Shown here piece by piece: positions 1 to 34,011 of a stretch of 34,011 nt of DNA. A model generated the notes under the pieces. It ran no database searches. It had not been told where the DNA came from and was given only the letters and a program-made list of their open reading frames with translations. The stretch is from an uncultured Verrucomicrobiota bacterium (GTDB lineage Bacteria > Verrucomicrobiota > Verrucomicrobiia > Opitutales > Opitutaceae): positions 1 to 34,011 of the forward strand of contig CAIVDS010000010.1 in the NCBI GenBank assembly GCA_903904685.1, read 5' to 3'. Each line of letters begins with the position of its first letter. Position 1 is the stretch's first letter. The position numbers were made by a program, and so were the translations under genes.

Positions 1-90
1 AGCTTCGGTTTTCATGCCCAAAAGATTACGGTTACAACTTCGGGTGACAAAACTGATGTCGCAGAGATGAAAATAGTTGTGAGTCATTAA
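1..90 (+). CDS. C-terminal fragment of an unidentified protein
   Basis: The first frame is open from the left edge to a TAA at 88-90 and gives 29 residues ending in KIVVSH. The tail alternates hydrophobic and polar residues (KITVTT, MKIVVSH) like the last strands of a beta-rich domain. The gene begins outside the window and nothing in the fragment identifies the family. It ends 14 bases before tRNA-Thr on the same strand. The call rests on continuity of the frame and its position only; it could be a chance open frame. Confidence 0.5.
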   Translation, partial: SFGFHAQKITVTTSGDKTDVAEMKIVVSH

Positions 91-104
91 TAGCATAGTG
101 TTTC

Positions 105-179
105 GCCGATGTAGCTCAGTGGTAGAGCAACGCTTTCGTAAAGCGTGGGTCGTCGGTTCAATCCCGACCATCGGCTCCA
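105..179 (+). tRNA. tRNA-Thr (anticodon CGT)
   Basis: A complete cloverleaf can be folded by eye. The 7-bp acceptor stem is GCCGATG with CATCGGC, the D stem is GCTC/GAGC, and the anticodon stem ACGCT/AGCGT carries loop TTCGTAA with anticodon CGT at 137-139. The T stem is GTCGG/CCGAC with loop TTCAATC. The discriminator is T and the CCA end is encoded at 177-179. Anticodon CGT reads ACG, so this is a threonine tRNA. A weak hairpin with a T-rich tail follows at 199-226. Confidence 0.97.
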
Positions 180-625
180 TATTTTTGAGAGGTAGAACAG
201 GCATGATTTTACAAATGCCTTTTATTGGGGGCCGAATTAGGCAGAAAGTTGGTTTATTTTTGGTGTTCTGGAAAATAGACTGGAGGAATATTTTGTCCAA
301 AGGCCTATATCCGGCCTCAAGTTGCTTGATCAACTCCTCGGCCACCACGTCTTTGACCACCGGTCGGACTCCGCCGCAATAGCCACGTTTTTTACTAGTT
401 CGGAGATTCCTCATCAACCCTCTAGTCTCGGCAGGTAAATACCGTCTGCCTAGTCACATCGGACACCTTCAATACCTGATTCTGTATTCTATATGAATAA
501 TTTCAACCGTATCATCCTATACGATTGGATCGGCGGTTCGTTCTTTCGATTCAATTTTTTACTCTTTCTTACTCTACTTCCTCACTCTGCTGTCCTTGTC
601 CCTTGCCACCTTGTCTGCGCATGAC
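180..625. other. Intergenic stretch, 446 bases, no convincing gene
   Basis: Visibly more AT-rich than the genes to its right. It holds the weak hairpin after tRNA-Thr. A minus-strand frame is open from an ATG at 412-414 to the window edge, but it runs through the antisense of the tRNA and is judged spurious. A hydrophobic plus-strand frame around 551-610 leads into the SGNH gene without a standard start codon. No clear sigma-70 promoter was seen. Confidence 0.6.
199..226 (+). terminator. Possible intrinsic terminator after tRNA-Thr
   Basis: AGGCAT (199-204) pairs with ATGCCT (215-220) around a 10-base loop and is followed by TTTATT. The stem is short and AT-containing, so it is weak. Its place 20 bases after the tRNA fits a terminator. 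Confidence 0.45.
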
Positions 626-1780
626 ATGACCATGTCCCAAGCATCCATACCCACTGTCGCCAGCTTCGCCGCTCGCGCCGAAAACCATGAACCGCTTTCC
701 GTCGTCTTCTTTGGCGGGTCCCTCACATGGGGAGCCAATGCCAGCAATCCACAGACCACGAGTTATCGCGGGCTCATGATGCGCTATTTGAGGGAGAAAT
801 ATCCCCGCACATCCATGGCGTTCCATGATGCGGCCATTGGCGGGACGGGGTCACAACTCGCGATGTTCCGCCTTGAACGCGACGTGCTCCCCCACAAGCC
901 CGATCTCGTTTTCCTTGATTTTACCGTGAACGACGGGGCGGAAGAGACCGATGTCCAAAGCCTCGCGTCCTACGAGCGTATCGTGCGCGAACTGCTCGTC
1001 TCCAAATCCGCAGTCATGCCCGTGCTCATGGTGTTCAAATGGCACGCCGAGAAACCCGACGCACCACGTCCGCCACGCCATGAGGCCCACCTGAAATTGA
1101 GTGCCGCCTACGGTCTTCCGTCCGCCAATGTCCTCGATTATGTGCGCGCCAAGGCCAAAGCCGGCACTTCTCCCGAGGATATATGGAATCTCGGCGACGG
1201 CGGCCACCCCGGTGATGAAGGCTACCGGCTTTTTTTCGAGGCCGTGCGCAATCGTTTTGAACAGGCCTCCATGGATAAAAACCCGGGCATATTTCCAGAC
1301 CAAACCGTTTTTGAGAATATCTACCCAAAGCGCACCCGCCATGTGCTGAACACCGCGCTGCCCCAAGGCTGGACGCGCCAGAAAACCTACCGCACCGCGC
1401 TCTGGTTTGACGGTCAGGCCAGCCGCTGGATGGGTGACGTCGCCACCGCCAAAAACTTTTCCGCCCCCCTCGAAATCGAATTTGAAGGGTCCATGGTCGG
1501 CTTCTTCGGTGAACGCAATGGACTGACTCCACCCATCAAAGTGTGGATCGATGGAAACCCCATCCAAGCCCCCAAGGCCTCCGTAGGCGACTACCTCTGG
1601 CCGCTCGATAGCAGTCGCTTCGCACCGGCCAAAAAGGGTTCAGGCAACCTTTTCCTCTGGCAGTCACTCTCCCGCGATCTCGCCGATGGCAAGCACACCC
1701 TGCGCATTGAACCTGCATGGGAAGGCACCCATCAAGACGCTGAACTTCGCATCGAAAGCATTTGTTTCGCCGGACGATGA
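626..1780 (+). CDS. SGNH/GDSL-family hydrolase (carbohydrate esterase-like)
   Basis: Likely removes acyl groups, probably acetyl, from a glycan; this is family-level inference. Numbering from the ATG at 626, block I is FFGGSLTWG with nucleophile Ser32. Block II is the GGTGS segment near 72-76. Block III is FTVND with Asn102. Block V is DGGHPGDEGY with Asp191 and His194. All four SGNH blocks are therefore present. Residues from about 230 to 384 form a second beta-rich, probably jelly-roll domain, an arrangement common in carbohydrate esterases. The start is uncertain: a TTG at 596 and ATGs at 626 and 632 are in frame, and no ribosome site decides between them. A hydrophobic stretch upstream resembles a signal peptide but lacks a usual start codon. 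It is the first gene of the plus-strand carbohydrate cluster. Confidence 0.85.
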   Translation: MTMSQASIPTVASFAARAENHEPLSVVFFGGSLTWGANASNPQTTSYRGLMMRYLREKYPRTSMAFHDAAIGGTGSQLAMFRLERDVLPHKPDLVFLDFTVNDGAEETDVQSLASYERIVRELLVSKSAVMPVLMVFKWHAEKPDAPRPPRHEAHLKLSAAYGLPSANVLDYVRAKAKAGTSPEDIWNLGDGGHPGDEGYRLFFEAVRNRFEQASMDKNPGIFPDQTVFENIYPKRTRHVLNTALPQGWTRQKTYRTALWFDGQASRWMGDVATAKNFSAPLEIEFEGSMVGFFGERNGLTPPIKVWIDGNPIQAPKASVGDYLWPLDSSRFAPAKKGSGNLFLWQSLSRDLADGKHTLRIEPAWEGTHQDAELRIESICFAGR

Positions 1781-1926
1781 CGTGAACGCAGATAAAAACG
1801 TATCAATTTCAAAAGATGCGGTGTAAATGAAAGTCTGGCTCTTCAACCGCAGCCCCTTTCGTTTTTCAAACCGCTATCCCCACTCCATTCGCTGAATTTG
1901 CCATTAATCCTCCTTCCTCAAATTCC

Positions 1927-4900
1927 ATGACCCTCCAGTCCCTCCACGACGCTCTCGCTTCCTATCGTCTCGAAACCGCCCGCCGTATCGGCCTCGCTCT
2001 GATCGCCGATCCAGCCTCCCGCACCGCCGGCGCCGTGTTCGGCCTGCATGACGCCCTCGTGGCGCTCAGCGATTTCCGGGCGGCTAGCGACCTGCTTGAC
2101 GCCCATGCCGGGTTGCTGAAAGATGAGCCCTTTGCCGTCATCCTGCGCCTGGCCGAGGACGCCCATATTCTCAGTGAAGAATCCCACTACCGTCTCTCCG
2201 AAGAAGGTCGGATGGGGCTGACCCTCGACGAGTATCTGACAAAATATCGGGCCTTCGCAGCCACTCGCTTCGCCGAAGCCATTCGTCAAGCCGACACGCC
2301 CGAGCGCATCGCCTCTCTTCGAGCCGCCGCCGCCCGCTGCCGCCGCACTCTCCCTCCCGAACTGGCCGCACCGGCCCCCGCAGCTCCGGCTCCGTCCACC
2401 GTATCCGTTCCCACGGGGAGTTTAAAGGGCCTCATCGTGCTCGAAGACGGCTCTCCCGCCGCCGGGGTCGGCGTCACCCTCGGCCTTGAGCCCCACGTCG
2501 TTCACGAAGATCCCCTCGCCCATACGTCCCACGATTCCCACTACCACCCGAAGATCGGCGAGCTTCGCATCCTCAAAACCAAGACCGATTCCACCGGGGC
2601 ATTCGCGTTTGCCGCCGTCCCCGTCGGCCGCCACGACTTCATCGCCGTCTCCCTCGACCCCGCGCACCACGCCGTCCCCACCCGCTTCATCGCGCGTAAT
2701 CTCGTTGTCTCCGCCGGCCGCACCACCGACACCGGTCGCCTTGCGGTCAAGGAATGGCGCAGCGCCCAGCCCGCTCCCTATGCGAGTCCCCACCCGGGAA
2801 ATCTCAAGGCCGAGGGTCACGCCTGGCGCAAGCTCGACGATGTGCGCCTGCACAATCCATTCTACTATTCCTTCCGCCGGCAGGCGCTGAAGCTCCCGAT
2901 TCCCGCCGACTTTAATCCCGCCGAGCACGCTCTCCGCATCGAGATCACGCCCGGCAAGGCCGAGCCGTTTCAGATCATCGATCGCGAGCTCCTCATTTTC
3001 ACGGATCTCCCCCACCGCTCCAACCGGAGCATCGCGCTCTACTCGGCCAAACTCCCTGCCTCCACGCCCGCCTTCTCCTCCAAGCTGAGCCTCGTCAAGG
3101 AATCCGCCGCCGTCTGGGTGCTCGACACCGGCCGGGCGCAGTTTCGCATCGCCGGCCCTGGTGCCGCGTTGGGCGACGCCCCCATTCTCGCCGTGCGCGG
3201 CGTCGATAAACGTTGGCGCGGTCGCGGACGTCTGGTCCTGCCCGCGGGAATCACCGTCTCCTCCCGCAGCACGACGCTCGTTCGCTCCGGCGCATTATTG
3301 ATCGAGCTCCGCAGCGAACTCCATCTGAGCAACGGAGCGACCTACGCCTTCGCCTTCACCGCCCATGAAGATGAACCGTTCCTCTCGGTGAAGGAAACTT
3401 CGCCCGATCTCGCGGGAGCGGCCTTTGAGTTCTCCCTTGCTGAATTTTCCGGCGGACGCGGCTTTCTCCACTGGGGGTCGGAACAACCCTTCGGCGCACG
3501 TCATTGGTGGACCCTCGAACGCAAGGAATCCCTTCTGGCCCGCCTGCCCGAGTCAATCCCGTGGTGGTGTCCGCCCCAGGGCTTCGGCTGCGCTTTCACG
3601 CCCGACAGCCTCGCCGAGCAGGATTATATCGGTGTCATCAGCCTGCGTCGCGGCGAATGGATCGACCGCGAGTTTGAGCGTATCGCGCAAGGCCCAATCG
3701 ATGTCGACGGCACCGAAAACCGCGAACTCGACTGGCCCTACCCCGAGATGGTCGGTTCTTCGATCTCGATGATCACCGGACACACCACGAATGACGGCGA
3801 CGCCTTCTTCCGCTTCGGTTGCTTTGACGGCGAACGCCAGTGGGGGCTCCTCGTCTCCTCTTTTCAGGCCAACGATGGTCTTTTAAAGGAAATCGCCGGC
3901 GTCCAGCACGCCTACTCCTCGCCCCGTCTCCAGGAATTCAAGGACTGGCACTTCGACGTGCCCGATGCCCATGCGCGCCCGCACGTCGTCGCGTCGCGGG
4001 ACAAGCTCGTCGAACTGCGCACCAAGACACGTTCACCCTTGTTCGGAAAAGTCTGGGAAAAAATCCGCGACGGCCGTATCCCCGGCCCCGCCCTCGGTCT
4101 CACCTTCGCGGTCGAATGCGATCCGGTCATCGCATGGCGCAAGCGCCTCGACCTCGTGCGCGTCGCCGAGATCCAGGCCCGCAAGGTTCTTTTCGGGCGC
4201 GACCGCGGCGACGCCTACTCGCCCGTCATGGGACGCCCCATCACCCCTTGGGCCGAAGAATACGACCTTATCGCCGCCAGCGGCGTGTTTGACGAGGAGG
4301 AGGAACGCACCATGCGCGCCTACTTTATCCTCATGGGCCACATGTTCATGGAACCCGACTTCATGAACTGGCAATTCAACGCGCGTAACGCCAACTTCGA
4401 GGCCGACCGCACCGACATCGTCGGAGCCGTGGGCCTGGTGTTCGACGGCCATCCCGATGCCGACAAGTTCCTCGACCACGTCATCGAGCTGACGAAAAAA
4501 TCGCTCCTCGTCTATTGCACGCCCGGCAGCGGAAAGTGGTATGAGAACCCCGCCTGCTACTACCTGCAGGCCTCCAAGTGCCGCATGAACCTGCTCTACC
4601 ACCTGGTGCGCCACGGTCGCATCAAGCTCGACGAGATTCCCCGCCTGAAGGACTTCCTCCGCTGGGGCATCATATTGCTTCAGCCGCCCAGCCCGGTATC
4701 CTATGCCGTCATGCGCGATGGAGGTGGTGCGGATGCCTACGCCCGCGCCGAAAAAATCAGAAAGATCCCGCCGATCGGCGACCATGCCTCCATCGGCCGC
4801 TGGCTGCCCGAGCACTACGCCACCATCGGCCAACTCTTCCGCGATCTCGACCCCGCGTTTTCCAAAGAGCTCACCGATGCGTATTTCTCCGGCAATGCCG

Positions 4901-6165
4901 ACGGCCTTCGCCTCGCCACCGGTTATACCCAGCCCATCACCCAAGTCGGCGAGCAGATCTTCCATGATGTCTGCAATGGTGCCGCCTCGGGCAACCTGCC
5001 GCTCTTCTTCGCCGTCTATGACGAAGCCGACATTCCTAAAAAAGTTCCCGCTCTTCCTCTCGTCAGCCGCCGGCTGGAAGGCTTTGGCGCTGTGTTTCGT
5101 CACGACGTCGGCTCGAAGCATGAAGGCTACGTGCTCTTGAAACAAGGGCCTGGCGGTTATCGTTATCAGCGCACGGAAGGCAGCATCATCTTCTTCGCCG
5201 ACGGACACCCGCTCGTTTACGACGGTGGCGAAGCGGGCGAAACCTGGCGCCACAGCACGCTCTCGTTCTACGACGTGCACATGCCCCTCAAAACCGGCCA
5301 TGTGGAGCGCATCTTCAACACCCCCGAGTTCCACTTCACCCAAGGCGTTCACCCCGGTGCCGTCGAACCCGGCAAGCCCGTCTTCCTCAACGACAGCTGC
5401 GAACACGAATTGGTTCAGGAGGCCTATCGCCGCTTCCGGCAGGAACCGCCCGGCATCGTCCGCTCGCTCGCCTGGATCGATGGCCGCACGCTTATCGTCC
5501 ATGACAGTATCGACCTCCCGCCGGAGATTCCCTCCCACTGGCATCTTCAGGTTGTCGGCTCAGCGCCCTCCGGCAACGCCGCCTTCGGTTATCGGTTCCC
5601 CGGACGCTTCGGCACCGATCTCCAAGTGCTTTTCCCCGGCCAGTCCTTCGTCAAGACCAGCGTCGAACACCTGCCCATCCTCGAATACACGAGCACGCCC
5701 GACAAGTGGTTCGGCCAGCAGCATCTCCAAGTCTCCACCCTCGGCGCGCGCAACTACCTCGCGGTGCTCCATCCCGTCGGCGAGTCCGGCACCGTCACCG
5801 CCGAGGCGCTGCATCACGCTGGCCGCATCGTCGGTGCCGTCGTGCATGATGCGAATCGCACGGACCGCGTCTGGTTCGGTCGCGGCAAGGTCTCGACCGG
5901 CGACGACGCCCACGCCTTTACCGGCACATCCGGGTCCCTCTTGCTGCGCAAAGATCACACGATCCTCGCGCTCATGGGTCCCGGCCTCCTTCGCCATGGC
6001 CAACTCGCCCTCGAAAGCGTAGGCCCTCAAGTGCTGCTCAAGGTCACCGGTCGCACCGCACGCCTCATCGCTCAAGGCAACGGTGAGGTGCGCGTAACCC
6101 TGCCAGGCAAGCCTTTGCAGACCGTCGCCGTCACCGGTTCCACTGAACTTACGTTCACCATCTGA
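1927..6165 (+). CDS. Large multidomain heparinase II/III-like polysaccharide lyase (putative)
   Basis: A 1412-residue protein. Residues 1-145 are helical and Ala-rich, followed by an Ala/Pro linker near 147-162. Residues 166-275 resemble a carboxypeptidase-regulatory or CnaB-type beta-sandwich (GLIVLEDGSPAAGVGVTL, later TDSTGAFAFAAVPVGRH). Residues 276-700 are beta-rich and unassigned. Residues 700-1010 are helical, with NWQF (814-817), NARNANF (818-824) and GKWYENPACYY (869-879), like the alpha/alpha-toroid of polysaccharide lyases. Residues 1040-1410 are beta-rich, with GYRYQRTEGS then FFADGHPLVYDGG near 1077-1102, as in the C-terminal sandwich of heparinase II/III-type lyases. No signal peptide is seen, so it may be cytoplasmic. 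Catalytic residues are not proven. Neighbouring esterase and fucosidase genes support a glycan role. Lyase activity is inference and a non-lyase hydrolase is possible. Confidence 0.6.
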   Translation: MTLQSLHDALASYRLETARRIGLALIADPASRTAGAVFGLHDALVALSDFRAASDLLDAHAGLLKDEPFAVILRLAEDAHILSEESHYRLSEEGRMGLTLDEYLTKYRAFAATRFAEAIRQADTPERIASLRAAAARCRRTLPPELAAPAPAAPAPSTVSVPTGSLKGLIVLEDGSPAAGVGVTLGLEPHVVHEDPLAHTSHDSHYHPKIGELRILKTKTDSTGAFAFAAVPVGRHDFIAVSLDPAHHAVPTRFIARNLVVSAGRTTDTGRLAVKEWRSAQPAPYASPHPGNLKAEGHAWRKLDDVRLHNPFYYSFRRQALKLPIPADFNPAEHALRIEITPGKAEPFQIIDRELLIFTDLPHRSNRSIALYSAKLPASTPAFSSKLSLVKESAAVWVLDTGRAQFRIAGPGAALGDAPILAVRGVDKRWRGRGRLVLPAGITVSSRSTTLVRSGALLIELRSELHLSNGATYAFAFTAHEDEPFLSVKETSPDLAGAAFEFSLAEFSGGRGFLHWGSEQPFGARHWWTLERKESLLARLPESIPWWCPPQGFGCAFTPDSLAEQDYIGVISLRRGEWIDREFERIAQGPIDVDGTENRELDWPYPEMVGSSISMITGHTTNDGDAFFRFGCFDGERQWGLLVSSFQANDGLLKEIAGVQHAYSSPRLQEFKDWHFDVPDAHARPHVVASRDKLVELRTKTRSPLFGKVWEKIRDGRIPGPALGLTFAVECDPVIAWRKRLDLVRVAEIQARKVLFGRDRGDAYSPVMGRPITPWAEEYDLIAASGVFDEEEERTMRAYFILMGHMFMEPDFMNWQFNARNANFEADRTDIVGAVGLVFDGHPDADKFLDHVIELTKKSLLVYCTPGSGKWYENPACYYLQASKCRMNLLYHLVRHGRIKLDEIPRLKDFLRWGIILLQPPSPVSYAVMRDGGGADAYARAEKIRKIPPIGDHASIGRWLPEHYATIGQLFRDLDPAFSKELTDAYFSGNADGLRLATGYTQPITQVGEQIFHDVCNGAASGNLPLFFAVYDEADIPKKVPALPLVSRRLEGFGAVFRHDVGSKHEGYVLLKQGPGGYRYQRTEGSIIFFADGHPLVYDGGEAGETWRHSTLSFYDVHMPLKTGHVERIFNTPEFHFTQGVHPGAVEPGKPVFLNDSCEHELVQEAYRRFRQEPPGIVRSLAWIDGRTLIVHDSIDLPPEIPSHWHLQVVGSAPSGNAAFGYRFPGRFGTDLQVLFPGQSFVKTSVEHLPILEYTSTPDKWFGQQHLQVSTLGARNYLAVLHPVGESGTVTAEALHHAGRIVGAVVHDANRTDRVWFGRGKVSTGDDAHAFTGTSGSLLLRKDHTILALMGPGLLRHGQLALESVGPQVLLKVTGRTARLIAQGNGEVRVTLPGKPLQTVAVTGSTELTFTI

Positions 6166-6173
6166 CGAGCACA

Positions 6174-6211
6174 GGCATAACCTATGCCCCATCCGGCATT
6201 ATCAATGCCGG
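6174..6211 (+). other. Two tandem hairpins between the lyase-like gene and the fucosidase gene
   Basis: GGCATA (6174-6179) pairs with TATGCC (6183-6188) over loop ACC. CCGGCAT (6193-6199) pairs with ATGCCGG (6205-6211) over loop TATCA. Both stems are perfect and share a GGCAT core. No T tract follows directly, so they are not standard terminators. They could stabilise or partition the transcript. Confidence 0.5.
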
Positions 6212-6247
6212 CTGAAACCCTTCATCCCCGTTTAATTTTTACTATTC

Positions 6248-7450
6248 ATGAGCTGGTTCAACCAAGCCCGTTACGGCATGATCATACACTGGGGCCCCTA
6301 CTCCGTAGGCGGCCGCGGCGAATGGATCGCCAACCGCGAACTTTACTCCAAGAAGGACTACACCACGGAATTCGTGGAGAAGTTCACGGCGGAAAACTAT
6401 GATCCCCGCGCCTGGGTGAAACTGGCCAAGGAAGCCGGCATGGGTTATCTCGTCCTCACCACCCGCCATCACGACGGCTTCTGCCTGTGGGACACCGACA
6501 CCACCGATTTTAAGTCCACCAAAATCGGCGCGAAGCGCGACCTCGTGCGCGAGTTCGCCGATGCCGTCCGCGAAGGTGGCCTCAAGGTCGGGTTCTACTT
6601 CTCGATGGCCGACTGGTTTCATCCCGACTACCCCGGCGCCCACCGCCGCGACTGGCCCGACAGCTGGCCCGACGAGGCCGCCCGCCAGCGCTTCGTAAAA
6701 TTCTATTGCACCCAGATCGAGGAGCTCATGACCCGCTACGGCAAAGTAGACATCCTCTGGTATGACGGCTGCATCCCCTCGCCCACCGACGGCACAGCGA
6801 TCAACACCTGCATCAAGCAGCTCCAGCCCGGCATCCTCATCAACAACCGCAACGGCGCTCCGCACGATTTTCACAGCTGCGAGCAAGCCATCAAGCCCGC
6901 TCCCGCCGGCCACGACTGGGAAGCCTGCATGACGCTCAACGAAAACTGGGGCTTCCACGCCGGCGACCACCAGTGGAAAAATGCCCGCGCCGTCCTGCGC
7001 ATGCTGATCGAGACCGCCTGCAGCGCCGGCAACATCCTTCTCAACATCGGGCCGACCTCCGACGGCGTCATTCCTCAACCTTCGGTGGACATCCTCCGCG
7101 AAGTCGGCGACTGGCTGCGCCGCAACCCCGGCTGGCTGGCCGACTCCGACCGCTCGCCCTTCACCTGGAACAACTGGGGGCGTATCACCGTCAAGGGCAA
7201 TCGCATCTATCTGCACATCTTCAACGGCACCGGTCCTCGGTTGCGCGTGGCCGACATCGGCAACCGTGTGCTGCGCGCCTACCGCCTCGACGGAGGCGCT
7301 CCGGTGGCCTTCAGGCAGAGTAACGACCTTGTCATCCTCGACGGCCTGCCTTGGCCGCTCAAGGATCCCATCGCCACCACCATCGTCCTTGAAGTTGAGG
7401 GCACGCCTCAAACCACGCGCACCCAGACATCGTTCTGGATTCCCGAGTGA
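6248..7450 (+). CDS. GH29 alpha-L-fucosidase
   Basis: Hydrolyses terminal alpha-linked L-fucose from oligosaccharides by a retaining mechanism. The 400-residue protein begins directly in the barrel with IHWGPYSV (residues 13-20), followed by TTRHHDGFCLW (71-81), both GH29 hallmarks. The nucleophile is expected to be Asp173 in DILWYDG. NNRNG (199-203) and WEACMTLNENWGF (224-236) match the conserved second half of the barrel, and Glu212 or Glu225 could be the acid/base. Residues from about 310 to 400 form the usual C-terminal beta-sandwich. There is no signal peptide, unlike many GH29 enzymes, so it probably acts on imported oligosaccharides. Its stop codon overlaps the start of the next gene by 4 bases (GTGA), implying translational coupling. 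Confidence 0.93.
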   Translation: MSWFNQARYGMIIHWGPYSVGGRGEWIANRELYSKKDYTTEFVEKFTAENYDPRAWVKLAKEAGMGYLVLTTRHHDGFCLWDTDTTDFKSTKIGAKRDLVREFADAVREGGLKVGFYFSMADWFHPDYPGAHRRDWPDSWPDEAARQRFVKFYCTQIEELMTRYGKVDILWYDGCIPSPTDGTAINTCIKQLQPGILINNRNGAPHDFHSCEQAIKPAPAGHDWEACMTLNENWGFHAGDHQWKNARAVLRMLIETACSAGNILLNIGPTSDGVIPQPSVDILREVGDWLRRNPGWLADSDRSPFTWNNWGRITVKGNRIYLHIFNGTGPRLRVADIGNRVLRAYRLDGGAPVAFRQSNDLVILDGLPWPLKDPIATTIVLEVEGTPQTTRTQTSFWIPE

Positions 7451-9480
7451 GCGCATCCGCCGCGTTCCTGCCGCTGCATTATTGCCGGCCGGGCGCCCTT
7501 ACGCCGGGCACGGGGCGAACGATCCACGATCTCGCCCCGTTTCGACGCATGGCCGACATGGGTGTGACACTGTTCCAAGTCACCACCACGCCCACCGCCA
7601 ACATCTATAACACTGGCGAAGAAGTCTGGCTCGCGCCCGGCGTCTACGATTACACGCAACAAGAAGCCGGCTGGCGTCGCGTGCTGGAAGCGTGCCCCGA
7701 TGCCCGCTTGTGCCTGCGCCTCTTCATCGGTTCGCCCGAATGGTGGGACGCGGCTAATCCCGACGAACTCCAGCGCGGCGCCGATGGCTGTACGCACTTC
7801 ACGCTCACGCACACCTCGCGGCAAACCGTCCCGAGCGTCGCCTCCGAAAAATGGCGCGATGAGTCCGGCCACGCCCTGCGTCGGTTCCTCGATTGGCTGA
7901 AAACGTCCGGCTGGTCGGAGCGCATCTGGGGGTTTCTTGTCTGTGCAGGCATCACCTACGAATGGGGCCTGCTTGGCGGAGACACCATGCCCGATGTTTC
8001 CGCCCCGATGGTTCGACGCTTCCGCCGGTATTTGAAGGAATTTTACACCGACGAATGCTCTCTGCGCCTCGCGTGGAACGACAACACGGTGACCTTTGAA
8101 ACCGCCGTTGCGCCTTCGCGGGCCGCTCGCGAGGCGGGTGACGGCGACTGGCGTCAGTTTCCCCGGGATCAGGCGGCTTTCGACTTCCAGCGCTGCCTTT
8201 CGGTCGCGAACGCGGAGTACCTGATCGAGTCCGCCCAGCTCATCCGCATGCACGGCGCGCAGCACTATCGGATTGGCGCGTTCTATGGCTACACGCTCAC
8301 CGCGCGTGAAGGCTCCGGTTGGTCTGTCCTCGCCGGCGCAGGCGGTTTTGCCGGCGGCCATCACGCCCTCGGCCTTGTGCTGAAAGCGCGCGTGCTCGAC
8401 TACCTCGCCTCGCCTTACGCCTATGGCAACCGCGATCTCGGCAGCGGCACCCTCGTGCCGCATTTCCCCTGGGCCACAGTTCGCCACCATGGCGTTCAAC
8501 TGTATATGGAAAACGACTTGTGGACGTTCACCAACCCACGAGCCATAAAAAACAAGATGTCGGTTGGCGACACGTTCACGCCTGCAAGCTCGATTCTGCA
8601 CCAGCGACTGGCGTGGGGATCAGCGCTCTGTCGGGGGGAAAGCCTGTGGTGGTTTGATCTTACCCACTCTCGGATGCTTGGCCGGGAAGTGTCTAACTAT
8701 TCGGACCCGGCGATCCATGCCGAACTCGCCCGTCAATTTGCCCATTTTAAAGATTTGGAGGCATGTCGCGGCGGACCCGTCGCCCAGATTGCGCTCGTCA
8801 TCGACGAAGCCGGCAAGGACGCCATGAAGCTCGATTCAAAACTCTTCCTCGACGAGGTTTACAATGCGCTCGCCGCATGGGCCTGGTGCGGAGCCCCGTT
8901 TGACGTCTGGCTCGCGGAGGATGCGACACCCGAGACCATGCGTCCCTACCGGCTTGTTTACCTGTTCGCCCCGGCGACCACTCCTGCGCGACGAGCCGGG
9001 CTTTGCGCCGCCCTTGTCTCCCCTGATCGCACTCTCTGGCTCGCACCAGGCACCGAGTTGGCCGACGCTGAGACTTCCGACACCGCCATCCGGCAACCGT
9101 GCGCGGGAAAATCATCCGAGGAACTCGCCGTCGTCGCACGCTCCGCCGGAGTCCACCTCTACGCGGAGGCCCCCGTGCAGGTGTGGGCGTCGGAAAACCT
9201 CGTGCTGGTCCACACCCGTGAAGCCGGTGAACAGACGCTGAACTTCCCCGGCGGGGGCCGTTGGCGGGAGTTTTTCAGCAAGGTCGAAGTAACCGACTCG
9301 TTCGTTTTCCAAGCACACGATGTCCGCTTGTTCGTGCGCATGGACATTGGTGGAGCAGACCAGGATCAAACTGGCGACCTCGTCGTTGCGAACGACGCGC
9401 TCTATCAACTGAGCTACTGCCCCAAGAGAGAAACGAATGTATTTGGGGAATGCGCTCCTGCGAGTAAACATCTATTTTGA
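7447..9480 (+). CDS. GH42-like (clan GH-A) beta-galactosidase family protein; C-terminus runs through antisense of tRNA-Ala
   Basis: Probably a retaining beta-glycosidase, possibly beta-galactosidase. It starts at GTG 7447 inside the stop codon of the fucosidase gene. The N-terminal barrel shows RLFIGSPEWWDAANPDE (91-107), YEWG with candidate acid/base Glu172, and LYMENDLWTF with candidate nucleophile Glu355. This pair and order resemble GH42. A Rossmann-like trimerisation-type domain follows from about 445 to 560, then a small beta domain ending near HDVRLFV. There is no signal peptide. The last 40 or so residues are read from the complement of a complete tRNA-Ala gene (9348-9423) and include DQDQTGDL and ALYQLSYCP, classic residues of a translated antisense tRNA. 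The ancestral stop was probably lost and that tail is unlikely to belong to the fold. Confidence 0.75.
   Translation: MSASAAFLPLHYCRPGALTPGTGRTIHDLAPFRRMADMGVTLFQVTTTPTANIYNTGEEVWLAPGVYDYTQQEAGWRRVLEACPDARLCLRLFIGSPEWWDAANPDELQRGADGCTHFTLTHTSRQTVPSVASEKWRDESGHALRRFLDWLKTSGWSERIWGFLVCAGITYEWGLLGGDTMPDVSAPMVRRFRRYLKEFYTDECSLRLAWNDNTVTFETAVAPSRAAREAGDGDWRQFPRDQAAFDFQRCLSVANAEYLIESAQLIRMHGAQHYRIGAFYGYTLTAREGSGWSVLAGAGGFAGGHHALGLVLKARVLDYLASPYAYGNRDLGSGTLVPHFPWATVRHHGVQLYMENDLWTFTNPRAIKNKMSVGDTFTPASSILHQRLAWGSALCRGESLWWFDLTHSRMLGREVSNYSDPAIHAELARQFAHFKDLEACRGGPVAQIALVIDEAGKDAMKLDSKLFLDEVYNALAAWAWCGAPFDVWLAEDATPETMRPYRLVYLFAPATTPARRAGLCAALVSPDRTLWLAPGTELADAETSDTAIRQPCAGKSSEELAVVARSAGVHLYAEAPVQVWASENLVLVHTREAGEQTLNFPGGGRWREFFSKVEVTDSFVFQAHDVRLFVRMDIGGADQDQTGDLVVANDALYQLSYCPKRETNVFGECAPASKHLF
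9348..9423 (-). tRNA. tRNA-Ala (anticodon CGC)
   Basis: Read on the minus strand, the acceptor GGGGCAG pairs with CTGCTCC, including the G3:U70 wobble that specifies alanine. The D stem is GCTC/GAGC. The anticodon stem CGTCG/CGACG holds loop TTCGCAA with anticodon CGC. The T stem is GCCAG/CTGGT with loop TTTGATC. The discriminator is A and CCA is encoded. The tRNA lies entirely inside, and antisense to, the 3' end of the GH42-like reading frame. Confidence 0.97.
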
Positions 9481-9618
9481 TTCTTTCGAGATGCTCGTTT
9501 AACGTTCAGCTAAATTAAGCACCTGGCGCAGGTTGGTCTGCAATTTGCTATTGAAGCAGTTGCCCGAAGGCCAAATGTGAACCACACACCTTCCGTAAAT
9601 CATCAAACTAATTTAGCC

Positions 9619-10014
9619 ATGAAAAAGACACCGATCAAAACAGCAAAGATCTCCGCTCCCGCCAAAAAAGTCCCGGTGAAAACCGTCAAAAAAACAGCGG
9701 CCACGCCGGTCAAGAAGAAGGCGTCTGCGCCTGCCGTAAAAACGAGCGCGGCCAAGCCGATCATGACGATCATAACGGCCAAAATCGATATCGGTTTTGG
9801 CAACCACCTTTATCTTCGCGGTGAAGGCCCTGGCTTGAGCTGGGATATGGGGCTGCCGCTTGATTGCGTGACGGATGATCAGTGGCGCATCGCTCTGCCC
9901 GAGACATCCAAGCCGATACTCTACAAGTTTCTGATCAATGATCTCACTTGGTCCGCCGGTCCCGACTACATCACGGAACCCGGTAAAAAAGTGACCCTGA
10001 CACCGTCTTTTTGA
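9619..10014 (+). CDS. Lys/Ala-rich protein with a C-terminal starch-binding-like domain
   Basis: From the ATG at 9619 the protein is 131 residues. The first 50 or so are almost only Lys, Ala, Pro, Thr and Val (repeated KK, PVK and APA), like bacterial histone H1-type tails, and should be disordered and strongly basic. From TAKIDIGFGNHLYLRGEG onward it resembles the small beta-sandwich of CBM20/CBM48-type modules: GPGLSWDMG, a central W.IALP strand, then YKFLINDLTWS and a closing VTLTPSF strand. No enzyme domain is attached. The family is known to me as a stand-alone form in some bacteria, but its function is not established; DNA, polyphosphate or glycogen binding are all possible. A GTG at 9577 would add 14 residues. 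Confidence 0.8.
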   Translation: MKKTPIKTAKISAPAKKVPVKTVKKTAATPVKKKASAPAVKTSAAKPIMTIITAKIDIGFGNHLYLRGEGPGLSWDMGLPLDCVTDDQWRIALPETSKPILYKFLINDLTWSAGPDYITEPGKKVTLTPSF

Positions 10015-10020
10015 CCGGCC

Positions 10021-10710
10021 TCAGACGATCACCGGGTTGGAGGCCGTTATGGCTTTGTCGGGACTGATGGCTCGCAGCCGCGCCTGAAGGACGTCTACGT
10101 TTATACGCTCGTCTGCCAACTCGGCGCTCGTGACCACGTCGTAAGAAACCCGCACTCTCGAGAAGGGAATGGGCAGATAAAATTGATCCCAGCTTGAAAA
10201 CTGCCAAGCTGATTCATAAGCGGTACCCAAAAGCACCATCGCGGAGCGGGTGCGTCGCGCGACCACCAGACTGCCTGCCTTGAATTCATACCGAGGCCCG
10301 CGTGGACCGTCAGGTGTGACGCCTATGTCGTATCCCGCTTTCAGCACATCGACGAGACCCAGGGCAGCCTCGCGTCCACGTTTGTGACTGGAGCCACGCA
10401 CCGCCTGAATGCCGACCAAAGAAAAAAACGCCTCCAGCCATGCGCCATCGCGACTGGGACTGACCAAGCCATAAACGCCCCGTTTGCGATGCTGGCGGCG
10501 AAACATCTCGGCGACGATAAACAGACGGTTGTGCCAGAGCGCAAAAACCACGGGTTCCTCAATGTTCCCCAACTGGTGACGAGCGAGGGGCGAAAACTCG
10601 ATTCTGAGCGAGAGCGTCCATGCCCGTAACAGCATCCCTAGTGGCCAAAGTGCAAGATACCGCCAGCCCTTGAGGCCGTGAATCGTGGGTTTGCTAGGAA
10701 GATCCGGCAT
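10021..10710 (-). CDS. DUF374-family lysophospholipid acyltransferase-like protein
   Basis: A 229-residue member of the LPLAT superfamily (DUF374), expected to transfer an acyl chain to a membrane lipid or lipid A precursor at the inner membrane. A hydrophobic anchor lies near residues 18-35. FALWHNRLF (56-64) holds the probable catalytic His60 of the divergent HX4D-type motif. SRDG (86-89) and RGSS (105-108) follow. VTPDGPRGPRYEFKAG (131-146) is the signature substrate-binding block of DUF374. The length is normal for the family. It is convergent with the Lys-rich gene, with only 6 bases between the stops, and no terminator hairpin is visible there. Confidence 0.88.
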   Translation of the reverse strand: MPDLPSKPTIHGLKGWRYLALWPLGMLLRAWTLSLRIEFSPLARHQLGNIEEPVVFALWHNRLFIVAEMFRRQHRKRGVYGLVSPSRDGAWLEAFFSLVGIQAVRGSSHKRGREAALGLVDVLKAGYDIGVTPDGPRGPRYEFKAGSLVVARRTRSAMVLLGTAYESAWQFSSWDQFYLPIPFSRVRVSYDVVTSAELADERINVDVLQARLRAISPDKAITASNPVIV

Positions 10711-10912
10711 GTGGATGCATGCTGTCGGATGAAATGGCTTGTCGCCAAGTTAAAGTTCTGGCCGGTCATCTTGATGATCCCCGACAAAGCATCCGATCTA
10801 AGCCCCTCTCGGCAAGCCAACGCCATTGCACCCGGCAATGACCGGCAAAACAAACAGGTAACGGCCTGACTTCAGTCCCGAACGGCCCTTCCCTGATTGC
10901 CTTATCATCTTC

Positions 10913-12862
10913 ATGTCTTCCTCAAAATCGCTCTTTCGTTTCGCTCCGATTTTTCAAGATCACGCCGTTCTTCAGCGCGAACAGACCATCCCCGTATGGG
11001 GACATGGTCCCGCGGGTGATACCGTCATGGTCACTCTGGCCGGCCACAAGGCGGAGACCATCTGCGGCGATGCCGGCACGTGGCATCTCCACCTGCCGCC
11101 CCTGCCCGCCGGCGGGCCGCATGAACTGATCGCGGAATCGGGCTCGGGTCGCGCCGTGGTGCGCGATATTTTGATCGGCGAAGTCTGGCTGTGCTCCGGC
11201 CAGTCCAACATGGACATGACGCTGGCCAACTCCGATCAGGACGGTTCCTCGCCCACCGAGACCAACCTGCCGCAGGTGCGCGTGCTCAGCGTGACCAACC
11301 CCGCGACGCTCGCCACGACACTCGGCGTGGGCGGTATTTGGAAACCGGCGACACACGCCACGCTCTCGGCCTTTTCGGCGGTAGGCGGCTGGTTTGGCCG
11401 GACACTGCACCGCGAACTCGGCGTGCCCGTCGGCCTGATCTGCAACGCCTGGGGCGGCACCCGCATCCAAGCCTGGACCAGTCGCTCCGCGCTGATGACC
11501 GACCCGCAGGGCACGGAGGAGATTCGCACATTCGAGTCCACCGTCTGGAAACACCAGCCGGGCAAGCGCAGGGGGATACCGCCTTTTGAGCAATGGGAGC
11601 GTACCGAAGCTCCGCAGGACCCGGGCAACGCGGGCTTTGACCGCGGCTGGGCTGCCGCGACCTTCGACGACGCAGCGTGGCCGGTCTCAACCCTGCCCGC
11701 CCGATGGAATGGCGTGGAACAGCCGTATAACGGCATCGTGTGGTTTCGCCGCAGCGTGGAAATCCCCTCAGCGTGGGCCGGCCATGAACTGGAATTGAAA
11801 CTGGGCGCGATCGACAAGCACGACGACACCTACGTCAACGGCGTGCGCGTAGGCGGCTTGTCGTGGGAAACCCCTAACGCCTGGTGCACCCCCCGCGTGT
11901 ATCGGGTGCCGGGGGCGTTGGTAAAGGCCGGCAGGCTGGTCGTGGCGGTGCGCGCACGGTCCCATGTGTTCGATGCCGGGTTCAACGGCCCGGCGGCGCA
12001 CATGCTCCTCGAGCTCCCCGGCAAACCCGAAACCGCCCTGCCGCTCGCGGGCGCATGGGGGTTTTGCGTCGAACAAGATTGGGGCCGAGTCGTGCCGCCC
12101 GCCATCGCGTGGGGACCGGACGCACCGAACTCGCCCGCCATCCTGTTCAACAGCCGCGTCGCTCCGCTTGTGCCTTACGGCTTGCGCGGTGTCATCTGGT
12201 ATCAAGGCGAATCCAACGCCCATGAACCCGCCGCCTATCGTCGGCTGCTCCCCTTGATGATCCGCGACTGGCGCCGTGCGTGGGGCCAGGGCGACTTTGC
12301 CTTCGGACAGGTGCAGTTGGCAAACCACCATCCCGCGCTCGATATTCCCTGCGAAAGCCCATGGGCCGAGTTGCGCGAAGCCCAGTTGGCCGGGCTGGCC
12401 GAACCCGCCACCGGTCTCGCGGTCGCGGTCGACATCGGCGAGGCCGCAGACATCCATCCGCGCAACAAGCGCGATGTCGGACTGCGTCTCGCCCGCTGGG
12501 CGCTCGCCGATATTTACAGCCGTGGCGGTGTCGCCTCCGGGCCTGTTTTTACGCGCATGGACAACGAGGCCGGCGGGCGCGTGCGCTGCCACTTCCGCAA
12601 CACCGGCGGAGGCCTCGTGGCTCGCGGCGGAGCCCTGCGACGCTTCGAGCTCGCCGGTCCCGACCATACGTTTGTCTGGGCTGAGGCGGAGATCCAAGGC
12701 CACAGCGTCGTCGTCTGGAATGCCTCCGTGCCCAATCCGGTCGCCGTCCGCTACGCATGGGCCGACAATCCCGACGGGTGCAATTTGTATAACAACGAAG
12801 GTCTCCCCGCCTCGCCTTTCCGCAGTGATGCTTTTGTGGGTAAACCCGCCAAGGTCGACTGA
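10913..12862 (+). CDS. Sialate O-acetylesterase-type carbohydrate esterase
   Basis: SASA-type esterase of 649 residues, expected to remove O-acetyl groups from a glycan; the exact sugar is unknown and the sialate name is by family. LCSGQSNMDM (94-102) carries nucleophile Ser98. NAWGGTRIQAW forms the oxyanion block. VIWYQGESN (427-435) is the conserved central motif. ADIHP with Asp513 and His515 completes the triad. A jelly-roll insertion between about 230 and 370 (WFRRSVEIP, YVNG) resembles the galactose-binding fold found inside these enzymes. The N-terminus starts MSSSKSLFRFAPIFQDHAVLQ and has no signal peptide, so it is probably cytoplasmic. It opens the second plus-strand carbohydrate block. 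Confidence 0.9.
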   Translation: MSSSKSLFRFAPIFQDHAVLQREQTIPVWGHGPAGDTVMVTLAGHKAETICGDAGTWHLHLPPLPAGGPHELIAESGSGRAVVRDILIGEVWLCSGQSNMDMTLANSDQDGSSPTETNLPQVRVLSVTNPATLATTLGVGGIWKPATHATLSAFSAVGGWFGRTLHRELGVPVGLICNAWGGTRIQAWTSRSALMTDPQGTEEIRTFESTVWKHQPGKRRGIPPFEQWERTEAPQDPGNAGFDRGWAAATFDDAAWPVSTLPARWNGVEQPYNGIVWFRRSVEIPSAWAGHELELKLGAIDKHDDTYVNGVRVGGLSWETPNAWCTPRVYRVPGALVKAGRLVVAVRARSHVFDAGFNGPAAHMLLELPGKPETALPLAGAWGFCVEQDWGRVVPPAIAWGPDAPNSPAILFNSRVAPLVPYGLRGVIWYQGESNAHEPAAYRRLLPLMIRDWRRAWGQGDFAFGQVQLANHHPALDIPCESPWAELREAQLAGLAEPATGLAVAVDIGEAADIHPRNKRDVGLRLARWALADIYSRGGVASGPVFTRMDNEAGGRVRCHFRNTGGGLVARGGALRRFELAGPDHTFVWAEAEIQGHSVVVWNASVPNPVAVRYAWADNPDGCNLYNNEGLPASPFRSDAFVGKPAKVD

Positions 12863-13034
12863 CAGCATCAAGAGCCGACACCCTCTATTGAGAAAAGCCT
12901 CAGTTGCACGAGCGGGTGAAGTATGGCTGACCATTGAAAGGGAAAATCGAAGCCTAGGCACAGAATAAATACAGTGATCATTTCATTGCATCGTGCTTTT
13001 CAAAAGCCGGACGCAGTCGTTCACTGATCCCTTC

Positions 13035-14057
13035 ATGCAATCCACGTCCCCTCTGCCCATTGCCATCGTCGGCCTGAATTTCGGCCGCCACATCATCGAT
13101 CAGATCGTCTCGGGTAAAGACGCCGCCCATGTGCGCCTCGTAGCCGTTTGCGACATGGACAAGGCCAAGGCCGATGCCATGGCCGCCAAACAAGGCGTAA
13201 AAGCCTATTACGACATCGACGCCCTCCTCGCCGATCCATCCATCCCTACCATCGGTCTCTTCACCGGTCCCGTGGGACGCGCCGCCCTTCTCGGTCGCAT
13301 CCTTCGCGCCGGCAAGGATGTGATCACCACCAAGCCTTTCGAGACCGACCCCGACGCCGCCCTCGCCGTCCTCAGGGAGGCCAAAACCCTCGGCCGTGTC
13401 CTTCACCTCAACTCTCCCGCACCGACCCCGCCCGAGGATCTGGCCCAAATTCTTTCATGGGTAAACGGCTACAAACTCGGCGCCCCCGTCGGCGTCCGCG
13501 CCGACGTCTGGGCCAACTACCGCGAGGCCGCCGACGGCACCTGGTATGACGATCCCGCCAAATGTCCCGTCGCTCCCGTTTTTCGCCTCGGAATCTACCT
13601 GATCAACGATCTCATCCAGCTCTTCGGCCCCGTCGCCGATGTCAGCGTATTCCAATCGCGACTCTTCACCGGTCGGCCCACCGCCGACAACGGCCAGCTC
13701 AGCCTGCGTTTTGAAAACGGCGCTCTTGGCAACATCTTCGCCTCCTTCTGCATCAACGACGGCGACCACTACCGCAACACCCTCGTTCTGAACTACGAAA
13801 ACGGCACCATCTACCGCAACGCCGGCCCCGACCGCGGCGGCTCGCTCAGCGAACTCTCGCTCGTGATGAACCGCGACGGCCGCCGCCAGGTCGTCGCCCG
13901 CACCATCGCCGGTGAAAGCAGCGGCGGCTACCAGTGGGGTGTTTTCGCCCGCGCCGTCCGCGGTGAAAAACTCGCCCATGAAACCACTCCCGAGCAGATC
14001 GTCGCCGGCCTGCGCGTCGTCAACGCCATGACCAAGGTCGCCACGACCCTCGGCTGA
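13035..14057 (+). CDS. Gfo/Idh/MocA-family NAD(P)-dependent sugar oxidoreductase
   Basis: Oxidises or reduces a sugar, inositol or sugar derivative with NAD(P). From the ATG at 13035 the protein is 340 residues. A Rossmann fold begins at IAIVGLNFG (a GxNxG variant of the usual GxGxxG loop), with VCDMD at the end of strand two. ITTKPFE near 98-104 is the catalytic EKP-type motif with Lys100 and Pro101. The C-terminal half is the alpha/beta substrate domain, with GIYLINDLIQLFG in the position of the conserved GxxxxD helix. A GTG at 12993 would add 14 residues that do not resemble the family start. In this context it probably processes a monosaccharide released by the neighbouring hydrolases. 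Confidence 0.9.
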   Translation: MQSTSPLPIAIVGLNFGRHIIDQIVSGKDAAHVRLVAVCDMDKAKADAMAAKQGVKAYYDIDALLADPSIPTIGLFTGPVGRAALLGRILRAGKDVITTKPFETDPDAALAVLREAKTLGRVLHLNSPAPTPPEDLAQILSWVNGYKLGAPVGVRADVWANYREAADGTWYDDPAKCPVAPVFRLGIYLINDLIQLFGPVADVSVFQSRLFTGRPTADNGQLSLRFENGALGNIFASFCINDGDHYRNTLVLNYENGTIYRNAGPDRGGSLSELSLVMNRDGRRQVVARTIAGESSGGYQWGVFARAVRGEKLAHETTPEQIVAGLRVVNAMTKVATTLG

Positions 14058-14185
14058 TTCACGACTGGCCGTCTAACACACAGCCAGCGGAACGCCTCCC
14101 GCTGCTATCACGTGTTGTCCGACAACGCCGGGTCCCCTTCCCTTTTCCGTCAGCGTTCATTGGCCGCACCCCAACCAGGCTCTCC

Positions 14186-16285
14186 ATGCATTACCACACG
14201 CAACACTCTCCTTTCGGCGCCTTCGCCAGCTTCACGATCGGACTCCCCGGCCAACGCGGCGGCTTCGGCCAGTCGCTCTCCGGCCCCGCCGGCCAGAACG
14301 TCTATGCCGGCTTCCGCGCCGTCGCCGCCGGCGGCGCGCCCGCGCCCTGGAAACTTCTCCCCTTCTTCGAGCGTCCGCAAACCGCCGCCGTCGCCGCCTT
14401 CACCGGGGAAAACACCGCCGCATCTTCCCACGAGCCCCAAGCCATTGATCTCGCCACCGTCACCCGGCACCTCGGCTGGGCCACCGACACATGGACGCAC
14501 GGTCCCTTTTCACTGCGCATCCTGAGCCCGTTCGATCACATCGCCCATCCCGACACGATGGATCGCGATACGGCCCGCCTGACCCTTGCCCCGGTCGTCC
14601 ATGCCGAACTCGCCTACGACAACACCCAAGGCTCCGCCGCCATCGAACTTCTCTTCGGCATCGGCCGCACCGAGCATCCGCTGCGTCCGCTCGAGGATGT
14701 ATCCTCCGACCTGAGCGGCTTCGCGCTCGGCCAGAGCTACGGCTTCGCCGCCCGCCCGGCCGATATCGCCGGCCGGATACAGGGGCTTGATCTTTTCAAC
14801 CCGCCCGCCCGCGATCATCGAGGGCTCCACCTCCTCTCTCACGAAGCCGGGGTGGTTTTCCTTGTGCCCGCCGGCACGCGCAGGAGCTTCCCTGTCGCCC
14901 TCGGTTTCTACCAGTCCGGCATCGTCACCACCGGCCTGCCCACCTGCTATTATTACACCAAGTTCTTCGCCGACCTTGAGGACGTGCTCCTCCACGGCCT
15001 CGCGCGGCATTCCCATTACGCCGCCCTGGCCGAGAAGCGCGACGCCGAGCTTGCCGCCTCGCCGCTTGACGAGCACCAGCGCTGGTTGATCGCCCAGGCC
15101 ACCCACAGCTACCTCGGCAGCTCGCAGCTCATGCAGCACAAGCGCCGGGCGCTCTGGATCGTCAACGAGGGCGAATACCGGATGATCAACACCTTCGACC
15201 TCACCGTCGACCACCTCTTCTTCGAACTTGCCTGGTGGCCCTGGGCGGTGGGCAACACCCTCGATCTCTTCGTCCGCCGCTACCGCTACACCGACAAAAT
15301 CCAGCGCCCCGGCGGCACGCCGGTGGTTCGCGGCGGCGTGTCGTTCACCCACGACATGGGCGTGATGAACCAGTTCACGCCTCCCGGCCGCTCCAGCTAC
15401 GAATGCGACCACCTTCATGGCTGCTTCTCGCACATGACCATGGAGCAGCTCATCAACTGGATCTGCTGCGCCACCACCTACGTCGAGAAAACCGGCGACG
15501 CCGCCTGGCTCCAAGCCCGGCAAAAACTTCTCCTTGCCTGCGCCGACAGTCTCCGCCGTCGTGACGATCCGCGCGAAACGAAACGCACCGGCCTCCTCAA
15601 ATGGGACAGCCACCGCTGCGGCGCCGACGGCGGCGAGATCACCACCTACGATTCGCTCGACATTTCGCTCGGCCAGGCCCGCAACAACCTCTATATCGCG
15701 GTCAAGGCCTTCGCCGCCTGGACGCTCCTCGAACGCGCCTTCGCCGGCCTCGGCCTTGCCGGAGCCGCCGACGCCGCGCGCGCCTCCGCCGATCTCGCCG
15801 CGTCCGCCGTCGCCGCGCAGTTCGACGCCGACACCGGCCTGTTCCCCGCCGTGTTCGAGGCTGGCAACCGCTCTCGCATCCTGCCCGCGGTCGAAGGCCT
15901 CGTTTTCCCGCTGTTCCTCGGCTACGCCGGCGAGCTGCGGTCGCGCTATCCCGAGCTCTTCTCCAAACTCTCCCGGCACATGGCCAACGCCCTCCAGCCC
16001 GGCGTGTGTCTCGACGCCGAAAGCGGCGCATGGAAAATCTCCAGCACCAGCTCCAACACCTGGTTCAGCAAGATCGCCCTCGCCCAGCACGTCGTGCGAC
16101 GCCTCTTCCCCGAGACGCTCAACGATGCCGCACGCGCCGCAGATGCCGTCCACGCCAAGATGCAGCAAAGCGAACCCCTTGGCCGCTACGCCATGGTTGA
16201 CCAGGTCCACAGCGCCACCGGTGTCTCCATCGGCAGCCGCTATTATCCGCGCATCGTCACCGCCTGCCTCTGGCTCGAGCCTTGA
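14186..16285 (+). CDS. GH52 beta-xylosidase-type glycoside hydrolase
   Basis: Length (699 residues) and motifs match GH52, a retaining family with beta-xylosidase activity. The opening HSPFGAFASFTIGLPGQRGG matches the family start. IVNEGEYRMINTFDLTVD places the nucleophile at Glu328 or Glu330, and ITTYDSLDISLGQARNN places the acid/base at Asp489 or Asp492, in agreement with the Glu335/Asp495 pair known from the Geobacillus enzyme. An N-terminal beta-sandwich (1-275) precedes the alpha/alpha-toroid (300-699). There is no signal peptide, as in characterised GH52 enzymes, so it would act on imported xylo-oligosaccharides or related xylosides. It sits 38 bases upstream of the GH-D gene on the same strand. 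Assignment is by memory of motifs only. Confidence 0.85.
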   Translation: MHYHTQHSPFGAFASFTIGLPGQRGGFGQSLSGPAGQNVYAGFRAVAAGGAPAPWKLLPFFERPQTAAVAAFTGENTAASSHEPQAIDLATVTRHLGWATDTWTHGPFSLRILSPFDHIAHPDTMDRDTARLTLAPVVHAELAYDNTQGSAAIELLFGIGRTEHPLRPLEDVSSDLSGFALGQSYGFAARPADIAGRIQGLDLFNPPARDHRGLHLLSHEAGVVFLVPAGTRRSFPVALGFYQSGIVTTGLPTCYYYTKFFADLEDVLLHGLARHSHYAALAEKRDAELAASPLDEHQRWLIAQATHSYLGSSQLMQHKRRALWIVNEGEYRMINTFDLTVDHLFFELAWWPWAVGNTLDLFVRRYRYTDKIQRPGGTPVVRGGVSFTHDMGVMNQFTPPGRSSYECDHLHGCFSHMTMEQLINWICCATTYVEKTGDAAWLQARQKLLLACADSLRRRDDPRETKRTGLLKWDSHRCGADGGEITTYDSLDISLGQARNNLYIAVKAFAAWTLLERAFAGLGLAGAADAARASADLAASAVAAQFDADTGLFPAVFEAGNRSRILPAVEGLVFPLFLGYAGELRSRYPELFSKLSRHMANALQPGVCLDAESGAWKISSTSSNTWFSKIALAQHVVRRLFPETLNDAARAADAVHAKMQQSEPLGRYAMVDQVHSATGVSIGSRYYPRIVTACLWLEP

Positions 16286-16323
16286 GCGGCGTTCGTCGAT
16301 CGGCGTTCCGGTTTCGTTGACCT

Positions 16324-18018
16324 ATGATCTCAAGCCCCCTGTCCATCTACATCAATTGGGCCTCCTACGACGAGCTCTCCGACAACGTCGAACTCACCGA
16401 GGAACTCGCCCTTCGCCAGCTCGACGCCCTTCTTTGGCTGCGCATGCAGGGCGTTCGCTTCGATTATTACCTGATGGACGCCTTCTGGTATGACCGCGAC
16501 GGCGGCTACCGCACCTGGCGCAAACCGCACTGGCCCGACGGCCCCGATCGCTGGCTGCGCAAGTGCATCGAGAACGACGTGAAGCCCGGCCTCTGGGTCA
16601 CCGTGAACACCCTCTGCCAGATGAACTCCATCCCCGAGTGGGCGGACTCGCTGGACGAGAACCCCGTCCCCGCCGGCCACACCTGGGCGAAAAAGTTCTG
16701 CTGCTTCCACGGCGGCTTCCTCGCCCACTTCATGGCGACGCTCGACCATTGGCATGGGCGCGGTTTCCGTCTTTTCAAATTCGACTTCGCCGACTTCAAC
16801 GCCGCGCCGCCCCACCTCCAGCAAACCCTCCTGCCTTCCGAGATCCGCGCCGCCAACATCACCGCGTTCCAAGGCGCCCTGAAAGCCTTCCGCAAGCGCC
16901 ATCCCGACGTCGTGCTTATCGGCTACAACGGCTTTGAGGAATACCCCGCGCAGCTCGGCACCGCCTTCCCCCTGTGCAAGATCGTCGATCACCGCTGGCT
17001 TGAGGTCTTCGACTCGCTCTACTGCGGCGACCCGCGCCCCGCCGACGTGCCCGCCATGAATTTCTGGCGCTCCAAGGACATCTACTCCGACCACCTCGTG
17101 CGCTACTACGAGTTCAACGGTTTTCCGCTAAGCCGCATCGACAACAGCGGCTTCATGATCGGCACGACCGGCACCTGCTACCACCGCGGCACCGCCGCCT
17201 GGCAGGGCATGCTGCTGCTCTCCCTCGCCCGCGGCGGGTGGGCCAACACCTACTACGGCAACCTCGATCTTCTCGACGAAGAGAAAGCCCGGTGGTTCGC
17301 CCGCGTCCAGCGGCTCTTCCTTCCGCTGCAGGCGACCGCCCATGTTGAAACCTTCGGCGGCATGCCCGGCGAAGCCCAACCCTACGGCTACTCCGCCCGA
17401 CAGTCCGGAGGCGGGCTTTTCACGGTGGTCAACCCCTCTCAATCCGTCGCCGAGATCGGCCTGCCCCCGCTCGACGGCGCCGCGGCCCGGGTGCTTTTCG
17501 CCGACGCCGGTTTCAATCCCGCCTTGCGCAATGGCCGCCTCTCCCTCGGTCCCGAACAACTCGCCGTCGTCGGTTTCGGTTCCTATGCCGATGCCCGCCA
17601 CGATCTCGGCCGCCAGCATGACGTTGTCATTCCGACCGCGATCCGGCCTCTCGCGTCCGATGTCGTCGCCGGAGAAAAACGCCTCGACATCACTCTCGCC
17701 CGCCCGCCGTCCGCAGGCAAAGTCCGCATCGTCCTCCGCCAGACAACCTCCGCGGGCTATCCCAAGCGCAGCACCGGCGGTTCGCCACCCAAGGGGATTT
17801 CCCTCGGCAAGATCCTTCGTCTTTCCGCCTTTCAGGCCGGCCGCGAAATCCCCGTGGCCATCCACTACGACAAGGCCATTTGGAGCGGCCTCTCGTGGGC
17901 CGTCGGCGAAGTCGACGCCACCGCCTTGAACCCGGCCCTGCCGCTCATGATCGAATGCTCAACGACCGAGGCGGAAACCGTCATGCTCGCCGCCGAGCTT
18001 TTCCACGTCTTCAACTGA
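16324..18018 (+). CDS. Clan GH-D glycoside hydrolase (alpha-galactosidase-like)
   Basis: A 564-residue (beta/alpha)8 barrel protein likely to cleave an alpha-galactoside or similar alpha-glycoside. YYLMDAFWYDRDGGY matches the barrel entrance strands of GH27/GH36. GLWVTVNT precedes the catalytic strand RLFKFDFADFN, where Asp154 occupies the nucleophile place of the KxD motif. A second acid may lie in the segment around GDPRPADVP or FWRSKD, but I cannot decide which. Residues from about 360 onward are beta-rich (GLFTVVNPS, then two further strands) and probably form the C-terminal sandwich. There is no signal peptide. It starts 38 bases after the GH52 stop, so the two are probably co-transcribed. 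It could instead belong to a less studied GH36-like subfamily. Confidence 0.78.
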   Translation: MISSPLSIYINWASYDELSDNVELTEELALRQLDALLWLRMQGVRFDYYLMDAFWYDRDGGYRTWRKPHWPDGPDRWLRKCIENDVKPGLWVTVNTLCQMNSIPEWADSLDENPVPAGHTWAKKFCCFHGGFLAHFMATLDHWHGRGFRLFKFDFADFNAAPPHLQQTLLPSEIRAANITAFQGALKAFRKRHPDVVLIGYNGFEEYPAQLGTAFPLCKIVDHRWLEVFDSLYCGDPRPADVPAMNFWRSKDIYSDHLVRYYEFNGFPLSRIDNSGFMIGTTGTCYHRGTAAWQGMLLLSLARGGWANTYYGNLDLLDEEKARWFARVQRLFLPLQATAHVETFGGMPGEAQPYGYSARQSGGGLFTVVNPSQSVAEIGLPPLDGAAARVLFADAGFNPALRNGRLSLGPEQLAVVGFGSYADARHDLGRQHDVVIPTAIRPLASDVVAGEKRLDITLARPPSAGKVRIVLRQTTSAGYPKRSTGGSPPKGISLGKILRLSAFQAGREIPVAIHYDKAIWSGLSWAVGEVDATALNPALPLMIECSTTEAETVMLAAELFHVFN

Positions 18019-18163
18019 CGCGCGTCCGCCCGCTTTGGCTTGGGCGCTTGAACCGCAGCCATCGTCGGCGCAACTTCTGGGTTGCAATGGGTATGCCTTT
18101 GCCTGAATTTACCTGCTCGATTCTATCCAAGATCAGACTATCCTGTATCCCCTCTACACCATC

Positions 18164-18664
18164 ATGACCAAAACGACCCGTCGCATTCTTCTCCTCAGCG
18201 CATCCCTGCTCACCGCCAGCCTTTGGGCTACGGATACCGTATCGTTCCCCGGCTCCACCCCCGCAGCCGCGCCCGCCGCCGCTGCCGCCACCCCTGCCGC
18301 CGGCGCGCCGAAGCAGCAGAAGCTGATCAAGGTTTGCTCGATCAACACGGCGCAGGGCTTCCAGGAGTTTCAGGCCAACGTGCAGGTCGTGCAGACGCAG
18401 CGTCAACTGGTGATCGATGCCAACACCGCCTACGAAAAGGAAACCAATGCGGCCAAGAAGAAGGAATTGAAGACGAAGCTCGACGAGTTGCTCGCGAAGC
18501 TCAACGAGAACAACCAGACGATGATCAAAACCTACGGCTTCTCGCTCGAACGCTCCTACACCGTCGCGGTCGAAAAGGCCGACGTCTACATGCTCGTCTC
18601 CGACGAGGAAGCCGCGAAGTTCGAAAAAGCCCAGGCCGAAGCCGCCGCCGCCGCGAAAAAGTAA
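18164..18664 (+). CDS. Secreted coiled-coil protein, OmpH/Skp-like (uncharacterised)
   Basis: A 166-residue exported protein. Residues 1-22 form a signal peptide (MTKTTRRILLL, hydrophobic core, probable cleavage after SLWA). A low-complexity Ala/Pro segment follows (30-49). From LIKVCSINTAQGFQEFQ onward the chain is charged and helical, with Lys- and Glu-rich segments (EKETNAAKKKELKTKLDELL) typical of a coiled coil, and it ends in an Ala/Lys tail. The layout resembles periplasmic OmpH/Skp chaperones, but no diagnostic motif is seen and the BamA/lpx genes usually beside skp are absent. A strong terminator follows 38 bases after the stop, so this gene is probably the end of its transcript. Confidence 0.75.
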   Translation: MTKTTRRILLLSASLLTASLWATDTVSFPGSTPAAAPAAAAATPAAGAPKQQKLIKVCSINTAQGFQEFQANVQVVQTQRQLVIDANTAYEKETNAAKKKELKTKLDELLAKLNENNQTMIKTYGFSLERSYTVAVEKADVYMLVSDEEAAKFEKAQAEAAAAAKK

Positions 18665-18701
18665 GCAGAGCCTTTCAAAGCAGCTCCCCCATTTAATGGT
18701 T

Positions 18702-18732
18702 AAGGCCGCGGATCAACTCCGCGGCCTTTTTT
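18702..18732 (+). terminator. Intrinsic terminator
   Basis: GGCCGCGG (18704-18711) pairs perfectly with CCGCGGCC (18719-18726) around loop ATCAACT and is followed by six T. It lies 38 bases after the OmpH-like gene. Confidence 0.93.
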
Positions 18733-19070
18733 GCGGGCGGAGCGTGAGGTTCAAGTGCAGCGGCCCATCGCCTTGCCGGGGAAAACAAACATCGGCGCAA
18801 CTCGCCGCGCTCTGAAACCGGTTGTCCACGAATGGACACGAATACCGAATCTCCGCAAGGAGTGCCGACGAGTGTTCATGCGTGGGGAAAACTCGTCTTT
18901 TATCCCGCCCAGCCCCTTGGATCGATCCTTCCGGTTTCCGCCTTCTGGCCTCCGTCCGACCGTCCACCGCCTTCTCACTCCATTCTGAAAACTACGCATG
19001 GCTATTAAGAGAGTAACAACCTGCCCTCAGAGAGCGTTACATCTTTACCTCGGCCGATTTCCAAATACCG
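18733..19070. other. Intergenic stretch, about 340 bases, with a dispersed repeat
   Basis: No credible gene; short frames on both strands are translations of the repeat. Copy 1 of the repeat occupies roughly 18821-18926. The rest upstream of the LRR gene shows no clear promoter by eye. Confidence 0.6.
18821..18926 (+). repeat. Dispersed intergenic repeat, copy 1
   Basis: The 61-base core 18845-18905 matches 33473-33533 in the same orientation with three substitutions and no gaps. Flanks also match in part: GTCCACGAA before the core and CCCTTGGATCGA after it. Small hairpins lie in or beside it: GTCCA-CGAA-TGGAC at 18824-18837 and CTCC-GCAA-GGAG at 18851-18862. Confidence 0.85.
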
Positions 19071-21725
19071 ATGACCCGCAAGATGATTCTTTTTCGCGAC
19101 CTATGGGGTGGCATCGGCTGCATGATTGCAAAAAAAAGACCCTTCGGTGCATGGAGTCTTTTTGCCGCCTTGTGCTGCATGGCGCCCGCTCTGTCGGCGG
19201 CGACGTTTGGTAATTTTACTTATACCGACAACGGAACTTCCATCACCATCACCGGCTTTCCGACCTCTTTCGTTGGTGCGGTTGTGATCCCTTCGACCAT
19301 TAACGGCGAGCCGGTGACCAGTATCGGAAGCAGTGCGTTCCAATACTGCTACGGTCTGACGAGCGTATCGATTCCCCCCAGCGTTACCAGCATCGGAACC
19401 AATGCGTTCTACAATTGCAACGGGCTGACCAGCGTTACGATTCCTGCAGGCGTCACCAGTATCGGAAGCGGTGCGTTCATATACTGCTTCGGTCTGACGA
19501 GCGTGTCGATTCCATCCAACGTCACCAGCATCGGAACCAATGCGTTCCAAGGCTGCAACGGGCTGACCAGCGTGACGATTTCTGCAGGCGTCACCAGCAT
19601 CGGAGACAGTGCGTTCTACGGCTGCACCAATCTGACTAGCGTGACGATTCCTGCCAGCGTGACTAGTATAGGAATCCAAGTGTTCTCCGGTTGCGGCTGG
19701 CTTGCTTCGATATCGGTCGATGTGGCGAATCCGAGCTACAGTAGCAGTTCAAACGGTGTGCTCTTCGATAAACTGCAAACAACACTCATTGAATATCCGG
19801 GAGGCAAGGGCGGTGCCTACACGATTCCATCCAGCGTCACCAGCATCGGAACCTATGCGTTCCAATACTGCAGAGTGACCAGTGTGACGATTCCATCCAA
19901 CATCACCAGTATCGGAAGCGGTGCGTTCGCTGGTTGCACAGGACTGACCTCCATCTCGGTGGATGTTGCGAATGCCAATTACAGTAGCCCTGGCGGGGTG
20001 CTCTTCGATAAACTGCAAACATCGCTCATTCAATTTCCGGCAGGCAAGAGTGGTGCCTACACGATTCCCAGCAGTGTCACCAGCCTAGCGGACTATGCGT
20101 TCGAAAGCTGCAGCGGGCTCACCAGCGTGGCGATTCCTACAGGCGTCACCAGCATCGGAAGCTATGCGTTCGAAAGCTGCAGCAGGCTGACCAGCGTGGC
20201 GATTCCTGCAGGCGTCACCAGCATAGCGGACTATGCGTTCGAAAGCTGCAGCGGGCTCACGAGCGTGACGATTCCTGCAGGCGCCACCAGCATCGGAACC
20301 TATGCGTTCAACAATTGCACCAAACTGACGAGCGTGGCGATTTCTGCAGGCGTCACCAGCATCGGAACCTATGCGTTCCAAGGCTGCAGCGGGCTCACCA
20401 GCGTGACGATTCCATCCAGCGTCACCAACATCGGAAGCGGTGCGTTCTCTGGTTGCACAGGTCTGACCTCCATCTCGGTGGATGTTGCGAATGCCAATTA
20501 CAGTAGCCCTGGCGGTGTGCTCTTCGATAAACTGCAAACAACACTCATTGAATATCCGGGAGGCAAGAGCGGTGCCTACACGATTCCCTCCAGCGTCACC
20601 GGCATCGGAACCAGTGCGTTCGAAGGCTGCAGCGGGGTGACCAGTGTGACAATTCCTGCAGGTGTCACCAGCATCGGATCCCAAGCGTTCGACTATTGCT
20701 ACAGCCTGACCAGCGTAACGATTCCTGCAGGCGTCACCAATATAGCGGACTATACGTTCTTCGGCTGCAGGGGGCTGACCAGCATGTCGATTCCATCCAG
20801 CGTCACCAACATCGGAAACGGTGCATTCCGAGACAGCGGGCTGACGAGCGTGACTATTCCATCCAGCGTCACCAGCATTGGAGACCATGCATTCGAGAAT
20901 TGCAGCGTGCTGACGATCGCGAATTTCATGGGAAACGCTCCGACTCTTGGTTCCAACCCCTTTCCGATTTTTGGTTCCGACCCCTTTGTTGGAGTGGCGA
21001 GCGGCTTCACGGTGTATTACCTGAGTGGCAGTTCGGGGTTCACCTCGCCCACTTGGAAGGGCCATGCGGCATTCCCGATGCAGGGACCGCAATTCACCAG
21101 TTCTCCCCCCGACGCCAACGGCACGACCGGCGTGTCCTATCAGTATTCCTGCACGGCGACAGGCGCGCCACCCCCGGCTTTTGCAGTCACATCGGGAGCA
21201 TTGCCCGATGGCCTGACGATTTCCAGCGCCGGCACAATCTCGGGCGCACCCACGGCGGCGGGCGTTTTCAGCGGCACCATCACCGCCGCCAACGGGACAT
21301 CTCCCGACGCCACCCAGGCCTTTACCATCACGATCAACACCGCGCTGCAAAGCTGGCGGCAATCCTACTTTGGCACCACCGCCAACACCGGAACCGCCGC
21401 CGACAGCGCCGTCTCCAACCTGGACGGTTTGCCCAACCTGCTCGAATACGCCCTCGGAGGCGACCCCACGGTCGCCAACAGCGCCATTCGCCCCACTGTG
21501 AACACCGTTGCCAGCAACGGGGCAAACTACCTTGCGCTGACGTTCACGCCGCAGAGATCCGACATCACTTATGCCATCGAGGTCAGTGGAGACCTCACCG
21601 GGGCCTGGACCAGCATCTCCCTCGCCGGACTGCTCACGATAGGCCAGCCCTATACCTACACCGACACGGTCGCCGTGGCGGCGGGCGCCCCTCGTTTCAT
21701 CCGCCTGCGCGTCAGCGGGCAATAG
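19071..21725 (+). CDS. Secreted BspA-type leucine-rich-repeat protein with Ig-like domain
   Basis: Exported surface-type protein of 884 residues. A signal peptide runs from MIAKKRPFG to about PALSA; if the ATG at 19122 is the true start, the signal peptide is conventional. Some 20 repeats of about 23 residues follow (consensus LTSVTIPAGVTSIG..AF.GC), the BspA/LRR_5 type, interrupted three times by a longer unit (SVDVANANYSS, GVLFDKLQT). Residues from about 680 to 765 form a putative Ig domain (TGVSYQYSCTATGAPPPAFAV, LPDGLTIS.AGTISGAPT). The last 110 residues carry the LDGLPNLLEYALGGDP tail seen in secreted verrucomicrobial proteins. BspA-type LRRs mediate adhesion in other bacteria, but the partner here is unknown. 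The segment GSNPFPIFGSDPF, near 626-638, is a small in-frame duplication. Confidence 0.9.
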   Translation: MTRKMILFRDLWGGIGCMIAKKRPFGAWSLFAALCCMAPALSAATFGNFTYTDNGTSITITGFPTSFVGAVVIPSTINGEPVTSIGSSAFQYCYGLTSVSIPPSVTSIGTNAFYNCNGLTSVTIPAGVTSIGSGAFIYCFGLTSVSIPSNVTSIGTNAFQGCNGLTSVTISAGVTSIGDSAFYGCTNLTSVTIPASVTSIGIQVFSGCGWLASISVDVANPSYSSSSNGVLFDKLQTTLIEYPGGKGGAYTIPSSVTSIGTYAFQYCRVTSVTIPSNITSIGSGAFAGCTGLTSISVDVANANYSSPGGVLFDKLQTSLIQFPAGKSGAYTIPSSVTSLADYAFESCSGLTSVAIPTGVTSIGSYAFESCSRLTSVAIPAGVTSIADYAFESCSGLTSVTIPAGATSIGTYAFNNCTKLTSVAISAGVTSIGTYAFQGCSGLTSVTIPSSVTNIGSGAFSGCTGLTSISVDVANANYSSPGGVLFDKLQTTLIEYPGGKSGAYTIPSSVTGIGTSAFEGCSGVTSVTIPAGVTSIGSQAFDYCYSLTSVTIPAGVTNIADYTFFGCRGLTSMSIPSSVTNIGNGAFRDSGLTSVTIPSSVTSIGDHAFENCSVLTIANFMGNAPTLGSNPFPIFGSDPFVGVASGFTVYYLSGSSGFTSPTWKGHAAFPMQGPQFTSSPPDANGTTGVSYQYSCTATGAPPPAFAVTSGALPDGLTISSAGTISGAPTAAGVFSGTITAANGTSPDATQAFTITINTALQSWRQSYFGTTANTGTAADSAVSNLDGLPNLLEYALGGDPTVANSAIRPTVNTVASNGANYLALTFTPQRSDITYAIEVSGDLTGAWTSISLAGLLTIGQPYTYTDTVAVAAGAPRFIRLRVSGQ
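19690..20590 (+). repeat. Long internal repeat units within the LRR gene
   Basis: Three copies of a unit of about 140 bases start near 19690, 19931 and 20450. Copies two and three differ at two of the first 70 or so bases. The end of copy three is identical to copy one over 55 bases (20513-20567 with 19754-19808), while copy two differs there. The third copy therefore appears mosaic. Confidence 0.88.
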
Positions 21726-21755
21726 GAAGCGAGCCGAGTCGGTTCGATCGAAGGG

Positions 21756-23000
21756 TCAGTAATCCGTGCGCTCGGCGTAGGAGGCGTATTTCTCCATGAC
21801 GAAATCGATGTCCTTGTCCCCGCGTCCGCTCAGGTTGACGAGGATGGATTCGTCGGGACGTTCCTTGGCGAGCTTCAACGCATAGGCCACCGCATGGGCG
21901 CTTTCGAGGGCGGGAATGATGCCTTCGCGGCGTGAGAGCCTGAAAAACGCCTCGATCGTCTCCGCGTCGGTGGCGGTGCCGGCAATGGTGCGTCCGCTTT
22001 GGAAAAGGTAGGCGTGCTCCGGGCCGACCGAGGGATAATCGAGGCCGCTCGCCACCGAGTAGACGGGGGCCGGGTCGCCTTTAGCATCCTTGAGCATAAT
22101 GGAGTTGAACCCGTGCATGACGCCTTCCTCGCCGTAGTTGAGGCTGGCGGCGTGATCGCCGAGCTTGGCGCCGCGTCCGAGCGGTTCGACGCCGTGCAGA
22201 AGCACGGGATCATCAAGGAAGGCGGAGAAAATGCCCATCGCGTTGGAGCCGCCGCCCACGCAGGCGACCACGTTGCCGGGCAGGTCGCCGGTCATCTCCA
22301 AAAACTGTTCGCGCGCCTCGATGCCGACCACGCGTTGAAACTCGCGCACCATGAGCGGAAACGGGTGCGGACCGACCACGGACCCGATGCAGTAAATGCT
22401 GTTCACCGGATCGGCGAGATAGGCCTGGAAGGCGGAATCCACCGCCTCCTTGAGCGTGCGTGCGCCAAAGGAGACCGGCACGACCTTGGCGCCGAGGATT
22501 TTCATGCGCACCACGTTGGGATGCTCCTTGGCGATATCGACCTCGCCCATGTGGATCTCGACCGGAATGCCGAAGTAGGCTCCGGCGGTGGCGAGGGCGA
22601 CGCCATGCTGCCCGGCGCCGGTTTCGGCGATGAGCTTTTTCTTGCCGAGAAACCTGGCCAGCAGCGCCTCGCCCATGCAGTGGTTGAGCTTGTGGGCGCC
22701 GGTGTGGTTGAGATCCTCGCGCTTCAAGTAGATGCGGGCGCCGTCGATCGCGTCGCTGAGGTTCTTGCAGTAATAAATGGGCGTGGGCCGGCCCTGAAAA
22801 TGCGTCCGGATGGAGCGCAGTTCACGGATGAAATCGTGGCTGCGGCAAATGCGGTGGTAGGCGTGGTTGATCTCGTCCATCTGCCGCTGGAGCTCGGGCG
22901 GGATGAAGGCGCCGCCGAACTTGCCAAAGAATCCCTTGGCGTCGGGTTGCGTGCGATGGGTGGGAAGCGGGGCTTGGGTTTTGTTCATGGAGGCAGTCAT
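21756..23000 (-). CDS. trpB: Tryptophan synthase beta subunit
   Basis: Joins indole and L-serine to make L-tryptophan with pyridoxal phosphate; normally works in an alpha2-beta2 complex. The 414-residue length is normal. [15 protein letters not shown] places the PLP lysine at Lys104. AETGAGQHG holds catalytic Glu126, the Glu109 equivalent. [10 protein letters not shown] is the phosphate-binding loop, and [10 protein letters not shown] and HGVEPLGRG are also typical. The start at 23000 gives MTASMNKT, and an ATG four codons later is equally possible. trpA and trpF are not in the window, so the gene stands apart from the usual trp cluster. A GC-rich hairpin without a T run (23134-23155) lies in the 170-base gap behind the MFS gene. 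Confidence 0.96.
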
Positions 23001-23133
23001 GGAAAAAAGGCTTGGGCCGACACGGTCTGGTTGAAGGATGTTTGCTCTAATGAACGCGATTCACCGTGGCAAGTTGGACCGTGGCCGAAACAAGCAGGCG
23101 CACTACGCATTATTAGGTCCGGCGAGGCTGCGG

Positions 23134-23155
23134 CGGGCGGGTGAAACCCGACCCG
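23134..23155 (-). other. GC-rich hairpin between the MFS gene and trpB
   Basis: An imperfect stem of GGG/CCC blocks around a three-base GAA loop (TTC on the minus strand). It has no T tract on either strand, so it is not a clear terminator. It lies in the leader of trpB and downstream of the MFS stop. Confidence 0.4.
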
Positions 23156-23173
23156 TTCCGACACTGATCGGAC

Positions 23174-24571
23174 CTATCCCGCATGAGGAGTCACCGGTTG
23201 GCCGCGGCGCGCCTTCCAGTTGAAATACACCTTCAGGTAGGCCAGCGCCGCCAAGAAATAAAAACCGGACATCCACAAAAAACCGATGCGATTGTTCTGT
23301 AGCCGGTCAAAAAGCATGCCCACCAGCGGACCGGTCAGATTGCAGACCACTTGGTAAAAAACAGCCTGGGCGGAGCAAAACTGGCCGAGTTTTTCCCGGG
23401 GGAAAACCTCCACCGTGAATGCGCCCACGATGATGCCCAGGGTAAAATGCACCAGCCCTCTGGCGCAGATGGCGATCAGGTAGGTCCATTGGTCCACAAC
23501 GAAGAAGAAGCTTCCATAGACGATCAGGGCCAAAACCATATAGCAGGGAGCCATAAGCCGCACGGGCTTTAATCGGTCCGTCAATCCCCCAATGTAGAAT
23601 CCAAGGAGCAGTCCGAATCCGGTGGTCACCATTTTGGCCCAACCATCCATCGGCCCGATGGTGGCCAGATTTAACTTCAAATCCTGATAAAGATAAAAGA
23701 ACTGATATCCGCCACCCTGGTTGCCGAGCTGGTAAAGCAGGGATGCGACGAAAACCCAGATGTAGAAGGAGTCGCTGAAGCATTCGACGAAATAGGCGCG
23801 AAAGGGAGCAAAGAAGCCGCCTTTTTTATGCACATCGGGCGGCGGATATTCGCCTTCCTTGATCTTCCAAACGGAAAGGAGATAAATGGCGAGGGAGAAG
23901 ACACCGGTGCCGACATAGACCTCCTTCATGTGATGGTCGGCCATCCCGTAGATAAAGAAGCTCCAGACGAGACCGGCGATCAGGGCGACGTTCGCCTTCA
24001 ACGAATTGAAACGCCCCAGCACTTTTTCGGGCACCACGTCCCAATAGAGATAACTGAAGATGGCAAGCACGACGGCGTTGAACATGCCGGCGGCCAGACC
24101 GCAGACGCCGATCAGGAACGCCGGGCCGTTCATCGGGATGTGGGTGAAGAACCGCACCATCAGGGGGAATCGTTCCAAATAATGGAAGAAGTCCGGCATG
24201 AACGGAATCGCCATCAGGAAAAGGGCGAAGATCGGCGTTGCGATGAGAAGGAAGGGCCGGCGGCGGCCGTAACGGCCGCGATGGCGGTCGGACCATGTGC
24301 TCACCCACGGGTTGATCCACGGGGTGATAAAACCGCCGATGCTGCCCAGCAGGGCCATTTGCGTGAATGTCGCCCCGTGGTCGCGCATCATGACTCCGTT
24401 CAAGCTGCCGATCGCCTCGATCAGCGTGATGCCAAAGTCGTTCCACATCAGCCAGACGAAGAGGATGATCAGCTGGTGTTTGTTGTAATGGAGCGTGCCT
24501 ACCGAATAGATCGTTTCCTTGGGGGCAACGTGGGTTGGATCGGTCGGGGCGGGATTATTGGGGGAATTCAT
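23174..24571 (-). CDS. MFS/GPH-type sugar transporter
   Basis: A 465-residue inner-membrane carrier with about 12 hydrophobic segments separated by short loops. Between segments two and three it carries WSDRHRGRYGRRRPFLL (near 93-109), the motif A form seen in the glycoside-pentoside-hexuronide and SLC45-like sugar carriers. IGGLTDRLKPVRLM is the matching motif in the second half. Such carriers usually import a sugar or glycoside with a cation. It is the only transporter visible and could feed the cytoplasmic hydrolases encoded at 6248-18018, though it lies 5 kb away on the other strand. The ATG at 24571 is preferred over an adjacent TTG. Confidence 0.88.
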   Translation of the reverse strand: MNSPNNPAPTDPTHVAPKETIYSVGTLHYNKHQLIILFVWLMWNDFGITLIEAIGSLNGVMMRDHGATFTQMALLGSIGGFITPWINPWVSTWSDRHRGRYGRRRPFLLIATPIFALFLMAIPFMPDFFHYLERFPLMVRFFTHIPMNGPAFLIGVCGLAAGMFNAVVLAIFSYLYWDVVPEKVLGRFNSLKANVALIAGLVWSFFIYGMADHHMKEVYVGTGVFSLAIYLLSVWKIKEGEYPPPDVHKKGGFFAPFRAYFVECFSDSFYIWVFVASLLYQLGNQGGGYQFFYLYQDLKLNLATIGPMDGWAKMVTTGFGLLLGFYIGGLTDRLKPVRLMAPCYMVLALIVYGSFFFVVDQWTYLIAICARGLVHFTLGIIVGAFTVEVFPREKLGQFCSAQAVFYQVVCNLTGPLVGMLFDRLQNNRIGFLWMSGFYFLAALAYLKVYFNWKARRGQPVTPHAG

Positions 24572-24820
24572 CAAAGAAAGCGGTATCAGGAGGCAACGTG
24601 TTTAGAAAAATGTTCAGCAAATAGAAAACGGGAGGTTTTGAAAAGGTTTACGCATGATGGCGAGTCACAGTCGTCGAGGGTAGAGGTTAGAAGGAATTAA
24701 GATATGGGTTGCTGTGTCGAGCTTAACGAGGCGGCCGGTTCCCGATTGTCAGAATTTCCGCCCTAGTCTTGACGTGCACAAACACGTTGTCTTGCGCCCG
24801 CAACGCAGGGATGCTCGCGA

Positions 24821-25171
24821 ATGGATATCAAAACATCGCCTTGGCAGGAACGTTTCGGCCTCACGACCTGCGCCGCCGGTGAAATCGAATCGGCCATCCC
24901 GCCGGCCGCACTGGGCGTGGCGGTTATCTATGCGCAGTCTACGGCGGGCGACGCCATTTTTCTTGTGCTCGAATCCCGCGCCAACAGCCTGCGCGACCTC
25001 TGCGTGAAACGTCTCCAAACCGCGAAGATACCACCCGGCGCACCGCTCACGGTTTCCTTCAAGGCCGAGATTCTGGCCGACGCGTCGCCGGAGGCCGTCC
25101 ACGCCGCCTGCCGCCGGCAGGTCATCTTGGCCGGCGAACTCCGCCGCGAGCTCCGCCCCGCGATGCGCTGA
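24821..25171 (+). CDS. Small uncharacterised protein, 116 residues
   Basis: I do not recognise this protein. It has no signal peptide or membrane segment. The composition is ordinary and codon use is GC-rich in third positions, like its neighbours, which supports a real gene. The first 35 residues hold SPWQERFGLTTCAAGEI, followed by GVAVIYAQST and a hydrophobic strand FLVLES, then an Arg-rich helix. The order of strands and the Leu-Arg helix faintly recall a GIY-YIG-type fold, but the catalytic residues are not evident. It starts after a 250-base divergent gap with the MFS gene and ends 104 bases before the ADP-ribosylglycohydrolase gene. Confidence 0.6.
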   Translation: MDIKTSPWQERFGLTTCAAGEIESAIPPAALGVAVIYAQSTAGDAIFLVLESRANSLRDLCVKRLQTAKIPPGAPLTVSFKAEILADASPEAVHAACRRQVILAGELRRELRPAMR

Positions 25172-25275
25172 CGGCATGCGACTGTCGGTAACAGGGGTAT
25201 TCATCGCTTGATCAAGATAACGGCACTGAGCACGCTGCGAAAACGTTACCTCCTCGAACTGAACGACTCCATCGC

Positions 25276-27363
25276 ATGAAACCCGGCATCCCATCCGACT
25301 ACGAAGCCCGCGTGTATGCCGGCGTGTTGGGGAAACTCATCGGCGTGTATCTTGGCCGTCCCTTTGAAGGATGGTCTTACGAGAGACTCTCCAACCGCTG
25401 GGGCGAAATCCGCCGCTATGTGCATGCGGACCAAAACATGCCGTTGATCGTCACCGACGACGACATCACCGGGACGTTCACCTTTGTGCGAGCGCTCCTC
25501 GACCACGGAATAAAGCCCGACTTGAGCTCACGGGAAATCGGTCAGAGCTGGCTGAACTACATTGCCGAGGGCCGGCACATCCTTTGGTGGGGAGGGATGG
25601 GGATGTCTGCCGAACACACCGCCTATTTGCGGCTGGAGGCCGGAATCGAGGCCCCCAAGAGCGGCTCCATCGGGCTGAATGGCACCGGCGTGGCCGAGGA
25701 AATCGGCGCCCAGATTTTCATCGACGGCTGGGCGATGGTGGCCCCGGGCAATCCCGACCTCGCGGTGCGTCTGGCGCGCGAAGCCGCGCGCGTCAGCCAC
25801 GATGGCGAGGCCGTGCATGGCGCGGTCGTCATCGCGGCAATGGAATCGATGGCTTTTCTGGAGCAGGATATCGACAAGCTCCTCGACAAGGCCCTCGCCT
25901 ACATCCCCGCCGATTGTCGCATCGCGCAATTGATCGCCGACCTCAGGCGCTGGCACGGAGAACACGCCGATTGGCGCAAGGCCCGTGAACTGCTGGTCGA
26001 GCACCACGGCTACCAAAAATTCGGGACCAACTGTCCGATGGTTTCCAACCACGGCGTCATCATCCTCGCCTTGCTCTACGGCGGTGGCGATTTCGATCGC
26101 TCCATGATGATCGTCAACACTTGCGGCTACGACACCGACTGCAACTCCGGGAACCTGGGATGCCTGCTCGGCATCCGCAGCGGCCTGGCCGCGCTGCGCT
26201 CCGGCTACGATTGGCGCACGCCGGTCAACGATCGCATGTATCTGCCGGCGGCCGACGGGCACTGGGGCATGCGCGACGCCGCGACGATGGCTCTGGAAAT
26301 CGCCAACATCGGACGGGTGCTCGCGGCCGGTCGGCCGAGCCTGCCCAAGAATGGCGCCAGATTCCACTTCGACCTGCCCGGGTCCACCCACGGCTTTGCG
26401 CCTTCGAGCCTTTGCCCGAAGGAAATGCGGGCCACGCCCGTGGACAAGGCGTTGCGCCTGCAGATCGCATTCCCGGGAATGCGCTGCGATGCCGAGGTGG
26501 CAACTTTTCTGACACCGGAATCGTTGAAGCTGGCCATTTACGGAGCCAGCGCGACTCCTGCTCTCTATGAAGGCGATCTGATCCAGGCCCGGGTGCTGGC
26601 CGGCTCCGTCAACCATCAGGCGGTGAGCGCGCGTTTGTTTGTTCGTGCGTATGCCGACGGTGAAGCCATCGTGCTCAAGGAGGGACCGTTGGTTGAGGTG
26701 CAGCCCGGCCACGCCGCGATACTTCAATGGAAGGCGCCGGAGACCGGAAACTGGCCGATTTTTGCCGTAGGAGTTCAGTTGATCGGACCGCGGGGCAGCC
26801 AACTGGATCTCGACTGGCTGACATGGAGAGGCACTCCCACGCTCACGTTTTCGACTCCGGAGAACTGTAAGGATATCGGTCTCTGGAGCCGTATTTTCAT
26901 CCACAACTTGGAACAGCCGGGCTGGAGCGGGCTGGCACCGTGGAACGAAAGCGTCTCCCTGATCAAAAACCGTGGCCGCGGCCTCCTGCACACGGGCACT
27001 CGCGAATGGAAAGACTATCGCGTCTCCTCCTGCATCAAACCGTGGGTTGGCAGCGAATGCGGCATCGCCGCGCGCGTCCAAGGGCTCACCCGCCAATATG
27101 CGCTGCTTCTGCGACCGGGAAACAAGCTGGTTCTGGTTCGGATGGCGCACCACGAGACCGTGCTGGCCGAGACGGAATTCACGTGGGAGTTGTGCAACAC
27201 CTACGAACTCGCGCTGGAGGTGCGCGAGGATTCCCTCGTGGGATTTGTCAACGGGACGCGGCTGCTGGCAGCACGGGATTCCATGCTTGGTGAAGGTGGT
27301 ATTGGCCTCGTTGTCAGCAACGGGCGCATCAACGCCACTCCCCTGCGAATCGAGGCGCTCTGA
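25276..27363 (+). CDS. ADP-ribosylglycohydrolase-family protein with extra C-terminal domains
   Basis: Residues 1-345 are an ADP-ribosylglycohydrolase (DraG/ARH) domain. VTDDDITGT (59-67) and GYDTDCNSGNLG (284-295) supply the aspartates that bind the two metal ions, and YAGVLGKLIGVYLGRPFEG is the usual opening. Residues 346-540 are beta-rich and unassigned. Residues from about 550 to 695 resemble a concanavalin/laminin G-like or DUF1080-type sandwich (DYRVSSCIKPWVGSECGIAARVQG would be its first strands), ending in LRIEAL. No signal peptide is present. Family members remove ADP-ribose from proteins, but many environmental members lie among sugar-catabolism genes and may act on glycosides. Substrate here is unknown. 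Confidence 0.82.
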   Translation: MKPGIPSDYEARVYAGVLGKLIGVYLGRPFEGWSYERLSNRWGEIRRYVHADQNMPLIVTDDDITGTFTFVRALLDHGIKPDLSSREIGQSWLNYIAEGRHILWWGGMGMSAEHTAYLRLEAGIEAPKSGSIGLNGTGVAEEIGAQIFIDGWAMVAPGNPDLAVRLAREAARVSHDGEAVHGAVVIAAMESMAFLEQDIDKLLDKALAYIPADCRIAQLIADLRRWHGEHADWRKARELLVEHHGYQKFGTNCPMVSNHGVIILALLYGGGDFDRSMMIVNTCGYDTDCNSGNLGCLLGIRSGLAALRSGYDWRTPVNDRMYLPAADGHWGMRDAATMALEIANIGRVLAAGRPSLPKNGARFHFDLPGSTHGFAPSSLCPKEMRATPVDKALRLQIAFPGMRCDAEVATFLTPESLKLAIYGASATPALYEGDLIQARVLAGSVNHQAVSARLFVRAYADGEAIVLKEGPLVEVQPGHAAILQWKAPETGNWPIFAVGVQLIGPRGSQLDLDWLTWRGTPTLTFSTPENCKDIGLWSRIFIHNLEQPGWSGLAPWNESVSLIKNRGRGLLHTGTREWKDYRVSSCIKPWVGSECGIAARVQGLTRQYALLLRPGNKLVLVRMAHHETVLAETEFTWELCNTYELALEVREDSLVGFVNGTRLLAARDSMLGEGGIGLVVSNGRINATPLRIEAL

Positions 27364-27393
27364 GCGCTCAATCTTTCAACCAAACCGTTCACG

Positions 27394-27720
27394 ATGACCA
27401 AACCCGCCTGTCCTGCCTGCACCCTCGAAGAAGTTCTCAGCCACTCCGACCATTGGGAATGCGTCACATGCGGCCACGAATGGCCCAAGGAAGCCGAACC
27501 CGAGACGGCCCGTGTCGTCAAGGATGCCCACGGCAACGTTCTGGCCGACGGCGATACCGTCGCGCTCATCAAGGACCTGAAGTTGGGCGGCGGCTCGCAA
27601 GTGCTCAAGCAAGGCACCAAGGCCAAAAACATCCGCCTTGTGGACGGCGATCACGAGATCGACTGCAAAATCGATGGCAGTGCGATCGCCCTCAAAGCCT
27701 GCTTCGTAAAGAAATCCTGA
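27394..27720 (+). CDS. yjdM: YjdM/PhnA-family zinc-ribbon protein
   Basis: A 108-residue protein with an N-terminal zinc ribbon (Cys6, Cys9, Cys23, Cys26) followed by the PhnA beta-barrel domain (DGDTVALIKDLKLGGG, VLKQGTKAKNIRLVDGDHEIDC). The length and motifs match YjdM, once named PhnA. Its role is not firmly established; despite the old name it is not the phosphonoacetate hydrolase. It starts 30 bases after the ADP-ribosylglycohydrolase stop, so the two may share a transcript. Confidence 0.95.
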   Translation: MTKPACPACTLEEVLSHSDHWECVTCGHEWPKEAEPETARVVKDAHGNVLADGDTVALIKDLKLGGGSQVLKQGTKAKNIRLVDGDHEIDCKIDGSAIALKACFVKKS

Positions 27721-27969
27721 AGCTGCCAGAAAGCTTGGTCGGAGAGATTTTCGGGCATAAGACAGACGAAGGCGAGCCGGTGGAGGCCATTGAGAGAGAC
27801 GGCGGTTTCGTCCGTTGGGGGAGGCGCTCACGCACAAGGCCAGCGCAGGGCCAAGACTGATGCGCCACTCCCATCTGAAAATCAGCGTAAAAAAACCGCT
27901 CTGGTTGCACATTCAAACCAGATGAGCTTACTTCAGCCGTTAATTTCAAACCACTGCCCTCTTAATCCC

Positions 27970-28557
27970 ATGAAAATAGCGTTCAGATTCCTCGCCATCG
28001 CCTCCCTCGTTCTCGGCTCCGCGGCCTTTTCCCGCGCCGCCGTCGAAAACTACACCATCGATCCGGTCCACTCCAACGTCGGCTTCACCATCCGCCATTT
28101 TGTGAGCAAGGTCTCCGGCTCTTTCACCAAGGTTTCCGGCACGATCGCCGTCGATCGTGACAACCTCGAAAAGAGCACCGTCGAGGCGACCATCGCGGTT
28201 TCCAGCGTCAACACCTCCAATGAAAAACGCGACACCCACCTCCAGTCCGCCGATTTCTTTGATGCCGCCAAGTTCGAGTCTATCACCTTCAAGAGCACCT
28301 CGTGGAAGAAGACCGGCGAAGACTCCTTCGACGTGACCGGCAACCTCACGATTCATGGCGTGACGCAGAAAGTCGTCCTCAAGACGAAGCTCCTGGGCTT
28401 CGGCCCCGGAATGAACGGCGTGCAGCTTTCCGGCTGGGAAGTCTCCACCACTCTCAACAAGGCCGACTTCGGCGTGAACGGCCCGTCCATGCTCGGCAAG
28501 GCGCTGGGCGACGAGGTCGCCGTTGCGATCAACGTCGAGGCCGACTGCAAGAAGTAA
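27970..28557 (+). CDS. YceI-family periplasmic lipid-binding protein
   Basis: From the ATG at 27970 the protein is 195 residues. MKIAFRFLAIASLVLGSAAFSR is a signal peptide with probable cleavage before AVENYTIDPVHS. The mature part is a YceI lipocalin-like barrel: YTIDPVHSNVGFTIRHF opens it, FDAAKFESITFKST and VTGNLTIHGVTQKV are the central family blocks, and NKADFGVNGPSML closes it. YceI proteins bind long isoprenoid lipids in the periplasm in other bacteria; the ligand here is unknown. A strong terminator follows 30 bases after the stop. Confidence 0.95.
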   Translation: MKIAFRFLAIASLVLGSAAFSRAAVENYTIDPVHSNVGFTIRHFVSKVSGSFTKVSGTIAVDRDNLEKSTVEATIAVSSVNTSNEKRDTHLQSADFFDAAKFESITFKSTSWKKTGEDSFDVTGNLTIHGVTQKVVLKTKLLGFGPGMNGVQLSGWEVSTTLNKADFGVNGPSMLGKALGDEVAVAINVEADCKK

Positions 28558-28587
28558 GCCCGCTGCGTCTCTATCGATTTCATCCAG

Positions 28588-28616
28588 GCCGTCCGCGCAT
28601 ACCGGACGGCTTTTTT
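28588..28616 (+). terminator. Intrinsic terminator after the YceI gene
   Basis: GCCGTCCG (28588-28595) pairs with CGGACGGC (28603-28610) around a seven-base loop and is followed by six T. Confidence 0.93.
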
Positions 28617-28682
28617 GTGTCCCGCCGCCAACGCCCCTCAAATAACTCTCCCTTTCGCCGCGTTTCCTTTTATAGCTCCCCC

Positions 28683-29042
28683 ATGACCGACGCCGAACTC
28701 CAGACGCTCATCGAGGACGCGACCTTTGACTACACGATGGGCGACAACGACGCCGCCCTCGCCAAACTCGCCCGCGCCACCGACGCCTCGCCCTCGTCCT
28801 TCGAAGCCTGGCACGCGCTCGCCGAGATCAATTTCAACCTGCGCCGCTTCGATGCCGCGCTTTCCGCCGCCGAGCACGGCCTCTCCGTCCGCCCCGACGA
28901 TCTTTTCATCAACACCACCCTCTCGCGCATCTGGATGGAAAAAGGCGACAAAACCACCGCCGAGAAATACGGCGCGCAGGCCAAGATTCTCAGTTGGAAA
29001 GACCAGCTCAAGAATCCCGAGGAACATAAGGGCGGCCTGTAA
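28683..29042 (+). CDS. Tetratricopeptide-repeat protein
   Basis: A 119-residue cytoplasmic protein made of about three TPR helix pairs: DATFDYTMGDNDAALAKLAR, then EAWHALAEINFNLRRFDAAL, then LFINTTLSRIWMEKGDKTTA. Conserved small and aromatic residues sit at the usual TPR places (W, G/A, Y/F, A). It ends in a short charged tail. There is no signal peptide. TPRs are protein-binding scaffolds and the partner cannot be told from the sequence. It is convergent with the next gene, with 9 bases between the stops. Confidence 0.88.
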   Translation: MTDAELQTLIEDATFDYTMGDNDAALAKLARATDASPSSFEAWHALAEINFNLRRFDAALSAAEHGLSVRPDDLFINTTLSRIWMEKGDKTTAEKYGAQAKILSWKDQLKNPEEHKGGL

Positions 29043-29051
29043 CGCCCTCGC

Positions 29052-29615
29052 TCAACGCGGCGCGGCGTAGCTCTTGTTCAGCGTCTCGATCTGCGTCTGC
29101 ACCGTCCGGACATCCGGGATTCCCATGAAGCCGATCTGACGTTGCCGCGGCCCGCTATCCGAAGTGCCGCCGACGTATTCGCGCGCGAAGATCAAATCAC
29201 CCCCGCCGTCCTTGCGCTGAACCCGCTCCACGTCGCCCAGATCCGCCGGCGAGAAAGAGCGGACGGATACCGTGCCAAAAAAACGCGGCGTCAGGATGAT
29301 CGCACGGTCCGTCGTCAGCGCGTAACCCAAACGGCGCGCCCGCCGTGCCGCCCACCACGGCGCGGCAAACATCGCGCAGCCCACGCCCACGAAGGGCAGC
29401 CCGAACAGCGCGAAAACCACGTTTCCCCGTGCGGCCATCGTCATCCAGAAAATCGCGAACGCCGTCCAAGGCACCGCGAACAACAAAATCAGCAACCCCA
29501 GGCGAAAGCTCCTTCGCGGGTCGCTTGAGCTTTGCCACAGCACCGTTTCTCCGGATCGGAGTTCGGCGGCGAGCAGGCGCTCGGTTGAGGGATCGAGAGG
29601 CAGATCGATTTGCAT
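29052..29615 (-). CDS. Membrane protein with a bacterial PH-like domain
   Basis: A 187-residue protein. The N-terminal GETVLWQSSSDPRRSF is the short segment that typically precedes the membrane helices in PH-domain proteins of this kind. Two hydrophobic helices lie near 38-61 and 65-90. The rest forms a beta-rich cytoplasmic domain beginning with GYALTTDRAIIL, typical of the bacterial PH (YdbS/YvbH-like) fold, and ending in a helix with VQTQIETLNK. Function is unknown. The opposing accA gene starts 163 bases away. Confidence 0.78.
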   Translation of the reverse strand: MQIDLPLDPSTERLLAAELRSGETVLWQSSSDPRRSFRLGLLILLFAVPWTAFAIFWMTMAARGNVVFALFGLPFVGVGCAMFAAPWWAARRARRLGYALTTDRAIILTPRFFGTVSVRSFSPADLGDVERVQRKDGGGDLIFAREYVGGTSDSGPRQRQIGFMGIPDVRTVQTQIETLNKSYAAPR

Positions 29616-29735
29616 AGGAGGGAAGGAAGCTTCGGCGCAATGCCCTTTCGATCATTGCACGCCGTCCGATGATGCAAAGTCCAAAGATGACCGCGCCGTC
29701 GACCGGCTTGCCGGTCCCCGGCCTCATCCGGCCAA

Positions 29736-29765
29736 TTGACAGCGGCAAGGTAAGCTCCCTACCCT
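29736..29765 (+). promoter_or_regulatory. Candidate sigma-70-type promoter for accA
   Basis: A perfect TTGACA lies at 29736-29741 and a weak TACCCT at 29760-29765, with an 18-base spacer. The accA start codon is 13 bases farther on, so the leader would be very short. The minus-10 match is poor. Confidence 0.4.
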
Positions 29766-29778
29766 TCCCGCCCACATC

Positions 29779-30759
29779 ATGGAAAAACCCGTTTATACGT
29801 TGGAATTCGAGAAACCCCTGCGCGACCTGAGCGTGCAGCTCGAACATCTCCGCCAGCAATCCCTCGAGAACAACCTCGACGTCGCCAGCGAGATCGCCGC
29901 CATCGAGCGCAAGATCGACGCCACCCAGCGCGAGATCTATTCCAGCCTCACCTCCTGGCAGAAGGTCCAGATCGCCCGCCATCCCAGGCGCCCCTACGCC
30001 CTCGATTACGTCGAGCTCATCTGCGAAGGCTTTGTCGAGCTGCACGGCGACCGCCAGTTCAACGACGACCGCGCCCTCGTTGGCGGCACCGCCTTCTTCA
30101 ATGGCGAATCCGTCATGATCATCGCCCAGCAGAAGGGCCGCGAAACCAAGGAAAAGATCGCCCGCAACTTCGGCATGGCCCAGCCCGAGGGTTACCGCAA
30201 AGCCCTTCGCCTGATGAAACTTGCCGAAAAGTTCGGCATCCCCGTCATCACCTTTATCGACACCCCCGGAGCCTATCCCGGCATCGGCTCCGAGGAACGC
30301 CATGTCTCCGAAGCCATCGCCGTCAACCTCCGCGAGATGGCCATGCTCCGCGTTCCCTCCATCTCCATCGTCGTGGGCGAAGGCGGTTCCGGCGGAGCCC
30401 TCGGCATCGGCGTGACCGATCGCGTGCTCATGTTTGAAAACAGCTACTACTCGGTGATCTCCCCCGAAGGTTGCGCCGCCATCCTCTGGAAAGACTCCGC
30501 CGCCGCCCCCAAGGCCGCCGAAGCCCTCAAGATCAACGCCGACCAACTCGAGAAGCTAGGCGTGATCGACGAGATCATCCCCGAACCGTTTGGCGGCGCG
30601 CACAACAACCTCGAACAGGCGGCTGGCGCCCTCCGCTACGCGCTGCAAAAGCACCTCAACGACCTGCGCGGCCTCAAGGCCGAAGACCTGCTCGACACCC
30701 GTTACGAGCGCTACCGCCGCATCGGCATCTATCAGGAAGACGGCGTGGTGCACAACTGA
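29779..30759 (+). CDS. accA: Acetyl-CoA carboxylase carboxyltransferase subunit alpha
   Basis: Alpha subunit of the carboxyltransferase that moves the carboxyl group from carboxybiotin to acetyl-CoA, giving malonyl-CoA for fatty acid synthesis; partner of AccD. The 326-residue length is typical. FEKPLRDLSVQLEHL and a coiled N-terminal helix open the protein. RPYALDYVELICEGFVELHG, NFGMAQPEGYRKALRLM, FIDTPGAYPGIGSEER and VVGEGGSGGALGIG are the family blocks; the last two shape the acyl-CoA oxyanion sites. The gene stands alone and is closed by a strong terminator. Confidence 0.98.
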   Translation: MEKPVYTLEFEKPLRDLSVQLEHLRQQSLENNLDVASEIAAIERKIDATQREIYSSLTSWQKVQIARHPRRPYALDYVELICEGFVELHGDRQFNDDRALVGGTAFFNGESVMIIAQQKGRETKEKIARNFGMAQPEGYRKALRLMKLAEKFGIPVITFIDTPGAYPGIGSEERHVSEAIAVNLREMAMLRVPSISIVVGEGGSGGALGIGVTDRVLMFENSYYSVISPEGCAAILWKDSAAAPKAAEALKINADQLEKLGVIDEIIPEPFGGAHNNLEQAAGALRYALQKHLNDLRGLKAEDLLDTRYERYRRIGIYQEDGVVHN

Positions 30760-30764
30760 TCCAC

Positions 30765-30793
30765 AAGCCCGACGCTCCCGTCGGGCTTTTTTT
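30765..30793 (+). terminator. Intrinsic terminator after accA
   Basis: AAGCCCGACG (30765-30774) pairs with CGTCGGGCTT (30779-30788) around loop CTCC and is followed by a T run. It lies between convergent accA and ymdB. The minus strand gives an equal stem, but its T run is weaker. Confidence 0.93.
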
Positions 30794-30799
30794 CGCCCC

Positions 30800-31603
30800 T
30801 TATCGTCCGCCTGCGCGCTTCACCGTGATGAGCTGAACCTTAACGGCGCGCTTCGCGACCGGATCATATTCGACCAGCGCCCCCGAGATGCGCACGTCGC
30901 CCTCGGCCACCTCGAACCGCCGCGGCATCCCGTCCAGAAAACGTCCCAGCACCGGCGCGACCTCGCGCCCCAGCACCGAGGCATAGGGCCCCGTCATCCC
31001 CACGTCGCACATGAAACCCGTGCCCTTCGGCAGCACGCCCGCGTCGGCCGTCGGCACATGCGTATGCGTGCCCAGCACCGCGACCGCGCGCCCGTCCAAA
31101 TGCCAGCCCAGCGCGATCTTCTCGCTCGTGGCCTCCGCATGGATCTCGACCAGCGCGCCGTCCGCCTTGCCTTCCAATTTCTTGAGCATCGCATCCGCCC
31201 CGAGGAAAGGACAATCGCCCTTCAACCCCATGAACGTGCGCCCCAGCACGGTGAACACCGCCAGCTTGAAACCCTTTACATCCAGGATCACGTGGTCGCG
31301 CCCCGGATTGCTCTCCGGCAGGTTCGCCGGCCTGCACACCGTCGGGAAATCGTCGATCTCGTCCTCCCAGCCCCGCTGGTCCCACACATGGTCGCCCAAC
31401 GTGATCGCATCCACCCCGGTCGCCAGCAGCGATTTCGCGATGGCTCCGGTGATGCCCGAGCCGGCGGCCGCGTTTTCGCCGTTGGCGATCACCACGTCCA
31501 GATTCAACTCAGCGCGAAGCCGCGCCAGACGCTCCTGAAGGATCTCGCGCCCCGGCTTCCCCACGATGTCTCCGATGAACAAAATCTTTATCACAGCCTC
31601 CAT
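30800..31603 (-). CDS. ymdB: YmdB-family metallophosphoesterase (TIGR00282)
   Basis: A cytoplasmic binuclear metallophosphoesterase; the Bacillus homologue hydrolyses cyclic nucleotides. [47 protein letters not shown] and [11 protein letters not shown] supply the Asp, Asn and His metal ligands and appear in the expected order. The ATG at 31603 gives [16 protein letters not shown] nine bases later would give the more usual family start with the hydrophobic strand immediately after it. It converges on accA. Confidence 0.95.
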
Positions 31604-31785
31604 TCGGAACACAGCCGCGCATGCAAACCAACTCCTAAGTGACGCCCCGCTTTGGATCGGCCGCAACATTCATCGACGGGATCCAAGAGGAGTGAAGGTT
31701 GCCTTTCCATCATCGATGGCACTCTATGCGAAGGTTAATCCTCCCGGCCTATATTTCAGACGGATACACAGTATCCTCCTCTTGC

Positions 31786-33270
31786 TTATTTTGGCTGTTT
31801 GATATTAAATGAGATGTCCGCATGAACATCCAAACCGGCGAAAGTGGATTGCACAGGATACGGGCGCGACCACCGATTCAAATTAACCGTGACTTTGTTG
31901 AATTGTATATGGGCGTTAAGGGGGTCTGAATTGCCGCCAAAAGGCAGGGGCTTGTTTTCGGAGGTGCCATAAGGATTCTCCGCCGTATCGGTGAGGGTCA
32001 CATTATTCAGAGTCAGATGTTTGTATCCATGCCCCGGAAATCGCACCCCGGGATACATGCCGTTGATGAACGATGAATCGTAGGTGCCGGTGATATTCGT
32101 CAGCGTCAGATTATCGCAGCCAAGAATATCGGCCAGCCCATCCGGCCTGGTGGAAGTGTAATTGGTCACCGTGCTGTCGACCGCTCCGATCTTCAGGGAA
32201 TTGGCGTAGCCGCTTCGTTTCATCTTTTCACTGACATCACGCGCCACTCCGATCCGGGGTCCAATGTCATTTACATTCGAGATGGTAAGATTCTTCGCCG
32301 AGAGCCTGTTGTCTCCCAAGGGAGACTGTGAGTAATTAATATAAAACAAATGAGGCGGGGCAAACCATTTGCCCATGCCACCGACGTTCCCGCCGGCATC
32401 ATCCTGCAAATCCGCATATCGTTTTCCCACGATGCCGGAGAAAGTTGAATTCTGCAACGTGCCCTGAAATCCCATGTAATACCCGTCCAAGGTAATGTCG
32501 CTGAAATGGATGTCACTCGGCACGGAGACATTGGGAACCGTGATCCAGTTATTCGTTCCCGGCGCCACCGGTTCCCGATTGCTGTCATAACCAAGCGTAA
32601 ACGAAAACGCCATCGGGATAAATTTGCTTCCTCCAGCGGAGAGAGGCACGGACATTCTGACCTTGCTGAAACTGATGTTGTGCGCGGCGCCTACCAACAT
32701 GAAAATCGTCGATGAATTGGTCGGACCATGCCATGGAGTGGACCTTGCCGCTTCCTTCGTATTTCCAAACGAAATAGTGCGATTGTCCTTCAACCATGAG
32801 GTCACCGTTCGATCATTGAATGCGAATGCGGGCTGCGCATAACCCTTCACTACGGGAACAAATCCGCCCTTGTCATAATAGCCTCCGACATCCCAATTGA
32901 CCGGCAGGCCTCCCCGATATTCGAGGTTCAGGCCGGTAAAGCGGATATCCGAACTATTGGCGATGACAAAGGCGGGGATCAGGACGTTGTCGGTAATGAA
33001 AAGACCCTCGTTGGTAAACTCGACATGCGTTCCATTATCCACGAAAATAGGGCGGGAAATGTCCATGCCAACGTGGATCAAAACGGGGCAGTCAACTTGC
33101 AACGTGAACGCATTGTTCTTACAGGCGGCGAACGCCGCGGCAACGCCCAGCGTATCATCCGTCTTTCCGTCACCATTCACCCATTCGCGTATGGAACGAA
33201 CATCAGGATTGGCCGATAAATGCCCGGCGACAGTTAACGCGGTCGCCAAGATGACGAGAAAGGGGTTCAT
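31786..33270 (-). CDS. Secreted parallel beta-helix (pectate-lyase-superfamily) protein
   Basis: From the ATG at 33268-33270 the protein is 494 residues. MNPFLVILATALTVAGHLSA is a signal peptide, so the product is exported. SIREWVNGDGKTDDT is the opening of pectate-lyase-3/GH28-type beta-helices, and the body is rich in short strands separated by Asn and Gly turns (DIRFTGLNLEY, NLTISNVNDIG, NLTLTNITGTYDSS, HLTLNNVTLTD). No catalytic set of a known polysaccharide lyase or GH28 could be located. It may be a lyase, a glycosidase or a binding protein. The gene is visibly lower in GC than its neighbours, which may mean acquisition from elsewhere. A longer frame begins at 33393 but would hide the signal peptide. 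Confidence 0.82.
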   Translation of the reverse strand: MNPFLVILATALTVAGHLSANPDVRSIREWVNGDGKTDDTLGVAAAFAACKNNAFTLQVDCPVLIHVGMDISRPIFVDNGTHVEFTNEGLFITDNVLIPAFVIANSSDIRFTGLNLEYRGGLPVNWDVGGYYDKGGFVPVVKGYAQPAFAFNDRTVTSWLKDNRTISFGNTKEAARSTPWHGPTNSSTIFMLVGAAHNISFSKVRMSVPLSAGGSKFIPMAFSFTLGYDSNREPVAPGTNNWITVPNVSVPSDIHFSDITLDGYYMGFQGTLQNSTFSGIVGKRYADLQDDAGGNVGGMGKWFAPPHLFYINYSQSPLGDNRLSAKNLTISNVNDIGPRIGVARDVSEKMKRSGYANSLKIGAVDSTVTNYTSTRPDGLADILGCDNLTLTNITGTYDSSFINGMYPGVRFPGHGYKHLTLNNVTLTDTAENPYGTSENKPLPFGGNSDPLNAHIQFNKVTVNLNRWSRPYPVQSTFAGLDVHADISFNIKQPK

Positions 33271-33449
33271 TCGGTTGAGGAGGGACACCAAAAGCAGTCT
33301 GGGTGCAGAGCGGGTCTGAGCGGTTGATGATGGAATGTTGGTTGTGGTTTGGGTTGGCAAGCCGTGGCTGAGGGAAGGCCCGGCTTGGCGCATAGAGCCG
33401 CAGGGGTCGCGGCAAGTTTTGTTAATTTGAGTCTTTCATAGCTGAGCGG

Positions 33450-33603
33450 ATGTCCACGAAAGATCACTCATGCCGAATCTCCGCAATGAGTGCCGATGCG
33501 TGTTCATGCGTGGGGAAAACTCGTCTTTTATCCGCTCCGCCCAAAGCCTCAGCCACGCCGCTGACTCGAAATCACCAAACTCGACGCTATCCCTTGGATC
33601 GAC
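33450..33603 (+). repeat. Dispersed intergenic repeat, copy 2
   Basis: The core 33473-33533 matches 18845-18905 with three substitutions. CCCTTGGATCGA, shared with copy 1, lies about 45 bases farther from the core here, so copy 2 carries an insertion or copy 1 a deletion. The small palindromes of copy 1 are degraded. Confidence 0.85.
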
Positions 33604-33655
33604 TGGCTTCTGTGCTGCTGTGACCTCCTGAGATCGTCAGCTAATCCTTGCGACA

Positions 33656-33693
33656 TTAAAAAGCCGACTCCCCACACAGGGAAGATCCGGCTT
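33656..33693 (-). terminator. Intrinsic terminator of the partial barrel gene
   Basis: On the minus strand AAGCCG pairs with CGGCTT (33688-33693 with 33661-33666). An inner TTCCC/GGGA pairing extends the stem, and a T run follows at 33658-33662. It lies 27 bases after the stop of the barrel gene. Confidence 0.85.
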
Positions 33694-33719
33694 GGTCCGA
33701 TCATGTGTCGGTGTGTCTT

Positions 33720-34011
33720 TTAGAAATGATACTGATACGAAGTGGCCACCCAGGCGTTGGAAGTCTCGCTGCGCGTCGTGCCGTTGAGCGACACGACGAA
33801 CACGCCCTTGCCGACCGCGTATTGGACACCCACGGTGCCGCGCAGCCAGGTTTCCATGTAGTGCTCGCCGGGCAGGCTGAACGTCGAGACGCCCGTGACG
33901 GTGCCGTCGATCGTCGATCCCTTGCCCTGGTAGCGATGCACGCCTTCCAAGGTCGTCACCAGCTTCAGGGTCTTCGTCAGCGGATAAGACGTGTTCACGC
34001 CCAACGCCTGG
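33720..34011 (-). CDS. C-terminal part of an autotransporter-like outer-membrane beta-barrel protein (partial)
   Basis: The minus-strand frame is open to the right edge, so the start lies outside the window. The visible 96 residues alternate polar and hydrophobic residues in barrel-like strands (LKLVTTLEGVHRY, YMETWLRGTVGVQYAV, GVFVVSLNGTTRS) and end in YQYHF. A terminal Phe preceded by alternating aromatics is the outer-membrane insertion signal recognised by the BAM complex. Length and passenger domain are unknown. A terminator follows. Confidence 0.8.
   Translation of the reverse strand, partial: QALGVNTSYPLTKTLKLVTTLEGVHRYQGKGSTIDGTVTGVSTFSLPGEHYMETWLRGTVGVQYAVGKGVFVVSLNGTTRSETSNAWVATSYQYHF

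Follow-up and report, generated by a model that had tools for sequence, protein, structure and literature searches.

The window examined here, a 34,011-nt stretch of DNA from an uncultured bacterium of the Opitutaceae (Verrucomicrobiota), contains a gene for an unusually large lyase-like protein and raises the question of whether the product is an active lyase and how it relates to the known families. The gene (1927..6165, + strand, as are all features below) encodes a heparinase-fold lyase-like protein of 1412 AA residues, hereafter the query, as suggested by the ORF call, close homologues and a profile match to PF07940 proteins. The ORF begins with ATG, and the 32 codons between this ATG and the upstream in-frame stop contain no alternative ATG, GTG or TTG. 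Close homologues, sharing about 40-73% AA identities, are scattered across Verrucomicrobiota genomes, and the alignment of 12 close sequences has 246 invariant columns, indicating that the plus-strand gene is more than a chance reading frame and that the ORF proposed initially is real and conserved. Conservation is maximal in residues 501-1260. The query deviates at just three sites that are invariant in the rest of these 12 sequences, which rules out a decaying gene. On the opposite strand the mirrored frame carries six stops; long antisense ORFs in other frames overlap the gene, the longest at 4033-5544.

The initial annotation recognised no named lyase family with this architecture, and this was sustained in Pfam, NCBIfam and PDB sequence searches (libraries that do not include CAZy), which gave no significant match for the query itself and, in the Pfam and NCBIfam scan, none close to the cut-off. 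A search of open-licence papers, covering titles and the starts of abstracts, returned no paper on this architecture, and no relatives were found in plasmids or viral contigs. Beyond the close homologues, 24 unnamed wider relatives (for example L026, L029, L051 and L082) share with the query, by profile homology, the middle beta region, the toroid and the C-terminal sandwich. Unlike the query, none of the 24 matches the N-terminal TPR-like/CnaB part, the lowest family-model position matched being 287, and they vary at the N-terminus, where five of six L051-type proteins and several others have signal-like stretches.

Structural modelling in AF2 and fold comparison suggested that the N-terminus (residues 1-141; 1927..2349) is a TPR-like helical array with pLDDT block means of 75-92. 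The matches listed include BamD, SycD and TPR proteins with Z-scores of 10.8-12.8, values which for helical repeats, being under about 13, may reflect merely a common arrangement; no TPR motif was matched in Pfam in this region, whose fold resembles TPR. Such an N-terminus would serve oligomerisation or partner binding. It is followed by a CnaB/transthyretin-type sandwich (residues 162-280; 2410..2766), assigned by fold comparison with teneurin 2 (Z 11.8, rmsd 1.7 over 81 residues), a TIE protein (Z 11.4) and the BcpA pilin (Z 10.9), in which the pLDDT block means are 27-80 and residues 187-214 and 241-255 fall below 50. Foldseek gave three matches at E ≤0.001, a lipoxygenase, the BcpA pilin and a pyrogallol-phloroglucinol transhydroxylase, followed by a CnaB2 domain at E 0.0011. 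The CarboxypepD_reg (PF13620) match at E 0.08 stays below the Pfam cut-off (13.7 bits vs 32.3). The fold searches used a model of residues 1-714 and are informative for residues 1-147 and about 155-280 alone; its secondary structure consists of helix from 3 to 137, strands from 163 to 273 and then beta-rich elements, of low confidence past 273. The order read initially, of helices, CnaB-type sandwich, beta-rich region, lyase-like toroid and C-terminal sandwich, thus holds in outline, the first two by model and fold comparison and the last three by sequence profile.

For the remainder of the protein, the core structure model (residues 285-1412, built with three sequences) has a mean pLDDT of 34, and the assignments of the middle region, toroid and C-terminal sandwich therefore come from sequence profiles. 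Residues about 286-690 (2782..3996) are predicted to form one or more beta-rich domains, according to profile matches in relatives and hhalign. The invariant fraction is 8% in residues 286-500 and 24% in residues 501-700. It had been proposed that these middle 400 residues could be a new binding or catalytic module. This was rejected, because the region is homologous to the N-terminal part of the wider relatives and recurs there together with the toroid (profile, hhalign); on these comparisons, the beta-rich region ahead of the toroid is part of the conserved core.

The alpha/alpha toroid is predicted at residues about 691-1030 (3997..5016) from low-confidence model helices and a profile match from residue 774, its boundaries being approximate, and the C-terminal beta domain or domains at residues about 1040-1412 (5044..6162) are heparinase II/III-like up to about 1286, with strands at 1302-1411 in the low-confidence core model. 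An hhalign comparison of 12 close homologues with 19 PF07940 proteins, spanning query residues 774-1286, gave a probability of 96.6, an E value of 6.7e-10 (for a single comparison) and a score of 93.9, compared to 13.5-22.8 in the controls (one reversed and ten column-shuffled). The 19 proteins were drawn from 25 loci, L096, L103, L105, L106, L110 and L114 being omitted because their frames were unclear, truncated or exceptionally long, and some of the 19 may themselves be truncated at the ends of the stretches fetched. The end of the toroid and the C-terminal sandwich are, by this profile comparison, homologous to heparinase II/III proteins. Pfam scanning of 15 of the 24 distant relatives pointed the same way, with nine matching Hepar_II_III_C, some of them near-copies of one another, and one matching Hepar_II_III_N, all under the gathering score (best match 23.4 vs 24).

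Single sequences and smaller groups gave less. The query itself has no Pfam match to PF07940/PF16889 at E up to 1, and its own genome gave no PF07940 match at E up to 0.001. The nearest solved chain by sequence is the alginate lyase 6jpn, whose match at E 0.33 covers the Tyr segment and is not significant; unrelated chains rank next (E 0.53-0.67). Profile searches of the PDB gave no matches or chance-level matches alone for A2, A4 and A8, while A5 gave fibronectin-type matches at its C-terminus and, compared alone with the heparinase II/III set, no match (probability 3.1). A single-sequence PDB search with relative L029 yielded nothing relevant. With L084 an unrelated chain came top (E 0.067) and nothing was significant, 8r73 (Heparinase II/III-like), 6jpn, 6jp4 and 6jph appearing at E 0.18-0.29; in NCBIfam, one of six relatives scanned, again L084, had a heparin-sulfate lyase match far below threshold.

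The profile alignments allowed candidate active-site residues to be placed, with counts given over 14 close homologues including the query. N823 (4393..4395), invariant in 14/14, is aligned to the catalytic Asn and is the predicted carboxylate-neutralising residue. The initial annotation had pointed to NWQF instead, which probably does not hold the catalytic Asn: the aligned Asn is N823 in RNANFEAD, nine residues downstream of N814, and NWQF is gapped against A4-like relatives. The other motif it singled out, GKWYENPACYY, does contain the likely catalytic residue, Y878 (4558..4560), a predicted acid/base Tyr that is invariant in 14/14 and aligned to the heparinase II/III Tyr, as well as to the Tyr segment of the alginate lyase 6jpn/6jp4/6jph at a non-significant E of 0.33-0.42. 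The two residues, both invariant, lie 55 residues apart, and a published residue table gives Asn-Tyr distances of 53-57 for PL12, PL17, PL35 and PL39. D952 (4780..4782; 14/14), in a GDH motif aligned as GDH/GDS, is the predicted counterpart of the tetrad Asp, which is Asp288 in PL39 Dp0100 and Asp358 in PL40 Uly1040 (PMC12915356).

At the position of the C-terminal catalytic His, all 14 close homologues carry Arg (R1079, 5161..5163), which faces the His without a gap in two profile alignments and with a one-residue gap at the His in the heparinase II/III alignment. Two residues further, position 1081 (5167..5169) is Gln in the query alone, the remaining 13 close homologues having His; D1099 (5221..5223) and H1109 (5251..5253) are invariant in 14/14. 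All three are predicted metal ligand positions, following the ligand roles in heparinase II. The second His position is probably metal-binding, a ligand role also described for His487/His407 (PMC12915356). A C-terminal His is listed in the literature for PL12, 15, 17, 21, 35 and 39, as well as for PL33 and PL40. Given that this His is missing and that the query also lacks the second His, the query protein could be weak or inactive.

Comparison with characterised enzymes would place the protein within the heparinase II/III superfamily (PF07940/PF16889), with which it shares the profile homology, the aligned Asn and Tyr and the predicted metal-site Asp and His positions. It differs in the absence of a Pfam match, in the Arg at the catalytic His position and in about 690 residues ahead of the toroid, its 1412 AA residues contrasting with 579-804 in the 19 PF07940 proteins as fetched. 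PL39 Dp0100 (6jp4, 6jph and 6jpn, the last named as Dp0100 in PMC12915356), the best solved-chain match through the non-significant Tyr-segment alignment (E 0.33-0.42), has comparable Asn, Tyr and Asp positions (roles described in PMC12915356 and PMC12088678) but was not recovered by the family profiles in PDB profile searches. Residues His405, Asp288 and His407 of its His-Asp-His-metal tetrad align with Arg1079, Asp952 and His1081, so that His405/His407 corresponds to Arg/His in the close homologues and Arg/Gln in the query, and its toroid is described as beginning at residue 1, compared to about 691 in the query. The PL15 exo-heparinase BIexoHep resembles the query in having a beta-sheet domain before the toroid and a beta-sandwich after it, and truncation of its residues 1-150 abolished activity (PMC7904915). 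However, its pre-toroid domain comprises residues 24-150, compared to about 400 residues in the query, its C-terminal His555 has no His counterpart in the query, and the PL15 DUF4962 region was not matched by Pfam in the query. The PL40 ulvan lyase Uly1040 and PL33 likewise share the Asn, the Tyr and a toroid/sheet cleft (in the query, predicted by profile) (PMC12915356, PMC11848413), the PL33 Tyr acting as acid/base with D-GlcA (PMC11848413). Unlike the query, they are described as two-domain structures starting with the toroid, with the His kept (His485 and His444, respectively).

Kyte-Doolittle scans read by eye revealed no signal sequence in any of 12 complete close sequences, the query among them, nor in the N-terminal piece of an own-genome paralogue. 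For L022 the scan began at the conserved Met, 67 residues into the listed ORF; L021 and L022 have hydrophobic peaks of about 2.4 at residue 36, within the predicted helical array. A giant cytoplasmic lyase had been considered unusual: the lack of a signal peptide was borne out, and there is nothing extraordinary in a cytoplasmic location for a lyase, oligo-alginate and oligogalacturonate lyases of the cytoplasm being known. Directly upstream lies an SGNH/GDSL esterase gene (596..1780; PF13472, E 4e-16), with homologues in six of nine other loci examined, and directly downstream a GH29 alpha-L-fucosidase-like gene (6248..7450; PF01120, E 1.3e-83; 6gn6, E 5e-92), whose product showed no signal stretch in a Kyte-Doolittle scan and which has homologues in three of the nine, the L059 copy being partial at a contig end. 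The neighbours, which vary between loci, include GH29, GH130 or GH94 enzymes, the SGNH esterase and MFS transporters, the latter near three homologues; four of ten neighbours scanned have no Pfam family. Cytosol-type carbohydrate enzymes are among these neighbours.

Combining these analyses, we regard the protein, on balance, as a cytoplasmic poly- or oligosaccharide lyase of an uncharacterised subfamily of the heparinase II/III superfamily, most likely acting as a uronate beta-eliminase in the cytosol. As such it adds a new branch to a known enzyme type and does not amount to a new kind of system. In the proposed pathway, an acetylated, fucose-bearing uronic-acid oligosaccharide would be trimmed by the SGNH esterase outside the cytoplasm, taken up, as the MFS genes near three homologues suggest, and then cleaved within the cell through beta-elimination, and the resulting pieces would be processed by GH29, GH130 or GH94 enzymes; the substrate, its acetylation, its import and its uronic acid are inferred from the neighbours only. 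Neutralisation of the +1 uronate carboxylate would fall to Asn823, possibly aided by Arg1079, and Tyr878 would serve first as base and then as acid, in which case no His base is needed; such a dual role of Tyr has been proposed for PL12, PL21 and PL33 with D-glucuronate at +1 (PMC11848413). A more specific version, which we put forward tentatively, is that these proteins constitute a new PL family, accompanied by one or more sister clades, and that the C-terminal catalytic His shared by the toroid lyases was exchanged once for Arg; the Tyr alone would catalyse elimination and the Arg would neutralise the carboxylate, acting on imported oligosaccharides in the cytoplasm with the TPR-like/CnaB N-terminus instead of an export signal; the window's enzyme, minus the second His, would possibly be metal-free. 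In a tree of 36 proteins the Arg-bearing members all fall to the same side of a branch whose support is 82; all 18 other relatives are labelled His, with L031 and L028 carrying His-x-Gln and the site being ambiguous in L086 and L081. As this support is below the 95 mark and the tree was made by a quick method with a midpoint root and six rows on long branches, a single origin of the Arg is no more than compatible with it. If active, the protein would indicate that a toroid-lyase scaffold can function without the usual C-terminal catalytic His, would open uncharacterised large Verrucomicrobiota proteins (about 1000-1600 AA residues where complete) to assay, and would point to an intracellular uronic-acid oligosaccharide route joining a lyase, phosphorylase-family enzymes (GH130 and GH94) and a fucosidase.

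The Arg at the catalytic His position in 14/14 and the Gln1081 unique to the query among them would also suit a non-catalytic or near-inactive relative, which lost the His and kept the fold for oligosaccharide binding as a sensor or scaffold, with the TPR-like N-terminus recruiting partners. We consider this rather unlikely: N823, Y878, D952, D1099 and H1109 are invariant, the conservation peak at 501-1260 fits an enzyme, the gene order with glycoside hydrolases and an esterase fits catabolism, and the query shows no general decay. Were it correct, the protein would be a conserved pseudo-lyase, useful for genome annotation. A uronate-acting enzyme that uses Tyr878 without chain cleavage, such as a C5 epimerase, is very improbable. 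DS-epi1 has the same fold and Tyr (PMC11848413), and losing the lyase His might accompany another outcome at C5, but the catabolic neighbours (GH29, GH130, GH94, MFS and esterase) and the likely cytoplasmic location would fit degradation better.

Within a lyase reading, the proton may alternatively be taken not by Tyr878 alone but by Arg1079, or by H1081 as a shifted base, in an Arg/Tyr or His/Tyr arrangement. Arg serves as a base in some other lyase folds, the one-residue gap at the His in the heparinase II/III alignment leaves room for such a shift, and 13 of the 14 close homologues have His at 1081. This arrangement ranks just behind the non-catalytic reading as improbable, given that the two other profile alignments, both ungapped, set position 1081 on the second His and that the query itself has Gln1081.

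The lyase-like gene (1927-6165, + strand) encodes 1412 residues, and its frame contains no standard start codon before this one. Searches of Pfam, NCBIfam and the PDB with the core of the protein gave no significant match; the nearest solved chains by sequence were those of alginate lyase (6jpn, 6jp4 and 6jph; E 0.33-0.42, above significance) over GKWYENPACYY, followed by unrelated PDB chains at E 0.53 and 0.67. The close family, comprising the query and its close homologues, was then compared at profile level with 19 of 25 fetched proteins that match the heparinase II/III family PF07940 above cut-off, from genomes related to that of the window. The comparison gave a probability of 96.6, E 6.7e-10 and a score of 93.9 over residues 774-1286, well above one reversed and ten column-shuffled control profiles (scores 13.5-22.8), bearing out the lyase-like assignment of the initial annotation; profile-profile E-values here refer to one pairwise comparison. 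Pfam scanning of 15 distant relatives detected Hepar_II_III_C in nine and Hepar_II_III_N in one, all below the gathering score. The A5 group of distant relatives (L051-type proteins) alone did not match the 19 PF07940 proteins (probability 3.1) and matched the A4-like set of distant relatives at a probability of 99.7. Members of a sister group (L051, L052, L027, L050, L053 and L054) carry fibronectin-type C-terminal parts, Arg at the His position discussed below and, in five of six, signal-like N-termini. From sequence, the query is a real, conserved heparinase-fold lyase-like protein, probably cytoplasmic, of an uncharacterised subfamily.

The central region, initially regarded as unassigned, proved to have wider relatives. 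A distant set of 24 proteins (809-1541 aa, including some truncated at the edge of a contig) was collected with the query and the family model. The middle region (model positions 287-690) was matched at i-E <0.01 in 17 of the 24, and 13 combined this with a match in the toroid or C-terminal part, both being hand counts and biased rates because the proteins were collected for having some match. Close-family profile A2 matched A4 (probability 99.7, E 3e-26, columns 381-1229, starting at residue 307) and A5 (99.4, E 5.7e-22), and close-family profile A8 matched seven A4-like proteins (100, E 1.3e-43). As these comparisons cover the core including its middle, the central region is a long-standing component of the protein group. 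Its second half (residues 501-700) comes close to the toroid in conservation, with 24 % versus 29 % invariant positions among 12 sequences.

The structure model of residues 1-714 had a mean pLDDT of 51 and was confident at its start only. Residues 1-140 are all helix (block means 75-92), and residues 161-280 (27-80) contain moderate-confidence strands alternating with loops below 50. VIA-align matched residues 1-141 to BamD, SycD and TPR proteins (Z up to 12.8); because helical repeats may score about Z 13 from their common arrangement alone, 'TPR-like' is used here as a fold description only. Residues about 162-280 matched CnaB-like domains, including teneurin 2 (Z 11.8, rmsd 1.7 over 81 residues), a TIE protein (11.4) and the BcpA pilin (10.9), which fits the helical N-terminus and CnaB-type sandwich proposed initially. 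None of the 24 distant relatives matched family-model positions before 287, so that an N-terminus of this kind appears to be confined to the close family.

The predicted active site appears to differ from that of known toroid lyases, which have Asn, Tyr and His as common residues (PMC12088678; PMC11848413). Profile alignment matched N823 to the lyase Asn, Y878 to the Tyr and D952 (of GDH) to the Asp of GDS, each invariant in all 14 close homologues. At the C-terminal His site, most relatives have H-x-H versus R-Y-H-R-T in the close family. Two ungapped alignments equate the first His with R1079 and the second with position 1081, and in the direct comparison with the PF07940 profile the first His instead falls opposite a gap of one residue. 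All 14 close homologues have Arg at position 1079. The site could be aligned in 23 of the 24 distant relatives, with six Arg (the A5 group), 15 clear His and two ambiguous cases (L081 and L086, judged by reading the alignment); the remaining protein, L024, has His as assigned by motif. By the residue numbers in a published table, PL12, 15, 17, 21, 35 and 39 carry a His in the C-terminal sheet, unlike PL8 and PL23, in which the listed His precedes the Tyr (PMC12088678); in the ungapped alignments the close family has Arg1079 at the position of this C-terminal-sheet His. This putative, alignment-based His-to-Arg change, absent from the initial annotation, is the most interesting point of the analysis.

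Catalytic roles vary among toroid lyases: PL17 reportedly uses a second Tyr as base, and in PL12, PL21 and PL33 Tyr has been proposed as both acid and base when D-GlcA is at +1 (PMC11848413). By extension of the latter proposal, Tyr may act as both acid and base in a lyase without the C-terminal His. Position 1081 is His in 13 of the 14 close homologues and Gln in the query alone, and Gln recurs there in two distant relatives (L028 and L031). It is possible that Gln1081 arose from an assembly error; the query gene shows no general decay, given that the query departs from otherwise invariant positions (12 sequences) at three sites only, including this one.

No signal sequence was seen by eye on hydropathy scans of 13 of 13 close-family N-termini, upholding the initial claim that the protein lacks a signal peptide, and no signal stretch was found in the GH29, GH130 and GH94 neighbour proteins scanned. 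Neighbourhood counts cover nine other loci, with the neighbours of L088, L089 and L090 outside the set. An SGNH/GDSL esterase gene lies directly upstream of the lyase-like gene in the window and has homologues in six of the nine (L005, L021, L022, L056, L057 and L059); only 274 bases were available upstream in L006. Signal-like N-termini were present in four of six esterases scanned, whereas the window's esterase ORF (596-1780) has a TTG start without a signal peptide; farther upstream the same frame encodes a hydrophobic stretch that lacks a standard start codon. A GH29 gene lies 3' of the lyase-like gene, with homologues in L005, L006 and L059, and MFS genes occur in L056, L057 and L059, the window's own being 17 kb off. 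The L023 locus contains a GFO/IDH/MocA oxidoreductase. Pfam scanning of ten further neighbour proteins identified GH130 after the lyase-like gene in both L021 and L022, GH94 ahead of it in L056, and a sulfatase and an FAD oxidoreductase in L021; it gave an NHL repeat match only for one L057 protein and no family for the other four.

Close homologues were found in 2 of 13 genomes at genus level, 6 of 200 at family level (three others with partial matches only), 4 of 384 at class level (nine others with weak partial matches alone) and 5 of 387 at phylum level (14 others with partial matches only), each count including the window's own genome (3.2 Mb, 114 contigs) and the phylum-level homologues being in some cases in pieces or at contig ends. 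One named Opitutaceae MAG and one named Verrucomicrobiota MAG carry the gene, on contigs that are by length identical to G445:C495 and G489:C191 and are counted once, and no relative was found among the plasmids and viral contigs searched. The window's own genome holds a diverged second copy on contig C64 (L020:6313-10567), split across two overlapping frames that break near residue 965 through a true frameshift or an assembly error. Two equal-scoring copies of a 1597-aa homologue (L023 and L033) lie on two contigs of genome G136, by duplication or as an assembly artefact.

Elsewhere in the window, a 677-aa ORF (7447-9480) is GH42-like at E 0.21, and its C-terminus as listed is doubtful because its 3' end overlaps an opposite-strand tRNA-Ala gene (9348-9423). 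A second sugar cluster (10913-16285) encodes, in a row, a SASA acetylesterase with a GH2-like part, a GFO/IDH/MocA oxidoreductase and a GH52 protein. A 564-aa protein (16324-18018) without a Pfam match resembles, by eye, a GH27/GH36-type barrel, and a BspA-type leucine-rich repeat protein (19071-21725) and an ADP-ribosylglycohydrolase-family protein (25276-27363) are also encoded.
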